Assembly: GCF_000177675.1 (NCBI RefSeq)
Contig: NZ_ADGX01000011.1
Span: 1-64,000, forward strand
Reading direction: 5' to 3'
DNA: 64,000 nt
Source: Parafrankia sp. EUN1f
GTDB taxonomy: Bacteria; Actinomycetota; Actinomycetes; Frankiales; Frankiaceae
Shown: in pieces, positions 1 through 64,000 of the stretch
Layout of the letters: every line of letters starts with the position of its first letter
Position numbering within the stretch: the stretch's first letter is position 1
Position numbers and translations under genes: made by a program
The notes under the pieces: generated by a model
The model's database searches: none
What the model saw: only the letters and a program-made list of their open reading frames with translations
Told to the model about the DNA's origin: nothing

Positions 1-453
1 CTGCGCACCGCGCTGCGCACCCTCGACCACACCCGGCCGACGATCGGCGCGCAGGCCGTCGGCATCGCGCAGGGCGCGCTGGACGCGGCGATCGGCTACG
101 TGAAGGAACGCCGCCAGTTCGGCCGCCCGATCGCGGACAACCAGGGCGTCCAGTTCATGCTCGCGGACATGGCGATGAAGATCGAGGCGGCTCGGCACAT
201 GGTGTATGTCGCGGCGGCCCGCGCCGAGCGCGGCGAGCCGAATCTCGGCTTCATCACCGCCGCCGCCAAGTGCTTCGCCTCGGACGTCGCCATGGAGGTC
301 ACCACCGACGCCGTCCAGCTCTTCGGGGGCGCCGGCTACACCCGTGACTTCCCGGTCGAGCGGATGATGCGCGACGCGAAGATCACGCAGATCTACGAGG
401 GCACCAACCAGATCCAGCGGATGGTCATGTCCCGGGCCCTGCTCCGGGGCTGA
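1..453 (+). CDS. Acyl-CoA dehydrogenase, C-terminal part (5' end outside window)
   Basis: The frame is open from base 1 to the TGA at 451-453, so the gene starts upstream of the window. The visible 150 residues are the C-terminal alpha-helical domain of a FAD-dependent acyl-CoA dehydrogenase, which makes the alpha,beta double bond in acyl-CoA thioesters. The stretch around [12 protein letters not shown] and the closing [16 protein letters not shown] signature are diagnostic. In many short-chain family members the Glu of YEGTNQ is the catalytic base. Substrate chain length cannot be read from this part. A strong hairpin follows directly. Confidence 0.93.
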
Positions 454-469
454 GACCGTCCCGTCCCAC

Positions 470-506
470 GGTGAGGCGCCGCCGATACGCGCGGCGGCGC
501 CTCACC
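470..506. terminator. 15-bp perfect hairpin between convergent genes
   Basis: Arms 470-484 and 492-506 are perfect reverse complements (GGTGAGGCGCCGCCG) around a 7-nt loop. It sits 17 bp after the acyl-CoA dehydrogenase stop and 52 bp before the stop of the convergent repeat-protein gene, so it could end transcripts from both sides. There is no T-run, as is common in high-GC actinobacteria. Confidence 0.75.
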
Positions 507-558
507 ACCTGCGTGGCCCGGCTGGCCTACGCCGGGCTCCCGCTGGATTACCTGCCGA

Positions 559-1581
559 CTACAGAGCGCCCACAACTGCGGACGTCTCCGACGGACCGTC
601 GACAGAGTCGCCGTAGTCGCCGTAGTCGCCCCACTGGTAGTCATCCTTGCCGGGCTTGTCGTACTTCTCGTGGTGCTTCTTCTTGTCGTGCTTCTTCTCG
701 AACCAGAGAACCTTCTCGAAGGTGATCCGGATCTTCTTCTTCACCAGGTTCTTCTTCTCGTGGTGCTTGTAGTCCCCGCCCGGCCTGGGGCTGTAGGCCA
801 CCGGCTCCTCGACAGCACCCGGGGTCCCCCAGTCTCCGGGGTCGCCGTAGGAGTCGTCACCGTACGAGTCGCCACCGTAGTAGGGGTCGTCGTCACCGTA
901 GGAGTCGTCACCGTAGGAGTCATCGCCGTACGACTCCTCGCCGTACTCCTTCTTGTCGTGCTTCTTGTGGTGCTTCTTCTTCTCGTTCTCGAACCAGAGA
1001 ACGCGCTCGTAGCTGATGGCGTCCTTGCGCTTCGAGATGTTGTCGTGCTTCTTCTTGTGGCGCTTCTTGTCGTACGGACCAGCCAGCGCCTCCTCGCCGG
1101 CAACCGGCCCGTCCACGACCGTCGGGTCCACGACTGGGGCGGCCGGGTCCACGACGGCGGCCGTCGGGTCCACGACGGGAGCAGACGGGTCGTCAAAGCC
1201 GCCGGTGGGCGGGAGAAGCGCCGAGTCGTCGAACCCGCCCCAGCCCTCATCGCCGCCCGGGCCCTCGAAACCGGTACCCGGCTCGTCGGCCGTCGGGTCG
1301 GCGGCCTCGTCGTCGTAGCCGGGCCACTTCTTCTTGTGGTCCTTCTCGTCCTTGCCGTGGTGGTCCTTCTTCTTGTGCTCCTTCTTGTCCTTGTGGTCGA
1401 ACCAGAGAACGCGCTCGTAGCTGACGGCGACGCGCTCCTTCTTGACGTTCTGCTTGCCGTGGTGCTCGCCGCCGTACGGAGCGGCCTGCGCGACACCGGC
1501 GCCCGCGCCGAGCGTCACCGCGACGGAAACCAAACCGGAGGTCGCGAGAATCGCGGTACGGCGCCCAATTCTGCTCGCCAT
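559..1581 (-). CDS. Secreted Lys/His/Asp-rich repeat protein with three ERVLWF modules
   Basis: A 340-residue protein of unrecognised family. The chosen ATG at 1581 has a GAAAGG ribosome site 6 bp upstream and begins with a Sec-type signal peptide (Arg-rich start, hydrophobic core, AQA-A cleavage site near residue 32). The open frame continues upstream to 1791 but that part looks non-coding. The mature protein has three copies of a module in which a basic stretch leads into SYERVLWF or TFEKVLWF, followed by a run of Lys, His and Asp. Between them lie acidic Gly/Asp linkers, a DPTAAVVDP-type repeat and tandem SYGDD repeats. No catalytic domain is visible. The His/Asp-rich runs could bind metal or anionic glycan, but this is inference. 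Confidence 0.75.
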   Translation of the reverse strand: MASRIGRRTAILATSGLVSVAVTLGAGAGVAQAAPYGGEHHGKQNVKKERVAVSYERVLWFDHKDKKEHKKKDHHGKDEKDHKKKWPGYDDEAADPTADEPGTGFEGPGGDEGWGGFDDSALLPPTGGFDDPSAPVVDPTAAVVDPAAPVVDPTVVDGPVAGEEALAGPYDKKRHKKKHDNISKRKDAISYERVLWFENEKKKHHKKHDKKEYGEESYGDDSYGDDSYGDDDPYYGGDSYGDDSYGDPGDWGTPGAVEEPVAYSPRPGGDYKHHEKKNLVKKKIRITFEKVLWFEKKHDKKKHHEKYDKPGKDDYQWGDYGDYGDSVDGPSETSAVVGAL

Positions 1582-2243
1582 TTCCAACCTTTCAAAAAAG
1601 ATCTGCTGCATCGGTTCGTCGGGCGACAACATAGCCGCTGGCCAGCAGGCGGACGGAGGCTCAAAACAGACGTGTCGCCAGGACCTTTGGACCTTCTGTT
1701 CCGACCCATTTAGCCGAATGCGCAGGCGACGGGAGGCTGACCCGAAACAACGATCCTTTTCCATCTCACGGTGTACGGTCAGGGATGCCACGGGTCCGAG
1801 TCGAGACGGAAAAGGCCCTTGATTCCCACCCCGAGATCAGACCATAGGAGCGCAGAAATCACGCGAATCCACCCGCCACCCACCCGTACACCAGACGCCA
1901 GAACGGGGAAATAGGCGTATGCGGCGCCCGACCAGGCATGACACCCGGAACAATAACCCGCCGGCCATGACGGGTCGCCGGCGACCTGTTTACCTGCACT
2001 GTTGAGCGACCGAAAGACGGCAGGAAAGGTGCGCCGCCTTCCGGAGCCGGCAGAAATTGTGTCGACCGCGAAATCAGGCGCCGGCGGAGAACCCACCCCG
2101 GCACCCGGCGCCGGCACAGGGCCTGGCTCTCCCGCGGCGCCACCCGGCCTCGGCGCAGGCCCTGGTCGTGTTCATGGCCGCGTTCGTGGCCGCGTTCGTG
2201 GCCGGAGCCCGGTGGCCGGCGGCCGGCGGCGGCCGGCCGGCGG
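1582..2243. other. 662-bp stretch without a convincing gene
   Basis: This lies upstream of the repeat-protein gene and downstream of the tacT-like gene. Several short open frames exist on both strands, but none has a good ribosome site or a recognisable product. It holds a perfect 14-bp palindrome GGTCGCCGGCGACC at 1973-1986. Its right end (2165-2245) is a very G/C-rich run of GGCCG repeats that may fold and end the toxin transcript. Confidence 0.5.
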
Positions 2244-2756
2244 CTAGCTCGGGAGGCTGGCGGCGTCCTGCAGGGGCAGGAGCAGCAGGTGCGGGTCCAC
2301 CCCGGTGGGCGCGAAGCCGAAGTGCCGGTAGAAGGCTCGGCCGGTGGAAGCGATGGCGTGGGCGCCCAGCAACGGAGTTCCCACCATGCGACGCACCGTC
2401 AACGCCCGCATCGTCGCGTCCCGCAGCAGCCGGGCACCGACACCCCGCCCCTGATAACGGACGTCCACGGCCAGTCGACCGACGAGCATCAGCGGCACGG
2501 GGTCGGTGGGGCGGCGGGACCGCCACCGCGACGGTGGCGCCACCCGCTCGGCTGCGGCTGTCGCAAGGCAGTAGAACCCCGCGATGGTGGTGCCGTCGAG
2601 GATCACGAAGGTGTTGGTGATCCGTTCCTTCTGGTGGTCCTTGGCGTGATGGCGCAGCCAGCCGTCGACGGCCGGGTCACCACAGCCGAACGCGACCGTG
2701 TCGTGGTCCTCCAGCAGGGCCGACGGCTTCGTGAACGACACGGAACAAGCTCCCAT
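2244..2756 (-). CDS. GNAT acetyltransferase, TacT-like toxin
   Basis: A 170-residue GNAT-fold protein. The opening FGCGDPAVDGWLRHHA, followed by KDHQKERITNTFVI, is typical of the TacT/AtaT group, toxins that acetylate aminoacyl-tRNA with acetyl-CoA. The acetyl-CoA loop RYQGRGVG lies near residues 99-106 and the FYRHFGF motif near the C-terminus carries the usual GNAT tyrosine. The gene starts 89 bp after a DUF1778 gene on the same strand, which is the standard antitoxin-toxin order. The tRNA target cannot be read from the sequence. Confidence 0.85.
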   Translation of the reverse strand: MGACSVSFTKPSALLEDHDTVAFGCGDPAVDGWLRHHAKDHQKERITNTFVILDGTTIAGFYCLATAAAERVAPPSRWRSRRPTDPVPLMLVGRLAVDVRYQGRGVGARLLRDATMRALTVRRMVGTPLLGAHAIASTGRAFYRHFGFAPTGVDPHLLLLPLQDAASLPS

Positions 2757-2845
2757 CCAGCCAAGACCGATCTCAGATGTGCTGACGTCCGGTACCGACG
2801 CGGAACCGGCGTGGCCGGGGCCTGCGGGCCGGCACCGGCGTTCGA

Positions 2846-3148
2846 CTAGGCGTCCGGCTGGCCGGGCTGTTGGCCGGGTGGCTGCTCACGCGGTTCCTCG
2901 TCGAGCAGGCGTCGCATCCGCGGGTTGTCGGCCGGCGGTGCCTGCAGCATCGCCTCCAGCTCGGCCCAGGCGGACTCGGCGACCCGGAACAGGCGGCGGT
3001 CGGCGAGCACGTCCCGGGCGTGGCGCCGCATGCTCTCGACCGCGAACATCGCCAGGCTGAGACCCTCTGCCTCGGCAGCGGACCGGATGATCTCCGCGTC
3101 GTCCTCGGGCAGGTCACACGTGATCTTCTCGTCGCCAGCGAAGGTCAT
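2846..3148 (-). CDS. DUF1778 (TacA-like) antitoxin
   Basis: A 100-residue protein starting at the ATG at 3148; the longer open frame upstream is not conserved-looking. Residues 8-35 form a ribbon-helix-helix-like DNA-binding part. The C-terminal half (RRHARDVLADRRLF, then WAELEAMLQAPPADNP) matches the DUF1778 pattern that wraps and blocks the GNAT toxin. It lies directly upstream of the tacT-like gene, so the pair probably represses its own promoter between 3149 and about 3300. The last 16 residues are a Pro/Gln-rich tail. Confidence 0.85.
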   Translation of the reverse strand: MTFAGDEKITCDLPEDDAEIIRSAAEAEGLSLAMFAVESMRRHARDVLADRRLFRVAESAWAELEAMLQAPPADNPRMRRLLDEEPREQPPGQQPGQPDA

Positions 3149-3325
3149 ACCGGCAGTCTGCCGTCCCGACCCGGGCGAGGGGAAGCCGGGGTACCGCGGC
3201 GCCCAGCGAGCGCAGCTGCGCGCGAGCGAGGAACGTTGGTGCCGCCGGGAACGTTCGCAATGGCGTCGGAACGGGCATTCGGAGTGCGGATCACTCCGAC
3301 TGCCGAAGGAACGGTGAGCATCACT

Positions 3326-3699
3326 ATGAGCGACGATCTCGGCACCGCCCTGGTGGTGATCCTCGGCGTGATCGCCTTGGTCGGCGTGCTGCTGGCCGGT
3401 GGCGCCTGGTACCTGCTGCGCCGCTACCGGCTGCCGTTGCACGCCGTGGCCACGACGATCGCCAGCCTGCTCTACGTGATCTCGCCGGTGGACGCCGTGC
3501 CGGAGGTTCCACTCGGGCCGGTCGGCCTGGTCGACGACCTCACAGTGATCATCGCAGCGGCGCTGTACCTGCGCAGGCTCGTCGGCGCGAGGAGCACTGC
3601 GGCGGCAAGGAGCACTGCGGCGGGGTCCGCCCAGAAGGCCTCGGGAGGCCATCCCGGACGAACCCCGACCTCGACTCCGACTCCGATTCCGACCCAGGA

Positions 3700-3724
<25 letters not shown>
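3326..3724 (+). CDS. DUF1232 (YkvA-like) membrane protein
   Basis: A 132-residue protein with one N-terminal membrane helix (residues 6-28) followed by a DUF1232 domain: [18 protein letters not shown] and then LVDDLTVI, the family hallmark. The tail is Ser/Thr/Pro-rich. The ATG at 3326 has GGTGAG 7 bp upstream; an in-frame GTG at 3314 behind GAAGGA is the alternative start. Its last 25 bp overlap the end of the convergent aconitase gene, leaving no room for a terminator between them. Function is unknown; family members are small membrane proteins. Confidence 0.8.
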
Positions 3725-6483
<2,759 letters not shown>

Positions 6484-7032
6484 GGCCTTCGTCTCCTCCT
6501 CGTCACCTCCCCGCTTCTCGTCAGCGGGAAGGTTCGACACAACCACCGATCACTGTGGCCGACCCTGAGTTCGCCACGGTCGTCCACTCGACCCCATCCT
6601 GGCACTGTCAGGGGTGACGGCGACGCCGAGAGCCGTTGGTCACATTCCCACAGGGCTCGACGTGGCTGTGACCGCCGCCTCCCGGGCACGTGCCCCCGGT
6701 CCCGGCGGTCCACGCCGTTTTTCCCTCGCAGAGGCTACAAATATCAGGTGGTCGGTCCGGACGTGTACCGCATGCCCCCTGGTCAGGCCGGACGAGACGG
6801 CCGGGATCACGGCGACGGGGGGTGCGTTGTCCGCTGGCCATGACACCGGAAGGTGGGATGTCCCACCCAGGCCGGACCCACCTTGGACGGACCCGGCCCG
6901 CACCGGATCATCCGGCGCGGGTAGAGGCTGCGCTGGAACAGCGGGTAGATGCTGCGCTGGAACAGACCGTGCCGGAACAGGCTGTGCCGGAACAGGCTGT
7001 GCCGGAGCAGGCTGTGCCGGAGCAGGCAACGG
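6484..7032. other. 549-bp stretch between acnA and the GT4 gene
   Basis: No convincing gene. It carries the acnA upstream region and, at its right end, a block of tandem repeats (6917-7024). A plus-strand frame through the repeats reads as VPEQA repeats but has no clear start signal. It is treated as non-coding. Confidence 0.5.
6917..7024. repeat. Compound tandem repeat: 2 x 24 bp then 4 x 15 bp
   Basis: Two 24-bp units (6917-6940 and 6941-6964) differ at one base. They are followed by four 15-bp units (6965-6979, 6980-6994, 6995-7009, 7010-7024) of the type GGCTGTGCCGGAACA. The array ends 8 bp before the stop codon of the GT4 gene, so it lies in that gene's 3' flank. The units keep a multiple of three. 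Confidence 0.9.
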
Positions 7033-8517
7033 CTACGACCACACGGCCGTGATGTCGCGCTGCCAGTTCTCCATCGTGAACGGAGATCGCCGCAGCCGGC
7101 GCATCGCTTCCCGACGCTCGTCCAGCGTCGGCGGCACGACCGCCAGGTCGGCGGCGGTACTGGCCCAGATCTCGTTCGGCGTTCCCAGCGGAAGCATGGT
7201 GATCCCGGGCAGCACCCGGGCGATCTCCGCGACACCCGGCAGATCCGACGACAGCACCGGGGTACCGACCGCGCACGCCTCGAGCACGACGCTCGGCAGG
7301 CCCTCGTGCAGCGAGGTCACCAGCAGCAGCGACGAGTTCACCAGGAGCTTGGGAACATCGCCCCGCTCGCCGAGGAACTCGACCCGGTCCGACACCCCCA
7401 GACCGCTGGCGAGGGTCATCAGCCGCTCGGTCTCCTCCGGGCTCTGCCGACCCACGAACCGCAGCCGGACGTCGAGCCCGCGGGTACACATCGCCGCGAC
7501 GATCTCGATCGCGCGCGACCGGTTCTTCACCGGATCGGGGCGGGCGATGTGCAGGACCGTCAGCGGCGGCGGTGCGACGTCCCCCAGCTCGTCGAGTTCC
7601 GGCAGGGAGGGCATCGGGCGCTGGCCGGCGATGGCCACCCCGAAGGGCTCGAGCTCGACGCCGTTGTAGATGACCCGGCACCGGGGGTCCAGCCGCCAGG
7701 ACTCGCGCCACAGGCCACGCATGGCCGCCTCGCTGACCGCGATCAGATCGGTGGCGAACGCATCCAGCAGAACCCGGCCCAGCGCCCGCTGGAGCCGACC
7801 GCGGACACTGTCGCCGCGGCGATCCGTACTGGTGAAGAAGTGAGCCACCCGGCGGCGCACACCGGCGGCCCGGGCAACCGTCAGCACCACACCCGAGAAG
7901 GTCGCCACCCCGGAGTGGACGATGTCGGGCCGGACCTGGCGCAGCAGCCGGTGGAACGCGAACGGGAAGCTCGGATCCGCGCGGCAGTAGTACACCTCGC
8001 CCCCGAGCGACCGGATCTCCTCGTCCAGCGATCCGGGCGCCCCCGAGGTGACGCAGAACAGCAGCCGGAACTCGGCCGGGTCCAATCGTCGCAGCAGGTT
8101 GACGGCCCGAATCGTCTCACCGGCCACGTCCATCCTCGACAGCACCTCGAGCACCGTCACCGGGTTGGCACGGCTGGACGGGGCGGGAGCCGGGCTCACC
8201 TGCCCGGCCGGCGGGGGGAGCAACCGGTCGCCGGTCGCCGCGCCGCGCGCGTCCCCCGCCGCGGGTGCCGGCCCGTCGACCACACTCTGCCCGTCGACCG
8301 CACTCTGCCCGTCGACCACACTCTGCCCGTCGACCACACTCTGCCCGTCGACCACCGCGAGGAGCCCGTCGACTGTCACCGGCCCGCCGGACCGGTCGGC
8401 GCCCGCAGGCCATCGATCGGTCCGAGCGCCACCCGTGCCCCTGCCACCCATGCGCATGCCACCTGCCGGTCCGCCGCCGCTTCGTCTGCCCTTGGCCCGT
8501 TCGTCACCGATATCCAC
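7033..8517 (-). CDS. GT4 glycosyltransferase with repeat-bearing N-terminal extension
   Basis: A 494-residue GT-B fold enzyme (GT4 family) expected to transfer a sugar from a nucleotide donor to a lipid-linked acceptor at the cytoplasmic membrane. The catalytic core starts near residue 117 (NPVTVLEVLSRMDVAGE). The donor-side motif EGLPSVVLEACAVGTP carries the E-x7-E pair. The preceding 115 residues are low complexity with four VVDGQS-type repeats. The listed start is a GTG with a weak site; ATGs at 8457 and 8451 are alternatives. It is a close paralogue of the GT4 at 47322-48494 over the whole core, down to the similar C-termini ENWQRDITAVW and DQWRRGMTSLW. A terminator upstream makes it a separate unit. 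Confidence 0.87.
   Translation of the reverse strand: MDIGDERAKGRRSGGGPAGGMRMGGRGTGGARTDRWPAGADRSGGPVTVDGLLAVVDGQSVVDGQSVVDGQSAVDGQSVVDGPAPAAGDARGAATGDRLLPPPAGQVSPAPAPSSRANPVTVLEVLSRMDVAGETIRAVNLLRRLDPAEFRLLFCVTSGAPGSLDEEIRSLGGEVYYCRADPSFPFAFHRLLRQVRPDIVHSGVATFSGVVLTVARAAGVRRRVAHFFTSTDRRGDSVRGRLQRALGRVLLDAFATDLIAVSEAAMRGLWRESWRLDPRCRVIYNGVELEPFGVAIAGQRPMPSLPELDELGDVAPPPLTVLHIARPDPVKNRSRAIEIVAAMCTRGLDVRLRFVGRQSPEETERLMTLASGLGVSDRVEFLGERGDVPKLLVNSSLLLVTSLHEGLPSVVLEACAVGTPVLSSDLPGVAEIARVLPGITMLPLGTPNEIWASTAADLAVVPPTLDERREAMRRLRRSPFTMENWQRDITAVWS
8271..8360. repeat. 18-bp tandem repeat inside the GT4 gene
   Basis: Four 18-bp units of GCCCGTCGACCACACTCT (8271-8288, 8289-8306, 8307-8324, 8325-8342) and a partial fifth to 8357. 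On the minus strand they encode VVDGQS repeats in the N-terminal extension. The second unit has one substitution (VVD to AVD). Confidence 0.92.
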
Positions 8518-8652
8518 CCGCCGCCGCGACTGCGCACACGTTCCGAACTCGGATGTGGACGCTCAGCACCTGGCCAGGACATCTGGCAACCTTCGCCAAC
8601 CTACAGAGAGAGTTCTACTACACAGAGTTATGACACTCGGCAACGTGAGACG

Positions 8653-8684
8653 AAAAGGCGGGGCGCCGCCTCGCGACGCCCCGC
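8653..8684 (-). terminator. Intrinsic terminator after the wecC-like gene
   Basis: Read on the minus strand, GCGGGGCG (8684-8677) and CGCCCCGC (8665-8658) form an 8-bp stem with an 11-nt loop, followed by C and TTTT (8656-8653). It lies 90 bp after the stop of the nucleotide-sugar dehydrogenase gene and separates that operon from the GT4 gene downstream. Confidence 0.7.
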
Positions 8685-8773
8685 GCCGAACCTGCGATTC
8701 GGGCCAGACCGACGGGTGACCGCTCGACCGCGGATCCCCAGGCCAGGTGGCGGCGTACGTTCCCAGCGCGGCG

Positions 8774-10150
8774 TCACATGGACTCGACCATGGCCCGTCC
8801 CGGCGCGGAGCGCTGCGCGGGAACGAAGGCTCTCGCCGAGCCGCTCGGAGCAGCCACGCCGACCGTTGCGGCCGTTGCGGCCGTTCCCGCCGCCGACCCC
8901 GCGGACGGCTGCAGCCAGTGGCGGGTGTCCAGCACGGCCCGGGCGTGGCGCAACACGATGTCGCGCCGGAACGCGTCGTGATCGACCAGCACGACAACCA
9001 GGTCCGCCGCCGCCGTCTGCTCCTCGTCGGCATCGACCAGCTCGATCCGCCCCGGAACGTGCGCGGGATCGACGTGCGGGTCGGCCGCAAAGACCTCCGC
9101 TCCGCGATCAGCCAGCAGCGCGGCCACCCGGGCCGCTGGCGACTCCCGCGAGTCCCCGGTGTTCCTCTTGTAGGCGAGCCCCAGCAGCAGAATACGACTT
9201 CCGTGCACAGAACATCCTCGTCGGCCAAGCATCTCGGCCACCCTGCTCACCACATGGTCCGGCATGTGGTGATTGATATCGTTGGCCAGTTCGACAAACC
9301 TGAAGCTGCGACCAAGCCGCGACCGGACGCGCCATGACAGGTAGGACGGGTCGATCGGAAGGCAATGACCTCCGACGCCGGGACCCGGTCGGAACGGCAT
9401 GAAGCCGAAAGGTTTGGTGGAGGCGGCGTCGATCGCCGCCCAGACGTCCGCGCCGAGCTCGTGCGCAAACATGGCGAGCTCGTTGACCAGAGCGATGTTG
9501 ACATGGCGGAAGGTGTTTTCCAGGAGCTTGGTGAGTTCCGCGGTCCTCGTCGAGGCCACCGGAACGGTGCTGTCCACCAGCGAGTCGTAGAAGGCGGTCA
9601 CGGCCCTGAGCGAGGCCTCGTCGACACCGGAAACGACCTTCGGAGTGTTCTCCAGCCGCCAGACCTTGTTCCCCGGATCAATACGTTCCGGCGAGTAGCC
9701 AAGCCGGAAGTCGGTGCCGGCAGTGAGACCGGACAACTCTTCCAGCAATGGCCCGAACAGTTCTTCGGTCGTGCCCGGGTAGGTCGTCGATTCCAGCACC
9801 ACTGTGACGCCGGGTGCCACAAAGGGTGCCAGGCTCCGCGCCGCGTCCGTCACGAAACTGAGGTCGGGCACGCCTTCCCGCAACGGGGTCGGCACGGTGA
9901 CGACCGCGACGTCGAAGGCCGCCGCCGCGGCGTAGTCGGTCGTCGCCTCGTACCTGCCGGAGGCGAGGGCCGCGGCCAGCTGACCGTCAGCGATGTCCTC
10001 GACATAGGACTCACCGACCACAAGTCTTTTGACTCGACTGATGTCGACGTCGACGCCCACCACCCGCCAGCCGGCCTCCACGGCGCGCATCGCGAGCGGG
10101 AGACCGACATACCCCTGGCCGACCACTACCAGCTTTCCCGATGAAGTCAT
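8774..10150 (-). CDS. wecC: UDP-N-acetyl-D-mannosamine dehydrogenase-like (nucleotide-sugar dehydrogenase)
   Basis: A 458-residue UDP-Glc/GDP-Man dehydrogenase family protein. It performs the two-step NAD-dependent oxidation of the C6 alcohol of a UDP-hexose to a uronic acid. Residues 11-18 (GQGYVGLP) bind NAD, Lys208 lies in AELTKLLENTFRHVNIA and the catalytic Cys263 sits in GPGVGGHCLPIDP. The gene follows a WecB-type epimerase by 27 bp, so UDP-ManNAcA is the likely product. The substrate is inferred from this pairing. The last 40 residues are an Ala-rich tail beyond the usual family length. Confidence 0.9.
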   Translation of the reverse strand: MTSSGKLVVVGQGYVGLPLAMRAVEAGWRVVGVDVDISRVKRLVVGESYVEDIADGQLAAALASGRYEATTDYAAAAAFDVAVVTVPTPLREGVPDLSFVTDAARSLAPFVAPGVTVVLESTTYPGTTEELFGPLLEELSGLTAGTDFRLGYSPERIDPGNKVWRLENTPKVVSGVDEASLRAVTAFYDSLVDSTVPVASTRTAELTKLLENTFRHVNIALVNELAMFAHELGADVWAAIDAASTKPFGFMPFRPGPGVGGHCLPIDPSYLSWRVRSRLGRSFRFVELANDINHHMPDHVVSRVAEMLGRRGCSVHGSRILLLGLAYKRNTGDSRESPAARVAALLADRGAEVFAADPHVDPAHVPGRIELVDADEEQTAAADLVVVLVDHDAFRRDIVLRHARAVLDTRHWLQPSAGSAAGTAATAATVGVAAPSGSARAFVPAQRSAPGRAMVESM

Positions 10151-10177
10151 GAGCCCAGTGTGGCGCCATCGCCACTC

Positions 10178-11356
10178 TCAGCTATGCATCGGCAAGTTCG
10201 TGTCACGGTCAGTTACCGCTCGCGGGGTAGGGAGCTCCCGAACTCCGTCGCGCAGATCTTGCCCGCCGCCGCTGCCGGCGAAAGTCCGGGCGAGCACGGC
10301 GGAGATCCGTTGACCGGCACGCCCGTCCCACAGCGCGGGACATCGCGGCGGAGGCGGCCGCTCCAGCCATTCGAGCGCCGCGGCGACCACCGCATCCGGG
10401 GAACGGCCCACCACCCGGTTGGTCCCCTCGGTGACAGTGATCGGCCGCTCGGTGTTGTCCCGCAACGTCAGGCACGGAACTCCGAGAACCGTCGACTCCT
10501 CCTGCACGCCGCCCGAGTCGGTGAGCACCAGTCGCGCTCCCATCTGCAGCGCGAGGCAGTCGAGATACCCCACCGGTCCGAGTAGCCGCAGACCAGCCGG
10601 GAGTCGACCGACCAGCCGGTTGGCGGTACGTGGGTGCACGGGGAAGACCAGCGGGCATCGGCTGGCGATCTCCCCCAGTGCCGCGACCAGGTCGCCGAGC
10701 ACCGCGGGATCGTCGACGTTGCTCGGCCGGTGCAACGTCACCATGCCATACCCGCCCGAACGCAGGCCCAGCTCGGCGAGCGTGGGCCGGGCACGAGCCC
10801 GCTCCCGGCACGCCAGCAGCGTGTCGACCATGACATTGCCGACCAGATGCACCGAGTCCGGCGGCACGCCCTCCGCGAGCAGGTGCTTCACGCCCTCGGG
10901 ACTGGGCGCGAACAGCAGGTCCGACAGCCGGTCGGTGACGATCCGATTGATCTCCTCCGGCATCGCCCGGTCGCCGCTGCGCAGGCCGGCCTCGACGTGC
11001 GCCACCGCGATTCCCGCCTTGGCCGCGACCAGCGCACAGGCAAGTGTCGAGTTCACGTCCCCGACGACGACCACCACATCGGGAGCCAGTCGCATCAGCA
11101 GCGGCTCGAAGGCGGTCATCACCGCGGCCGTCTGCACGGCATGGGATCCGGAGCCGGCCTCCAGGTGGTGATCCGGCGGGCGCAGACCAAGATCGGCGAA
11201 GAAGACCCCGCTCATCGCGTCGTCGTAGTGCTGCCCCGTGTGCACGAGGGTGGTCCGGACGCCATCAGCCGTCAGCGCGTCGATCACGGGCTTCACCTTG
11301 ATGAAGTTCGGCCGGGCCCCGGCCACGACGACCGCGTGCGGCGCGACCGTGGTCAC
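10178..11356 (-). CDS. wecB: UDP-N-acetylglucosamine 2-epimerase (non-hydrolysing)
   Basis: A 392-residue GT-B-like epimerase converting UDP-GlcNAc to UDP-ManNAc. The N-terminal GARPNFIKVKP, the central HVEAGLRSGDRAMPEEINR and the C-terminal LTDSGGVQEES are the family signatures, with the acidic and His residues in place. Its start overlaps the stop of the upstream bi-domain oxidoreductase gene by 4 bp, so the two are translationally coupled. With the downstream dehydrogenase it forms a standard route to UDP-ManNAcA. Confidence 0.93.
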   Translation of the reverse strand: MTTVAPHAVVVAGARPNFIKVKPVIDALTADGVRTTLVHTGQHYDDAMSGVFFADLGLRPPDHHLEAGSGSHAVQTAAVMTAFEPLLMRLAPDVVVVVGDVNSTLACALVAAKAGIAVAHVEAGLRSGDRAMPEEINRIVTDRLSDLLFAPSPEGVKHLLAEGVPPDSVHLVGNVMVDTLLACRERARARPTLAELGLRSGGYGMVTLHRPSNVDDPAVLGDLVAALGEIASRCPLVFPVHPRTANRLVGRLPAGLRLLGPVGYLDCLALQMGARLVLTDSGGVQEESTVLGVPCLTLRDNTERPITVTEGTNRVVGRSPDAVVAAALEWLERPPPPRCPALWDGRAGQRISAVLARTFAGSGGGQDLRDGVRELPTPRAVTDRDTNLPMHS

Positions 11357-13848
11357 GGCGTGGCCGTCCCGTCGCGGTCCTGCCGTTCAGGCGCCCGACG
11401 TACCGCGGACACGCCCAGCGCGCCCAGCGCGCCCGGCCCACCCGGCGCCTCGGCCCGCTCGCCTTCCTCTCGCAGCGCGGGAGAGGCCTGGCCCTCGGGC
11501 GGCATGCTGTCCGCGCCCACCCTTCGCGCTGCCGGCACCGCTGGCCGGCCCACCTGCTCCGTGCCCGCACGGCGAGCACCCGCCAGGTCGATGCCAGTCG
11601 GCTCCACCGCCACCGCCGCCGCCGACCGCGGAAGACCTGTTGGCTGCGGAAGGCCAGTGCCGAGGCTCGCGGCGGCGGCAAGCGTTGCCCGGGACGACGC
11701 GATCAGTTCCGCCGTCACGTCCGTCGCGCCACCGCGACACATCCGCAGGAACGCGCCGACCGCGGCCCGATGCCCCTTGTCCTGCGCGCCTTTCCATTCC
11801 GAGACACCATCGATCACCAGCTCCCGGAAGTCGTCGATGCGCAGGTGGCTCCTGCCGGCGAGAGCCTCGACCAGTTCCTTCCGGCAGGCCCGGGGCCGGG
11901 CGGAGCTGTACGCGACGGTCGACAGGGTGCCGTCGACATGCCGCATGGTCACGGCCAGGTCCTCGGCCAGCAGCACCTCACCACCGCGGCCGGGCACGGC
12001 TGTCGCCGTCTCGACCCGGCTACCTGCCAGCGCCACGCAGGTGTCGATGAAATGGCAGACCTCACCGAGGAGCCGGCCGCCCTCGAGCCGGTCGCCGTAC
12101 CAGTGGTCGGCGGGTACGGGACCGGCGGCGACCCGGTAGATCAGGCTCAACGGGCCGTCCCGCTCCGCCAGCCGCCGACGGGCCGCGACGACCGCCGGGG
12201 AGAACCTGCGGTTGAGGCCCACCATCAGGACCCCGCCGCCCACGTCCGCCGCCCGCTCAACCATCTCGAGCTCGGCCAGGTCGAGGGCCAACGGCTTCTC
12301 GCACCACACATGCCGGCCTCGTTCGAGGGCCGCCGCCGCCAGCCGGGCGTGCGTCGAGTGCGGTGTCGCGATCACCACGACATCGATGTCGTCGTCATCG
12401 AGCAGTTCCTCAACCCCAGCCGCGGCCCCCTGGAAGCCATGCCGGTCGGCGAAGGCTCGAGCTGATCGCCCACTCGCCGAAGCGACACTGGTGAAACGGT
12501 CGAAACCGGCGGCTCTGAAGGCCGGCAGCAGCACCGAGCCGGAGAAGTTCCCCGCACCGATCCAGCCGATCCGATCACCGCGACGCCCAGGTGAACCGGC
12601 CCCACGTGCCACCGGTCGCGGGTACCCGACCTGCCGGGCCTTCCCCGCCAGGGAATATTCGGTCGATGTGGTGCTCTCCGCGGGCGGACCGTCGTCCGCC
12701 GCCTCGGCGTCTTCCACCGGCCCGGTGCGGCGCGGGTAGTCGAACCGGATGGCCAGGTACGGCTCCCGTCGCGTCGCCACCAGGTCATAGACCTCCGCGG
12801 CCCGCTCAAGCGGAAAGGCGTGGGTGACCAGGTCGGCCACGGACAGCCGGCCGGCGGCGAGCAGGTCGAGCACCGCTTCCTGGTTGCGGCCCTCCGTCCA
12901 GCGGACCTGGCCCGCCGGGTAGTCCACACCCCATTCCTCGTAGCCCCGCTCGTACCGACCGGGTCCGTAAGAACGCGCGAAGCGCAGGACGAGCTCCTTC
13001 TCGTAGAACGGCGCGCGTGCCAGCCCCAACGGGACGTCCCCGACGACGACAAGCTGCGCCCGGTCGCGGGCGAACTCCGTCGCCCGCATCACCGGATCAC
13101 CGGACCGGCCCGCCGCGCAGATCAGCACCGCGTCCGCCCCGCGCCTGCGGCTCCACTGCCGCACTGCGGCCGTGGTCGCCTCGCCGGACTCCCGCAGGGC
13201 CCGCACGCCGGTCGCGGCAGCGGTCTGCAGGGGCAGGTCCGCGAGGTCGACGCCGGCCACATCACATCCGCTGGCCAGCGCGATACGGGAGGCGAGCTGG
13301 CCGATGAGACCCAGTCCGACGACGACCACCTTGGCTCCCGGGCCGACCTCAGCCAGCCGGAGCCCGTGGAGCGCGATGGCGGCGATGGTCGCGAAGGCGG
13401 CGTCCGCGTCGGGGACCCCGGCCGGTACCCGCGCGCACAACAGCCCGGGCACCGCCTGGAACTCGGCATGGTTCGCCCAGCCGGCACCCCCGGTGGCCAC
13501 CAGGTCGCCGGGCCGGATGCCCTCGACGGCGTCACCGACGCGGACCGCCCGGCCGGCCCCGCTGTAACCGAGTGGCAGCTCGGAGGCGAGGCGGTCGCGG
13601 ACCGAGCGGACCGCCTCGCCGATGCCGTCCGCTCGGGCCTTCTCCGCCACCCGGCGGACAAGGTCGGGGCGTGCCCGTGCCTTGGCCAGCAGCCCCGACC
13701 GGGCGAGCGTGGTCACCGCCCGCTCGGTGCCGGCGGACACGATGGTGGCGGTGGTCTCCACGAGGACCTCGGTCGCCTCGATGGACGGGATCGGGGTCTC
13801 GACGACCCGGACCTCTCCACCGCCCGCGGCCTGGACCACCTGCCTCAT
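11353..13848 (-). CDS. Bi-domain oxidoreductase: MDR dehydrogenase fused to Gfo/Idh/MocA
   Basis: An 831-residue fusion of two oxidoreductases. Residues 1-370 form a medium-chain (zinc-type alcohol dehydrogenase-like) domain with NAD motif VVVGLGLIGQ (175-184) but no obvious structural-zinc cysteines. Residues 425-730 form a Gfo/Idh/MocA domain with GWIGAGNFSG (428-437) and the EKP motif at 517-519 whose Lys is catalytic in the family. A linker joins them and a 90-residue Pro/Ala/Arg-rich tail follows. Such fusions are known from surface-polysaccharide clusters, usually beside a heparinase II/III-like gene, as found here at 17.8 kb. Substrate unknown; a nucleotide-linked or glycan-bound amino sugar is a reasonable guess. 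It is the first gene of the wecB-wecC operon. Confidence 0.88.
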   Translation of the reverse strand: MRQVVQAAGGGEVRVVETPIPSIEATEVLVETTATIVSAGTERAVTTLARSGLLAKARARPDLVRRVAEKARADGIGEAVRSVRDRLASELPLGYSGAGRAVRVGDAVEGIRPGDLVATGGAGWANHAEFQAVPGLLCARVPAGVPDADAAFATIAAIALHGLRLAEVGPGAKVVVVGLGLIGQLASRIALASGCDVAGVDLADLPLQTAAATGVRALRESGEATTAAVRQWSRRRGADAVLICAAGRSGDPVMRATEFARDRAQLVVVGDVPLGLARAPFYEKELVLRFARSYGPGRYERGYEEWGVDYPAGQVRWTEGRNQEAVLDLLAAGRLSVADLVTHAFPLERAAEVYDLVATRREPYLAIRFDYPRRTGPVEDAEAADDGPPAESTTSTEYSLAGKARQVGYPRPVARGAGSPGRRGDRIGWIGAGNFSGSVLLPAFRAAGFDRFTSVASASGRSARAFADRHGFQGAAAGVEELLDDDDIDVVVIATPHSTHARLAAAALERGRHVWCEKPLALDLAELEMVERAADVGGGVLMVGLNRRFSPAVVAARRRLAERDGPLSLIYRVAAGPVPADHWYGDRLEGGRLLGEVCHFIDTCVALAGSRVETATAVPGRGGEVLLAEDLAVTMRHVDGTLSTVAYSSARPRACRKELVEALAGRSHLRIDDFRELVIDGVSEWKGAQDKGHRAAVGAFLRMCRGGATDVTAELIASSRATLAAAASLGTGLPQPTGLPRSAAAVAVEPTGIDLAGARRAGTEQVGRPAVPAARRVGADSMPPEGQASPALREEGERAEAPGGPGALGALGVSAVRRAPERQDRDGTATP

Positions 13849-14081
13849 CGGAGATCCCGGCCTGTCACTGGGACCCGTCGGGCCGAAGAGCCGCGGCGCC
13901 GCGACCGGTCAGACACTCGCACTCGCGTCATGCGACAGAGGGTAGTTGATGACTTACATTCAGCCACGAACAGCGGCCTGTCGTGCCGTTGGAGTGTCAC
14001 CAACCTGTGAGCAAGCCGCGGCCGCGACGCCAGCATGCCCACGCGGGTCATCGCCTGCCGAGCCGAGCCGTAAGGAGTGAC

Positions 14082-15272
14082 ATGATCGCAGCGGGTGCGG
14101 CGGCGCTTCTGGTAACCGTCGCCGTCATGCCGGTCGTGGTCAGCGCGATGCGGCGCCTGGCAGCCATCGACGACGTCAACGAACGCTCCTCGCACCAGGT
14201 GCCGACCCCTCGGGGCGGCGGCATCGCCGTAGCCCTCGGCATCTTCGCGGGCGTGGTGGTGCTCCAGGTCGCCAGCGGTCACGGCGACCCCCCCAGCCTG
14301 CTCCCGATGATCGTCGGGGTGACACTGTTCGGTCTCGTCGGTCTCGCCGAGGATTTGGGTGGAGACGTGGGCGGCATCTCCCCGCTGCGCCGCCTGGCAC
14401 TGCAACTGCTCGCCAGCCTGGCGGTGTCGGCCGCGCTTCTCACCAGCGTGTCCCTCGACGCCGTACCGATCCCACCCGTGGTGGCGGTGTCCGCCGCCGC
14501 GCTGATCGGCCCGCTGTGGATCGCCGGTTTCGTCAACGCGTTCAACTTCATGGATGGGATCAACGGCATCTCGTCCGCGCAGGCCGCCGTCGCCGGCGGC
14601 AGCCTCATCGTGGTGGGACATCTGTACGAGGCGTCGGCGCTGGCTGCGGGCGGCACCGTTCTGGTCGGGTCGGCGATCGGCTTCGCGCCGTTCAACTTCC
14701 CCCGCGCGCGGATCTTTCTGGGCGACGTCGGCAGCTACATCCTCGGCACCAGCCTCGCCGTGCTCGCGTTCCAGGGCATCCTGTCCGGCATCCCGGTCGA
14801 GGCGGTGCTGGCGCCGCTACTGATCTACCTCGCCGACACCGGCGCCACGCTGGTGCGCCGGGTACTACGGGGCGAGCGCTGGTACCTGCCCCACCGCACC
14901 CACACCTACCAGCAACTCACCGACGTGGGCTGGACGCACACCCGGGTCACGGTCACGGTCGCCAGCCTCCTCGCGGCGAGCTCAGGCCTGGGACTACTGG
15001 CAGCGCGGGGTGACACGGACATCCGGGTGACGGCCGACCTCGCGCTGCTCGTACTGGTCGTGGGTTATCTGAACGCGCCTCGGCTGATCACACTCGCCCA
15101 CGCACGGGGATGCGCCGAGCAGCCGGCTCCTGCCGATCCCGCCCAGTCGGGGGATGGCTCCCGGGAGCTCGTCCTGCCGCACCAACGACAGGGCGACAAC
15201 CCACAGCCCACCACTGATCGGCCTGAACCCACCCGGACGGCCCGGGCACCCGACCCGGCCGACACCCGGTGA
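14082..15272 (+). CDS. Polyprenyl-phosphate sugar-1-phosphate transferase (WecA/WbpL-like PNPT)
   Basis: A 396-residue polytopic membrane enzyme of the MraY/WecA family. It starts polymer synthesis by moving HexNAc-1-P from a UDP-sugar to undecaprenyl phosphate. Seen motifs: DDVNERSSHQVPTPRGGG near the start, LAEDLGGD (metal region), NAFNFMDGINGIS, RARIFLGDVGSYILG and the cytoplasmic HRTHTYQQL histidines. About ten membrane helices follow each other up to residue 335; the last 60 residues are a Pro/Asp-rich cytoplasmic tail. The ATG at 14082 has AAGGAG 4 bp upstream; the frame is open further upstream without a better start. It heads the plus-strand operon and is divergent from the oxidoreductase gene. 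Confidence 0.92.
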   Translation: MIAAGAAALLVTVAVMPVVVSAMRRLAAIDDVNERSSHQVPTPRGGGIAVALGIFAGVVVLQVASGHGDPPSLLPMIVGVTLFGLVGLAEDLGGDVGGISPLRRLALQLLASLAVSAALLTSVSLDAVPIPPVVAVSAAALIGPLWIAGFVNAFNFMDGINGISSAQAAVAGGSLIVVGHLYEASALAAGGTVLVGSAIGFAPFNFPRARIFLGDVGSYILGTSLAVLAFQGILSGIPVEAVLAPLLIYLADTGATLVRRVLRGERWYLPHRTHTYQQLTDVGWTHTRVTVTVASLLAASSGLGLLAARGDTDIRVTADLALLVLVVGYLNAPRLITLAHARGCAEQPAPADPAQSGDGSRELVLPHQRQGDNPQPTTDRPEPTRTARAPDPADTR

Positions 15273-15374
15273 CGACAGCAATCCAGGTTATTCGACAACC
15301 ATGCGAATACGGTTGACTACTAATAGCAATGAGGCGCGGTCCGATCGCCGGGTTCCCCAGAAGAGGTCGATGTC

Positions 15375-16874
15375 GTGAGGCGTGGCGCTGGTCCCCCGCG
15401 GGTTCTGCTCGTTACCCACTACTTCCCCCCCGAGGTGGGCGCCCCCCAGGCACGCCTGTCGGAGACAGCGCGGGCCTGGGCCGCCGCCGGCCTCGACGTC
15501 ACCGTGCTGACCGGCATGCCGAACCATCCGACCGGTGTGGTGCCCACCAGTTACCGCGGCGCACGCAGGCGGTTGGAACACACCGACGGGTACCGGGTGG
15601 TCCGCACCTGGCTCTATGCGACCCCGAACGAAGGCGTGCTGCGCAAGACCCTCAGCCACCTGTCGTTCATGGTGACGTCGGTGCTGCTGGGCGGCCGGCC
15701 CGCTGGCCCCGTCGACGTCGTGGTCGTCTCCTCGCCCACCTTCTTCGCTCTCGGCTCGGCCTGGGTCCTGGCGCGTCTGCGGCGCGCGCGGCTGGTGGTC
15801 GAGATACGCGACCTGTGGCCTGCGATCTTCGTTCAGTTGGGTCTGATCACGAACCGCAAGGTCATCGCGGTTCTGGAAAAGCTGGAGCTGGCCGCATACC
15901 GGGCCGCAGACGCCGTTGTCACCGTTACCGAAGGCTTCCGTGAGGACATCATCCGCCGGGGCATACCCGCGGAGAAGGTGCACGTGATCCCGAACGGCGT
16001 CGACCTCGATCGATTCAGGCCAGACGAACCCGCATCCGCGGAGGTACGGGCCCGGCTGGGAGCCGGGCCCGCCGACACGCTCGTGCTCTACGTCGGCGCA
16101 CACGGCATCTCGCAGGGCCTGACCTCCGTCGCCGACGCCGCCGCGCTGCTGGCCGAGGAAACGCCCTCGATCCGTTTCGCCTTTGTGGGCGAGGGAGCCG
16201 ACAAGCGGCGGCTCACCGAGCACATCAGGCGGCTCGGCCTCACGAACACCGCCCTTGCGCCCGCGGTCCCCCGCTCAGACATGGCCGCGCTGGTCGCCTC
16301 CGCCGACATCTGCCTGGTTCCGCTGCGGGACGTACCACTGTTCGAGACTTTCATCCCATCAAAAATGTTCGAGCTGCTGGCCGCGGGCCGCCCGCTGATC
16401 GGCTCGGTGCGCGGCGAGGCAGCCCGCATCCTGACCGAGGCCGGCGCCGTGGTCGTACCGCCGGAGGACCCGGAGGCCCTCGCCGGCGCCATACTCGACC
16501 TGGCGACGGATCCGGACCGCAACGTGGCCATGGGCCTGGCCGCACGCGAGCATGTCGCGCGGCACTTCGACCGATCAGCACTGGCCGCTCGCTACCGTCA
16601 TCTACTCCTGCGGGTCCTGGCCGGGCAACCTCAGGAGGAACAGCCTCACCACGGGCAGCCCCCACCCAACCAGCGGGAGGGCGGGCAGCACCAGCAGGCA
16701 CCGGATGGCCCGAGGTCCGAGGACGAGCTGCCAGCGGCGGCCTCGGCATACCGGCCGGCCGCGCAGGGGAAGCCGCGTAACGGCGCCCAACCAGTACCCC
16801 GCCCCCGCCAACCTGGTCCTGAGAACCCTCGAACCGTCACCCACCATGCGGAAGGACGAGGGAGCGGGCGATGA
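15375..16874 (+). CDS. GT4 glycosyltransferase, WbuB/WcaI-like
   Basis: A 499-residue GT-B enzyme starting at GTG 15375. The N-terminal VLLVTHYFPPEVGAPQARLS is typical of WbuB/WcaI-like transferases acting on lipid-linked HexNAc. VIPNGVDLDRFRP opens the donor domain and FIPSKMFELLAAGRP is its donor-site motif. The core ends near residue 415. The remaining 80 residues are Gln/Pro/Arg-rich and unlike the family, possibly read-through of a lost stop. The stop overlaps the next start by 4 bp (ATGA). A decayed copy of its N-terminus exists at 30622-30771. Confidence 0.9.
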   Translation: MRRGAGPPRVLLVTHYFPPEVGAPQARLSETARAWAAAGLDVTVLTGMPNHPTGVVPTSYRGARRRLEHTDGYRVVRTWLYATPNEGVLRKTLSHLSFMVTSVLLGGRPAGPVDVVVVSSPTFFALGSAWVLARLRRARLVVEIRDLWPAIFVQLGLITNRKVIAVLEKLELAAYRAADAVVTVTEGFREDIIRRGIPAEKVHVIPNGVDLDRFRPDEPASAEVRARLGAGPADTLVLYVGAHGISQGLTSVADAAALLAEETPSIRFAFVGEGADKRRLTEHIRRLGLTNTALAPAVPRSDMAALVASADICLVPLRDVPLFETFIPSKMFELLAAGRPLIGSVRGEAARILTEAGAVVVPPEDPEALAGAILDLATDPDRNVAMGLAAREHVARHFDRSALAARYRHLLLRVLAGQPQEEQPHHGQPPPNQREGGQHQQAPDGPRSEDELPAAASAYRPAAQGKPRNGAQPVPRPRQPGPENPRTVTHHAEGRGSGR

Positions 16875-17782
16875 GGCTACTCGTCATCGGGGGCAGCGGA
16901 TTCCTCGGATCCCGGACCGTACGGCACGCCGTGGCCGCGGGCCACGAGGTCACCGGCCTCGCTCGAGGAGGGTCAGGCGCGGGCCGTCTGAGCGCCCTCG
17001 GCGCCAAGGTGGTCCGGGGTGACCTGGATGACGCCGCCGCACTGCGCGGCGCCTTCGCAGAGACGAAGGCCGACGCACTGCTCAACATCGCCTCGCTCGG
17101 CTTCGGGCACGCCGACACAATTGTCGAAACAGCATTGCAGGCTCACCTCACCCGCGCCCTCTTCGTCTCCACGACCGGAATCTTCACCGCGCTGGACCCG
17201 CCGTCGAAGCAGACGCGGCTGGCCGCTGAGAACACGATCCGCACAAGTGGGCTCGACTGGACGATCATCCGGCCAACCATGATCTACGGAGGGCCGGACG
17301 ACCGCAACATGGCGCGGCTCCTCAACCTGCTGCAGCGCTGGCCGATGTTGCCCATACCGCTGCCCGGCGGCGGTCACCAGCTCCATCAGCCCATACACGT
17401 CGACGACCTCGCCGAGCTGCTCGTTCGCGCGGTCGAGCTCGACGTCACGATCGGCCGCACCTACACCGCCGCCGGACCCGCCGCGCTGACACTGCGCCAG
17501 GTCGTCGAGCAGGCCGGCGCCGCCGCGGGCCGCCGCCCGACGTGCCTGCCCATCCCGGTCAGGCCGGTGGCGGCGCTCATCGGCGCCTACGAGCATCGAT
17601 CGGCCCGCCCGCGACTGAAAAGGGAGCAGATCGCCCGGCTGACCGAGGACAAGGCCTTCTCGATTGAGGATGCCGTGCGGGACCTCGGTTTCGCTCCTCG
17701 GCCGTTCGCCACCGGCATCCGGCAGGAGGCGACGCTCTGCCGGAACCAGAAGGCAGCAACGAGAGATCGAACGGGCAGATGA
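16871..17782 (+). CDS. Atypical SDR / NAD-dependent epimerase-like protein
   Basis: A 303-residue Rossmann protein with GGSGFLGS at residues 7-14. The central DWTIIRPTMIYGGP and HVDDLAELLVRAVE are as in NAD(P)H-binding atypical SDRs. The usual Tyr-x3-Lys pair is not evident at its normal place, so it may bind rather than turn over a sugar nucleotide, or use another residue. It overlaps both neighbours by 4 bp, so it is made with the GT4 and the heparinase-like protein. A remnant with similar N-terminus is at 30986-31120. Confidence 0.82.
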   Translation: MRLLVIGGSGFLGSRTVRHAVAAGHEVTGLARGGSGAGRLSALGAKVVRGDLDDAAALRGAFAETKADALLNIASLGFGHADTIVETALQAHLTRALFVSTTGIFTALDPPSKQTRLAAENTIRTSGLDWTIIRPTMIYGGPDDRNMARLLNLLQRWPMLPIPLPGGGHQLHQPIHVDDLAELLVRAVELDVTIGRTYTAAGPAALTLRQVVEQAGAAAGRRPTCLPIPVRPVAALIGAYEHRSARPRLKREQIARLTEDKAFSIEDAVRDLGFAPRPFATGIRQEATLCRNQKAATRDRTGR

Positions 17783-19728
17783 CGGCCTCCTTCTCCTCCG
17801 ATGTGGCGAATGATCGGCCTGCCTGGGCCGGCGGCACAGTGACACCCGCTCGGCTCGACACGCTCGACGGGCTCGACGGGCTCGGCAAAGAAGCCGATCA
17901 GGGTGAAGTCGACGGCGTCTCATCGACCTCCCCGACCACTGGGTCCGTAATGGCCCGCAGATCACACCTGGCTGGTCGATACCTGCGAACGGTAGCGCTG
18001 CTCCGGCCGGAACAGGCCGTCGCGCGTGTTCGTCTCCGCGCGCAACGTGCCATGCCCGTGTACTTCCCCACCACCTCGCGCCGGATCGTGGATGCACTCG
18101 CGCGGCCGGGCCTGCGATCTGGAGTTCACGCTCGTTGGCCGGCTTCCTTCGTTCCGTTCGACGCCCGCCTCGGCGAGGTGTGGCCGCGCGCCACTGACCT
18201 CGCCGATGGGCACTTCACCCTGCTGGGAACCACCCGCCACCTCGGCGAACCGGCCGACTGGGCCCAGCACGACGCGCCGCTGCTCTGGCGGTACCACCTG
18301 CACTACTGGGACTGGGCCTGGTCGTTCGCCCTGCATCCAGAGCGCGAGTGGGCCCGGGCGGAGTTCGACCGGCTTTACCGCTCCTGGCACCGGGCCACAA
18401 TGTTCGGACGTGGCCCAGCCTGGTCGCCCTACGTGGTGTCGCTGCGGATCTGGTCATGGTGCGGGCTGCTCGGGTCACTCGCCGACGACACACTCGCTTC
18501 CGCACTGACCACCGATCTCGCCGAACACGGAGCTTTCCTCCGCCTGCACCTGGAGACCGACGTCGGTGGAAACCACCTTCTGAAGAACATCAAGGCGCTG
18601 CTGGGGATCGCCGTCGCGTTCGACGACGCGGCCGCGAGGAAGCGTTGGACCGCACACCTGCTTCGCGAGATCGAGCGTCAGGTACTGCCCGACGGCGGCC
18701 ATGTCGAGCGCGCACCCGCCTATCACTGTCAGGTACTGGCGGACCTCGATGATCTGGCAGGCCTGCTCGACTCGGCCGGCGAGAGGGTCCCCGACGAGCT
18801 GACCGCGGCACGACTACACATGCGGAGCTGGCTCGACGACATCCTGGCACCGGATGGCACGGTGCCGATGACGAACGACGGCTACCCTGTCCCGCGTGCG
18901 GCGGTTGGCGTTCTGCTTCCGCACCGGTCCAGAACGCACAGCGTGCGGAATCCGGACCGCCCGGCTGGCACCGGTCTCACACTCTTCAGTGATTCGGGGC
19001 TGGCCGTCCTGCGCGCCGGGCCCTGGCGGGTACTCGCCGATGTCGGGCTGCCCTGTCCGGACGATCTTCCGGCGCACGCCCATGCCGACTCCCTGTCGTT
19101 TCTCCTCTGGTATGACGGCACACCGGTGCTGGTCGACAAGGGGACCTCGACCTATGCACCGGGTGCGACCCGCACCGCCGAACGCGCGACCGCGGCACAC
19201 AACACGGTTGTCGTGGACGACGCGGATTCCACCGAGGTATGGGGCGCGTTTCGGGCAGGCAGACGGGCCCGGGTCACGCTTGGCCCGGTCCGCCACGACG
19301 AGGCCGCCGACCGGTTGAGCCTGACCGCCATGCATAACGGCTACCGATGGATGACCGGCCGGCCGGATCATCTCCGGACCTGGACGATGGACGCGAACTC
19401 GCTACTCATCGTTGACCGCATCGCAGGCGGGCATCGCCACCGTGTAGACGTGCTGTTCCACCTGGATGCCGGATGGCATGCGAAGTATGACGAGGCCGGA
19501 GTGATAATCGAACGAAACACCGCGCCAGGACCCTTCCGCCTGACGACGTGTTTCGACGCGCATCGGGACGAAAGCGTCAGGAGGGGCCGCTGGCGAATCT
19601 GGACGGACACGCTCGCGGTTGGGTGGCAACGGCAGATCCCAGCCGTGGTCGTCGCCTACACAGTGACCGCGGACCTTCCACTCGAGCTGCATACCCGCTT
19701 GACCGCAGTGGGGAGCACCGATGTCTGA
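17779..19728 (+). CDS. Heparinase II/III-like (alginate-lyase-fold) protein
   Basis: A 649-residue protein with an N-terminal alpha/alpha-toroid region (about 100-350, with GNHLLKNIKALLGIA) and a C-terminal beta-sandwich. The latter begins with AHAHADSLSFLLWYDG and LVDKGTSTYAPG, the conserved His/Asp and Tyr signature of the heparinase II/III family. These proteins cleave uronic-acid glycans or act on nascent polymer in biosynthetic clusters. No signal peptide is seen, which favours a cytoplasmic role in building or proofreading the glycan. The first 55 residues are low complexity; an ATG near residue 58 (MARRSHLAGRYLR) is a possible true start, although ATG 17779 overlaps the previous gene by 4 bp. 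Confidence 0.87.
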   Translation: MTASFSSDVANDRPAWAGGTVTPARLDTLDGLDGLGKEADQGEVDGVSSTSPTTGSVMARRSHLAGRYLRTVALLRPEQAVARVRLRAQRAMPVYFPTTSRRIVDALARPGLRSGVHARWPASFVPFDARLGEVWPRATDLADGHFTLLGTTRHLGEPADWAQHDAPLLWRYHLHYWDWAWSFALHPEREWARAEFDRLYRSWHRATMFGRGPAWSPYVVSLRIWSWCGLLGSLADDTLASALTTDLAEHGAFLRLHLETDVGGNHLLKNIKALLGIAVAFDDAAARKRWTAHLLREIERQVLPDGGHVERAPAYHCQVLADLDDLAGLLDSAGERVPDELTAARLHMRSWLDDILAPDGTVPMTNDGYPVPRAAVGVLLPHRSRTHSVRNPDRPAGTGLTLFSDSGLAVLRAGPWRVLADVGLPCPDDLPAHAHADSLSFLLWYDGTPVLVDKGTSTYAPGATRTAERATAAHNTVVVDDADSTEVWGAFRAGRRARVTLGPVRHDEAADRLSLTAMHNGYRWMTGRPDHLRTWTMDANSLLIVDRIAGGHRHRVDVLFHLDAGWHAKYDEAGVIIERNTAPGPFRLTTCFDAHRDESVRRGRWRIWTDTLAVGWQRQIPAVVVAYTVTADLPLELHTRLTAVGSTDV

Positions 19729-21250
19729 CTCGCCGGTTTCCAGGTTGCCCTACCAGGTCGCGCTGACCCGCACGAACCAGGCGACCTATCCTTCGACGCC
19801 GCCCTTCTCCCCGCATACCGCCTACCCGGAATACGGTTTTGGTCACCTGAGCGGCGAACCGAACCATGTCTATGCGGCGGTTCGGCGGGTTCTCGCTCTG
19901 GCCGGCCTCGACACGGCCAGAGTCGATACCTCACAGTGGAATCCGCTTGGCGAGTATGTCGGGCCCGGAGGAACGGTGGTCCTCAAGCCGAACCTCGTAC
20001 GCGAGTTCCACCCTCGGGATCCCGATGGCTGGCAATGGGTCCTCACTCATGGCTCTGTCATTCGTGCCGCGGCCGACTACGCACTGCGAGCTGTCGGGAC
20101 AACGGGCCGGATCGTGATCGCCGATGCACCGCAGACCGACTCCTCGTTCATCGGCATCGTCACCGCTCTCGGCCTCGACCAGCTGCGCGACTTCTACCAG
20201 GAGCGGGGGTTCAGCGTCGACCTGCTCGATCTACGCCAGGAAGAATGGACAACCCGCGGCGGCGTCGTGACAGCGCGACGTCGTCTCCCCGGCGACCCGG
20301 CTGGTACCGTCGCCTTCGACCTGGGCGACCGGAGCGAGTTCGTCGGCCATCCTGGCGCCGGCCGCTACTACGGAGCCGACTACGACTCCCGTGTGGTGAA
20401 CCATCACCACACCGACGGACGCCACGAGTATCTGCTGTCCGCAACAGTGATGCAGGCTGATCTGATCATAAATCTGCCCAAGCTGAAAAGCCACAAGAAG
20501 GCCGGCATCACGCTAGGGATGAAGAACCTGGTCGGCGTGAACGCCGACAAGAACTGGCTCCCGCACCATACCGAGGGATGGCCGGGAAACCGCGGAGACG
20601 AGCACCCGAGACCAAGCGCGCGGCACCGCGCAGAGCGCGCGGTGGTCGGGGGCCTGCGGCGTGCCGCTCTCGCCTGGCCCGGAGTCGGCACACGTACATT
20701 GCGGATCGCGCGCCGCGGCGGCACTCCAATATTCGGCGACGGGGACACCACCATCCGGAGCGGAAACTGGTGGGGAAACGACACCGTCTGGAGGATGTCT
20801 CTGGATCTGAACAAGATTATCCACTATGGCAGGCCGGACGGGACGCTGACGGAAAGCCCACGGCCCACTCGGCACATCGTGCTCGTGGACGGCATCATCG
20901 CGGGACATCGCAATGGGCCGATGAGCCCCGATGCGCTCCCCGGCCGGCTGGTCGCCTTCGGGACGACACCGGCCGCCGTGGACGCTGCCGTCACCGTGCT
21001 GTTCGGCTTCGATCCTGAACGAGTGCCAACCGTTCGCCAGGGATTTCGCTGCCACCGGCTGCCGCTTGCCAACGGTGACTGGCGCGAGGTCGAGATCGTC
21101 GGAGACCACACGGCCTGGAACGGACCGATTGGACGTATTCATCCCACAGCCACCCTCCAAGCTGAGCCTCACTTCGCCTGGAAAGGCCGGGTGGAACTAT
21201 CGTGGGGCGATGTTCGGACGAATTTCAGCGACGGATCGGGCTCACCATGA
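19721..21250 (+). CDS. DUF362 domain protein
   Basis: A 509-residue protein with the DUF362 hallmarks VVLKPNLVREFHPRD near residue 87 and INLPKLKSHKKAGITLGMKN near 250. It lacks a C-terminal 2[4Fe-4S] ferredoxin part seen in some members. Function of the family is not settled. Its place between a heparinase-like gene (8-bp overlap) and an adenylate-forming enzyme (ATGA overlap) ties it to the same polysaccharide step. No membrane segment is visible. Confidence 0.85.
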   Translation: MSDSPVSRLPYQVALTRTNQATYPSTPPFSPHTAYPEYGFGHLSGEPNHVYAAVRRVLALAGLDTARVDTSQWNPLGEYVGPGGTVVLKPNLVREFHPRDPDGWQWVLTHGSVIRAAADYALRAVGTTGRIVIADAPQTDSSFIGIVTALGLDQLRDFYQERGFSVDLLDLRQEEWTTRGGVVTARRRLPGDPAGTVAFDLGDRSEFVGHPGAGRYYGADYDSRVVNHHHTDGRHEYLLSATVMQADLIINLPKLKSHKKAGITLGMKNLVGVNADKNWLPHHTEGWPGNRGDEHPRPSARHRAERAVVGGLRRAALAWPGVGTRTLRIARRGGTPIFGDGDTTIRSGNWWGNDTVWRMSLDLNKIIHYGRPDGTLTESPRPTRHIVLVDGIIAGHRNGPMSPDALPGRLVAFGTTPAAVDAAVTVLFGFDPERVPTVRQGFRCHRLPLANGDWREVEIVGDHTAWNGPIGRIHPTATLQAEPHFAWKGRVELSWGDVRTNFSDGSGSP

Positions 21251-22602
21251 AAGGCTCCGCAATAAGCCGCTCGCGGGTCGCGGCAGCCGCCTTCCGCGCT
21301 GCTTGCGACAGCCCGCTGGTCACGGCGCACCTGAAAACCCTGGCTCAGCTCGAACTAGCTGAGCCGAACGAGGTCGTTCAATGGCAGGAGAGACGCCTTC
21401 GACGTTTCGTCGACAGGTGGGCGACAGCGGTTCCCTATTACCGGGAGAATCCAGAGTATCTGCGATCGCCCGACGGGACGGCGGCGGTGCTGGACAAGGA
21501 GACCGTCCGGCGGTCGTCCGCCGCGTTCGCCAATCCGAAGGTGCCCGCGCGGCAGGTGACTACCGGAGGGACTGGGGGCCGCCCGCTGAGCCTCCGGATC
21601 TCCTATTCATCCTTCTTTTCGGAATGGGCACACATTGCCTACGTCTGGTCACGCGCCGGAGTCAGACTGAACGACCCGAAAATAACCTTCCGCGGCAGCA
21701 GTCTTGGGACCGGCTTCTACGGCCGTCCGATGATCTACCAGAGAACCTACAACCACATGGCCGTTTCACCGTTCCATCTTTCCGAAAAAACCTTCACAGA
21801 GTTGCTCAGCAGTATCCGTGATCTACGTCCTGTCGCGATCTGGGGGTACCCTTCCTCCATAACCCCGTTCGCCCTCTGGGCAGCTCGGACCGGCCCGCAT
21901 CCCGAGCTCGCCCGGCTTCGAGCGGTGCTTCTTGCCAGCGAAGGGGCCCTCGACTGGCAACTGGATCTGTTCCGCGAGGTGTTCGACGCACCGCCGATTC
22001 GCTGGTATGGCCAGAGCGAGAAAGTCGTGTTCGGTGCCGAGTGCCCGCGCGTTCCCGGCCATTACCACGTTACTCCCACCTACGGAGTGGCCCAGGTCAT
22101 CAATGACCGGATCATCGGCAGCGGGATGACGAACGCCGCCATGCCGCTCCTACGCTATGACACCGAGGACGGCGGCGTCCTCGCACCGCCAGGGCTCATG
22201 GGACGACGCTGTGCGTGCGGCTCCCCTTTTGTCGTCCTTCGCGACGTGGCAGGCCGCTGGGACCAGTCCCTGGTGTACGGAATGCACGACGAACCCATCT
22301 CGTCCGCGGCGCTCAACTTTCACGACGAGGCCTTCGCCCGATTCGACCGCTTCCAGTTCCGCCAGGAGCGGCGCGGAGAGGTCGAGTTGCGGGTCGCCTC
22401 GGCGGGTCGAGTTCCCGACGCCGCGGAGCTTGAGAAAGCGCGGTGCCTTCTCCAACATCGCGTAGGTGACCGTCTCGTCATCTCGGTCACCGTGGCGGCT
22501 GCCGACGACCTGTTGAGTCGGCGCGGAAAGATCCTCATGATCGATCAACGCTACCGCCCGAGTCAGGCTGATTTCTCAGCCATGCCGGCACAGCCGGCAT
22601 AG
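21247..22602 (+). CDS. PaaK/CapK-like adenylate-forming enzyme
   Basis: A 451-residue protein of the phenylacetate-CoA ligase/CapK group. The nucleotide loop TTGGTGG is at residues 105-111 and IRWYGQSEKVVFGAEC is the A5-like motif. A CAC cluster near 320 may be a remnant metal site. CapK-type members sit in capsule clusters and are thought to activate a carboxylate, which would fit acyl or aminoacyl decoration of the glycan; the substrate is unknown. The ATG at 21247 overlaps the stop of the DUF362 gene (ATGA). It is the last gene of the operon and is followed by a hairpin. Confidence 0.84.
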   Translation: MKGSAISRSRVAAAAFRAACDSPLVTAHLKTLAQLELAEPNEVVQWQERRLRRFVDRWATAVPYYRENPEYLRSPDGTAAVLDKETVRRSSAAFANPKVPARQVTTGGTGGRPLSLRISYSSFFSEWAHIAYVWSRAGVRLNDPKITFRGSSLGTGFYGRPMIYQRTYNHMAVSPFHLSEKTFTELLSSIRDLRPVAIWGYPSSITPFALWAARTGPHPELARLRAVLLASEGALDWQLDLFREVFDAPPIRWYGQSEKVVFGAECPRVPGHYHVTPTYGVAQVINDRIIGSGMTNAAMPLLRYDTEDGGVLAPPGLMGRRCACGSPFVVLRDVAGRWDQSLVYGMHDEPISSAALNFHDEAFARFDRFQFRQERRGEVELRVASAGRVPDAAELEKARCLLQHRVGDRLVISVTVAAADDLLSRRGKILMIDQRYRPSQADFSAMPAQPA

Positions 22603-22614
22603 AAGAAAGTAACC

Positions 22615-22652
22615 GGTCAGGTCCCGTGGGCCGTCGTTCACGGGACCTGACC
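22615..22652 (+). terminator. 14-bp perfect hairpin ending the PNPT operon
   Basis: GGTCAGGTCCCGTG (22615-22628) pairs perfectly with 22639-22652 around a 10-nt loop, 12 bp after the PaaK-like stop codon. There is no T-run. It could also be an end repeat of the decayed element that follows. Confidence 0.65.
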
Positions 22653-22660
22653 CACGCCCG

Positions 22661-23040
22661 ATGGTGCCTGAGTGTCGTCCCCGGTGTGGCTTGACGCTGG
22701 AAGGACGCCGGATCCGTTCGGTGTGTGCCGACACGGTGTGGCCGGTGACCGCGAGCGGGTCCGGTTACGGGCTCGAGTATCCGAGAGCCCGCTGCCCTGG
22801 CCACGGGTTGCGGAACTGTGACAACCCGCTCCACTGCCTGCTGTGCCTGCCGTTCCCGTCGTTCGAGCTGCCGCGGGTGCTCGGCGTCGACGACCGCGCG
22901 CCGCGTCGCCGGCGCCGGTCCGCCACCGCCCAGCCGTCGACGCCACCCTCACCGTGGCCCACCACAACGGTGGAACCGACCGGCTGGTTCTACAGTCCCG
23001 TCAGCGGACATCCGACGGAGTCAACCTCGGGACTACACCT
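22661..23040 (+). pseudogene. Possible ISL3-type transposase relic
   Basis: This 400-bp gap between two convergent operons has an open plus-strand frame containing FELPRVLGVDDRAPRRRRR. It resembles the PRVLGVDDFALRRG block of ISL3 transposases. The zinc-ribbon part before it and the catalytic domain after it are missing or scrambled. I read it as a decayed insertion remnant; the match is short. Confidence 0.4.
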
Positions 23041-23072
23041 CTCCCCGCCGCAGACCCCACGGCGAACTTCCG

Positions 23073-23963
23073 TCATGTTCCAGCGCTGACCCAGGAGCCC
23101 CAGAGTCTCGGGCGCGGCTCGTTGGACATCAGTTCGTCTGATCTCGGTTGCGTCGCCAGTCCGTCCCGAATTCCGTGAAGAATCATTCTGGAATGTTCGT
23201 GCGACTGCCGGGAGACTGCTTCCTTGAGAGCGACGCGGGGCGCGACGGCCAAGGCGAGCCAAGCTCCGACCAGGGCAACCGTCAAGGCATTCCGGTGCGA
23301 CCGGGCAAACCAGAGTCTATTCCGCGCGAGATAGTAGGAGAATCCAGCTGAAGGAAGCGTTCCACCGCCACTGTGCCAGGCCTGCGCCGGACTGACTACA
23401 ACTCTCCACCCGGCAGCTCTGACCCGGTAGCAGTAGTCAGTGTCCTCATATCCCAGGAAATACTTCACCGGCATTGGAACCTGGCGAAGACAATCTCCCC
23501 TGACGAACATGATCGCACCATTGATCCAATCCACGTCATCAACGTCGGTGGATGGAACTCTCCGCTTCTTCGGAATCGATGCCACCGGGGTCATCCTGCC
23601 GCATCCGGTGTGGATCCCGTCAGCGTTCAGCTGCGTCGGCCCTACAATTCCGACGCGCGGATCCGCGAATACGTCCAGGCATTCCCTGACCGTACTTCCC
23701 GTGAGCCGGACGTCGTTGTTGAGGAGGAGATAGGTGTCCGCTTCGGGCGCCGCCTCATATCCGGCCATAAAGCCGCCACCGAATCCGCGGTTGGAATCCG
23801 GGGTGAGCCACGTGAAAGCAGGGTCGAAAGACGAAGGCCGCGGCTTTCCGTCGTTCGCGACCACGATCACACGAGAAAACAGTGAGATCTCATCGAGCTG
23901 CCTCGCAAGCTCGATCGTCGGTTCGACCCCACCCCAGTGAACGATGACTGCGACAAGATTCAT
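23073..23963 (-). CDS. GT2 glycosyltransferase
   Basis: A 296-residue GT-A enzyme starting at the ATG at 23963 (MNLVAVIVHWGG). SNRGFGGGFMAGYEAA is the nucleotide-binding loop and LLLNNDVRL holds the DXD-like acidic residue Asp84. LGYEDTDYCYRVRAAGW carries the catalytic-base region. These features match rhamnosyl/galactosyl-type GT2s of O-unit assembly; donor unknown. It is a same-length paralogue of the GT2 at 60342-61319. It is the last gene of the minus-strand Wzx/Wzy module, 208 bp after the polymerase gene. Confidence 0.9.
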   Translation of the reverse strand: MNLVAVIVHWGGVEPTIELARQLDEISLFSRVIVVANDGKPRPSSFDPAFTWLTPDSNRGFGGGFMAGYEAAPEADTYLLLNNDVRLTGSTVRECLDVFADPRVGIVGPTQLNADGIHTGCGRMTPVASIPKKRRVPSTDVDDVDWINGAIMFVRGDCLRQVPMPVKYFLGYEDTDYCYRVRAAGWRVVVSPAQAWHSGGGTLPSAGFSYYLARNRLWFARSHRNALTVALVGAWLALAVAPRVALKEAVSRQSHEHSRMILHGIRDGLATQPRSDELMSNEPRPRLWGSWVSAGT

Positions 23964-24171
23964 GATCGATTCTCCGGATTGAAGGACGGCCGGCTCACTC
24001 CGCGAAACCACCCGCCGGCTGGCCGTAATGACATCAGGTCAGCGACGACACATCCCGCCCAGTCTAGCTTCCTCGCACGCCAGGCTTTCGCACCGTTCGT
24101 CGTGTCTCCGGCTGACCCAGGAAGAATCAGCGTGAGCCGATTCCAGACCTCGGACGTCGCCCTGCGGACCA

Positions 24172-25692
24172 TCAGCTAGGTTTTCTCTCCAACCCCCCGA
24201 AGGCGAACCGACTCACTACAAGTGCCGCACACAACTGGAGCGGGAGGCTTGCGATGATATCCGAGTAAGGCCTCTCGTGACTGACGAGAAGCAGCATAAC
24301 CGGGACGAAGATCACCACATATCGAGGATCCGAAAAGGGGTGCAGCGCATCGTCGATCAGCCTACAGAATCCACCGAGGATGAACATCCCGGCCGCGACG
24401 ACGAAAATTCCGCCGTAACGGTAGAGGTCGGCTATCGGGGAGATTGCGGCGGCGGTGTACAGGCTCGCGTCGGTGCCATAGTACTCCTGATTGAAGGTGT
24501 AACCATCCACCACTATCGGCTTATCGGGCCACAGTGCACGTGGTATCGCCGTGAGCATCGGCGCCAGCATGAGGTCCTTGATGTCACGGTTTGGCACGAT
24601 GGCTGGTGTCCGCTGAACTACGATCGCTATGCTGTCAATTCCACGCAGACGCCCGGAGATGTACTTTGTCGGGCCAACCGACTCGGCGTCATCCGGCTTC
24701 CGGTCACTGACTGTTTTTGACAGCAGATCAGGCGCCGAACGCAGCGCAGCGCCTGTTCCGAGGTGCGAGTCAGGGCCACGAACCAGACCCCTGTATGCCA
24801 TATTGAACGGGATCACCACAAAGACAAAGACAACTGCGGCCAAGCAGAGCATGCGCACGGGCAGCCGTCTTCGCACCGCGACATAGGCGACACAGGCGCC
24901 CGCGATGGTTATAACGAACTGCCCTTTCATGCCGCTGATCAACGCGAAAATGGTCTCGATGAGGGCGAGCGCGGCCACGCACCTGCGCCGGCGGGCGTCA
25001 CCGTGGCGGCCCAGGTCTGCCACCGCGATCATCAGGCCGGTCACGCCGAGATTCGCTGCCATCGACAGTGGATAGGTGAAGGCGCTTGATTCGCTTACGC
25101 GCTTCGACACGTCGCCCAGGTACCCGTACTGGCCGAGCGCCAGCAGCACGAGCCGGGCCGCCGTGGCAACGAACGCCAGAATCCATGGAACCGCGGGTGA
25201 GCGCAGGCGGAACTCAGGACCCGGTGCCGCAAGCCTGCCGAAGTTCCGTGCCACGGCTGTCGCCGCACGCCCCAGAGTCAGTAGATATCCCGATGTCCAG
25301 ACCGCGACGGCAATGCTGACGACCTTGAGAGCCTCAAGCACACTCACACGGTCGATCTGGGCGAGGAGGCCCAGCTGCGGCGCTGTCCATGTCGTAGTCA
25401 ACAGCCCGAGGACCAGGCCGGTCCAGGCCAGATACCAGGGCCCGAGGCGAATCTCGCCGAGACCGCTGCCTCGTCCGCAACGCGCGCCCACCAGCGTGAT
25501 CGCGCTTATACATTCCAGCGTCAGCGCGACCGACCGCAGGACGATCCTGGAGTTTTCGGAGAGACTCCAAAGCCCTTCCGCTGAAAACAGCAGCACACTT
25601 GCAGCCGCCAACGGAGCCCAGGTCAGGGGGATGGCGGCCACCACCGGTGACGAGCGATGTCCCCGCGGCAGCGTCCCGATTGGGCTCACCAC
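24172..25692 (-). CDS. Wzy-like polysaccharide polymerase (membrane)
   Basis: A 506-residue protein with about eleven hydrophobic helices and a large polar loop (about 315-400), the layout of O-antigen polymerases, which join lipid-linked repeat units outside the membrane. Sequence similarity in this family is too low for a firm call. LWPDKPIVVDGYTFNQEYYG in the loop and the position between flippase, GT and GT2 genes support it. Start: GTG 25692, or the second GTG at 25689 that overlaps the previous stop as GTGA. Confidence 0.75.
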   Translation of the reverse strand: MVSPIGTLPRGHRSSPVVAAIPLTWAPLAAASVLLFSAEGLWSLSENSRIVLRSVALTLECISAITLVGARCGRGSGLGEIRLGPWYLAWTGLVLGLLTTTWTAPQLGLLAQIDRVSVLEALKVVSIAVAVWTSGYLLTLGRAATAVARNFGRLAAPGPEFRLRSPAVPWILAFVATAARLVLLALGQYGYLGDVSKRVSESSAFTYPLSMAANLGVTGLMIAVADLGRHGDARRRRCVAALALIETIFALISGMKGQFVITIAGACVAYVAVRRRLPVRMLCLAAVVFVFVVIPFNMAYRGLVRGPDSHLGTGAALRSAPDLLSKTVSDRKPDDAESVGPTKYISGRLRGIDSIAIVVQRTPAIVPNRDIKDLMLAPMLTAIPRALWPDKPIVVDGYTFNQEYYGTDASLYTAAAISPIADLYRYGGIFVVAAGMFILGGFCRLIDDALHPFSDPRYVVIFVPVMLLLVSHERPYSDIIASLPLQLCAALVVSRFAFGGLERKPS

Positions 25693-26729
25693 AAGATCTC
25701 CAGTAGCCGCGTGAGACGGTCCTGATAGGTGTGATCCCGGTGGCTTCGAGCGGCCGCGGCATCACCGACGGAGCGTGCCGCCGGGCGATCATCCGTGCAC
25801 CACTTGATGCGCCCGAGCAGCTCTTCGAAGGTCGTGAACCCAAGGACCTCGCGCTCCTCGTCGTACAGGCTTTCCAGCGGAGGTCGACGCTCGCACAGGA
25901 CAACGGCACCACACGCCGCGGCCTCGAAAAGGCGGCAGTTCACACTGGTCATCTCCGCTGGATGCAAGGCGTTCACGACCGCCAGCGCCTCGCGGAAGAC
26001 TCTTGCCTTCTCAGCCCCTGTCACGTATCGGCCCGTGTGCCGCTGGACCAATCGCTCGTCCCAGAGCCACTTCGGGATCGGCGGGCCGTAGATCTGGACT
26101 TCGACGCCGTGACCGACCAGTTCTGTGATCAGCCGGGCGCGACCTGGATACATATTGCCGACGAACACGACATGCTGCTGCCCGTTCGCCGTATCCGGCG
26201 GCCGGTGCCGGGCGGGGTTACATGCCTCCGGCAGATAGTGTGCTGGAAGGCGGAGGACGTCGGCGAGTCTGGTCGTCAGCAGGGGGTCCTTGAAGAAAAG
26301 GGCGTTGTAGTCGCCCAGCAGAAACTGCAGACGACCCATGTTGGCGACACAGTCAGGAAACCACAGGCACACGCGGATCCCGCGGCGCCTGAGGTTCCGG
26401 ACCGTCTGCGGGAGAAGCGGGTAAACCGCTATAACCGTACTGACGCGCTCGCGTTCTGCACGGGCGACGATCTGCCGTTGATAGGTGAGGTCAACCCGGT
26501 CGAAGGCGCTTCGCAGCGCAAGAACCGGCCCACTCAGCCAGCCGTTCGGCATCGGAATCGGGGGTCCGAGAGCCACTGGCTGAACGCCGATATCGGGAAG
26601 ACAGTCTATGATGTTGTCAGCGAAGCTGTCAGACCCCAGTGGGCCGACCACTCCTACACGTTCCGCGCTGCCGGAGACTCGATCGTCGGTCGCCACGGGA
26701 GCTTCCTCTACGTTCCTCGCTCCAGTCAT
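25686..26729 (-). CDS. CgeB-like glycosyltransferase (GT-B)
   Basis: A 347-residue GT-B protein of the CgeB/Glyco_trans_1_2 type. The N-terminal half has VCLWFPDCVANM and NALFFKDPLLTTRL. The donor half has VVFVGNMYPGRARLI, KARVFREALAVVNA and CRLFEAAACGAVVLCE, which carries the conserved Glu. It overlaps the flippase gene upstream by 4 bp and the polymerase gene downstream by 7 bp, so all three are co-translated. Donor and acceptor unknown. Confidence 0.83.
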   Translation of the reverse strand: MTGARNVEEAPVATDDRVSGSAERVGVVGPLGSDSFADNIIDCLPDIGVQPVALGPPIPMPNGWLSGPVLALRSAFDRVDLTYQRQIVARAERERVSTVIAVYPLLPQTVRNLRRRGIRVCLWFPDCVANMGRLQFLLGDYNALFFKDPLLTTRLADVLRLPAHYLPEACNPARHRPPDTANGQQHVVFVGNMYPGRARLITELVGHGVEVQIYGPPIPKWLWDERLVQRHTGRYVTGAEKARVFREALAVVNALHPAEMTSVNCRLFEAAACGAVVLCERRPPLESLYDEEREVLGFTTFEELLGRIKWCTDDRPAARSVGDAAAARSHRDHTYQDRLTRLLEILW

Positions 26730-28102
26730 ACAGTGCTTCCTCTCCCGGTACTTGTGGCGGTCTTCCGCATATGCTGCCCGCGCCGGGCGGAAATCAGTTG
26801 CCTGAATCTCACCATCACGGTGGCCAGCGGTGTGTCGAGGACTACCAGCACCGAACGGAGCAGCAGGATGAAGGTGATTCCGCTCGCGAGGCTGGAGGCT
26901 ATCGCCGCGCCAGACACACCCATAGCGGGCGTCAACCCCGCCAGAAGCGCGATCTTGGCAACCAGGTCAACGAACTCGCACCGCGCTACCGCGAGATTCT
27001 CACCCAGGCCGCGCAGGATCTCGTGCATCGCACGGTTGCAGCCGAAGAGCGCGACGCCGCCTGCCATGAGCCAGAGAAGGTCAACGCTGTCCCGGAACTG
27101 TTCACCCATCAATGCCACCAGAAGGAAAGGAGCTACCGCACTGATCGCAATCACGAGTACCGTTCCGGTCAGGAGGCTCGCCGCCATCGCCACGAAGGCG
27201 ATCCGCAGAACGCCACTCCCGCGCGACGCCGGGCTGCTCTCGCTCGACCTGGATGCGGCCAGGCGGGGCATCGCAACGAGGCCGAACGCTGAACAGAGCG
27301 GAATACCCACGGTAATTATCGAATTCGCCACCGTGTAGCGACCGAGTTGCGCAGGCTCCACCAGAACAGCCAGCAACAGGACGTCAAGGCGGGATGCCAA
27401 TGCATGTGGAATGGCTGACAGCGTGGTCGCGGAGCCGTAGCGAGCGAGGTCTACGCCGACGTCACGGCGAACGTGGCCTCGCCCCGGCAGCGTTCGGCCA
27501 CCAAGTATCGCCGCGAGCACGGCCTGTATCACGATAGATGCGGTCATGCACCATACGGCCAACGTGACTGTGAGCGTTTGCCCCAGAACGACCAACACGA
27601 TCAATATGCTGTAGACGGCCGGCTGCGTCAGTCGCACCAGGTTCCAGGAAGAGAGGCTTGTCGCCTGTAGCGCAAATACCCAGCACGACCCGGCGAAAAT
27701 AACCGGTTGCGCCATGAAGGCCATACGGAACGCAGCGACCGCATCGGAGTCACCTGTCGCGATCCACGGCGCTGCGATCATGCCGGCGGCAGCCACGGCC
27801 ACGCCGATCACGAAAAGTATCAGGGCGCCGGTTCTGACCACGTCCCGCCCCTGGGAGGGGTTCTTTGCGACGAAGTAGCAGATGGCTGCGGTAATCCCCC
27901 CTTCGCAGATGGTGGCCGCTGTCATCGTGTAGGCGATGATCGCCGCGTAGGTACCTCGTCCAGACGCTCCCAGGACACGTGCCAGAAAAAGTCCGCTGAC
28001 GAGCCCGAAGAGCGCTATCAACATGCTGGTGCCGGCCGTCGACCGAACCGCCCTGAAATACCCGCCGTCCTTGGCCGAGCGCCGACGCCGCTTCCCTGTC
28101 AC
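26726..28102 (-). CDS. Wzx-like flippase (polysaccharide biosynthesis MOP family)
   Basis: A 458-residue membrane protein with about 12-14 helices of the MOP/Wzx type, which moves lipid-linked repeat units across the membrane. The N-terminal STAGTSMLIALFGLVSGLF followed by LARVLGASGRGTYA is the typical first-helix motif. The start is GTG 28102, overlapping the FkbM stop as GTGA; the end overlaps the next ATG. It forms the export half of the first Wzx/Wzy module. Confidence 0.88.
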   Translation of the reverse strand: MTGKRRRRSAKDGGYFRAVRSTAGTSMLIALFGLVSGLFLARVLGASGRGTYAAIIAYTMTAATICEGGITAAICYFVAKNPSQGRDVVRTGALILFVIGVAVAAAGMIAAPWIATGDSDAVAAFRMAFMAQPVIFAGSCWVFALQATSLSSWNLVRLTQPAVYSILIVLVVLGQTLTVTLAVWCMTASIVIQAVLAAILGGRTLPGRGHVRRDVGVDLARYGSATTLSAIPHALASRLDVLLLAVLVEPAQLGRYTVANSIITVGIPLCSAFGLVAMPRLAASRSSESSPASRGSGVLRIAFVAMAASLLTGTVLVIAISAVAPFLLVALMGEQFRDSVDLLWLMAGGVALFGCNRAMHEILRGLGENLAVARCEFVDLVAKIALLAGLTPAMGVSGAAIASSLASGITFILLLRSVLVVLDTPLATVMVRFRQLISARRGQHMRKTATSTGRGSTV

Positions 28103-29040
28103 GTTGTCTGGTTTCTAGGGAAACGGATCCGCTTCAGTTCCGCCACGACGCGATCAAAACGTTCCCATTTCGGCGTGAGGGCGAGAACATTCGACGAGAA
28201 GCCACCCTGGCCGGAGAGCCCATGCCGACTGAGGTTCAGAATTCGGTAGCCGAGGCCGGCGAGGTTGTCAACGATGTCGGCCGCTGTCATCCCACGTCGC
28301 TCGAGATGGGCCGGCAGGAGCTCCAGCAGCAACGCCGGGTGCTCTGTCGAGAGGATGTCCGACGCGCCCCGCAGGACGTCCAGCTCGAATCCCTCGACGT
28401 CGATCTTCACCAACACGGGCGGCCGGCGGGTGGCAGCGTAGGTGTTCAGGGTGGTCAGCGGCACGCTGACATCCGGCTGACTGCCGTCAGTCACCGGATG
28501 GGCGAGGCCGGAGGCGTTCCGGTGTATTTTCATGCCGATCTCTCCCTCGCTGGCACCGACGGCGGAGGACGAGATACGCACGTTCTGCAGCTGGTTCTGC
28601 TCGACGAGTGCCGTGAGTGTCGCTCGTGTCCCGTCTACCGGTTCGAAGGCGTGAACCTCCCCGAAATCACCCACGAGCCCCGCCGCCCACAGGGTGTAGA
28701 CGCCGATGTTCGCACCGACGTCGTAACAGCAGTCGCCGGGCTCGAGGATGGCCGAAAATACCGGCGCGAGCGCCGGCGGCCGATAGCAGAGCGATACAAG
28801 CGAACTGATCGATCCGTCTCGGCATTGGTCCACCGAGAAGGTCATGCCATTTGACAGCCGACCAGACAGTGGCCCTGTATATTGCGCGCTCGGGCCCCGC
28901 ACCAGAGACGTCAGCCGGTCTCGGCCCCTCATTTCTGGTAGCCACGCGGCGAGCTGGGTGGCCACCCGCCAGCGCATCGGACAACTCACACGAAGGTCTA
29001 CATTAGATGAGATCTTCAAGCTCTCGTCAGACACGCACAC
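28099..29040 (-). CDS. FkbM-family methyltransferase
   Basis: A 313-residue SAM-dependent methyltransferase. YDVGANIGVYTLWA binds SAM, VHAFEPV is motif II, and VKIDVEGFELDVLRGA is the FkbM signature. Family members O-methylate sugars or polyketides, so the target here is most likely a hydroxyl of the glycan. It is first of the tightly overlapping minus-strand set. Start GTG 29040 is uncertain; the ATG at about 28977 (MRWRVATQL) is possible. Confidence 0.88.
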   Translation of the reverse strand: MCVSDESLKISSNVDLRVSCPMRWRVATQLAAWLPEMRGRDRLTSLVRGPSAQYTGPLSGRLSNGMTFSVDQCRDGSISSLVSLCYRPPALAPVFSAILEPGDCCYDVGANIGVYTLWAAGLVGDFGEVHAFEPVDGTRATLTALVEQNQLQNVRISSSAVGASEGEIGMKIHRNASGLAHPVTDGSQPDVSVPLTTLNTYAATRRPPVLVKIDVEGFELDVLRGASDILSTEHPALLLELLPAHLERRGMTAADIVDNLAGLGYRILNLSRHGLSGQGGFSSNVLALTPKWERFDRVVAELKRIRFPRNQTT

Positions 29041-29343
29041 TTCGTATCACGCTAACCGTTCGAAGTAGCGGACCCAACCAGTGTCGCGGAATGTTGACCG
29101 CCTACCTTCCCGAACAGTTCTGAAAGGCAGCAGAATTGCCGCATGTCGCGACACGGGCAAGCAGCGGGGCATGAGCGCGCCTGCCAGGGCGGGCCCCCGG
29201 AGGTGGCCTGGATGACGACGGCGGATCAACGAGATCACCGGATGGACTGATCCGCTGGTCGGTGACGCCGGCTCATCCCTGCCCGTCGCCACGACGTCGA
29301 GGCAGGCACCTGAGCACGAGGGTGGCGGAGCCTGTTCCCTGTT
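29041..29343. other. 303-bp gap between GT4 and FkbM genes
   Basis: No gene seen. It separates the GT4 gene at 29344-30552 from the FkbM-to-GT2 operon on the same strand and should hold the operon's promoter, but I could not pick a reliable -35/-10 pair. Confidence 0.4.
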
Positions 29344-30552
29344 CTAGGCATTGACCGGCTGCCTGGACATCCGTGCCGCTGCGACATCGATGGCCGCCGC
29401 CTCGTATCCACGCGCCGTCGCCGTGATCGAGTAACGGTCCACTCGCTCCCTGATGCGGGCCGGCAGTCCGGGGTCCGTGAGACTGTCAACCGCCGCGGTC
29501 AGGGCGGTGACGAGATCGGTCACGTCACCGGTGCGGAAGACTCGGCCCAGGCCGCGCACGAGGTCAGGACCACAGCCGACGCTGTCGCTGACGACCGGCA
29601 GCAGCCCGCAGGCCATCGCCTCGTTGACGACCAGGCCCCAAGGCTCGTGGGACGACGGCAGAACGAGGATGTCGCCGAGGCTGTAGACGTCCGGGATCTG
29701 AGACTGGTTGACGAATCCCACGCAGGCGGCTGCCAGCCCCTGGCACGCCTGTTCCACCTCCGCCCGCAGAGGGCCGTCCCCCATGATGATCAGCGCCACT
29801 CGATCACCCATCGACCTGACCGCGGACACGACATCCAGCGGGCGCTTCCACTCCTGCAGCTTCCCCGAGAACAGCACGACGGGACGGTCGGTGGGCAGAC
29901 CGAGCTCCGTCAGACGGGCGGCCCGGCCAGGGCGACTGGTCGCCGCCGCCGCGGAGAACCGGTCGTTGTCCACCGAATAGGGCGCGAAGAACTGGCGCGC
30001 GACGGAGAACCGCTCGTAGAAGGCCGCGTTGAGCTCACCGATCGCGAGACCGGCCGCACAGTGGCGCACCGACGCCCCCGCAACCGCATCCCGCAGTCGT
30101 GCCTTCAACCCACCCGCCGAGCAGTGCGGCCGGGCCTCGCCGCGCAGCAGGTACGGCCGCCCGCTCGCACGGGCCAGGATGCTGCCCGTGAGCATCCACG
30201 GACTCGCATGACCGTGGATGACGACGACATCCTGCTCGCGGATCCAGGAACGCAGGTTTCGGGCGATAGTCCCGGCATTCCCGCGTCCCCTCTGCCCCTC
30301 GTTCAGGAACCGGTGTGGGTAGCCGTCGAGCAGATCGATGTCCCAGGTGATGTTCAGGCCGAATTCCTTGTCCAGGTAACTGCGTGCGCCGGCCGCGGAC
30401 AGGAATCCCACTTCCAACCGGACCCGCTGCCGGCCGGCAATCTGTCGATACAGGGGCACCTGGTACTGGATCAGATGCGTGGCGAGCACCCCGAGCCGGG
30501 GCGCTGTCGGATCAGTGGATCCGTTCCGGCTGGTTCCCTCAGGTGTGCGCAT
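29344..30552 (-). CDS. GT4 glycosyltransferase
   Basis: A 402-residue GT-B enzyme. The ATG at 30552 has a strong AAGGAG site 6-7 bp upstream. LGVLATHLIQYQVPLYRQI is the opening typical of a GT4 subgroup acting late in repeat-unit assembly. VLFSGKLQEWKRPLDVV starts the donor domain and HEPWGLVVNEAMACG has the E-x7-E pair. A decayed piece of another GT gene lies 70 bp upstream. Confidence 0.9.
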   Translation of the reverse strand: MRTPEGTSRNGSTDPTAPRLGVLATHLIQYQVPLYRQIAGRQRVRLEVGFLSAAGARSYLDKEFGLNITWDIDLLDGYPHRFLNEGQRGRGNAGTIARNLRSWIREQDVVVIHGHASPWMLTGSILARASGRPYLLRGEARPHCSAGGLKARLRDAVAGASVRHCAAGLAIGELNAAFYERFSVARQFFAPYSVDNDRFSAAAATSRPGRAARLTELGLPTDRPVVLFSGKLQEWKRPLDVVSAVRSMGDRVALIIMGDGPLRAEVEQACQGLAAACVGFVNQSQIPDVYSLGDILVLPSSHEPWGLVVNEAMACGLLPVVSDSVGCGPDLVRGLGRVFRTGDVTDLVTALTAAVDSLTDPGLPARIRERVDRYSITATARGYEAAAIDVAAARMSRQPVNA

Positions 30553-30621
30553 AGACGCTCCTTGTCCCTTCGTTCGGGATTCTTCTGCTCTGGGTGGGCG
30601 CGCTGGCGTCACTGACGGGAA

Positions 30622-30771
30622 TCAGCTCGGCAGGAACCCGCAGTCGGACATCCCGATGAGGACAGTGACGTCCGCGCGCGCGGCCGACTGGTAGTCCGGT
30701 GTTGTCGCCGAAGCGGGCCTGCGGCGCACCGATCTCGGGCGGGAGGAGTGGGTCACGAGCAGGATCCGCGG
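30622..30771 (-). pseudogene. N-terminal fragment of a WbuB/WcaI-like GT4, frameshifted
   Basis: On the minus strand RPRILLVTH continues, after a one-base shift, as LPPEIGAPQARFGDNT, and then returns to the first frame as ADVTVLIGMSD before stopping. Joined, it matches RVLLVTHYFPPEVGAPQARL and LDVTVLTGMP of the intact GT4 at 15375. Only about 50 residues remain. It lies directly upstream of the intact GT4 gene at 29344-30552. Confidence 0.75.
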
Positions 30772-31381
30772 TCGCCGGTCTTCGCTCGCGGCACTGCGGT
30801 CTTCGCTCGCGGCACTGCCGAGATGTGAGCTCCGGGACCCGGCGGCTCCGCACCGTTCTCCGACGTCCGCGGGCCCCTTTCTGATCACACTGACAGTGCG
30901 GCCACTATAAGCAATGAGCTAGCCACTATCCGCCCCTACACGCCGACAGGGAGGCGGCCTCGCCCGGACACGAGAAGGCCTCGGAATGGCGAAAATCCGG
31001 ACCTTCGGTGCTGGCGGGTTCGGCGAGACGACAGTGCGAGGTGCCCTCGACGCCAGTGGGCACGAGATCGCCGCCCGCGGGCACGAGATCGCCGTGGCAC
31101 GCGCTCTGATCCGCTCGTTCGCGAGGTTCTGCCGGCGTTCGCTGGTCACGGCGCCGGGTCACCGGCCTCCGTCATCTCCGTCCCAGCCGTCACATCAGCA
31201 ATCACCGCCATGCCGCCCGGGGCAGCTAATATCCCGGTTTCGACCCACACGAAGGGTGGAGCGAGAAGCACTTAATCCGCACCGGCCGGCCTGTATCAGG
31301 CGATACTCCCGCCGAGGTCGACGACTCGCCGATCCAGCCCGAGAATTCATTCCGGGAAATTCGATCTGTAGGATCACGGGC
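30772..31381. other. 610-bp divergent region, with a possible SDR gene fragment
   Basis: This lies between two divergent GT4 genes. From ATG 30986 the plus strand reads KIRTFGAGGFGETTVRGAL then ASGHEIAARGHEIA. It looks like the N-terminus of an NAD-dependent epimerase (compare GGSGFLGSRTVRHAVAAGHE at 16871) that then loses similarity near 31120. The rest (31120-31381) is less GC-rich than its surroundings and probably holds the promoter of the plus-strand GT4 gene. Confidence 0.5.
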
Positions 31382-32572
31382 ATGCCTCGATCATCCTTTC
31401 GTCGCACCGTCGCGACGGAAGAGCCGACCCAGACTCCCTGCCGGATTCTACTCCTCGCGCCATCCCAAGGTCTCGGCGGCGGCATCGAGCGGTACCTGTC
31501 GACCGTGGAGGAATGCCTCCAAGCCGGCGGAGTCGAGGTACACCGGATCGATATGCTACGTCCGGAGCAGAGTCTCACCGCTGCCCGCAGAATCCGCTTC
31601 GCTCTCCGTGTGGCGTACACCGGCCTGCGATTGGGGCAGATGGACTGCGTGGCAACCGGTCATCGCAACATGATCCCCGTGGCAGCTGTGGCCGCGAAGA
31701 TTGTGGGTGCCAGGATGGCCCCGATCGTATTCCACGGTAACGATATCTGGGAGCTGCCGCGCTCATATCGTGCACTGGTTTCTCGGAGCGCTACCCTTTT
31801 TCCTCTGACCGTCAGCTCCTACAGCGCAGGGGCGTTGTCAACGCTCGGGCTCGCGCCGATTCTCCCGCCGAGTATCGCGCCTGCCTGGCGCACGACGCTC
31901 ATCGAGGAGAGCCGGAGGCGAAGACCACCGGCGGCCGTCCCGACGGTGCTGAGTGTGTTCCGACTGCCAGCCTGGGAAGGCAAGGGCCTGCCTGTCCTGG
32001 TCGAGGCGCTGGCAGCGATCAGGCAGCGCACCGGGCCGGTGCGCCTTGTCGTGGCGGGCCGCGGGCCGCTACCGGGGACGCTGCGGGATTTCGCCTCGGC
32101 TCACCCGGAGCTGGAGTTGCATGAGAACCCCGATGACCATTTCCTCGCCAGTCTGTACGGTGAGGCCGACCTCTTCGCGCTCTGCACTCGCACCATGCCT
32201 CCGAGCAGCGGCGAGGGCTACGGAATCGTGCTGCTCGAGGCCCAGCTCGCGGGATGTCCGGTGGTCGGTCCCGCATCCGGCGGATCGTACGATGCGTATC
32301 AGGAGGGACTGACCGGGGTGACGCCTGCGAACGAATCCAGTGAGGCCCTGGCCGCCGTGCTGTTGGACCTGCTCACCAACAGGCCCCGGCTTGCCCGGAT
32401 GAGCAGCCGGGCAGCCGAACTGGCGGTGGCCACGACCGATCCCGCCGACTACACCCGAAAGGCCATCACGGCGCTCACCGGAACTCCGCCGGCAGTCCGT
32501 CCGCACCCCGGTGTTCCCAAGCAGCGGGTGGCTTTGGAGCGGCTGCCCGAACGTCTCACCACCCGAAGCTGA
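31382..32572 (+). CDS. GT4-type glycosyltransferase
   Basis: A 396-residue GT-B protein starting at the ATG at 31382, with AGGA 9 bp upstream; the frame is open much further upstream but without similarity. ILLLAPSQGLGGGIERYL is the acceptor-side glycine loop, VPTVLSVFRLPAWEGKGLP starts the donor domain, and SGEGYGIVLLEAQLAGCP has the E-x7-E pair. It is paralogous to 61316-62713 along the whole length, and a fragment of a third copy lies at 35362-35661. Confidence 0.88.
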   Translation: MPRSSFRRTVATEEPTQTPCRILLLAPSQGLGGGIERYLSTVEECLQAGGVEVHRIDMLRPEQSLTAARRIRFALRVAYTGLRLGQMDCVATGHRNMIPVAAVAAKIVGARMAPIVFHGNDIWELPRSYRALVSRSATLFPLTVSSYSAGALSTLGLAPILPPSIAPAWRTTLIEESRRRRPPAAVPTVLSVFRLPAWEGKGLPVLVEALAAIRQRTGPVRLVVAGRGPLPGTLRDFASAHPELELHENPDDHFLASLYGEADLFALCTRTMPPSSGEGYGIVLLEAQLAGCPVVGPASGGSYDAYQEGLTGVTPANESSEALAAVLLDLLTNRPRLARMSSRAAELAVATTDPADYTRKAITALTGTPPAVRPHPGVPKQRVALERLPERLTTRS

Positions 32573-32714
32573 CCAGAAAGCACCTTCCTCAGCCGGGTGG
32601 ACATGGGCCGTCATCTTTTGGCATGGTGTTCCGTGATAGCGCGAAAACGCCTTCGTAAAGCCCTGGCTGGGCATCGGTCCAGACGAAAACCACCCACCCA
32701 GCAGGAGGTCGGGC

Positions 32715-33731
32715 GTGCGTGTAGTGATAACCGGTGGCGCTGGATTCGTCGGCAGCCATCTCTGTGATCGGCTGTTGACCGAGGGGCACCACGTCATCTG
32801 CCTCGACAACTTCCTCACCGGCAGACACTCGAATGTAGCGCACCTACAGAGCGAGCCACGTTTCCAGTTGCACTGCCAGGACGTCACGGATTCCGTTGAA
32901 GTGGACGGCCGGGTGGACGCAGTACTTCATTTCGCCTCGCCCGCCTCGCCCGTCGACTACCAGAATTTTCCGCTGGAAACTCTGCGGGTCGGCGCCCTCG
33001 GCACCCTGCACACGCTGGAACTGGCAGAAAAGCATGGCGCCCGGTTCGTTCTCGCCTCAACTTCCGAGGTCTACGGCGACCCAGCGGTGCACCCCCAGCC
33101 GGAGACATACTGGGGAAATGTGAATCCGATCGGCCCACGCAGCATGTACGATGAGGCAAAACGCTATTCGGAAGCGCTGACGACCGCCTTTCGCGCGACG
33201 AAGGGGACGAACACCGCTATTATCCGCATCTTCAACACCTACGGTCCGCGCATGCGCCAGGATGACGGCCGGGCAATACCGACGTTTGTAACCCAGGCGT
33301 TGAACGGATACCCGGTCACGGTGGCCGGCGACGGCCGACAGACCCGGTCGGTGTGCTACGTGGACGACCTCGTCGAAGGCATCGTCAGGACGCTGGCCAG
33401 CGGCGTCGCCGGGCCGCTGAACATCGGAAACCCGCATGAGATGAGCGTTCTTGAGCTGGCCCGCCTCGTCATCGACCTGTGCGGCGCCGACGTACCGATC
33501 GTCTTCGTGCCCCGGCCCGGGGATGATCCGATGGTTCGGCAGCCGGATATCCTTCGCGCCCGCACCGAACTCGGCTGGAACCCTACGGTCGACATCCAGA
33601 ACGGACTCCTGCGCACCATCTCGTGGTTCAGGGCAGAGGCTGTCGCGGCGGCGTCTCCCATGACGGACGTGCCGCTCCCTCGCCAGGAATCCGCTCAGCC
33701 GGCACGCGCGCCACAGACCCCGGGCGGTTGA
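32715..33731 (+). CDS. UDP-glucuronate decarboxylase (UDP-xylose synthase)-like SDR
   Basis: A 338-residue extended [11 protein letters not shown] (7-14) binds [13 protein letters not shown] carries the catalytic Ser/Thr, and Tyr145-x3-Lys149 (YDEAK) is intact. [19 protein letters not shown] is characteristic of UDP-glucuronate decarboxylases, which make UDP-xylose from UDP-GlcA. No UDP-glucose dehydrogenase is nearby unless the 8774 enzyme is broader than assumed. Start GTG with AGGAGG 6 bp upstream. The last 25 residues are a Pro/Arg tail. Confidence 0.88.
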
Positions 33732-34076
33732 TGGCACAGGTGCTTCGCCGGCACGATCAAACGTCCTCCGCGTTCAACCGCGCCCGCACGAGAACGGGGA
33801 GCATCGCTGCCGAAGAGATCGTCCAGCCGAAGATCCTCGCGGACGAGCAGGCCATGGGAGCGTCGATCCGGGCCACGGCAGGCCCTTTCCGCTCCTACCA
33901 GCGTGCTGATCTCCGACACGGCGCTGGTCGACTTGTCCGAACAGGGATCGGCGCGCCTCCGCCGTCGACGGTGACCGGCGCCTACCGTCTCCCTTCGCGA
34001 CATCGACTGTGGGTAGTCGAGTCATGGCCACAGCGGCCGTGCAGCCAGCATGGAACGCCGAGGAGGGACACAGCCC
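33732..34076. other. 345-bp stretch without a convincing gene
   Basis: An open frame begins at ATG 33731, overlapping the stop of the UXS-like gene, and runs 119 codons to 34090. Its sequence is unlike any family I recognise and its codon pattern is poor. I see no RNA gene or strong hairpin. Confidence 0.4.
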
Positions 34077-35141
34077 GTGCCTGCCGGTAGACCGTCCACC
34101 ACAACTGGCAGCCCGTCTGCCGGGCTCGCCCCCACCGCGGTCCAGACCGGGCCGCGCCGGCGGGACGGTCCCTCGACCGTGCTGCTCACCGGCGGCACTG
34201 GTCGCGTCGGCAGGTGGGTACGTGCCGCGCTCCAGGACCGCGATCTGATGCTGCTCGGCCGGAGCGACCCACACGCCGAGGCCTGGGAACGGTGGATGCC
34301 CTTCGACCTCGCCGCCGGGCAGCTCGAGCTCTCAGCGCCGACGGGTGCCGCGCTCTGCCACCTCGCCTACGACAACGCCGATCCAAGCCGGAATCCAGAC
34401 ATGGCGCTCGACCTGGTGGCCGCGGTGAATGGCTGCCCCGACATCACGCGGGTCGTTGTCGCCAGCACGATCTCCGTGTACGGAACCGGCCACCGCGGCG
34501 TCATCGACGAGGCCAGCCGATGCCAGCCGCGCAGCGCCTACGGCCGGGCGAAACTCGCCAGCGAGCAGCCCTGGCTGCGGGCGTTGCGGCCAGACTGCGA
34601 GCTCGCGGTGCTGCGCCTCGGCGCGGTCGTCGCGGCCGGTCACCCGGCGTCCTACGCGTTGGTCACCGACACCCTGCGCCGCCCGCTGCGAGCCGCGCTG
34701 CTCGGCTCGGTGCGGCGCGGTACCGGGGTGTACTACGTCGCGGCGCAGACCGCCGCCGCGGCGATACGGTTCGCGCTGGACTCACCGTTGCCATCCCGCC
34801 GGGCCGTGTTCAATGTCGTCGATGACGAGCTGGGCTCCAACACGGATTATGCCGCTATGCAGGATGTCGTGCGGTCCCTGGCGGGACAGCCGCCACAGGC
34901 CCGGATCTCGCTGCCGGACGCGATTGTCGCAGCCGCCGACCGGCTGACCGGCGGGCCACGCAACACCGCCCCCATCAGCTCGGCCGCATTCCGGTCCGCC
35001 GGTTTCGTCAATCCTGCACCTCTGCGGGACGAGCTGGCCCGCATTGTCGGGACAGTTAAGGGCACACCTCCTATCAAAAACGGTCACGCGGCACCCGCGG
35101 GAGGCAGCCTAAGGAAACGAGTCCACCAGCGAGCCAGGTAA
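34077..35141 (+). CDS. NAD-dependent epimerase/dehydratase (SDR)
   Basis: About 354 residues. TVLLTGGTGRVGRW is the NAD loop, VVASTISVYGTGHRG the Ser region, and SAYGRAKLASEQ holds the Tyr-x3-Lys pair. GTG 34077 is preferred because AGGAGGG lies 9 bp upstream; the in-frame ATG at 34050 is the alternative. It resembles sugar-nucleotide epimerases and reductases, but the substrate cannot be named. The C-terminal 25 residues are basic. Confidence 0.82.
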   Translation: MPAGRPSTTTGSPSAGLAPTAVQTGPRRRDGPSTVLLTGGTGRVGRWVRAALQDRDLMLLGRSDPHAEAWERWMPFDLAAGQLELSAPTGAALCHLAYDNADPSRNPDMALDLVAAVNGCPDITRVVVASTISVYGTGHRGVIDEASRCQPRSAYGRAKLASEQPWLRALRPDCELAVLRLGAVVAAGHPASYALVTDTLRRPLRAALLGSVRRGTGVYYVAAQTAAAAIRFALDSPLPSRRAVFNVVDDELGSNTDYAAMQDVVRSLAGQPPQARISLPDAIVAAADRLTGGPRNTAPISSAAFRSAGFVNPAPLRDELARIVGTVKGTPPIKNGHAAPAGGSLRKRVHQRAR

Positions 35142-35361
35142 GGCCAGGTAAGGCCAGCTCGGTTTAGGCTGGTACGCACCCAGGTCGGCTCAGACGTTCC
35201 CCTGGCAACCGACTCATGGTGCGTTTCAGGACACACGAACGGCATCAAAAGCGCGGCACGGGACACGAACCCCTCATTCATCGGCAACGGCACCAGGCCA
35301 GGTGCCACGACACGCCGCCATGAAGACCTACCACCACTCGACACAACCTATAGTAATCATC

Positions 35362-35661
35362 GTGAACGCTCTCCGTGACACGAAGCGCACGATCCGACCC
35401 TCGGCGGATGTAGGCCGGGAAACGCCCCCCGCGCTTCTTCTGGCGCCACCGGCCGGGCTGGGCAGTGGTAGCGAGCGTTACGTCACCACTGCGGCGGAGC
35501 TGAAGTCCGAAGGCGCGGAAGCACTACGAATGTATTTCCATGAGCCGGGCCGCCGACGGGCGCCACGGCCCCGGTTCGCCGTTCGGACATTCTCCCGCGC
35601 AGGGCGGTCACGCCAGGTGCACACGGTCGCGACCGTCGAGGAGCCCTCATGCACATCGTGA
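35362..35661 (+). pseudogene. N-terminal fragment of a GT4 paralogue
   Basis: From GTG 35362 the frame reads ALLLAPPAGLGSGSERYVTT and later RFAVRTF, closely matching ILLLAPSQGLGGGIERYLST and RFALRVAY of the intact GT4 at 31382. Similarity lasts about 90 residues and stops near 35635, where the ribosome site and start of the next GT4 gene begin. The rest of the enzyme, including the whole donor domain, is missing. About 220 bp before it (35142-35361) hold only short AGGCCAGGTA direct repeats at 35132-35160. Confidence 0.75.
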
Positions 35662-36809
35662 CCGTAGTGCCGGCCGTCGACGCGCGCAGCGGCGGCGGCG
35701 TCGGGGAGCGAGGAGTGCAGCTCGCCCGCCGGTATCCGCGGCTCGGCGGCGCTGACGTCAGTTCCGAGGTGCTGACTCTTGACCTCGACCTCACTCCCGA
35801 CCACCTGAAGATGGCAGCGCCAGCCACGGTCACCGCGCTCCCCTGCCGAAACCGCAGGTACTACCTGCCAGGGAGTCCCACCGCGATAGCCGAACGGGTG
35901 CGCGCGGCCGATGTCGTCCACCTCATCAACCACTGGACCGTCCTCAATGCCCTCGCGGCCGAGGTGGCTGCTCGCTGCGACGTGCCGTACGTGTTCTCGC
36001 CATGCGGAGCGCTGCCGATCCGGGGGCGGAGTCGCCTGACGAAAAGGGCCTACGACCTGGCCGTCGGCAGCAGACTGGTCCGGCGGGCCGCTGCGATCAT
36101 CGCGGTTACCGACCCCGAACGGGCGGACTTCGTTCCGTATGGAGTCGACCGACACCGCGTGCTCGTCGTACCCAACGGGGTCTCGGCGTCCGACCACGAA
36201 CAGGACACGGCAGGGAAGGTTCTCGCCCGGTACGGCCTCACCCGACACCGCTATGTCCTGTTCCTCGGTCGACTGAACTGGATCAAGGGAGTGGATCTGC
36301 TCGTCGACGCGTTCATCTCGACGGTCCCGGCTGAATCCGGCTGGCGCTGCGTGGTGGCGGGGCCGGACCAGGGAATGCTGACCGACCTCACCGCACGTGT
36401 GTCGGCGGCAGGCGTCGGCGATCAGGTCTGCTTCACCGGTATGGTCCGTGGCCCCGAACGCACCGAACTGTTGCGCGGCGCGGCGCTGCTGGTGGTCCCA
36501 TCTCGCCACGAGGCAATGTCGATTGTCGCGCTGGAGGCCGGGATCAACGGCACACCCGTTCTCATCACGAACAGCTGCGGATTCGACGAGGTCGAGCAGA
36601 TCGGAGGCGGCTGGGTTGTGCCCGCCACGACGGAAGCGCTGGCGGGTGGGCTGCGGGTCGCGCTACACGACCCGCAGGAGCTCGAGCGGCGCGGGGAGGC
36701 GCTTCGGAAGCTCGTCTCCCACTCGTACACCTGGGAACGGGCAGCGGGCAGCCACCTCGAGATCTTCGAGAAGGTGGTGGCGAGCCGGCGTCGCCACCCA
36801 GCCAGCTAG
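35649..36809 (+). CDS. GT4 glycosyltransferase
   Basis: A 386-residue GT-B enzyme beginning MHIVTVVPAVDARSGGGVG, with GAGGAG before the ATG. YVFSPCGALPIRGRS and VVPNGVSASDHEQD lie in the middle, LFLGRLNWIKGVDLLVDAF opens the donor domain and SRHEAMSIVALEAGINGTP carries the E-x7-E pair. The pattern fits GT4s adding hexoses to lipid-linked oligosaccharides. The stop codon lies inside a 14-bp perfect palindrome (36801-36814). Confidence 0.9.
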   Translation: MHIVTVVPAVDARSGGGVGERGVQLARRYPRLGGADVSSEVLTLDLDLTPDHLKMAAPATVTALPCRNRRYYLPGSPTAIAERVRAADVVHLINHWTVLNALAAEVAARCDVPYVFSPCGALPIRGRSRLTKRAYDLAVGSRLVRRAAAIIAVTDPERADFVPYGVDRHRVLVVPNGVSASDHEQDTAGKVLARYGLTRHRYVLFLGRLNWIKGVDLLVDAFISTVPAESGWRCVVAGPDQGMLTDLTARVSAAGVGDQVCFTGMVRGPERTELLRGAALLVVPSRHEAMSIVALEAGINGTPVLITNSCGFDEVEQIGGGWVVPATTEALAGGLRVALHDPQELERRGEALRKLVSHSYTWERAAGSHLEIFEKVVASRRRHPAS

Positions 36810-36978
36810 CTGGCAGCTAGCCTGGCCGGTGATCATCAGTCGGGCGGCAGGTGCGACAGCCGCCGTTTCGTGCCGCACTCCACGGTTCCCCAGCGAATCG
36901 GAACCAGGCCGGCATTTCGACACATTTCAGAGGACGCGGGAACGCATAAACTTCCCGCAAATACCAGCAGGGGTCAAG

Positions 36979-37866
36979 ATGACATATTCGACAACTACCA
37001 CCAACACGGAAACCGCGCCCGGCTCGTCCGAACTCACCGAGCGATACCTCACCCTTCTCCAGGATACTCTTACGTTCTCGCTGTGGGACAGCCTGGACGG
37101 GCAGGTATGGATTCCCGAGGGCACCGCCAAGCGCGCGCTCGTGCGGTTCCTGGAAAAATATGGGCTGGAGATCACCCGGCGCACCACTGCCGAGAAGCGC
37201 GAGCACGGCGGGGACTGGCCACGGCTCGCCCACACGATGACAGGTTCCCTCAGGATGCGGAACCTTCGGGACAGCGTGGAGACTGTGCTCGCCGAGGGAG
37301 TCCCGGGCGACCTCGTCGAGACCGGAGTGTGGCGCGGCGGTTCATGCATCCTGATGCGAGGAATCCTTTTCGCGTATGGAGTCGATGACCGGACCGTGTG
37401 GCTCGCCGACTCGTTCAGGGGACTACCCAAGGCAGATGCCCAGCGCTACCCCGCAGACGCCGGTGACCGCCACCACGAGTGGGCTGCCCTCGCCGTGAGC
37501 GAGGAGGATGTCCGCATGAATTTCCGGCGCTACGGGCTGCTTGACAGCCAGGTGCGATTCCTGAGCGGCTGGTTCCGGGACACCCTGCCCACCGCGTCGA
37601 TCGAACGGATCGCCGTACTCAGGCTCGACGGGGACATGTACGGGAGCACGATGGAGGCACTCGACGCACTGTATCCACGCCTCTCCGACGGCGGATTCTG
37701 CATTGTGGACGACTACGGCGCTGTCGAGGGATGTCGCCGCGCGGTGGAGGACTTCCGGACGCAACACAACATCACGGAACCACTCACGAAAATCGACTGG
37801 ACCGGGGTGTACTGGCGCCGAAACTCGGATGATCGCCGCGAGTCTCTGGACTCCCCTGTCGCATGA
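36979..37866 (+). CDS. TylF/MycF-family O-methyltransferase
   Basis: A 295-residue protein. GDLVETGVWRGGSCILMRG is the SAM loop, LRLDGDMYGSTMEALDALY and IVDDYGAVEGC carry the Asp residues that bind the divalent metal in TylF/MycF enzymes. These methylate hydroxyls of deoxysugars, so it may methylate a glycan residue. ATG 36979 has AGGGG about 6 bp upstream. It follows the GT4 gene by 169 bp. Confidence 0.9.
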   Translation: MTYSTTTTNTETAPGSSELTERYLTLLQDTLTFSLWDSLDGQVWIPEGTAKRALVRFLEKYGLEITRRTTAEKREHGGDWPRLAHTMTGSLRMRNLRDSVETVLAEGVPGDLVETGVWRGGSCILMRGILFAYGVDDRTVWLADSFRGLPKADAQRYPADAGDRHHEWAALAVSEEDVRMNFRRYGLLDSQVRFLSGWFRDTLPTASIERIAVLRLDGDMYGSTMEALDALYPRLSDGGFCIVDDYGAVEGCRRAVEDFRTQHNITEPLTKIDWTGVYWRRNSDDRRESLDSPVA

Positions 37867-38028
37867 CTGGTTCACGCGTGCGGCTCGGCGGGACGCGGAG
37901 ACCGGTGTCCGACGCCGGAAATCTCGCGGGTAGGTGGTACCCGATTCGGTGAGGCGCGTTCTGGTCTGGCCCTGCCGCCGTACGGATCGTGCTGTCCGAG
38001 TCCGAGCGCGCCAGGTCGAGGACGTCAT

Positions 38029-38079
38029 CGTCCCGACCCTGCGCCGCGCACCTCGGTCCGCGATCACAGGGTCGGGACG
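38029..38079. terminator. 13-bp inverted repeat between convergent genes
   Basis: CGTCCCGACCCTG (38029-38041) is perfectly repeated in inverse at 38067-38079, with a 25-nt loop. It lies between the TylF-like gene (plus) and the aminotransferase gene (minus). It is probably a bidirectional terminator, although the loop is long. Confidence 0.55.
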
Positions 38080-38136
38080 GGCTCCTCGGCCGGCGGGGAC
38101 CGTCGCGGCCGGCCCGGAAAGTGTTCCCGTTGATCT

Positions 38137-39384
38137 TCAGACGGCCTGGTCGATGGTCGCCTCCGCCAGCACGTCGGTGACGAGATCCGCCCAGTGGTGC
38201 ATGTCAGCGGGCTCGAGGGTCGGGTGGACGAGAAACGCCAGCGATGTCCGGGCCAGGTCGGCGGCGGCCGGCAGCGCACGGGCGGGTCGCCACTCGACGG
38301 GAAAGGCCTCCTCGCGGTAGACCTCGCCGCAGCTCCCGACGCTGCACGGGACCCCGACGGCGGCCAGGGCCGCCAGGATTCGGTCCCGGTCCCATCCGTC
38401 GCGCAGGTACTCCGGTCGGACGAACGCGTACCAGCGGTAGTAGGCGTGTTCGACCCACGGCGGCGGTGTCGTCGTGCGCAGGGCGGGCAGGTGACCGAGA
38501 CGTTCGGCGAGGATCGCCGCGTTCCGGCGGCGTGCGGCGAGGTCGGCCGGCAACCGCGGTAGGGCGGCCCGCCCGACCGCGGCCGCTATCTCGTGCATCC
38601 GCGCGTTCGTGCCGAACGAGTCATGCAGCCAGCGGAATCCGGTGCCCTGGGCAGGCTCATGCGCCTTGCTCCAGTTCTTGCCGTGGTCCTTGTAGGACCA
38701 CGCCGCCTGATACAAGGCCGGATTCCTGGTCGTGATCATCCCTCCTTCGCCGGCGGTGGTCAGAATCTTGTCCTGGCAGAAGGACCACGCCGCCACGTCG
38801 CCCCAGGAGCCGACAGGGCGCCCGCACAGCCGCGCGCCGTGCGCCTGTGCGCAGTCCTCGACGACCGCGATGCCGTGCTCGCGCGCGAGTTCGAGCAGGC
38901 TCCTCATCTCGGCCGGCCACCCGGCGAGGTGCACCGCGACGATGGCCTTGGTGCGCGCGGTGAGCCCGGCCAGCACGGTCCGCGCGGTGAGATTCTGGGA
39001 GTCGGGGTCCACGTCGACCACGACCGGTCGAGCGCCGAGCGCAACGGCACAGCTCGCGGACGCGATGAAGGTACGACTCGGCACGATCACCTCGTCGCCC
39101 GGCCCGACCCCGAGGACCCGCAGTGCGATCTCGAGCGCAATCGTTCCGTTGGACACGGCCACGCCGTACTCGCAGCCGACCGCTGCCGCGAACTCCTCCT
39201 CGAATCGACGGCCCTGAGTGCCGGTCCAGTAGTTCACCGCGCCGCTGCCGAGCACCTCGACGGCGGCGGCGACCTCGGCATGACCGAAGACAGGCCAGGT
39301 GCCGCGCACCGCGCTCTCCTGGGGGACGACGGCCTGGGCTGGCAGTCTCGCCGGGGCCAGGCCGGTGGGCGTGGACTCGGTCAT
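38137..39384 (-). CDS. DegT/DnrJ/EryC1/StrS sugar aminotransferase
   Basis: A 415-residue PLP enzyme that transfers an amino group to a keto-sugar nucleotide. VEDCAQ (Asp177) holds the PLP ring nitrogen and Lys206 in WSFCQDKILTTAGEGGM is the Schiff-base lysine. SNGTIALEIAL binds phosphate. It overlaps the sugar transferase stop by 4 bp (ATGA). The usual partner 4,6-dehydratase that makes the keto sugar is not in the window. Together with the PglC-like and NeuD/PglD-like proteins it points to an N-acylated amino sugar. Confidence 0.93.
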   Translation of the reverse strand: MTESTPTGLAPARLPAQAVVPQESAVRGTWPVFGHAEVAAAVEVLGSGAVNYWTGTQGRRFEEEFAAAVGCEYGVAVSNGTIALEIALRVLGVGPGDEVIVPSRTFIASASCAVALGARPVVVDVDPDSQNLTARTVLAGLTARTKAIVAVHLAGWPAEMRSLLELAREHGIAVVEDCAQAHGARLCGRPVGSWGDVAAWSFCQDKILTTAGEGGMITTRNPALYQAAWSYKDHGKNWSKAHEPAQGTGFRWLHDSFGTNARMHEIAAAVGRAALPRLPADLAARRRNAAILAERLGHLPALRTTTPPPWVEHAYYRWYAFVRPEYLRDGWDRDRILAALAAVGVPCSVGSCGEVYREEAFPVEWRPARALPAAADLARTSLAFLVHPTLEPADMHHWADLVTDVLAEATIDQAV

Positions 39385-40253
39385 GCGACGCCTCCGGCCA
39401 GCACACGCGGCGGTGGGCGCTGGCCGTCTCCGGTCCGGTCAGCGCGCAGGGGCGCTGTGGCGCGCGGGTGGCCGCGACGCCGGCGAGGATGCGATCCGGC
39501 TGCTGGCGCGCAGCGGCATCCGCCCTCGCCCTGGCAGTTCCCGAAGTCCTGGGTGACTCCGCTGGCGCCGTAGGTGCCGTCACCAGCCACCGCCGTCAAC
39601 AGGGCACGCCAGAGGATGACCAGGTCAAGACGCAGGCTCCAGTTGTGGATGTACCACAGGTCCAGTTCGATCCGGCGATTCCAGCAGATCTGGTTCCGGC
39701 CGTTGACCTGGGCCCAGCCGGCGATTCCAGGGTGGACCTGGAGCCGGCCCATCTGTCTGGCGGAATATCGGTTCACCTGGCTCCGGACCGTAGGCCGGGG
39801 CCCGACAAGGCTCATCTGCCCAGCCAGGACGTTGAGTAGCTGGGGTAGCTCGTCGATGCTCATCCTGCGGAGCACGCGCCCGACCCTGGTTGTCCTCGGG
39901 TCGTCCTGCCCTGCCAGCAGCCCGAGTCCGGTGTGCTCGGTTCCTACTGTCATCGTCCGCAGTTTGAGCATCGTGAACGGTTCGCCGGCGACGCCGACTC
40001 GCTCCTGCCTGAACAGGACCGGGCCGCCGTCGTCCACCTTGATGGCGACTGCGGCGACGGTCAGCACAGGCGCGGCCACAGCGAGGCCCGCCAGGGATCC
40101 GACGATGTCGACTGCCCGCTTCACGCCTGGAAGGGGCAGCGGCTCGACGGATGGGGGTGACCATCCGACGGAGGGCTGCGTGGCCGGGTCCGCTGGCGAC
40201 GCCGCGGGAGGAGCTGAGCGCTGCCGAGGTATCGCGACCGTAGTCATGTCCAC
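39381..40253 (-). CDS. Initiating sugar transferase (PglC/WcaJ C-domain type)
   Basis: A 290-residue monotopic phosphoglycosyl transferase moving a sugar-1-P to undecaprenyl phosphate. The re-entrant helix is near residues 45-70 (KRAVDIVGSLAGLAVAAP). VLFRQERVGVAGEPFTMLKL, the catalytic SIDELPQLLNVLAGQMSLVG with its Asp-Glu pair, and HPGIAGWAQVNGRNQICWN are all present. It lacks the four-helix CoA-binding-like N-domain of full WcaJ. The last 60 residues are a Cys- and Arg-rich tail of unknown use. It is the second initiating enzyme of the locus. Confidence 0.93.
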   Translation of the reverse strand: MDMTTVAIPRQRSAPPAASPADPATQPSVGWSPPSVEPLPLPGVKRAVDIVGSLAGLAVAAPVLTVAAVAIKVDDGGPVLFRQERVGVAGEPFTMLKLRTMTVGTEHTGLGLLAGQDDPRTTRVGRVLRRMSIDELPQLLNVLAGQMSLVGPRPTVRSQVNRYSARQMGRLQVHPGIAGWAQVNGRNQICWNRRIELDLWYIHNWSLRLDLVILWRALLTAVAGDGTYGASGVTQDFGNCQGEGGCRCAPAAGSHPRRRRGHPRATAPLRADRTGDGQRPPPRVLAGGVA

Positions 40254-40382
40254 ACGAGAAACTTACTATGAGTAAGATCATTGTTACGTCAAGAGGTCGC
40301 GGTACCCTAACGGAGAGTCAGTTTGAATCACCATGTGTAGCGGAGACCGTCGTACAGGCACGGCACCGGCCGTGCGGAGGGG

Positions 40383-41174
40383 ATGAGAACGTTGCTCCGA
40401 AACCGGCTGTTCCACGCGAAGGCGGCATCGGATGTCGCACCTGCCACCGGGCTCGCGACCGGCTACGCGCGCCTCATCCAGCGCGGCTCCCGAGGCGCCG
40501 CGCTGGCCGCCTCCTGGACCAGGATCATTCTGGTGCGGATGACGCAGCCCGGAGTCCAGGTGGGGTTCGACTCCTTCATCGGGCCCGGATGCACAATCCG
40601 CTGCGCTCCCCGCGGCACGATGGTCATCCGGCGCACGGTCCTCATCCGAGATGTCCAGCTCGAGGCCGCCGACGGAGCGCTCCTCACCCTCGACACGGCC
40701 TATCTCGCCGCCCATTGCGTGGTGGTGGCCCGCCAGCGGGTGGCCGTCGGCGCCGGCAGCCTACTGGCCGAGATGAGCGTGGTCCGCGACCAGGATCACG
40801 TGGTCGGGCCCGGCGTCCCGGGTATGGCGATGCTGTTCTCCGCGACGCCGGTGACACTCGGCCGCAACGTGTGGATCGGCGCCAAGGCCACTGTGCTGCG
40901 GGGCGTGACCATCGGCGACGATGCGGTGGTCGGGGCGGGCGCGGTGGTGACCAGGGATGTACCGCCCGGGGCCAGGGTCGGAGGCGTGCCAGCGGTGCCG
41001 TTGGGCACGTCTCGCCCCGATGCGGCGCCTGCCGATGAGCGGGATGATGTCCCGGCCGCCGCGGTCCCGGCCACCGCTGCCGCCCCAGCCGTTCTGCCTG
41101 CGCCGCGCTCCGCGGTGCAGCCGATCTCCGCAGCACGAGCGGGCTCCGCGACAGCCTCGCAGCCGGACTCCTGA
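40383..41174 (+). CDS. Hexapeptide-repeat (LbetaH) acyltransferase
   Basis: A 263-residue protein with a left-handed beta-helix of hexapeptide repeats from about residue 60 to 200, ending [20 protein letters not shown] and [20 protein letters not shown], the classic NodL/LacA-type end. The hydrophilic Ala/Pro tail after residue 205 is unusual. It probably acetylates a sugar of the repeat unit. Divergent from the sugar transferase gene. The ribosome site GGAGGGG touches the ATG closely, so a start a few codons downstream is possible. Confidence 0.85.
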
Positions 41175-41226
41175 CACGGAGGAACGTCACACCGTGAGCA
41201 CCCTGACCCGGGCGACAGGCGAGTAG

Positions 41227-41260
41227 GCCGGGCGGGTCGCTGACCCGCCGCCCGCCCGGC
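41227..41260. terminator. Bidirectional hairpin between two acyltransferase genes
   Basis: GCCGGGCGGG (41227-41236) pairs perfectly with CCCGCCCGGC (41251-41260). An alternative inner stem GGCGGGTC/GACCCGCC also fits. It lies between convergent stops at 41174 and 41262. Confidence 0.65.
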
Positions 41261-41261
41261 A

Positions 41262-41840
41262 TCAGCTGTGCTCGAACAGCTCCTGCAGCCGCCGGTGCTT
41301 CTCCTGCTCGGGCAGCCGGCCGGTACCCACCGAGGCGGCGAGAGTACGGGCGCGGAAGTCCGCGCAGGATCCCACGACCCGCGCCGGCACCCCGGCCACC
41401 ACCGATCCCGCGGGGACGTCCCGGTTCACCAGCGCACGCGCGCCGATCACGACGTCGTCGCCGATGGTCACCCCGGGCATGATGAGCGCACCGAGCCCGA
41501 TGAAGACGTTCGACCCCACGATGATCGGGGCGACGACATCAGCCTCCGGATGATCGTCACGCAGAACCCAGACAGCCCCGTCGTGCGTCACGAACCTGAC
41601 CTCGGCCGCGACCACCACGTGGTCGCCAAGGCGGATCAGGTACGGCTCACTACCGAACGTCGACCCGCTGACGCCGATCAGCCGGCAGCGGTCACCCAGG
41701 CGGACCCCGATCCGCCGGGCGTAGCCGATCGGGTCCGTCCGCTGCTGGTAGCGCAGGTGAAGGGCGACCGGGGCCCGGCGGGCGATGCCGACGAGGCTGT
41801 CAATCCTGCGCTTCGGGCGCTGGTACCCCTGCTCGGTCAC
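41262..41840 (-). CDS. Hexapeptide-repeat acyltransferase
   Basis: A 192-residue LbetaH protein. Repeats run from about residue 45 and finish with NVFIGLGALIMPGVTIGDDV and ALVNRDVPAGSVVAGVPARV. The His of VTHDGAVWVLRDD is a likely catalytic residue. Start is GTG 41840. In the corrected reading of the upstream GT4 gene the stop overlaps this GTG by 4 bp. It is the last gene of the second Wzx/Wzy operon. Confidence 0.88.
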   Translation of the reverse strand: MTEQGYQRPKRRIDSLVGIARRAPVALHLRYQQRTDPIGYARRIGVRLGDRCRLIGVSGSTFGSEPYLIRLGDHVVVAAEVRFVTHDGAVWVLRDDHPEADVVAPIIVGSNVFIGLGALIMPGVTIGDDVVIGARALVNRDVPAGSVVAGVPARVVGSCADFRARTLAASVGTGRLPEQEKHRRLQELFEHS

Positions 41841-43071
41841 TGCCTGTGCTCCAATCTCGACGATCCGGCGACACGGCGTGACGATCCGGCGGCGCCCAGG
41901 ATTGCGTCGGCGATATATCTGCGGTTCTTCTCCTGATCGAGCAGCTCCTCGGCCCGCTCACGCGCGGCCTGCCCGCGCCGAGCCAGACCGTTCGCACCGG
42001 TCCCCCCTGCAGCGCCGCCTGGTGCAGCTCGAAGGCCGCGCGCACGGCGACCGTGAGGGCCGCGGGATCACCGGGCGGCACCAGCCAGCCGTTGTGGTCC
42101 TTCACCAGCTCCGGCAGCCCGCCCACGGCCGACGCGATGCTCGGCACCGCGCAGGCGGACGCCTCCGCCACGGCGCCGTAGTTCTCCGACAGCGACGGGC
42201 TCACGCTCACGTCAGCCGCCGCGTAGAAGGGACGCACATCCTGGGCGGGGCCGGCCCAGACCACCGAGGCGGCGCCGGGCAGCCCCGCCGCCCAGGAACG
42301 CAACCGGTCACGGTAGGCCTCGCCGCCCGGGCCGTGCCCACCGCCGACCAGCACCAGCGTCGCGGGCCCGGAGCGCGACGCGAACCGGGACCAGGCCTCG
42401 AGCAGGACCTCATGCCCCTTGATCCCCTGCCCTCGGTGCACCAGCCGCTTCGGCGGGTAGAAGTAGGCGACGCAGACGGCGACGAAGGCTGACGGGTCCA
42501 GGCCGAGCTCCGCCCTCGCCTTCGCCCTGGCAGCAGCGCCGGGCGGGACGAACGACACGAGGTCGACGCCGTAGGAGGCGGTCGGCAGCCGATCCGGGCG
42601 CACGCCGAGGGCGAGGTAACGCTCACGCAGGTGCCCCGACGAGCAGACAACCAGGTCATCCGCCCGGGCGAACCAACGCTCCACCAGCTCGATCAGCCGG
42701 TTCTCCAGGTAGAGCGGCCCCGCCACCATGTGCACCCGCGCCGGCCGCCGGCTCGGGCCGCGCCCGAGGGAGGCAAGCCGCGCGAGTACCGCGGAGGCGT
42801 ACAGGTGGTAGTGCAGCACATCCGGGTCGAGCTCGCGCAGCAGCGTACGGAGCTGCCACACACCGGCTGCCTGCCGCAGCGGCGAACGCGACGGCACCGG
42901 CGCCGGACTGCGGACGACCCGGATGCCGCGCTGGGCGCAGCGCCGCGCGAGCGCGCTGTCCTCCTCGGGAAGCAGCACGACCACCTCGTGACCGTCGTCA
43001 GCCAGCGCCGTCAGGATGGGGATCGTCCACAGGCAGCCGTTTCCGGTCTTCAGAACAGTCACGATCCTCAT
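41800..43071 (-). CDS. GT4 glycosyltransferase with apparent -1 frameshift near the 3' end
   Basis: ATG 43071 (MRIVTVLKTGNG) overlaps the methyltransferase stop as ATGA. The GT-B core is complete: DVLHYHLYASAVLARLASLG, FYPPKRLVHRGQGIKGHEVL, SPSLSENYGAVAEASACAVP. After LHQAALQGG (the six-C run at 42002-42007 on the plus strand) the frame as given reads PVRTVWLGAG and an unlikely Arg/Ser/Pro tail to 41800. With one more G the frame reads TGANGLARRGQAARERAEEL and LLDQEKNRRYIADAIL, a normal GT4 C-terminal helix. It then stops at 41837-41839, overlapping the next GTG by 4 bp. The gene as it stands is therefore probably frameshifted; a sequencing error is equally possible. Confidence 0.82.
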   Translation of the reverse strand: MRIVTVLKTGNGCLWTIPILTALADDGHEVVVLLPEEDSALARRCAQRGIRVVRSPAPVPSRSPLRQAAGVWQLRTLLRELDPDVLHYHLYASAVLARLASLGRGPSRRPARVHMVAGPLYLENRLIELVERWFARADDLVVCSSGHLRERYLALGVRPDRLPTASYGVDLVSFVPPGAAARAKARAELGLDPSAFVAVCVAYFYPPKRLVHRGQGIKGHEVLLEAWSRFASRSGPATLVLVGGGHGPGGEAYRDRLRSWAAGLPGAASVVWAGPAQDVRPFYAAADVSVSPSLSENYGAVAEASACAVPSIASAVGGLPELVKDHNGWLVPPGDPAALTVAVRAAFELHQAALQGGPVRTVWLGAGRPRVSGPRSCSIRRRTADISPTQSWAPPDRHAVSPDRRDWSTGSDRAGVPAPEAQD

Positions 43072-44102
43072 CACCGGCCCGCCTCTCGGCCGCCGCCGCC
43101 CCGTTCCCCGCTGCCACGTTCCCCGTGCTGCTTCCCGCCCTGCTGTTCGCCTTCCGGACGGCGCGCGACCCAGATGCAGCTGGCCCCCCACCGGCGGAGC
43201 ACGGGCAGTTTGTCGACGGTGAGGCCGAGCGGCCGGCTGATCGATCCCGGCAGCTGACCAAGCCACGGCATCGACCAGGTGGCGAGCGTGAGAAGGGTTC
43301 CGTGCAGCCTGACGTCCACCACCTCGAAGCCGAGGCCACGCAGAATCGCGGACATCTCCTCCGGTGCGAAGGCGTACTGGTAGAAGTCCTCCCATTCGTC
43401 CGGTTCCACGGCGGGAGCCACGTCCGGTCCGTTCTCAAAGAGATGTCGCCGGCGCTGCAGATATTCGTTCAGGCACGGCGTGGACACGATCGCGACCCCA
43501 CCCGGCTTCAGGACACGGTAGGTCTCCGCGAGTATCCGCTCCGGGCCCTCCGCGAAGTGTTCGCACACCCCCGGTGAGTAGACGGCGTCGTAGCTGCCAT
43601 CAGGGCAGTCGAGTTGTCGGACGTCCCCCGACCGCAGTGGCACATCGGGAAGCAGTGCGCGAATCCGGGCGAGCGTCTCCGGGGCCCAGTCGACGCCTTC
43701 CGCCGCGAAACCACGGGCCCGAGCCGCGACGGTGAAGTGCGCCAGGCCGCAGCCTGCTTCGAGGACCCGCCCGCCTGGAGCCGCCCAGGTCAGGAAGGTG
43801 GACCGCAGCTGATGAGGCAGGTGTCCGCGCCGGCTCCGGCGATACGACAGACCGATGTCCTGCCAGACGCCATCCCAGTAGGCCGCATCCGCCTGCGCCG
43901 AGAAGTAGGCGAGCCGGCCGCCGTGGGCTCCTGGCAGCCACACCACTCGGAATCCCCTGACCACCGAGGCCGCGCCCGGTCGGCGGACGCCGCGTCGCCG
44001 GATCCCGCTGGTGCCGGCGCCGGAAACGGCCCGGCCCGGCCCGCGGTCGATCTCACCCGGGTCGGCGGCACCGGATCGGACCGGGGTCCGTTGAGCTGGC
44101 AT
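43071..44102 (-). CDS. Class I SAM-dependent methyltransferase
   Basis: A 343-residue protein. GRVLEAGCGLAHFTVAARAR is the SAM loop, GSYDAVYSPGVCEHFA motif IV, and VLKPGGVAIVSTPCLNEYLQ follows. The N-terminal 75 residues are basic and poorly ordered; an ATG is used at 44102 but the true start may lie downstream. The C-terminus is Gly/Glu/Arg-rich. The gene sits between the flippase (65 bp away) and a GT4 (ATGA overlap), so it probably methylates a glycan intermediate. Confidence 0.85.
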   Translation of the reverse strand: MPAQRTPVRSGAADPGEIDRGPGRAVSGAGTSGIRRRGVRRPGAASVVRGFRVVWLPGAHGGRLAYFSAQADAAYWDGVWQDIGLSYRRSRRGHLPHQLRSTFLTWAAPGGRVLEAGCGLAHFTVAARARGFAAEGVDWAPETLARIRALLPDVPLRSGDVRQLDCPDGSYDAVYSPGVCEHFAEGPERILAETYRVLKPGGVAIVSTPCLNEYLQRRRHLFENGPDVAPAVEPDEWEDFYQYAFAPEEMSAILRGLGFEVVDVRLHGTLLTLATWSMPWLGQLPGSISRPLGLTVDKLPVLRRWGASCIWVARRPEGEQQGGKQHGERGSGERGGGGREAGR

Positions 44103-44167
44103 GGCGGGCTCCCCCTGTATGTGAGCTGGAATCGACGGCCGGCGCGACGCGACGGACGGAAATGTGG

Positions 44168-45691
44168 CTAGGTGGTGCCAGAAGGCTCCGGTCTGGTCGG
44201 CGCGAGACTCATCGGCTCGTCGCCGGTCCCCCGGGGCTCGCGGGGATCATGGGGCACGTGGGGATCATGGGGCACGTGGGGATCACGCGGCACGTGGGGA
44301 TCGTGGGGATCGCGGGCCATCGCGGCTCTGGTCCACAGGCTGACGACCCCATAGGCGATCAGGCTCGCCCACGCCGCGCCCACCATGCCCGCCGCCGGAA
44401 TCAGGATGACATCAGCGGCCGCGACCACGGCGAGACCGACCAGGCCCGCCGCGCCGCACGCCTTGGTCCGGCCCTGACCGCTCAGGACCCGGGCATCGAT
44501 CTGGAAGGCCACCAACAGAAGCTCGGCGACCAGAAGCACCCGTAGCGGTGTGACCGCGCTCCGGTAGGCATCGCCGAAGAAGAACAGGACAAGGTGGTCC
44601 GCGGCGAGCCACATGAGCGCGGCGACCCCGGCCATCACCGCAAACACGCGAACCAGCTCGGCGAACACAGCTCGGGTGCCCATCGTGCCGCTGGCCACCC
44701 GGTAGCAGAGAACCTGGCCCCAGGAGGACGGGACAAGCCGGAGAACCTCACTCGCGGTCGCCGCAACGCTGTAGATGCCCACGGCCGACGTCCCCGACAT
44801 CACCCCGATCAGGTACCGGTCGAGCCGGAACGTCATCGACATCGCGGTGTTCATGCCGAGCGCGGGAACGCCCGTCCGGATCAGCAGCGCGGACGCGGCA
44901 CGATCCAGCTGGGGCCGGGTCACCAGACCCGCCCGCCGCAGGAGAAGGAACCCGGCGACGCACTGGAAGGCGCCCGCGACGACGGACACCGCGAGAACCG
45001 GAGCTACTCGCAGCGTCCCGGCCGATACCTGCAGCCCGACCAGGGCCGCCAGCTGCGCCAGGCAACCCGCCGTGTTGACGAGGGCCGAGGCGATCACCTG
45101 GCCGACCGCGTTCAACGTGTCGATCAGCTGGATGCTCAGCAATGTCGACACGGACAGCAGCCCGGTGAGCACCAGAATGCCGGGACCCCGCTCGGGCGCG
45201 TCCGCCAGCCAGAGGGTCGGCCCCACGATGCCGGCGGTAAGCAGGCACTGCGGCACCAGGAGCAGCAGGCTCAGCCCGAGTACGTGGTCGACCGAGACCC
45301 GCGGGTCCGTGCGCCCGAGGTAGTACCGAGCGGAGGTACCCGTACCCAGAGCGACGAACATCCCGGTGAGACCGGTGACCGTCAGGATCAGGACGAGCTC
45401 GCCCCGGCCCTCGACGTCCAGGGCGCGTGCGGTCATGACCGCGACGACCAGGTTCGTCAACGCAGCGCCCAGCGCCGCAGCGGAGACGGCGACAGCGGGG
45501 CCGGCGACGCCGGACGCCCGCGCCGCGGAGCGCCCGGCCCCACGCGAGACCGCCCGGTGGCGCCCGCTCGGGGAAGGTGGCTCGGGATGAACGTCGCCCC
45601 CGCCGGCAGCATCACCGGCAGCACCATCGATGGCGGAACCGTGCCCGGCAGGCAGAACAGTGCCGGCGCCGACCCGGCGCACCCCGCTCAT
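44168..45691 (-). CDS. Wzx-like flippase with DPHVPH repeat tail
   Basis: A 507-residue MOP-family membrane protein with about 12-14 helices; SAAALGAALTNLVVAVMTAR is the first helix and MSMTFRLDRYLIGVMSGTSA a typical mid motif. ATG 45691 overlaps the polymerase stop as ATGA. The C-terminus leaves the membrane as AMARDPHDPHVPRDPHVPHD and further DPH-type repeats, a His/Asp/Pro-rich tail not usual in Wzx. It pairs with the polymerase upstream as the second export module. Confidence 0.87.
   Translation of the reverse strand: MSGVRRVGAGTVLPAGHGSAIDGAAGDAAGGGDVHPEPPSPSGRHRAVSRGAGRSAARASGVAGPAVAVSAAALGAALTNLVVAVMTARALDVEGRGELVLILTVTGLTGMFVALGTGTSARYYLGRTDPRVSVDHVLGLSLLLLVPQCLLTAGIVGPTLWLADAPERGPGILVLTGLLSVSTLLSIQLIDTLNAVGQVIASALVNTAGCLAQLAALVGLQVSAGTLRVAPVLAVSVVAGAFQCVAGFLLLRRAGLVTRPQLDRAASALLIRTGVPALGMNTAMSMTFRLDRYLIGVMSGTSAVGIYSVAATASEVLRLVPSSWGQVLCYRVASGTMGTRAVFAELVRVFAVMAGVAALMWLAADHLVLFFFGDAYRSAVTPLRVLLVAELLLVAFQIDARVLSGQGRTKACGAAGLVGLAVVAAADVILIPAAGMVGAAWASLIAYGVVSLWTRAAMARDPHDPHVPRDPHVPHDPHVPHDPREPRGTGDEPMSLAPTRPEPSGTT
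44242..44313. repeat. 18-bp tandem repeat in the flippase 3' end
   Basis: Units GGGGATCATGGGGCACGT at 44242-44259 and 44260-44277 are identical, 44278-44295 has two changes, and 44296-44313 is more diverged. On the minus strand they encode DPHVPH repeats. Confidence 0.9.
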
Positions 45692-47325
45692 CGGGAGGCC
45701 AGCGAGCGCAGACCGGTGCTCGTCCGCTGAGCCCCCCGCATCCTCCGCGACCCGGGCAACCCCTGCGGCCCGGGCAACCCCTGCGGCGCCAGTCTCGCTG
45801 GCGGCGCAGAGTCGTTCAGGCTGCCGGAGCCCACCCGCGGGACATCGCTCCACCGGCCGGGCGAGGCCTTGCGCCACCAGTGCCCGGCCGCTCGGACCGC
45901 GACCAGCACAACGGTGCCAACCAGGACCTGCATCGGCAGCGGGGTGAAGTCGTTGCGCACCCCGATCAGGAGCGGCACGAGGAGGACGCTGCAGGCCGCG
46001 TCGGTCCACCTCGACCGCCAGCCGTCGAGCCAGCCGCACAGCAGGCCGATCACGAAGAGGATGGCCACCACGCCGGGAACGCCGAAGTTGTAGTAGGCCT
46101 CGGCGATCGGAGAGCCACCGATCGGCCCGGATCGTTCCCGAATGACCGTGTTGAACAGCCGGTCATCGATCTCGGCCGGTGGCTGCGGGATTCCGAGCAC
46201 GCGCCCTTCGATGATGCGGGCAAGCTGACCGGTGTAGGTCCGGCCGCCCGCCGCGGGTTCGCCGTACCCGTCTCGCCAGGCGACCGCCTCCGCTACGGGA
46301 CGAAGCGACGCCCCCATCTCAGCCAGACCGTCGAGGGGTCCGAAGCCGATCTGGCTCAGCGTGACCTCGGCCAGGCCATGCTGACGGATGTCCCGAAGCG
46401 CCCCGACGGCACTCAGGAGGACGACTCCCGCCAGCAGCGCGGCCCCCATCCCGGTCCAGCGGCTTGGGCCACGGCCAGCGGCTTCAGCCGGCGGAAACGA
46501 GGGGACGTCGCCGGACCGGCGCATCATGTGAGCCACGGCGGCCGCAGCCACGGGGAACAGGATGGTCCCCCGCATACCCAGTGGCAACGCGATCAGCGCG
46601 AACAGCCCGAACATCAGGTAGCCCGCCCGTCGCAGCCGCCGCCCGCCATCGACGGTCAGCAGCATGAGGCCGAAACCCAGACCGAAATCCAGATAGGGAA
46701 CCAGCGGATCGCGATATGCCAGGGCGATCAGGTCCTCGTACGATCCGAACAGCAGGCCGCTCCCGCCAGCCCGCCTGATCAGCAGGAGCATCAGGCTGAT
46801 CGAGGCGGCGAGAACCGCGAATCCGACCACGCCGGTCGCAGCCGACCTCGTCGGCGGTGCAGGCATGTCGGCAGGCGTGTCCGTACCGGTCGACCGGTCG
46901 CGGTGCACCCGGCCAGTCGAGGAAGCAGGCAGGGACATTCCCACCGCGGCAGCTGCCACGCCGATCGCCGCGATCGTGAAAATCCGTCCTGTCGAGACGG
47001 ACAGGATCCAGTCGAAACCGAGCTGCCCGTCGCTGGAGACCAGTGGGCGGTGCAGCGCGAGCGGCAGCGCGAGCCCGAAATGGAACAGGACCAGCAGTAC
47101 GAGGTAGACCGCCGAACACGAGAGGACGCCCTGCGTCCGGGCCCGGACGCAGAGCGCGATGAGGCACCCGAGCACGCCGAAGGTCACCGCCGCGACCCCG
47201 GCCGGAGACAGTGCCGAGATCTCCTCCGAGAACGCCAGCAGTGCTGCGAGAATGCCGCCGGCGCCCAGCCGGAAGGCCAGCACGCGCGGGCTCGCGCCGA
47301 AACCGACGGGCACGCCGGTTGTCAC
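45688..47325 (-). CDS. Wzy-like polysaccharide polymerase
   Basis: A 545-residue membrane protein with about twelve helices and a large outer loop (roughly 330-430) containing GGRTYTGQLARIIEGRVLGI and IGGSPIAEAYYNFGVPGVV. The latter resembles the periplasmic-loop end of O-antigen polymerases. GTG 47325 is chosen because it overlaps the stop of the GT4 gene upstream as GTGA. It differs clearly from the polymerase at 24172. Confidence 0.78.
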   Translation of the reverse strand: MTTGVPVGFGASPRVLAFRLGAGGILAALLAFSEEISALSPAGVAAVTFGVLGCLIALCVRARTQGVLSCSAVYLVLLVLFHFGLALPLALHRPLVSSDGQLGFDWILSVSTGRIFTIAAIGVAAAAVGMSLPASSTGRVHRDRSTGTDTPADMPAPPTRSAATGVVGFAVLAASISLMLLLIRRAGGSGLLFGSYEDLIALAYRDPLVPYLDFGLGFGLMLLTVDGGRRLRRAGYLMFGLFALIALPLGMRGTILFPVAAAAVAHMMRRSGDVPSFPPAEAAGRGPSRWTGMGAALLAGVVLLSAVGALRDIRQHGLAEVTLSQIGFGPLDGLAEMGASLRPVAEAVAWRDGYGEPAAGGRTYTGQLARIIEGRVLGIPQPPAEIDDRLFNTVIRERSGPIGGSPIAEAYYNFGVPGVVAILFVIGLLCGWLDGWRSRWTDAACSVLLVPLLIGVRNDFTPLPMQVLVGTVVLVAVRAAGHWWRKASPGRWSDVPRVGSGSLNDSAPPARLAPQGLPGPQGLPGSRRMRGAQRTSTGLRSLASR

Positions 47326-48494
47326 TGATCCCACAGGCTGGTCATGCCGCGCCGCCACTGGTCCATCACGAACGGGGAGGAGGAGAACGCACGAAGTGCC
47401 TTTACACGCTGCGCCGACGTGGGCGGTGCGGCCAGCATGCCGGCCGCGGCCTCGGCCCAGGCCTCGGCGGCGCAACCTTGCGGCACCGTCGTCACGCCGT
47501 CGAGCAGGCGGCCGATCTCCACGACTCCGGGCAGGTCCGGAGCAAGCACCGGCGTGCCCACGGCGCAGGCCTCGAGGACGACGGTCGGCAGTCCCTCGTG
47601 CCGCGAGGTCAGCAGCAACAGGTCAGCACCAGCCATCAGGCCGGGGATGTCGAACGACTCGCCGGGCAGGTCGAAGGCGTCGGCGACCCCGCCGAGCTCG
47701 GCCCGGCGACGCAGCTCCGCCGACTCGCGTGCATCCTGGCGCCCGACGATGCGCAGCCGGGCCGGAACACCGCGCCGCCGCAACGCGATCAGAACGTCAA
47801 CCGCGGCGCTCCGGTTCTTCACCGGGTCGGGCCGCCCGACGTGCACGATGGTGGGCCGCCACTCGGCCGCCGCCGTGGAAGCGACGGAGGCAGCGACGAC
47901 TGTGGCGGCTGTGGAGGTGGTGACGAGCGCGCGCTCGAACGGTGCCGGGTCCAACCCGTTGTAAAGCACCCGGCAACGACGCTCCCGCTGCCAGTCCGAC
48001 CGCCACAGGCTGGTCATCGTGGCCTCGGCGACCGCGACGAGGTCGGTGGCGCACCAGTCGATCAGCCGCCGCATCACCGCGCGCTGGACACGTCCTCGCA
48101 GGCTGGCACCGTGGCGGTCGCCGGTGCTGTGAAAGTGCGCCACCCGCAGCGGCACACCGGCGGCCCTCGCGATCAGCAGGACCGCTCCGGAGAAGGTGGC
48201 CACACACGAATGCACGACGTCGGGTCGCAGTGCGCGCAGCAGGCGGAGGAAACGCACCGGAAAGCCCAGGTCGAGGCGACAGGGGTGGACCGAGCCGCCC
48301 AGCGAACGGATCTCCCCCGCCAGGGCGCCGGGACGGCCGGTGAGGGTGACGAAGACGAACCTGTAGCGATCCGGGTCCAGATTGCGCATCAGGTCGACGG
48401 TGCGCAGTTCGGCGCCGGCCCGGTCCATGACGCCGAACACGTGCAGGACCGTACGGGGCCGCGGGCGCGCGGACGCCCGGTCCGCGACACTCAT
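47322..48494 (-). CDS. GT4 glycosyltransferase, paralogue of the 7033-8517 gene
   Basis: A 390-residue GT-B enzyme. TVLHVFGVMDRAGAELRTVD is the acceptor-side loop, HSCVATFSGAVLLIARAAG and VLYNGLDPAPFERAL follow, and SRHEGLPTVVLEACAVGTP carries E-x7-E. It has only about 14 residues before the core, while its paralogue has about 115. An Ala/Thr/Val-rich insert lies after ERALV. ATG 48494 and the end both overlap neighbours by 4 bp. Confidence 0.9.
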   Translation of the reverse strand: MSVADRASARPRPRTVLHVFGVMDRAGAELRTVDLMRNLDPDRYRFVFVTLTGRPGALAGEIRSLGGSVHPCRLDLGFPVRFLRLLRALRPDVVHSCVATFSGAVLLIARAAGVPLRVAHFHSTGDRHGASLRGRVQRAVMRRLIDWCATDLVAVAEATMTSLWRSDWQRERRCRVLYNGLDPAPFERALVTTSTAATVVAASVASTAAAEWRPTIVHVGRPDPVKNRSAAVDVLIALRRRGVPARLRIVGRQDARESAELRRRAELGGVADAFDLPGESFDIPGLMAGADLLLLTSRHEGLPTVVLEACAVGTPVLAPDLPGVVEIGRLLDGVTTVPQGCAAEAWAEAAAGMLAAPPTSAQRVKALRAFSSSPFVMDQWRRGMTSLWDQ

Positions 48495-49770
48495 CGCCCG
48501 GGCCTGACGAACGGTTCGGCGGTTTCGCGGGGGCGGGCCCGGCGCTGCGCCGGCGTGGCGGCCGCCGCGGTGACTTCTCGCAGCGTCTGATGAAAGGAGA
48601 GGATGACCGGTCGGATCGTCTCGAAGGAGTGCTCCCGCGCGGTTGCGAGGTTGCGCTCGGAGGCGGCGCGGTACCGGGCCGGGCTCGCGATCAGCTCGCT
48701 CAGCGTCTCCGCGAGCCGCCTGGGATCATCCGGCGGCACGAGGTCGCTCGGCGGCAGGAACTCGACCACGCCCCCACCGCGGACGCGACCGCGGGCAGCG
48801 CCCGGGCAGCGGCCTCGGCCAGGACCCGCGGAAGGCCCTCGGTTCGGGACGGGAGCACGAACACATCCGCGTCGTCGAGCGCCGCTCGGACCTGCGCACG
48901 GCTGCCAAGCCAGCGGATGAAGCGCACGTCCCCGCCGAGGCCGCGGGCCACCGCCCGCCGCACGATCTCGTCGTGATGCCGGCCGTCACCGACGATGGTC
49001 GCCATCACCGGGAGGCCGTTGGACCGCATCAGCGCCACCGCGTCGACGAGGACGTCATGCCCCTTGTACACACGTTCCTGCGAACCGATCGTCAGAAGGC
49101 GGACCGGTCGGCCGGGGCGCGAGTGCCCGGGCCCGGTCGTCCCCCACTCGCCGGGGGCTCGGCGGGGTAGCGGAACGAAGTCCTCGTCCTCCAGCAGCGA
49201 CCCAGGGCAGCTCATCATCGGCACGCCGGGGCGGGCCGGGTACCTGCTCTGCAGGACATTCCGCGTGACATAGCTGACGGCGTCGGCGCTGCGGCACTGG
49301 CAGGCGAGCAACTGGCCGGCGAGCAGCGCGGCAGGGCGGTGGTCAGCGAGCACCTCGGCCACGTCTCCGACGACCTCGAGCCCGAACGGAACCCGCCGGC
49401 GCCGGAGCTCACTCAACAGAACCGTGCCGACCAGGCCGGGAACCCGCGCGACGAAGGCGGTGTCCGCGGCGGGACCGTGGAGTTCGGCGACCGCTCGACG
49501 CAGCGCGCCGCGCAGCGCGGGCCAGCGGCGTGCGTAGGCCGCGACGCCCTGGAACGTCGGCAGCGGCAGCACGCGGACGCCGGCGCCCTCCACGGGGATG
49601 CCGTCCTGGTCGCCGGCCGCGCCGCGGGCCACCCGGGCGGCGAGCAGCACTTCGTCGAAGACACCGAGATAGCTGGCCCAGGTCGGGTAACCGGCGGCGG
49701 GGTTCGGCGTCAGCACACGGCCGTCCTCGTTCTGCTGCAACCTTGCTTCGGTGGCGACAACGATCCGCAT
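48491..49770 (-). pseudogene. GT4 glycosyltransferase split by a -1 frameshift
   Basis: ATG 49770 (MRIVVATEARLQQNEDGRVL) starts a GT-B enzyme with LLTIGSQERVYKGHDVLVDA and SRTEGLPRVLAEAAARALP. After AVASAVG, at the run of five C at 48771-48775 (plus strand), the frame shifts and ends at 48700. The natural continuation VVEFLPPSDLVPPDDPRRLA lies in another frame and runs to the stop at 48491, overlapping the next gene by 4 bp. One extra G restores about 425 residues. As given, the product lacks its C-terminal 85 residues. A sequencing error cannot be excluded. Confidence 0.8.
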
Positions 49771-49857
49771 GGTCTCCCTCAGCCCAACCCTCGAACGAAT
49801 TCGGCCACTCATCGTACTCATAGCGATGCAGATAGCGACACAGCCCGACCCGTGTCG

Positions 49858-49891
49858 CGGGGTCCCCACAACTGCCGCCGCGGGGACCCCG
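49858..49891 (-). terminator. Hairpin after the secreted-protein gene
   Basis: CGGGGTCCCC (49858-49867) pairs perfectly with 49882-49891, with a 14-nt loop. It starts 20 bp beyond the stop of the duplicated secreted-protein gene and separates it from the GT operon. Confidence 0.55.
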
Positions 49892-49910
49892 GATCACCTC
49901 AGTGGAGACG

Positions 49911-51284
49911 TCAGGTCAGGCAGGCAACCGCATCCTTCTGGTCGGAACAGACCTTGTTGAGCAGGTCGATCTGGTCAACCTGCGCCGACAGCCCGATCGG
50001 ATCGTCGGAGACGGCGTAGATGTTCGCCACGCTCACCTGGATGACCGAGTAGGCGGGCAGCGTCCCGCCGGGGTAGAGCACGGGACCGGTCAGCACGAGC
50101 TCGAGCGCCCGAACACTCAGCGACGTGGCGTCGGAGATCTGCCGGTTGACGAACAGCACGCCGACCCCCGGGATGGGAATCTCGGTACCCGGGTCAAGTG
50201 GCCCGACGTACGGCACACCGGCGATCGCCAGATCAGCGATGTTCGTACCGGTCGAGTCGAACGTCGTGGAGCTGCCGTCGTAGTGCGCGTTGGCCTTCGC
50301 CGTGACCGCACCCGCGGTCACCAGACCGCCGAGCAGGCTCACCCCCGCGATGGTGCTCGTGGTGGAGCCCGATGAATCCGGGCTTCCGACCGTGGCCTCA
50401 CCGGTCTCCGTGATCGCGCCGACCGTGATCACCCCCGGGATGTTGATCCCGAGCGAGGTGTCGGTCGAGGTCCCGCCCGTGCAGGGCACGCCCGTCGCGG
50501 CCAGAGGTCCGACGGTGAGCGGTCCCGCGGACACCAGGTTGCTGTAGGCGACCCCGGAGATGATCACCGGCAGCGGCGGCCGGAAGAACGAGTGGGAGTA
50601 ACCGATCGTGATCGAGGTTCCCGCGAGCGGCCCCAGGGTGATGTCGAGCGAGAGTCCGATCGTGACGAGACCGGCGTTGCCCGGGACGGGGATCTGCCGG
50701 TTGACCACCAGCGAGCCGACTCCCGGGATGGCGATCCCGGTGTTCGGCGCGACCACCCCGTTCAGGATGGTGATGCCGCTGAGCTTGAGGTCCGTCACCG
50801 TCACAGAACCCGTCGAGGTGACCGTCCCGTCGGCCGCACTCGTCGCCGTCGTGGTGATGTCAATCGCGTCGGCGGAGATCAGGGGAAGGAGGGGGGTACC
50901 GAGCAGGTCCAGGCCGAGGAGCTGGCTGGTCGAGGTACCGGTCTGCACCGGCCCGACAGCGAGCGTCGACACGGTGTTGGTGCTCGCTCCCGCGCTCAAC
51001 GAGAGTCCCGGGATGGACACCGCGCCGCCGTTCGAGCGGCTCACCCCACTGGCTGTCGTGCATCCGAGGCCCTCGGGGAAGGTGGCCCCGGAGTCGATCA
51101 CGCCACCGACCGTCACCTGGGTCGAGTAGGCGAGCTGGTCGTACATGGCAGGGGGGGACGCCGCCGTGGCGCTCCCTCCGGTCAGAACGATCGTGCCACC
51201 CGCGACCGCGGCGGCGACGATCCCACTGACGGACCGGGCGAGCCTGAACCTCCCGCCACGGCATCTCACTTGCACTTCGCGCAT
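49911..51284 (-). CDS. Secreted choice-of-anchor-type protein with internal duplication
   Basis: A 457-residue exported protein. The signal peptide spans residues 1-42 (Arg-rich start, hydrophobic GIVAAAVAGGTIVLTGGSA, ATA-A cleavage). The rest is Gly/Thr/Ser/Val-rich and predicted beta-structure. Two halves are related: each ends with GIAIPGVGSLVVNRQI or EIPIPGVGVLFVNRQI after a TLKL/IAGV-type segment. This resembles actinobacterial choice-of-anchor proteins. No LPxTG sorting signal is visible. It lies inside the polysaccharide locus and may bind or present the polymer at the surface; this is inference. Confidence 0.75.
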   Translation of the reverse strand: MREVQVRCRGGRFRLARSVSGIVAAAVAGGTIVLTGGSATAASPPAMYDQLAYSTQVTVGGVIDSGATFPEGLGCTTASGVSRSNGGAVSIPGLSLSAGASTNTVSTLAVGPVQTGTSTSQLLGLDLLGTPLLPLISADAIDITTTATSAADGTVTSTGSVTVTDLKLSGITILNGVVAPNTGIAIPGVGSLVVNRQIPVPGNAGLVTIGLSLDITLGPLAGTSITIGYSHSFFRPPLPVIISGVAYSNLVSAGPLTVGPLAATGVPCTGGTSTDTSLGINIPGVITVGAITETGEATVGSPDSSGSTTSTIAGVSLLGGLVTAGAVTAKANAHYDGSSTTFDSTGTNIADLAIAGVPYVGPLDPGTEIPIPGVGVLFVNRQISDATSLSVRALELVLTGPVLYPGGTLPAYSVIQVSVANIYAVSDDPIGLSAQVDQIDLLNKVCSDQKDAVACLT

Positions 51285-51527
51285 CTAGTCACTCCATTCG
51301 ACGTCGTCAAGTCGATCAGACATCAACGGAGAGTGACGTTAGCTGTGCTTACGCTGAGTAGCGGCTCGCCCCGCCGACGCAAGCTCGGGATCGGATCGCA
51401 CCGGCGCGCCGGTCAGGACCGGCAGGAAGGAGGGGCGGGAAGGAGGGGCGGCGCCCGCGCGGGTTCAGCTCCAGCACGTCGGCGCTGTTCGACGAAGCCG
51501 CGGCACTGGAGGCCCAACCCGCAGCGA

Positions 51528-52184
51528 TCAGTACCAGCCGAGCTGTGGCACGGGCGGCCGGTGGTGAGCGGGAACCCCGACGGCCATCACCTCGGCGGGA
51601 AGCTCCCGGATCACGACCGCACCGGCGCCGACAACCGCGCCGGCCCCGACTGTGAGCCCCTGCCGGACAACCGCACCACTCCCGATTGTCGCCCCGTCCC
51701 CTATCACCGCGGCGCCACTGATCCGAGCACCGGGAGCAAGCGTGGTGTAGTCACCGAGCCGGCAGTCGTGCCCGACCGTCGCCGCGATATTGACGTGAGC
51801 GTGGCGGCCGGTCAGCACATTGGACGTGATGCTGGCAAACCCGCACACCACACTGCCAGGCCCCAGGGTGACCCGCCGGCCGACCATGGCGGCCGGGTGC
51901 ACGAGGGTCGCCGGTACACGGCCCCAGCCGGTGGCAGCACGATCGATCGCCCGCCGCGCGTACGGGGAGCCGATCCCCAGCACATACCTGGCATCCAGCT
52001 CGGCGAGGAGGCTCACCGGCCCCAGATGACGGACTCCGTAGGTCGCGAGGAGGTCGAGATCGGGCTCACCGTCGTCGAGTACGCCGAGAATGTCGTAAGT
52101 CGGCTCGACCTCGTTCACAGCCTCGACGACCTCCAGCAACTCCCGGCCGTGCCCACCCGCACCTACGATCACCAGCGCATCCAT
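51528..52184 (-). CDS. NeuD/PglD-type sugar O/N-acyltransferase
   Basis: A 218-residue protein starting at the ATG at 52184. An N-terminal Rossmann part (LVIVGAGGHGRELLEVVEAV) is followed by hexapeptide repeats from about residue 100. NIAATVGHDCRLGDYTTLAP has the catalytic His seen in PglD, and [19 protein letters not shown] ends the helix. PglD acetylates the 4-amino group of UDP-bacillosamine precursors and NeuD acts on sialic acid; the DegT and PglC-like genes here favour the PglD role. Confidence 0.88.
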   Translation of the reverse strand: MDALVIVGAGGHGRELLEVVEAVNEVEPTYDILGVLDDGEPDLDLLATYGVRHLGPVSLLAELDARYVLGIGSPYARRAIDRAATGWGRVPATLVHPAAMVGRRVTLGPGSVVCGFASITSNVLTGRHAHVNIAATVGHDCRLGDYTTLAPGARISGAAVIGDGATIGSGAVVRQGLTVGAGAVVGAGAVVIRELPAEVMAVGVPAHHRPPVPQLGWY

Positions 52185-52362
52185 ACCGCAACCAGCTCTC
52201 TCTTCGCATACCCGAAAAACATCGAATATTTTCCGGAGGCTACTTGCTGCGAGAGTAGCCGATACCTCTCCGCACCTGGCCGCAATCAACCGGTACGGTG
52301 CGCGTCGACACCCGCCCGGCCGCGCCACACCTATGCGCTTACTTCAATCTCTGTTGCAACGG

Positions 52363-53070
52363 TTATTCATTTTTCCGGTCCTCGGTCAGCCGCCCCGGAC
52401 CGAGGCAGCAGCAGGCTCGTAAGCACGTGTTCCACCGACCTGACCGCCGCGTCGATGATGCCGCGCAGTCGCGGAAGGTCTCCAGGTTTCCACCGAGCGG
52501 ATCGGCGATGTCGTCATGTTCCGGAGCAGACGGACGCGTCATGCCACGCGCTGCCGCCGCGGCGTCCGTCAGCGCCATCCCCGCCACCCGCAGGTGCTCC
52601 GGCTGGATCCCGAGCTCCGGCTCGAGCGAGGCCAGGCGACCATCGGCCAAGGCCCAATCCGCCAGCCGCGCGAACTCGCGCAGGGTGAATGATCTGCGGA
52701 CCGCCCGCGGTGCCAGCGTGACGACGTCCGCACGATGTTGACGCGTCGCACAGAGAACGAGGTCCGCCCGCTCCGCCATCGCGGTGGTCACCTGCCGTGC
52801 ACGGAACCCGGCATCGTCCACGCCGTGTTCGTCCAGCGCCGCCGACGCGAGCGGGTGCATGGGTTCACCCACGCAGGCTTGGACTCCCGCGCTGCTCACC
52901 ACTGCCGCGCAGGCGAGTGGCTCACGCAGCCCGACCCGCGCCATCAGCCGGGTCAGCCGGGCGACGGCCAGCCGCTCCGCGACCGGGGACCGGCAGATGT
53001 TGCCGGTACAGACCATGAGCACCGACCAGCTCGCCCGATCCGGCACGGCTTCCAGATGTCCAACCGCCAT
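52363..53070 (-). CDS. Low-molecular-weight protein tyrosine phosphatase (Wzb-like), 3' frameshift
   Basis: A 235-codon frame starting at the ATG at 53070. The P-loop CTGNICRSP (Cys21-x5-Arg27) is intact and HDDIADPLGG near residue 185 carries the general-acid Asp. In capsule systems such phosphatases act on the tyrosine-rich tail of a Wzc kinase; no Wzc is in the window. After FRDCA the given frame becomes a Cys/Arg-rich tail (RWNTCLRACCCLG). One added base restores GIIDAAVRSVEHVLTSLLLP and a stop at 52367-52369. A single-base deletion, or a sequencing error, is likely. The active site is upstream of it. Confidence 0.85.
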   Translation of the reverse strand: MAVGHLEAVPDRASWSVLMVCTGNICRSPVAERLAVARLTRLMARVGLREPLACAAVVSSAGVQACVGEPMHPLASAALDEHGVDDAGFRARQVTTAMAERADLVLCATRQHRADVVTLAPRAVRRSFTLREFARLADWALADGRLASLEPELGIQPEHLRVAGMALTDAAAAARGMTRPSAPEHDDIADPLGGNLETFRDCAASSTRRSGRWNTCLRACCCLGPGRLTEDRKNE

Positions 53071-53181
53071 CCGCCCTCCACAACCTGCCCGCCCGACGCC
53101 TGCCCATCCACGGCGCCACGGCATGGCCTGGTGGCCAGGCCCACCTCCCGCGAGGCCTGGCCACCAGGTGCGCCGTTTCCG

Positions 53182-55368
53182 CTAGCCCGTCAGCCGATCC
53201 TCGTGCACCAGCTGGCCGGACAGGCGTCGCCCTCCCGTGTCGACGCGCTGTGAGCCGCGATGTGCCCGCGATCGTGGTGAAGGGCCGCGCACGCCGATCT
53301 TCAACGGCGCGGTGTTCGGTGGAACCGGCGTGCCGGTCAGATCGGATCCGCCTGCCATCGGGGCTACCGCTGCGGTCGCCGTGAGCGAGGTTGCCTCGGG
53401 AACGGGCTGCGGGAACACACCGGCGCCCGGCGCCCCGGATGTCACCTTGATCGGCCCTGTCATCGCCGGCTCGCCCACCTGCGGCGGCCGCCGGAGACGG
53501 TCATCCCATTCCTTCAGCCAGCTCAGCACCCGCTCCCCCGTCATCGGGCGGGAGACGAAATAACCCTGCGCCTCGTCGCACTGCCAGGCGGCGAGTGAGG
53601 CCCACGAGCGCGACGTCTCGACGCCCTCGGCCACGATGCGCAGGCTCAGGGCGTGTGCGAGGGAGACGGTGGATCGGACGATCTCCGCCGCGGAGGGGTC
53701 CCGATCGATGTCACGCAGAAAGCGCTGGTCGAGCTTCACCTCGTCGGCCGGGAGCTCGAGCAGATAGGCAAGGGAGCACAGCCCGGTGCCGTAGTCGTCG
53801 AGGCTGACCCGCACACCGTGGTCACGCAGGCCCGCGAGCGTCCGCTGCGCCTTCTCCAGAACCGTGATGAGCCCGTCCTCGGTGACCTCGACGACCAGGG
53901 CCGACGGGGGCAGGCCATGGAGCTCCAGCTCCCCGCGTACCAGGTCGACGAATCCTGGGTCGACGATGACCGAGGCCGGCACGTTCACCGACACCGCGAG
54001 CGTGGCCCCGGCCGCGCGCCACCGAACACAGTCGGTGAGCGCCAGGTCGAGGACACGCCGGGTCAGCAGCTCCATCAGACCCGCCCGCTCCATCTCGGGC
54101 AGGAAGAGGTCCGGCGGCCGGAGGCCTCCGGTGGGATGCCGCCAGCGCACCAGGGCCTCGACTCCGCTGATCCGCCCGCTGCGCATGTCGACCTTGGGCT
54201 GGTAACGCAGCTCGATCTGGCCCTTGTCCAGCGCTTCACGCAGATCCGCGCGCAGCCCCAGGCTCGCCCGACTCCCCAGCTGGCAGTCGGGAGCGTAGAC
54301 GCGTTGGCCGCTGTGGGTGCCCTTCGCCGTGTACATGGCTTCTTCTGCTCGCCGCATAAGCTCGAGCACGTTCCGCCCGTGTTCCGGGAAATGGGCGATA
54401 CCCACGCTCACCTCCGCCTGCACGCGCAGGTCGTCGAGGCTGACCGGTGTCCGCAGTGCCTCCCTGATTCGCCGCGCCACCCCCTCCGCGTCGGGGAGGT
54501 CGACTCCGCGCAGCAGTGCCGCGAACTCGTCACCGTCCACGCGCGCCAGCAGATCGTCGGCGCCCAGAACCTGCTGGAGCCGGTCGCTGACGGACCGAAG
54601 CAGTCGGTCACCGTTCTCATGACCGAGTGTTCCGTTGATATCCCGCAGGCGATCAAGGTCAACGAGGATGAGTGCGGCGGGAGCTGCGCCGCCGGCCCGA
54701 TGCCCCCCTCCCAGCCACTGGCCGGCGGTCTTCAGGAAATGCCGGCGGCCCGGCAGGCCGGTGAGGCCGTCCACGCCGCGCCGGCGCCGGCCGAGCAGCG
54801 CGGCCGCTCGGCCGCTGACGCCCAGCACCGGCAGACCGACGGCAAGCGTCGTCGCCAGGGAGGAGGCCAGGATCGCTGGCAGAGTCGACCCGCCGCGGCA
54901 GAGCGACCAGACCACGATGGAGACCAGAAGGACCGGGGCGAGGACGAGTGCGGCGGCGGCCCGATGCGCCGATCCGGGCGCGACGGAACGCCGGGCAGCC
55001 ATCGGTCGGGCGGAAGCGGCGCCGCCGGAGCACGGTGCCGGGTCCGACGGCGGCGTCGACGCTCCCGCCCGCACCGGGCCGGGCGCCTCCACGCCGCCGG
55101 GCACCACGTTTCCCCCCGGACCGGAACAGGCCGTCTCGCCCTCGCCTGCGCCGGCCGTGTCGACTCCTGTCAGCGCAGCGCACGCCGACGGCCCGGACGA
55201 ATGGTTGTGCTCACCCACCAGGTTTCGTTCCGCCGGCGCGTGCGTCGCCGGCGCTTCCGCCGCTGCCGCTGCCGGTACCGGTACCGGTACACCGGCAGGA
55301 CCCGCCGGCAGCCGGCGCGGCACGGTACGCCGCCTGATCGTGCGGTCCACCCGCGCCGAGGTCACCAC
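53182..55368 (-). CDS. Membrane GGDEF-EAL protein (DGDEF variant, intact EAL)
   Basis: A 728-residue protein. After a 130-residue low-complexity start come two membrane helices (about 138-157 and 163-186). The GGDEF domain (200-360) has RVDGDEF at 276-282, with Asp replacing the first Gly. The EAL domain (375-620) keeps EAL (404-406), the Asn of SVNVPAS, VSLDDYGTGLCSL, VKLDQRF, AEGVET and QGYF. Phosphodiesterase activity on c-di-GMP is thus expected, with cyclase activity uncertain. A 100-residue disordered tail follows. It is located between the polysaccharide locus and the sortase, which fits c-di-GMP control of surface polymers. Confidence 0.9.
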   Translation of the reverse strand: MVTSARVDRTIRRRTVPRRLPAGPAGVPVPVPAAAAAEAPATHAPAERNLVGEHNHSSGPSACAALTGVDTAGAGEGETACSGPGGNVVPGGVEAPGPVRAGASTPPSDPAPCSGGAASARPMAARRSVAPGSAHRAAAALVLAPVLLVSIVVWSLCRGGSTLPAILASSLATTLAVGLPVLGVSGRAAALLGRRRRGVDGLTGLPGRRHFLKTAGQWLGGGHRAGGAAPAALILVDLDRLRDINGTLGHENGDRLLRSVSDRLQQVLGADDLLARVDGDEFAALLRGVDLPDAEGVARRIREALRTPVSLDDLRVQAEVSVGIAHFPEHGRNVLELMRRAEEAMYTAKGTHSGQRVYAPDCQLGSRASLGLRADLREALDKGQIELRYQPKVDMRSGRISGVEALVRWRHPTGGLRPPDLFLPEMERAGLMELLTRRVLDLALTDCVRWRAAGATLAVSVNVPASVIVDPGFVDLVRGELELHGLPPSALVVEVTEDGLITVLEKAQRTLAGLRDHGVRVSLDDYGTGLCSLAYLLELPADEVKLDQRFLRDIDRDPSAAEIVRSTVSLAHALSLRIVAEGVETSRSWASLAAWQCDEAQGYFVSRPMTGERVLSWLKEWDDRLRRPPQVGEPAMTGPIKVTSGAPGAGVFPQPVPEATSLTATAAVAPMAGGSDLTGTPVPPNTAPLKIGVRGPSPRSRAHRGSQRVDTGGRRLSGQLVHEDRLTG

Positions 55369-55765
55369 CGACGCTCACCTGGTGAACCGCTCAGAGAAAA
55401 GTCTTGCCTGACCATACGATTTGCCCCCGAAGTCGAACCTGCTCCGTTAGGAACGGACTCCCCACGCCTGCCCTGTTGTAGCGGCAGCCTGCGCCTGGTT
55501 CGCTCGCCCCCGCGGTACGTGCGGGTCACCCGCACGAGTTGGCAGGTTATCGGACCCCGGGATTCTTGGCCCGGCCGCAAGGGCTACTAGCCCCGCCGTT
55601 CACTCATCGGAAGACATCACGGGACAAGATTCCCTGACGAACGGCAAACGTTCGACGCTTCAACGGCATGATCCTGCCACTTGTGATCTGCGTGTGGTCC
55701 GACCGTGGAACCCGCCAGGGAAAGCTCGCGTGCCACAGCGAGCAACACACCGGCGCGTTCCCCGC
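55369..55765. other. 397-bp upstream region of the GGDEF-EAL gene
   Basis: No gene. It holds two inverted repeats: TCCGTT-AGG-AACGGA at 55443-55457 and the operator-like palindrome at 55519-55535. I looked for a c-di-GMP (GEMM) riboswitch and for a tRNA and found neither. Confidence 0.5.
55519..55535. promoter_or_regulatory. Operator-like palindrome
   Basis: GTGCGGGT-C-ACCCGCAC is a perfect inverted repeat with a 1-nt centre. The centre is too short for a good hairpin, so a dimeric regulator site is more likely. It lies about 150 bp upstream of the GGDEF-EAL start. Confidence 0.45.
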
Positions 55766-55924
55766 CTAGTCCCCGACGGTTACGCTCGTAGCGGGCAGAT
55801 ACGACTCGACCAGCGGGAAGACCAGGAAAAGGAGAATCGCGACAACGGCGAGCGCGAGAAGCACCGCGAGCGGGATCCGCACCTGCCTCGGCCCGGGGAG
55901 GTGTCTGAATATCCAGCTGTACAT
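55766..55924 (-). CDS. 52-residue single-span membrane protein next to sortase
   Basis: Translation from the ATG at 55924 gives a small protein that begins MYSWIFRHLPGPRQVRIPLA. It has one long hydrophobic helix (about 17-38) and ends SYLPATSVTVGD before TAG. An AGGGGAA ribosome site lies 8 bp upstream. From memory, similar tiny proteins with an N-terminal HLPGP-like motif and C-terminal TVGD lie next to class E sortase genes in other actinobacteria. It follows the sortase gene by 99 bp on the same strand. Function unknown; a sortase partner or cofactor is a guess. Confidence 0.8.
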   Translation of the reverse strand: MYSWIFRHLPGPRQVRIPLAVLLALAVVAILLFLVFPLVESYLPATSVTVGD

Positions 55925-56023
55925 GAGTCATTCCCCTAAGGCGATTCGCACCGATCGTGGTCGGCACGGGCAGTGATCCAGGGGTCACCTCCAAGGCCGA
56001 GGAGGAGCCCAGGGCTGAGCTGG

Positions 56024-57016
56024 CTACCCGCCCGTCAGTTCGGGAGGCGGCCCATCACTCTTGTCTCTCGTCTCATCGAGCTCCGCGAAGACGATGAGTC
56101 GGCTCTTCGCGGAGAAGCGCGGATGGCAGGTCGTCAGCGTCATCCGCGCCTTGGTGGGGGCCTCCCCCAGATGCCCTGGTACGGGGTAGGTCACGTCCAG
56201 CCGGTGGGGGTCGACGATCTCCGATCTCGTGACCCGGTAGGTGAAATACCTGTCGGCGACCTCGACCACGATGGGGTCCCCCACCTTGAGCTCGTCGACC
56301 CGGCTGAAGGGCTTGCCATAGGTCGTGCGGTGTCCCGAGACGACGAAGTTCCCGATCTCGCCAGGCATGGCCGAGCCCGGGAAGTGCCCTGGTCCGCGGC
56401 GCAGGTCCGCCGTCGACACGCCCTCCACGACGACCGGCGCGTAGTCCGTTCCGAAGCGCGGCACCCGTAGCACGGCGATCCCGTCGCCGAGCTCGACGGG
56501 CGGCACGGATGGCCGCTTCCTCGGATCCGCACCGCCGCCCCGCGCCGGCTTCGGGACGGCATGCTGGGCCCAGGCTGTGGTCAGATCGTGGCGGATCTGA
56601 TCCTGCGTTCGAGCAGCGAAGATGTCAGTGATCCACAGCTGGTAGCACAGGAAGAGAACCACGATGACACCACAGGTGATCATCAGCTCGCCGGCGCCCC
56701 GGGCGAGATGGCCGCCAAGAGATCGCACCGTCCGATCCCGCAGCGGGTCCGCTGCCGGCAGCTCCGGGGCGGCGTATCCACGTCCTCGCGCCCGCGCCGG
56801 ACCATATGCCGGTGCCAGACCCTGGGCCGGCACCGCGGCAACAGGTGGATTCCGCGGATCCGGGCCGCCCATCAGGTCGTCGAGGCTGTCGAGGCCGTCG
56901 AGCTCGCCCCGGGCATCGACTTCTCCCCGGTCAGCCCCGGCCAGGTCGGCCGGTGAGGCCGGCGCCGACAGTGAACTGCCCGGTTCCTTGCCCTCGCCCG
57001 GAGTCCCAGCAGCCAT
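56024..57016 (-). CDS. Class E sortase
   Basis: A 330-residue membrane transpeptidase. A 105-residue acidic/Pro-rich cytoplasmic part precedes one membrane helix (about 110-130). The sortase domain holds His229 in VVSGHRTTYGKPF, Cys297 in LTLTTCHPRFSAKSR and Arg306. TTCHPRF is typical of class E (SrtE), which anchors proteins with LAXTG-like signals. No such substrate is evident in the window. It is 21 bp upstream of the cbiO stop codon (the cbiO gene ends at 57038), on the same strand. Confidence 0.92.
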   Translation of the reverse strand: MAAGTPGEGKEPGSSLSAPASPADLAGADRGEVDARGELDGLDSLDDLMGGPDPRNPPVAAVPAQGLAPAYGPARARGRGYAAPELPAADPLRDRTVRSLGGHLARGAGELMITCGVIVVLFLCYQLWITDIFAARTQDQIRHDLTTAWAQHAVPKPARGGGADPRKRPSVPPVELGDGIAVLRVPRFGTDYAPVVVEGVSTADLRRGPGHFPGSAMPGEIGNFVVSGHRTTYGKPFSRVDELKVGDPIVVEVADRYFTYRVTRSEIVDPHRLDVTYPVPGHLGEAPTKARMTLTTCHPRFSAKSRLIVFAELDETRDKSDGPPPELTGG

Positions 57017-57037
57017 GCTGCAACCCTAAGCCATGAA

Positions 57038-57856
57038 TCAACTACTCTCCGCGATGGCGTGGCGCGGGTTGAACCCGAAGGGCAACTCCAGTCGGTGCGA
57101 CGTCATCAACGGCTCGTCACTCAGCAGGGTGGCCGTCGCGCCATCCGCGACGATCATTCCCTGGTCGAGGATGACCGAGCGCGGGCACAGTTGCAGCGCG
57201 TAGGGCAGATCGTGGGTGACCATGATGAGGGTGAGGTCCAGGCCCTGGAGGACCTCCGCGAGCTCGCGGCGACCGGCCGGATCAAGATTGGCCGATGGCT
57301 CGTCGAGGACAAGAACCTCCGGCCGCATGGCGAGCACCGTCGCCACCGCGGCGCGGCGCCGCTCTCCCAGGCTGAGGTGATGCGGTGCCCGCTCGGCGTA
57401 CTCCGCCAGACCGACAGCCCGCAGCGCCTCGGCCACCCGACCCGACAGCTCCGCGCCTCGAAGGCCCAGATTCGCGGGGCCGAACGCGACGTCCTGACCC
57501 ACCGTCGGCATGAAGAGCTGGTCGTCGGGGTCCTGGAAGACCAGGCCGACCCGGCGCCGGATCTCCGGCATGTTCGCCTTCGCGACGGGCATCCCGCCGA
57601 TGCGAAGCGTGCCCGCGCCAGCCGCCAGAATGCCGTTGAGATGCAGCATGAGCGTCGTCTTGCCTGCACCGTTCGGCCCGAGCACCGCGATCCGCTCACC
57701 GCGGGCGACCGTGAGGTCGACCCCGAAGAGCACCTGCCGCCCGTCGGGGTAGGCGAAGGCGAGGCCCTCGATCTCCACCGCGGGGCGTCCCGCGTCCGCG
57801 GCGGCGGTCACGGACGCAGCCTCGGCGGCCGAAGCCGACGTGGACCTGGACGTCAC
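57038..57856 (-). CDS. cbiO: Cobalt/nickel ECF transporter ATPase
   Basis: A 272-residue ABC ATPase. Walker A GPNGAGKTT is at residues 60-68, Q-loop in LVFQDPDDQLFMPTVGQDV, signature LSLGERRRA at 161-169 (LSLGE instead of LSGGE), and LDEPSANLDP is Walker B. FQDPDDQLF is typical of CbiO. GTG 57856 overlaps the cbiQ stop as GTGA; the open frame upstream is not used. It is the energising subunit for CbiMNQ-type uptake of Co2+ or Ni2+. Confidence 0.93.
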   Translation of the reverse strand: MTSRSTSASAAEAASVTAAADAGRPAVEIEGLAFAYPDGRQVLFGVDLTVARGERIAVLGPNGAGKTTLMLHLNGILAAGAGTLRIGGMPVAKANMPEIRRRVGLVFQDPDDQLFMPTVGQDVAFGPANLGLRGAELSGRVAEALRAVGLAEYAERAPHHLSLGERRRAAVATVLAMRPEVLVLDEPSANLDPAGRRELAEVLQGLDLTLIMVTHDLPYALQLCPRSVILDQGMIVADGATATLLSDEPLMTSHRLELPFGFNPRHAIAESS

Positions 57857-58653
57857 GACACCACACCGAGATCGAGGCTCCGGCCGGCGACGGCGACCGC
57901 GACACCGAGGACGACCAGAGCACTGGCCGTCGCCCACTGGCCCGGTCGCGGCGACACGGTCGGCATCGCGGCGGGCATCGTGCCCGAGTAGCCGCGGGCG
58001 AGCATCGCCAGGTGAACCCGCTCGCCCCGCTCGTACGAACGGATGAACAGGGTGCCGAGCGACGCCGCGAGCACGCCGGTCGCTCGCAGTGAGCGCGGCT
58101 CGTGCCCGCGCGAACGGCGAGCCACGCCCATCCGACGCATCTGATCCACGACGAGGCCCGAATAGCGGATCATGAAAGACGCGACCGCGATGATCACGGG
58201 CGGCAGCCGGAGTCGCTCAAGCCCGACCAGAAGATCATTTGCCGGCGTGGTCGCGGCGAGCACGATAACGGTCATCAATCCGAGCGTAGCCCGCGCGAGC
58301 AGGCCGAACGCCTGTTCCAACCCAGGCCGTGAGAGCCCGAGCCCGAGCAGCTCGACCCGTGGGCCGGGAACGACGAACGGAAGTGCCGCCGCGAAGGCGA
58401 GAAACGGGATCTCAACCGCGAGCCGGCGGATCACGAACAGCGGCCGCAGCCGCGCCAGCGCACAGAGCGAGGCCAGCACCAGCAGGTGCACCCCGAAAGC
58501 CCAGCCGGCGGTGATCGGGGTGACCACCACGCAGATCACGTAGCCGAAGGCTGCGACGATCTTGCACTGCGCCGGCATGCTCCGCAGAAAGCCCCGTCCG
58601 GGCTGATACGGATCGAGCAGATGCGCGCCACCCATCGCGGTCGCCGCTACCAC
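57853..58653 (-). CDS. cbiQ: Cobalt/nickel ECF transporter transmembrane protein
   Basis: A 266-residue membrane protein with about five helices. LLDPYQPGRGFLRSMPAQCK at the start, MIRYSGLVVDQMRRMGVARR in the cytoplasmic coupling loop and ERVHLAMLARGYSGTMP near the end are the CbiQ signatures that contact the ATPase. It follows cbiN by 4 bp. Confidence 0.92.
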   Translation of the reverse strand: MVAATAMGGAHLLDPYQPGRGFLRSMPAQCKIVAAFGYVICVVVTPITAGWAFGVHLLVLASLCALARLRPLFVIRRLAVEIPFLAFAAALPFVVPGPRVELLGLGLSRPGLEQAFGLLARATLGLMTVIVLAATTPANDLLVGLERLRLPPVIIAVASFMIRYSGLVVDQMRRMGVARRSRGHEPRSLRATGVLAASLGTLFIRSYERGERVHLAMLARGYSGTMPAAMPTVSPRPGQWATASALVVLGVAVAVAGRSLDLGVVS

Positions 58654-58657
58654 TCAC

Positions 58658-59122
58658 TCAGGCGAGCGGAGCGCCACCGGCTCCGGCCCCCGGGCCGGCT
58701 CCGGTACGCTCCGCCGCCTGATCACGCTCCGAGGCCGCGGAAGCAGAACGCGGCCGTAGCCGAGTGACTCCCCAGAAGACGGCGCCAAACACGACGAAGG
58801 CGATCGACACCCCGATGACGCCGGCCAGGCCGCCGGCGAGACGCTCGTTGTCGATCCCGGACACCGCGTAGCCGGCGAGTGGCCAGTCCGCGAACGAATG
58901 GTCCTTCTCCTGGTAGATGAAGCCCTTGTCGGCCGCGACCTTCTCCAGGCCGTCCGGGCTCGAGCTGGCGAAGCCGGACACGAATCCAGCCAGGACGAAC
59001 GCAACAAACAGGCCGAGGCCGACAAAGACCTTGTTGTGTCGCTCAGGGCGCGCGGCGACGCGCCGCACCGTCGGCTCGGTCAGGGTGGAGGACGTCGCAT
59101 CCGCGGCGGCCGACCTGGTCAT
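58658..59122 (-). CDS. cbiN: CbiN-like / PDGLE-domain subunit
   Basis: A 154-residue protein with two membrane helices (about 30-52 and 95-117). Between them SSPDGLEKVAADKGF is the PDGLE motif that defines the CbiN-like accessory component. The C-terminus is a Gly/Ala-rich tail. Its ATG overlaps the cbiM stop by 4 bp. Confidence 0.9.
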   Translation of the reverse strand: MTRSAAADATSSTLTEPTVRRVAARPERHNKVFVGLGLFVAFVLAGFVSGFASSSPDGLEKVAADKGFIYQEKDHSFADWPLAGYAVSGIDNERLAGGLAGVIGVSIAFVVFGAVFWGVTRLRPRSASAASERDQAAERTGAGPGAGAGGAPLA

Positions 59123-59904
59123 GAAGGATTGCTCCCATCCCCGATTCGATCCGACGAGCCGTCAGCACCGGCGGGCGCGAGGGCGGGCGGGCGACCCGAC
59201 AGGCCGGTGGCGCCGACGACGGCGGGTTCGCGGCGGCGGACCGTCAGCTCCTGCTTTCCGAGCAGGTCGCGAGCGCCGTACACGAGGTCCGGCCGGGTAT
59301 TCAGGACCAGGCTGAGCGTTGCCGCGGTGATCGCCGCCTCGCCGATCCCGATCAGGCAGTGCACGCCGAGCATCGCACCGGCGACGCCATCCAGGGGAAG
59401 GTCGACCGTGCCACCCACGGCGAACTCCACGACGAAGGCGCCGGCGGCCAGTGGCACCGTCACGAAGGCGGCGATGACCGATGCGGCGATCACCGACGAG
59501 GCACGACGCGGCAGCAGGCGTCGGGCCAGGGTGAACAGCCCGTATCCTCCCATCGCACCGACGAGCGCCATGTTGGTGATGTTGAGCCCGAGCGCGGTCA
59601 GCCCTCCGTCCGCGAACAGTGACTGCACACCGAGCACCACCGCCAGCGCGATCGCTCCCAGCCACGGGCCGACCAGAACCGCCGCGAGAGTGCCGCCGAG
59701 CAGATGCCCGCTGGTTCCCATCGCCACCGGGAAGTTGAGCATCTGGGCCGCGAACACGAATGCGGCGACCAGACCGGCGAGCGGTGTGAGCTGGTCCGTG
59801 TTCTCCTCACCCGCCCGTTTCACGGCGTAACCGATACCCGCGACCGCCACCACACCGAACGCGGCGGAGGTTGAAGCATCGATGAACCCATCCGGGATAT
59901 GCAT
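59119..59904 (-). CDS. cbiM: Cobalt/nickel substrate-specific membrane component
   Basis: A 261-residue S-component starting at the ATG at 59904 with the hallmark MHIPDGFID, whose N-terminal Met-His-Ile amine and His bind the metal. The conserved NFPVAMGTSGHLLGGTLAAV and LGLNITNMALVGAMGGYG follow. About seven helices are present, then a polar tail. The exact metal (Co or Ni) is not decided by sequence; the site upstream favours nickel control. Confidence 0.94.
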   Translation of the reverse strand: MHIPDGFIDASTSAAFGVVAVAGIGYAVKRAGEENTDQLTPLAGLVAAFVFAAQMLNFPVAMGTSGHLLGGTLAAVLVGPWLGAIALAVVLGVQSLFADGGLTALGLNITNMALVGAMGGYGLFTLARRLLPRRASSVIAASVIAAFVTVPLAAGAFVVEFAVGGTVDLPLDGVAGAMLGVHCLIGIGEAAITAATLSLVLNTRPDLVYGARDLLGKQELTVRRREPAVVGATGLSGRPPALAPAGADGSSDRIGDGSNPS

Positions 59905-60341
59905 GGTCTCCCCTCTCGCCGGGTCTCCGGCCCGTCTGCGGCACAGATCGCCCCATCGGATGCTAAGAATACGCACTTGCGAGTGATTTGCAGATAGAAA
60001 CCACAGACCGATGCCCAGCGAGACTCCGGCCGACGCCCGGCCCACCCTCACTCGGGATCGAGCCTCGCGGGGCTACGCTTCGACACCAGAAGTTACTCTG
60101 GGTTACTTGATAGATATCATTTGCATTCACTCCGCGGGGTTCGGCGACCACCACGGGGTTTGCGCCCAAGAGGAGCACAGGTGGAGATCTCTGCATGCTC
60201 GGCGGAGCCGGCGGAGCCGGCGATCCTCCTCCCGAGATGCCAGGCCGCCCGCCCCGAGCGACGCAGGGCCCGGCACCGACCCGGGCTCCGGCGCCCGGCA
60301 ACCCCCAGCGCGCCCGCCGCGGGCCCGCGTGAGGTGCAGCC
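59905..60341. other. 437-bp divergent region between cbiM and GT2 genes
   Basis: Holds the Nur-like box (59977-59993) near cbiM and an AT-rich patch at 60085-60130 (GGTTACTTGATAGATATCAT) that may be the promoter of the plus-strand GT2 gene. I see no cobalamin riboswitch signature. Confidence 0.5.
59977..59993. promoter_or_regulatory. Nur-like box upstream of cbiMNQO
   Basis: TTGCGA-GTGAT-TTGCAG lies 72 bp before the cbiM start. The known box for the nickel-sensing Fur homologue Nur in Streptomyces is, from memory, TTGCAA-N5-TTGCAA; this site has the right spacing and one mismatch per half. It suggests nickel repression of the transporter. Confidence 0.5.
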
Positions 60342-61319
60342 ATGAAGACCGTCGCGGTGATCGTGCACCGAGGTCCGACGGAGCCGACACTCGATCTCGC
60401 GACCCGCCTTGACGTCTCCACTCATCTCGACCAGGTCACGGTGATCGCCAACGACCGCGCCGAACGGCCCTCCGGGCTGCCGGCCAGCGTCGGCTGGCTC
60501 GTTCCCCCCCGTGACCTCGGGCGGGGCGGAGCCTTCCGGTACGCCGTCGAGACGATACCCGCGGCTGCCGCCTACCTACTGGTCGAGAACAACGTGCGCA
60601 TCGACGACCCGACCATCGGGGCCTGCCTGGAACTGCTGGCCGGCGCGAACATCGGGATCGTGGCCCCCACCCTCGTGGATGACGCCACGGCGCCGACCAC
60701 GCCGGCGCGCCCGACCCGGTTCCTCGTCCTGCCCCGGATCCTCGGGAACGCCCCCGGCGACCGGCCCAGCGAGGCCAACTGGGTGACCGGCGCGGCGATG
60801 TTCGTCAAGGCCGAATGCCATCAGCGGATTCCGATGGACGGTCGCTACTTCCTGGGCCTGGAGGACGTCGACTTCTGCCATCGCGTCCGCGACGCCGGCT
60901 GGAGTGTCGTGATCAGCCCCTGGCCGGCGCGGCGCCACGGCGCGGGCCCCGTGCCCGCCGCTGCCTACGGCTACTACGAGGTACGCAACCGCCTCTGGTA
61001 CACCCGGATCCGCCGCTGGCACGGTCGCACTGCCGCGGCACTGCTCTGGACCGTCCTCGCGACACTTCCGCGCGCCACGGTGCTCAGGCCACCGGGAGCC
61101 GACGGATCGCACCCTGGCCGGCTCGTCCTGCACGGTCTGCTGGACGGCCTCGGTCCTGTCCCCCCGAGCGGTGACCCACGGCTGGATGAGCCGCGAGTCA
61201 CCCGGTGGACGACCTGGGCCCCAGCGCCGCCTCGCACGGCGGACGCACCGGCCGCACAGCCGTCGACGTCTCCGGCCCGGCGTCGGCACGAGCCGCCGCT
61301 CGGCCAGTCTGAACGGTGA
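60342..61319 (+). CDS. GT2-like glycosyltransferase with altered DXD motif
   Basis: A 325-residue GT-A protein beginning MKTVAVIVHRGPTEP. It aligns residue for residue with the GT2 at 23073-23963 over the first 85 positions. Where that enzyme has LLLNNDVR (Asp84), this one has LLVENNVR, so the DXD-type Asp is Asn. The glycine loop is also changed (DLGRGGAFRYAVE). LGLEDVDFCHRVRDAGW keeps the base region. It may be inactive or use a different metal-binding residue. GAGGTG ribosome site 6 bp before the ATG. Confidence 0.85.
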   Translation: MKTVAVIVHRGPTEPTLDLATRLDVSTHLDQVTVIANDRAERPSGLPASVGWLVPPRDLGRGGAFRYAVETIPAAAAYLLVENNVRIDDPTIGACLELLAGANIGIVAPTLVDDATAPTTPARPTRFLVLPRILGNAPGDRPSEANWVTGAAMFVKAECHQRIPMDGRYFLGLEDVDFCHRVRDAGWSVVISPWPARRHGAGPVPAAAYGYYEVRNRLWYTRIRRWHGRTAAALLWTVLATLPRATVLRPPGADGSHPGRLVLHGLLDGLGPVPPSGDPRLDEPRVTRWTTWAPAPPRTADAPAAQPSTSPARRRHEPPLGQSER

Positions 61320-62713
61320 GGAAGGGCCGCAGAGCCCACGGCGCCCCGCCACATGCGGCCACAGGGAGCCCTTCGAAGCGAAGGCGCGAACACCCACGCG
61401 GAGTCGGACACGGCCACGCATCAACGGAACTACGGAAAGACTCTCTACTATCACGTTCCGTGCTCCCCTCTCGCCGCTCACTGACCAGGCCGGCCGCCCC
61501 CGCAGAACCCGCCGCCGCATCCGTGCCCACGCCGACCTCCGCGCCCACGCCCGCGCCGCGGGTACTCCTGCTGAGACCGGCGAAGGCACGCCCGGACGCC
61601 GCGCGGCAGCTTGCCGCTGTCGTCGCGGGCCTTCAGGCCGGCGGCGCAGAGGTCACGCAGCTCACGCCGGCCGGGCCGGACGACCAGCAGGCACGGACCG
61701 AGCCGGCCGGGCGGCGCGGATCACCTGACCAGCCGGCCCGACAGGGCCTCGACCTGGCGGGCCGCTGCCGCTCGGCATGGGAGACCGCGGCACACGCACG
61801 GGCGCTGGGCCCGCTGGACAGCGTCGTGGTGGGGCAGGTGGACCTGGCGCTGACCGGCATCGTCACCGCCAGACTCACCGGCGCCAGCCGGGTACCGGTG
61901 CTCTTCCACGGCGTCGACATGTGGACGATGCGGCGCCACCTGCGTCTTCTGCTGCGCCACGACCCGCTGCTCTGCCCGGTGACGACAAGCTCGTTCGGCG
62001 CGGGAGCGCTGTCTCCGACCAGGATGGGCGCGGTCATTCCACCTGGTCTGGACCATCGTTGGCGGGAGGCTCTCCTCACCGAGGCCGCCCGGCGGCGCCC
62101 ACTGCCCCCGGTGCCGACGGTGCTCACCGTCTTCCCCCTCGACGAGTGGGAGGCCAAGGGCCTTCCGACCCTGGTGGACGCCCTGGACACGCTGCACGCA
62201 CCGGCGGCGGACGAAGCGTCGGAAGGTGCCGGCGGGGCGGTGGGACCGGTGCGGCTCGTGATCGCGGGAGCCGGTCCGGCCCCAGGCGCACTACATGCCC
62301 TGATCGCCGGGCGGGAGCACACGGACCTGTTCGAGGATCCCAGCGACGAGGAACTGGCCCGGCTGTATGCGACAGCCGACCTTTTCGCCCTGTGCACGAG
62401 AACCCGTACCAGGTCGCCGGTGAGCGGCGAGTCGCACCCGACCGCCCTGCTCGAGGCGCAGCTCGCGGGCTGCGCCGTCATCGGTCCGGCGCAGGGCGGC
62501 TCCCGGGACGCCTACCAACGGGGTGTCACCGGCTGGACTCCGGCGGACGAGTCCAGCCCAGCCCTGGCGCGGGTGCTGGCCGACCTGCTCGCCGACCGCG
62601 CACGGCTGGCCCGCGCCGGACGGCTTGCCAGCGACTGGGCGCGTGCGGGCACCGACCCCGACGATCACAGCCAGGCCGTGTTCGCCGCGCTGCTGGGCCG
62701 TCAGCGCAGCTGA
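61316..62713 (+). CDS. GT4-type glycosyltransferase, paralogue of 31382-32572
   Basis: A 465-codon frame from GTG 61316, which overlaps the GT2 stop as GTGA. The first 75 residues are Arg/Pro/Ala-rich; the core begins at RVLLLRPAKARPDAARQL. Matching blocks with the paralogue include VPVLFHGVDMW, VPTVLTVFPLDEWEAKGLP and LLEAQLAGCAVIGPAQGGS. The paralogue's LAPSQGLGGGIE loop is lost here (RPAKARPDAARQ), so the acceptor site differs. E-x7-E (GESHPTALLE) is intact. The stop abuts that of the convergent methyltransferase gene. Confidence 0.85.
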   Translation: MRKGRRAHGAPPHAATGSPSKRRREHPRGVGHGHASTELRKDSLLSRSVLPSRRSLTRPAAPAEPAAASVPTPTSAPTPAPRVLLLRPAKARPDAARQLAAVVAGLQAGGAEVTQLTPAGPDDQQARTEPAGRRGSPDQPARQGLDLAGRCRSAWETAAHARALGPLDSVVVGQVDLALTGIVTARLTGASRVPVLFHGVDMWTMRRHLRLLLRHDPLLCPVTTSSFGAGALSPTRMGAVIPPGLDHRWREALLTEAARRRPLPPVPTVLTVFPLDEWEAKGLPTLVDALDTLHAPAADEASEGAGGAVGPVRLVIAGAGPAPGALHALIAGREHTDLFEDPSDEELARLYATADLFALCTRTRTRSPVSGESHPTALLEAQLAGCAVIGPAQGGSRDAYQRGVTGWTPADESSPALARVLADLLADRARLARAGRLASDWARAGTDPDDHSQAVFAALLGRQRS

Positions 62714-63736
62714 TCAGCCTCGGGCCGCGGGTTGCGATGCCCGCTGCGGCGGCGGGGATTGCGTCGCCACCGCGGTGATCCGGTCTGATCCGCCGATCCG
62801 GTCGTAGCGGCGGATCGCGACCAGCAGACAGTTCTGCGCCGCGGCGCTCTCCGCCACCGCACGCTGCGGACCGCTCTCGACAGCCAGGGCGTGCAGGGCG
62901 TGGAGCAGGACGCTCCCGAAGCCGGCCTGCTCCACCAGCCCGACCAGATGATCCGCCTGCCGAGGATGGCAGTGCGGGGACCCACGCCGCGATCCACGCG
63001 AGTGCGCGAGCCTGGACTGCCCCACCGCGAGCGTGGACTGCCCCACGGGCTCGGCAGCCTGACCATGACCAGGCCCGGGGATGTCCGCGCGCACACAGGT
63101 GCGCAGGACGAGGCATCCGCCGGGGCGCAGGCTCGCCCACACCAGGTCCAGCAGGTCGGTCAGCTCGCCGTCGCCCATCCAGGTCGCGACATCGAGGGAG
63201 ACGGCGATGTCCACCCGCCGCCCGGATCCGAAGAAGTCCTGGGGAGTCCGGTAGTCGATGTTGATCGCCGGGTTCAGGATCCGTGCGCAGGCGAGAACCC
63301 CACGAGAGACGTCGAGCGCCGTCACGGACCAGACCCGCCCGGCCACCGCGCGGGTGAGGTAGCCGGGACCGCAGCCGACATCGAGCAGGTCCTGCTCGGG
63401 TGCCAGGTACGGCTCAAGCACATCCCGGACGAACATCTCGAGCGAGACGCGGCTGCGGTGCGCCGCGCTGCCCAGGCCGTGACCACGGAAGCTCAGGCCG
63501 CGGCCGTGGAAATAGTGCGGCGCCAGCCCCAGCAGCCGCAGCGCGAGGCCTGGCCGCCACGACGACGGAGTCAGAGCCAACAGCCCACGGACCCATCGCG
63601 CGCCCAGAAAGGTGCGACCTCCGGTCGCTGCAAGCACGAGCCAGCGGAGAAAGGACACGCGTGGGCACGAGGACACGCAACCGTCAGGGAGCCCGGGAAC
63701 CGCAGATCCTTCCGGACTGCCTGACCGCTGCGTCAC
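62714..63736 (-). CDS. Class I SAM-dependent methyltransferase
   Basis: A 340-residue protein. LLDVGCGPGYLTRAVAGRVW is the SAM loop, VTALDVSRGVLACARI motif II, VDIAVSLDVATWM motif IV and SLRPGGCLVLRTCV motif VI. An insert with a VGQSTLAVGQSRLA direct repeat follows. The start is GTG 63736. Target unknown; its convergent position beside two GT genes suggests a glycan or lipid-linked sugar. Confidence 0.83.
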   Translation of the reverse strand: MTQRSGSPEGSAVPGLPDGCVSSCPRVSFLRWLVLAATGGRTFLGARWVRGLLALTPSSWRPGLALRLLGLAPHYFHGRGLSFRGHGLGSAAHRSRVSLEMFVRDVLEPYLAPEQDLLDVGCGPGYLTRAVAGRVWSVTALDVSRGVLACARILNPAINIDYRTPQDFFGSGRRVDIAVSLDVATWMGDGELTDLLDLVWASLRPGGCLVLRTCVRADIPGPGHGQAAEPVGQSTLAVGQSRLAHSRGSRRGSPHCHPRQADHLVGLVEQAGFGSVLLHALHALAVESGPQRAVAESAAAQNCLLVAIRRYDRIGGSDRITAVATQSPPPQRASQPAARG

Positions 63737-63795
63737 AGGGTCCGACCCTTACAGGACGGAAACCCTAAGTCAACGAACGACTACAACGAGTTCGA

Positions 63796-64000
63796 CTACT
63801 CCAGGTAGTCGCGCAGCTTCTGCGACCGCGAGGGATGACGCAGCTTGGACAGCGTCTTGGACTCGATCTGCCGGATGCGCTCGCGGGTCACCCCGAACTC
63901 GCGACCCACCTCCTCCAGCGTCCGCGGATGGCCGTCCGTCAGGCCGAACCGGAGCTGGATCACCTTCTTCTCCCGGTCGGAGAGAGTGTGCAGTACCGAG
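63796..64000 (-). CDS. Primary RNA polymerase sigma factor, C-terminal part
   Basis: The minus-strand frame runs off the right edge and ends at TAG 63796-63798. The visible 67 residues are sigma region 4: [19 protein letters not shown], the helix-turn-helix [20 protein letters not shown] and the end [17 protein letters not shown]. This is the -35-reading domain of an RpoD/HrdB-type sigma factor. Confidence 0.95.

Follow-up and report, generated by a model that had tools for sequence, protein, structure and literature searches.

A DUF362 protein that appears to have the LarA fold and its recurrent PaaK-like partner in a glycan locus of Parafrankia sp. EUN1f

DUF362 and the LarA domain belong to one Pfam clan, and a study of LarA took DUF362 as its outgroup (PMC11770544). 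In LarA, a nickel-pincer racemase, the cofactor is tethered to K184 and nickel is bound by H200, and H108 and H174 serve as acid/base; 2-hydroxy acid epimerases are among the members of its superfamily (PMC11770544). We analysed a stretch of 64,000 nucleotides from Parafrankia sp. EUN1f (contig NZ_ADGX01000011.1), hereafter the window, in which a DUF362 gene is followed by a gene for a PaaK/CapK-like adenylate-forming ligase, here PaaK for short. In the literature searched, which included few subscription journals, no paper combining the genes of this locus was found, in agreement with a preliminary description of the same DNA, which knew of no described pathway with this set.

The whole window reads as one large glycan locus with many glycosyltransferases. 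Six plus-strand genes, ending with the DUF362 and PaaK genes, have a spacer of 102 bp after the PNPT gene and then overlap by 4, 4, 8 and 4 bp (Table 1). This layout of six genes with overlaps of 4-8 bp after the first spacer, as given in the preliminary description, was borne out by the ORFs and Pfam matches, and all genes of the set were confirmed, including the SDR gene that its title had omitted. The wecB-wecC-bi-domain operon, which had been described as facing these genes, is actually divergent, and lies back to back with them across a gap of 233 bp, running on the minus strand from position 13848. The longest ORF for PaaK starts at 21202; an alternative start at 21247 is the likelier one, because its ATGA overlap fits the overlaps noted earlier. 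The closest specific models for the WecC-like protein are UDP-ManNAc dehydrogenases, whose cut-offs it did not reach, and it passed the general nucleotide-sugar dehydrogenase model. A scan for promoters and terminators gave no signal above shuffled sequences.

Table 1. Features of the window, with the sequence evidence for each
Feature	Position	Strand	Basis
Second GT4, distal gene of divergent operon	7033-8517	-	Pfam GT4 domains
WecC-like nucleotide-sugar dehydrogenase	8774-10150	-	TIGR03026, 411 bits (cut-off 190)
WecB, UDP-GlcNAc 2-epimerase	10178-11356	-	TIGR00236, 300 bits (cut-off 210), curated equivalog
Bi-domain oxidoreductase (Zn-ADH-like + Gfo/Idh/MocA)	11353-13848	-	PF01408, E 3.7e-23; ADH_zinc_N
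PNPT (WecA/MraY-type initiating sugar-phosphate transferase)	14082-15272	+	PF00953 Glycos_transf_4, E 1.6e-30
GT4 glycosyltransferase (WcaI/WbuB-like)	15375-16874	+	Pfam GT4 domains; NF007640, 201 bits, below its cut-off
SDR, NAD-dependent sugar epimerase/reductase-like	16871-17782	+	PF01370, E 3.3e-20
Heparinase II/III-like (PL12-type)	17779-19728	+	PF07940, E 2e-47, 162 bits
DUF362 protein	19721-21250	+	PF04015, 81.7 bits (cut-off 24)
PaaK/CapK-like adenylate-forming ligase	21247-22602	+	NCBIfam PaaK-like models, below cut-off; predicted fold
Wzy-like polymerase	24172-25692	-	Weak NCBIfam match only, below cut-off
Flippase-like (Wzx-type)	26726-28102	-	PF01943
Run holding the two preceding genes	24172-29040	-	
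Second initiating transferase and DegT aminotransferase	38137-40253	-	Bac_transf
PglD-like hexapeptide acyltransferase	51528-52328	-	
GGDEF-EAL protein, sortase and ABC ATPase genes	53182-57937	-	

The PNPT, flippase-like and Wzy-like genes are the parts of a Wzx/Wzy-type locus seen in the window. The last two belong to a tight run that also encodes a glycosyltransferase and an FkbM methyltransferase, and this run was found again in Parafrankia colletiae (L047) and partly in Pseudofrankia (L044). Given the second initiating transferase, which adjoins the DegT aminotransferase, two glycans may be assembled by the locus. Towards the far end of this locus lie the GGDEF-EAL, sortase and ABC ATPase genes.

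The DUF362 protein is the only PF04015 match in its own genome, and its heparinase neighbour is also the single copy of its family there. An AlphaFold2 model made with 75 own and related DUF362 sequences reached a pLDDT of 93.9 and a pTM of 0.93, and its clear structural relatives were LarA-type nickel-pincer nucleotide enzymes and an uncharacterised Thermotoga protein (4nar) only. Against the LarA family, Foldseek gave an E value of 5.2e-5, and VIA gave Z scores of 15.4-16.4 with 223-243 residues aligned at an rmsd of 3.1-3.6, the next unrelated structure having a Z of 5.7. On the evidence of this model, the DUF362 protein appears to have the LarA (nickel-pincer racemase) fold. We do not file it as LarA, because a Pfam search at E 0.001 gave PF04015 only, with no match to Lar_N (PF09861), and a full-length HMM-HMM alignment (hhalign) of DUF362 with a shallow LarA alignment was not significant. 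A PDB sequence search with the DUF362 protein returned only a spurious designed TIM barrel.

The residues of the pincer site were compared by sliding a profile of DUF362 columns 246-270 along four LarA proteins. The best window in all four placed H258 on H174 and K268 on K184 in an ungapped sequence register, with L. plantarum LarA outscoring every one of 1215 control ORFs except 1, and the other three only within about the top 5%. Both K268 and H282 are invariant in the 75 sequences, as is H258, in its case partly by construction, since it lies inside the peptide pattern used for the scan. H282 is the candidate for LarA H200, and follows the lysine by 14 residues as against 16 in LarA, so that a shift of 2 residues is needed. 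Counterparts of the phosphate-binding R75 and of the second catalytic histidine, H108, sought by profile windows over the four LarA proteins, had no consistent place: one window in L. plantarum LarA comes near the H108 region, and the other three proteins do not reproduce it. Generic DUF362 proteins (L005-L024) have the motif K-x-K-T-H-x9-K-N in common, and with ordinary members carrying it too, any pincer-type reading may apply to PF04015 as a whole.

Cofactor supply was assessed by the occurrence of LarC and LarE. Both are present in the genome of Parafrankia sp. EUN1f and in seven Frankiaceae relatives with DUF362 (8/8); in the genus g241 there is no DUF362 match and no LarE over the cut-off, and LarC is nearly always missing. 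Among 50 other hosts, LarC was found in 40, LarE in 43 and at least one of them in 46, leaving 4 with neither, all MAGs, including the host of locus L058. The presence of LarC was rejected as proof of pincer use, since its background in Planctomycetota (92/119, 77%) is as high as its occurrence in the hosts (40/50), and the LarC/LarE counts are only weakly indicative, being compatible with pincer use. Across 396 Actinomycetota, with kinship ignored, LarC occurred in 159 of the 174 genomes that have a DUF362 member of any type and in 89 of the 222 that have none. Among the control genomes, LarC and LarE without a Lar_N match were seen in Synechococcus elongatus, Haloferax volcanii and M. jannaschii, of which the first two have DUF362.

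In a single actinobacterial family (f20), three genomes that are complete or nearly so (G012, G301 and G310) encode DUF362 members and no LarC. This would fit a reading, which we consider rather improbable, that the DUF362 protein keeps the LarA fold without a pincer cofactor, as another redox or binding protein, and that PaaK activates the carboxyl group of a uronic acid for amide formation with an amino acid or amine side chain. CapK-type capsule proteins are suspected of a similar activation. The lack of consistent H108 and R75 counterparts from the profile windows also speaks for this reading, as do asparagine-synthase-like amidotransferases, which occur in 16 DUF362 loci; however, the f20 proteins are generic DUF362 members and not of the module type, and the H174/K184 register, together with the invariant K268 and H282, would be hard to explain without a pincer-like ligand.

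In all, 85,000 GTDB species genomes were scanned with the DUF362 alignment alone, PaaK being absent from the query, and the best 80 of the 415 relatives found were retained for locus comparison. These best 80 of 415 come from about 20 phyla, as organisms counted on the tree, among them Planctomycetota, Acidobacteriota, Chloroflexota, Zixiibacteriota, Verrucomicrobiota, Nitrospirota, Myxococcota, Gemmatimonadota, Armatimonadota, Bacillota and Chlamydiota, and include one haloarchaeon. A PaaK-like gene was present in 67 of the 77 loci with room for one, and in 54 of the 77 it directly adjoined DUF362 on the same strand, at a distance of at most 400 bp; L074, L089, L065 and L111 are loci without it. 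The bi-domain oxidoreductase was found in 37 of 82 DUF362 loci and heparinase in 22 (22/55 of those with 6 kb of downstream sequence). The fullest locus, L058, from an Anaerolineales MAG (Chloroflexota), carries DUF362, PaaK, bi-domain, WecB, heparinase, GT4, SDR and PNPT genes contiguously, that is, all members of the set except wecC, with a strong SDR match of 484 bits. PNPT recurs in L062, L081 and L094 as well, and a GT4 of the same family adjoins heparinase in most heparinase loci. The nearest named relatives carrying the locus are Frankia, Pseudofrankia and Parafrankia, and no match to DUF362 was found in plasmids.

Recurrence of the gene set, on which the preliminary description had made its proposal depend, was thus seen in about 20 phyla among the best 80 of 415 relatives, and the co-occurrence it had suggested looking for is seen in the 15 DUF362 loci that have both the bi-domain oxidoreductase and heparinase. 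A chance neighbourhood would be conceivable in a window that is a large exopolysaccharide locus with many glycosyltransferases, but with the same partners recurring at this breadth it is barely credible, and we rejected it because PaaK adjoins DUF362 in independent loci that were found by DUF362 alone. Parts of the locus seem to be gained and lost often, because the label 'bi-domain plus heparinase' switches at least 8 to 11 times on the DUF362 tree, a count inflated by loci cut at contig ends. Since most loci come from metagenome bins, absences in related loci are weak evidence.

The contexts inspected around DUF362-PaaK were nearly all polysaccharide loci, and the conserved neighbours were sugar transferases, methyltransferases, a sulfotransferase, asparagine synthase, an exosortase, WecG, DUF354 and similar proteins. 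A dedicated acyltransferase was sought among these conserved neighbours, and none recurs. In the window, the PglD-like hexapeptide acyltransferase is encoded some 29 kb away from PaaK and is a possible distant partner of PaaK in acyl transfer.

The AlphaFold2 model of PaaK (pLDDT 85) matched the PaaK family with VIA Z scores of 22-26, and tied among ligases for phenylacetate, salicylate-type acids and 2-hydroxyisobutyrate (2-hydroxyisobutyryl-CoA ligase). The ANL residues G123, E247, Y269-G270, E273, R318, D323 and K443 are invariant in 40 homologues. Because of the match to the PaaK family and the invariance of the adenylation residues, PaaK should activate a carboxylate. It was not assigned to the phenylacetate-CoA ligase equivalog, scoring 28.7 bits against the haloarchaeal PaaK model (cut-off 700), and its homologues all fell below every curated cut-off.

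Locus L074 has DUF362 without PaaK, beside WecC, SDR and flippase-like genes. Such a locus, together with the 2-hydroxy acid epimerases of the LarA superfamily (PMC11770544), could be taken to mean that DUF362 acts on a sugar carbinol of a nucleotide sugar or lipid-linked glycan, as a nickel-type analogue of GalE, and that PaaK acts on an unrelated acid, the two being linked through the final product only. We think this unlikely, as the strong adjacency of DUF362 and PaaK across phyla suggests a shared substrate.

The preliminary description had the last three genes of the run acting together, which is supported for DUF362 and PaaK, same-strand neighbours in most loci, and is not supported for heparinase, which is separable from the pair. 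In Parafrankia colletiae and in Frankia (L043, L045 and L046), DUF362 and PaaK are kept and heparinase is not found within the fetched stretch. Conversely, plasmid loci of E. coli, Parabacteroides, Sulfitobacter, Halobellus and Haloarcula have a heparinase-like gene adjoining GT4 with no DUF362 or PaaK annotated, often with wecB/wecC and once with the bi-domain enzyme. Since each set is also found without the other, DUF362+PaaK and wecB/C+heparinase+GT4 are two separable modules. The E. coli cluster (L123, IncC plasmid pCRE10.2, 6150-15745) has the order wecB-wecC-polymerase-heparinase-GT4 and lies between IS26 copies; several Enterobacter and E. coli plasmids carry this same heparinase. At the usual place of heparinase, L121 (12828-14207) and L077 (18052-19233) encode a weakly GH88/GH127-like protein (cluster c18), which is perhaps a substitute for it.

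The heparinase-like protein gave profile matches to heparinase III (5jmd, E 6e-52; 4mmi, E 3e-49). N265, H266, Y315, H433 and H474 are invariant in 16 homologues, and N265, Y315 and H433 line up with heparinase III positions that we take to be its catalytic Asn, Tyr and His. No signal peptide was evident on inspection of the N-terminus, as had been described before. Dermatan sulfate epimerase is related to lyases in fold and chemistry, and by analogy an intracellular lyase-fold protein beside a GT4 for uronic acid could be an epimerase. The retained catalytic residues and the N-terminus would also suit intracellular trimming of mis-assembled uronic-acid glycan, in which heparinase cleaves and DUF362 and PaaK salvage the acid fragment. 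This is very unlikely, since heparinase is missing from most DUF362-PaaK loci and occurs in plasmid loci without DUF362 or PaaK.

We tentatively favour, at somewhat less than even confidence, an explanation of the locus as a glycan core joined by a DUF362-PaaK cassette that would fix the configuration of a hydroxy or sugar acid and activate it so that it can be attached. The stretch would be the core that assembles and tailors a surface glycan of the Wzx/Wzy type. Judging from their families, WecB and WecC would make a UDP-ManNAcA-type uronic acid, PNPT would prime the lipid carrier and GT4 would add the amino-uronic acid. The heparinase-fold protein would have the uronic acid as its intracellular substrate, and for it we prefer a lyase-like half reaction, C5 epimerisation for example, to chain cleavage. 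In the separate two-gene cassette, DUF362 would bind a nickel-pincer-type cofactor and use hydride transfer to invert a carbinol centre in its substrate, a 2-hydroxy acid or sugar acid; PaaK would then activate that carboxylate as an acyl-AMP or acyl-CoA, and the activated acyl group would decorate the (uronic-acid) repeat unit. This acid-activating and attaching role is our best guess for the pair, and the lack of a dedicated acyltransferase recurring in the module is a point against it.

Among glycan-tailoring enzymes, the DUF362 protein may represent a new kind. A broader proposal, which we hold to be doubtful, is that DUF362 forms a second large nickel-pincer-type hydride-transfer class beside LarA, whose module member makes an inverted acid that is activated by PaaK and built into bacterial and haloarchaeal surface glycans. 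With the predicted LarA fold and pincer-type lysine, an uncharacterised family gains a testable chemistry and, across glycan loci from about 20 phyla, a fixed partner. Confirmation of the cofactor would carry nickel-pincer chemistry beyond free hydroxy acids into the tailoring of cell-surface polymers, and would provide a candidate user for some cofactor-making genomes without a recognised LarA, such as the control genomes of Haloferax volcanii and Synechococcus elongatus.

Four kinds of known system come close to parts of this locus. With PL12 heparinase III lyases, the window protein shares the profile over most of its length and the N, Y and H catalytic positions, but it has no evident signal peptide and lies in a biosynthetic operon beside GT4. 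The plasmid clusters of the type wecB-wecC-(bi-domain oxidoreductase)-'alginate lyase family'-GT4 (E. coli pCRE10.2, Parabacteroides, Sulfitobacter and Haloarcula) are alike in their ManNAcA-type genes and in the heparinase-like protein beside GT4, and differ in that neither DUF362 nor PaaK is annotated in the stretch. The PaaK-type acyl-CoA/AMP ligases (PaaK1, BT_0428, NatL2 and 2-hydroxyisobutyryl-CoA ligase) share their fold, adenylation motifs and a conserved Cys motif with the window ligase, which differs in falling below every curated cut-off and in being coupled to DUF362. Finally, the DUF362 protein resembles LarA-type nickel-pincer enzymes in its predicted fold (VIA Z about 16), in the His and Lys of the pincer site and in the presence of LarC/LarE in most hosts, whereas it matches Pfam DUF362 rather than Lar_N and is located in a glycan locus.

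Follow-up and report, generated by a model that had tools for sequence, protein, structure and literature searches.

The GT4 glycosyltransferase gene that reads as two overlapping frames in the draft assembly of Parafrankia sp. EUN1f is very probably intact in the living strain, and its apparent split is best explained as a homopolymer whose length was under-called during sequencing or assembly. We favor this explanation because the fault is limited to one assembly, is tied to G/C runs, goes one way only and is indifferent to the function of the genes in which it is found. Thus, at this position the living strain would encode a single GT4 glycosyltransferase, as part of a cluster for a surface polysaccharide or exopolysaccharide, the deposited draft would be one base short within the gene, and the same fault would recur at G/C runs in unrelated genes of the assembly.

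Apparent split of a GT4 gene at a run of five G

The window, which is the whole stretch of 64,000 nucleotides that was analyzed, belongs to the genome of a nitrogen-fixing, soil-living bacterium (hereafter G000), and was compared with five other genomes of the genus (G001-G005). The region 39381-49770 of the window is an ordinary polysaccharide assembly set, specifying a surface or exopolysaccharide, with genes for a sugar transferase, an acyltransferase, three GT4 glycosyltransferases, a methyltransferase, a Wzy-like polymerase and a flippase-like Polysacc_synt protein, the last of which scores just under the Pfam cut-off (Table 1). The split gene resembles the GT4 genes (Glyco_trans_1_4/Glycos_transf_1) of Wzx/Wzy-type clusters both in its domain matches, which lie above the cut-off, and in having a sugar transferase, a Wzy-like polymerase, a flippase-like protein, an acyltransferase and further GT4 genes as neighbors; apart from the split there is nothing unusual about it. 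Based on its family and its neighbors, its product most likely adds one sugar to the repeat unit. The GT4 gene is adjoined by a gene for a secreted-looking protein of 457 residues that has no Pfam match (49911-51284), and translations of the region after the cluster read as GGDEF/EAL-like and sortase-like proteins (53182-55368 and 56024-57016). Elsewhere in the window, a stretch of 0.67 kb (32906-33578) is inverted relative to G003 inside an otherwise colinear region.

Table 1. Features of the polysaccharide cluster in the window that bear on the two split GT4 genes
Feature	Coordinates	Strand	Remarks
GT4 glycosyltransferase gene, unshifted reading	48700..49770	minus	356 aa from ATG at 49770; last 20-odd residues out of frame
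Five-G run (coding strand; C on the plus strand), point of frame loss	48771..48775	minus	one base fewer than in G003; no run in G001 and G005
C-terminal 92 codons and stop of the same GT4 gene, other frame	48491..48769	minus	
ATGA overlap of 4 bp between tail stop and start of next GT4 gene	48491..48494	minus	
Next gene, another GT4 glycosyltransferase, intact	47322..48494	minus	390 aa, ATG at 48494
Remaining polysaccharide cluster	39381..47475	minus	bacterial sugar transferase, hexapeptide acyltransferase, methyltransferase, Polysacc_synt flippase-like protein, Wzy-like polymerase
Companion GT4 body	42004..43071	minus	356 residues align with the G003 ortholog (397 aa, intact)
Six-C run, point of frame loss of the companion GT4	42002..42007	minus	
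Companion GT4 out-of-frame tail	41837..41980	minus	33 aligned conserved residues at 41882-41980

From its start codon up to the G run the gene displays both the coding pattern and the GT4 domain; past the run the unshifted frame continues out of phase for about 70 nt, over which it overlaps the frame of the tail, to a stop codon at 48700-48702. The in-frame part, with 73.4 bits, and the intact ortholog of G003, with 92.4 bits, both exceed the cut-off of 27 for the Pfam model Glyco_trans_1_4, a Glycosyl transferases group 1 domain. A preliminary description of this DNA had placed a frame-breaking loss of one G at the run, and this is borne out, with the run being exactly five long and one base short of its G003 equivalent. 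The same description held that the tail, including the motif VVEFLPPSDLV, is intact in another frame and overlaps the next gene by 4 bp: tail and overlap are both present, with the stop codon at 48491-48493, but the tail counts 92 residues rather than the 85 that had been given. The frame switch at the run was also called independently by a coding-frame hidden Markov model (HMM); together with the colinear alignment of the tail and the one-base deficit relative to G003 DNA, this shows that the frame break is more than a chance arrangement of open frames.

Orthologs in the genus

Orthologs occur as single open frames in three of the five other genomes, namely G003 (the nearest relative of G000; 426 aa), G001 (431 aa) and G005 (422 aa), with weak matches only being recovered from G002 and G004; Frankia sp. 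EI5c was the one relative retrieved when genome contigs were searched with the protein. Identity to these three orthologs across the first 332 residues is 97% (G003), 84% (G001) and 67% (G005), and the out-of-frame tail is colinear with the same proteins at 91%, 70% and 58% identity, respectively. DNA alignments show that the C run is six long in G003, whereas in G001 and G005 the sequence is interrupted at this site. Hence, the break is private to G000, and no run is conserved here that might function as a switch or as a slippery site.

This distribution bears directly on programmed ribosomal frameshifting or transcriptional slippage, by which a genuine five-G gene would still yield a full-length product. 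The overlap between the two frames and the conservation of the tail speak for such a mechanism, but each of the three orthologs is encoded in one frame without any need for a shift, and two of them lack the run. We rejected it, as the two-frame layout that it predicts to be conserved is absent from G003, G001 and G005, and we regard it as extremely unlikely.

Constraint on the two parts of the gene was compared through substitution ratios. Between G000 and G003, dN/dS is 0.69 in the tail and 0.25 before the break, a difference that is not significant (9 nonsynonymous and 5 synonymous changes versus 12 and 18; Fisher p = 0.20); the larger share of residue changes in the tail points, though only as a non-significant tendency, to relaxed constraint. 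When measured against G001, the tail gives 0.34 for G000 and 0.34 for G003, i.e. equal constraint. Decay of an older pseudogene was also considered, and dN/dS before and after the break gave no clear sign of it.

Frame breaks across the assembly

The G000 assembly comprises 9,352,740 bases in 396 contigs. We sampled 1.264 Mb of it (the window and 60 stretches of 20 kb), along with 0.88 Mb of G003, 0.141 Mb of G001 and 0.212 Mb of G005; L-numbers below denote sampled stretches. These were scanned with a coding HMM of seven states, one for noncoding sequence and one for each of the six frames, which had been trained on 640 long frames taken from all four of these genomes; a break was called where the coding potential changes frame on one strand, the first frame stays open for at least 45 nt onward and the log-likelihood gain exceeds 15 on both sides. 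This yielded 21 same-strand breaks in G000 (0.960 Mb coding), one in G003 (0.677 Mb coding), two in G001 (0.106 Mb coding) and one in G005. The rate in G000 exceeds that in G003 (binomial p = 1.3e-4); the overall rate in G001, from a small sample of mostly short contigs, is not below that of G000, but none of its breaks is at a run. An earlier and smaller scan had given seven breaks in 0.464 Mb of G000 and one in 0.48 Mb of G003, and the G003 site of that scan (L063) was lost after retraining on the larger sample, with L153 being called instead.

Eight of the 21 breaks in G000 have a G/C run of at least five no more than 12 nt away, compared with 5% of random coding positions (binomial p = 4e-6). 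In contrast, none of the four breaks in G003, G001 and G005 is linked to a run, and eight against none in the three relatives together corresponds to p = 0.004. Judging from their translations, the genes carrying run-linked breaks are unrelated, and include a protein kinase, a TetR-like regulator, a WYL-like regulator and a GT2 protein, among others. The breaks therefore concentrate at runs of equal bases and scatter over unrelated genes in a manner specific to the G000 assembly, as expected of under-calling.

The remaining 13 breaks in G000 are not at runs, and at least two of them are larger, real differences. One of these, L053:13032 (contig 382), is not a run error: about 0.83 kb of G003 is absent within a sulfatase-like coding region. 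The other, L128:16999 (contig 347), affects a gene for a VWA-domain-like protein that is 13 nt shorter than its G003 counterpart, with its frame broken. In translation, the breaks at L110 and L126 read like two neighboring genes each, and those at L127, L129 and L115:1194/1397 fall in regions that seem decayed or odd.

Direction of the run-length differences

An ortholog was available for six of the eight run-linked sites (window 48770, L043, L047, L058, L115 and L134), and at each of the six G000 is one base short at the run; no orthologs of L055 and L132 were found in the genus. At L134 the extra base is present in all five other genomes. The serine/threonine-kinase-like gene at L047:6490-6502 (contig 388) is one base short of G003 at two neighboring G runs. 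At L043, L058 and one of the L047 places the relative does not have a longer run, but carries another base within the stretch; here a substitution would have come first, followed by the shortfall of one base. About 115 kb aligned to G003 revealed two further coding cases, at window 42003 and L042:18744, which had escaped the HMM and are again short. Neither in this alignment nor at the six testable sites did we find a coding run in G000 that is longer than its ortholog. Likewise, the same alignment contains 72 coding G/C runs with conserved flanks and a length of five to seven in G003, of which two are shorter in G000, 70 are equal and none is longer. Single-base differences in stretches called noncoding in the G003 alignment go both ways (22 short and 17 long). 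A listing of all non-triplet indels between the window and G003 could not be used alone, given its noise in intergenic and repetitive stretches. Runs of six G/C bases number 200 per Mb in G000 and 254 per Mb in G003; as the two genomes differ in base composition too, we set this deficit aside as evidence.

If slippage had really removed one base in the sequenced strain or culture not long ago, the change would likewise be private to G000, and the finding that every checked run-linked change is a deletion would be accounted for; the higher dN/dS of the tail against G003, though not significant, also fits a young pseudogene. Actinobacteria mostly lack MutS/MutL repair, and changes in run length may thus go uncorrected in them. 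Yet G003, of the same genus, shows no run-linked break in 0.88 Mb, slippage should lengthen runs as well, which is nowhere seen in coding sequence, and the tail is equally constrained in G000 and G003 when compared with G001. Since G003 has almost no such events and the tail is under equal constraint against G001, a real deletion is improbable. There is only a slight chance that the strain or a cultured line recently underwent one-way base loss at G/C runs that knocked out the two GT4 genes along with several others; were it true, the strain would offer a model system for run slippage that goes uncorrected in an actinobacterium.

The companion GT4 gene

The preliminary description also drew attention to a second GT4 gene of the same operon broken in the same manner, which we recovered at 42002-42007: its ortholog in G003 is intact at 397 residues, and its out-of-frame tail ends in a TGA within a 4-bp overlap with the next gene, which starts from GTG at 41840. 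At the corresponding site of G003 a T adjoins five C, and the window is one base short. As with the substituted sites above, the deficit is not simply a shorter copy of the G003 run, and the absent base may be either that T or one base of a would-be run of seven C. At the run-linked rate, about three pairs of breaks within 10 kb, the size of this cluster, are expected genome-wide, and therefore two breaks in one operon need no special cause.

The G run as a possible switch

Glycosyltransferases of surface sugars are frequent targets of phase variation in other bacteria, and this background favors a reading in which the G run is an on/off switch of the gene. Bifidobacterium breve, a high-GC actinobacterium, switches its pili through slippage in G tracts, of which one is annotated as G11 (PMC9187656). 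The split into two frames at a G run is indeed shared with phase-variable genes of Campylobacter and Neisseria and with these Bifidobacterium pili, but the present run is short and unconserved, and the fault is assembly-wide and one-way. The polyG/polyC loci of Campylobacter jejuni have been listed at tract lengths of seven or more (PMC4965091); measured against that threshold, the run is five long in the window and six in G003, with G001 and G005 lacking it altogether. Furthermore, the same fault is found in regulators and a kinase, and no variant with a longer run was encountered. Under phase variation, long conserved tracts and changes in both directions would be expected; neither is observed, and we consider this reading very unlikely. 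The preliminary description had posed switchable homopolymers and a systematic base-calling problem as the two possibilities; the assembly-wide, short-only pattern speaks for the latter, and the lack of a conserved tract against the former.

Probable under-calling and its precedent

Homopolymer under-calling, in contrast, agrees with the shortness of the runs at all six testable sites and at the two additional coding sites. A precedent is provided by Clostridium autoethanogenum, in which an identical signature was proved by resequencing to result from under-calling (PMC4687164): one-base deletions at runs of about four to eight equal bases, always short, were scattered over unrelated genes and split them into two frames. 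The proof in that case came from Illumina and Sanger data and the platform was PacBio, whereas our assignment draws on the assembly itself, with the platform being surmised. A literature search for the sequencing platform of the EUN1f draft did not find it. A sister JGI Frankia draft, CN3, combined 454 with Illumina data (PMC3622958), and the EUN1f draft would probably date from the period when sister drafts used 454 reads.

Conclusions

Given the eight run-linked breaks found in 0.96 Mb of coding sequence, the whole 9.35-Mb assembly can be expected to contain several dozen others. Where the EUN1f draft shows a gene broken at a G/C run, as in the two GT4 genes of its polysaccharide cluster, the break should hence not be taken for a pseudogene or a switch.
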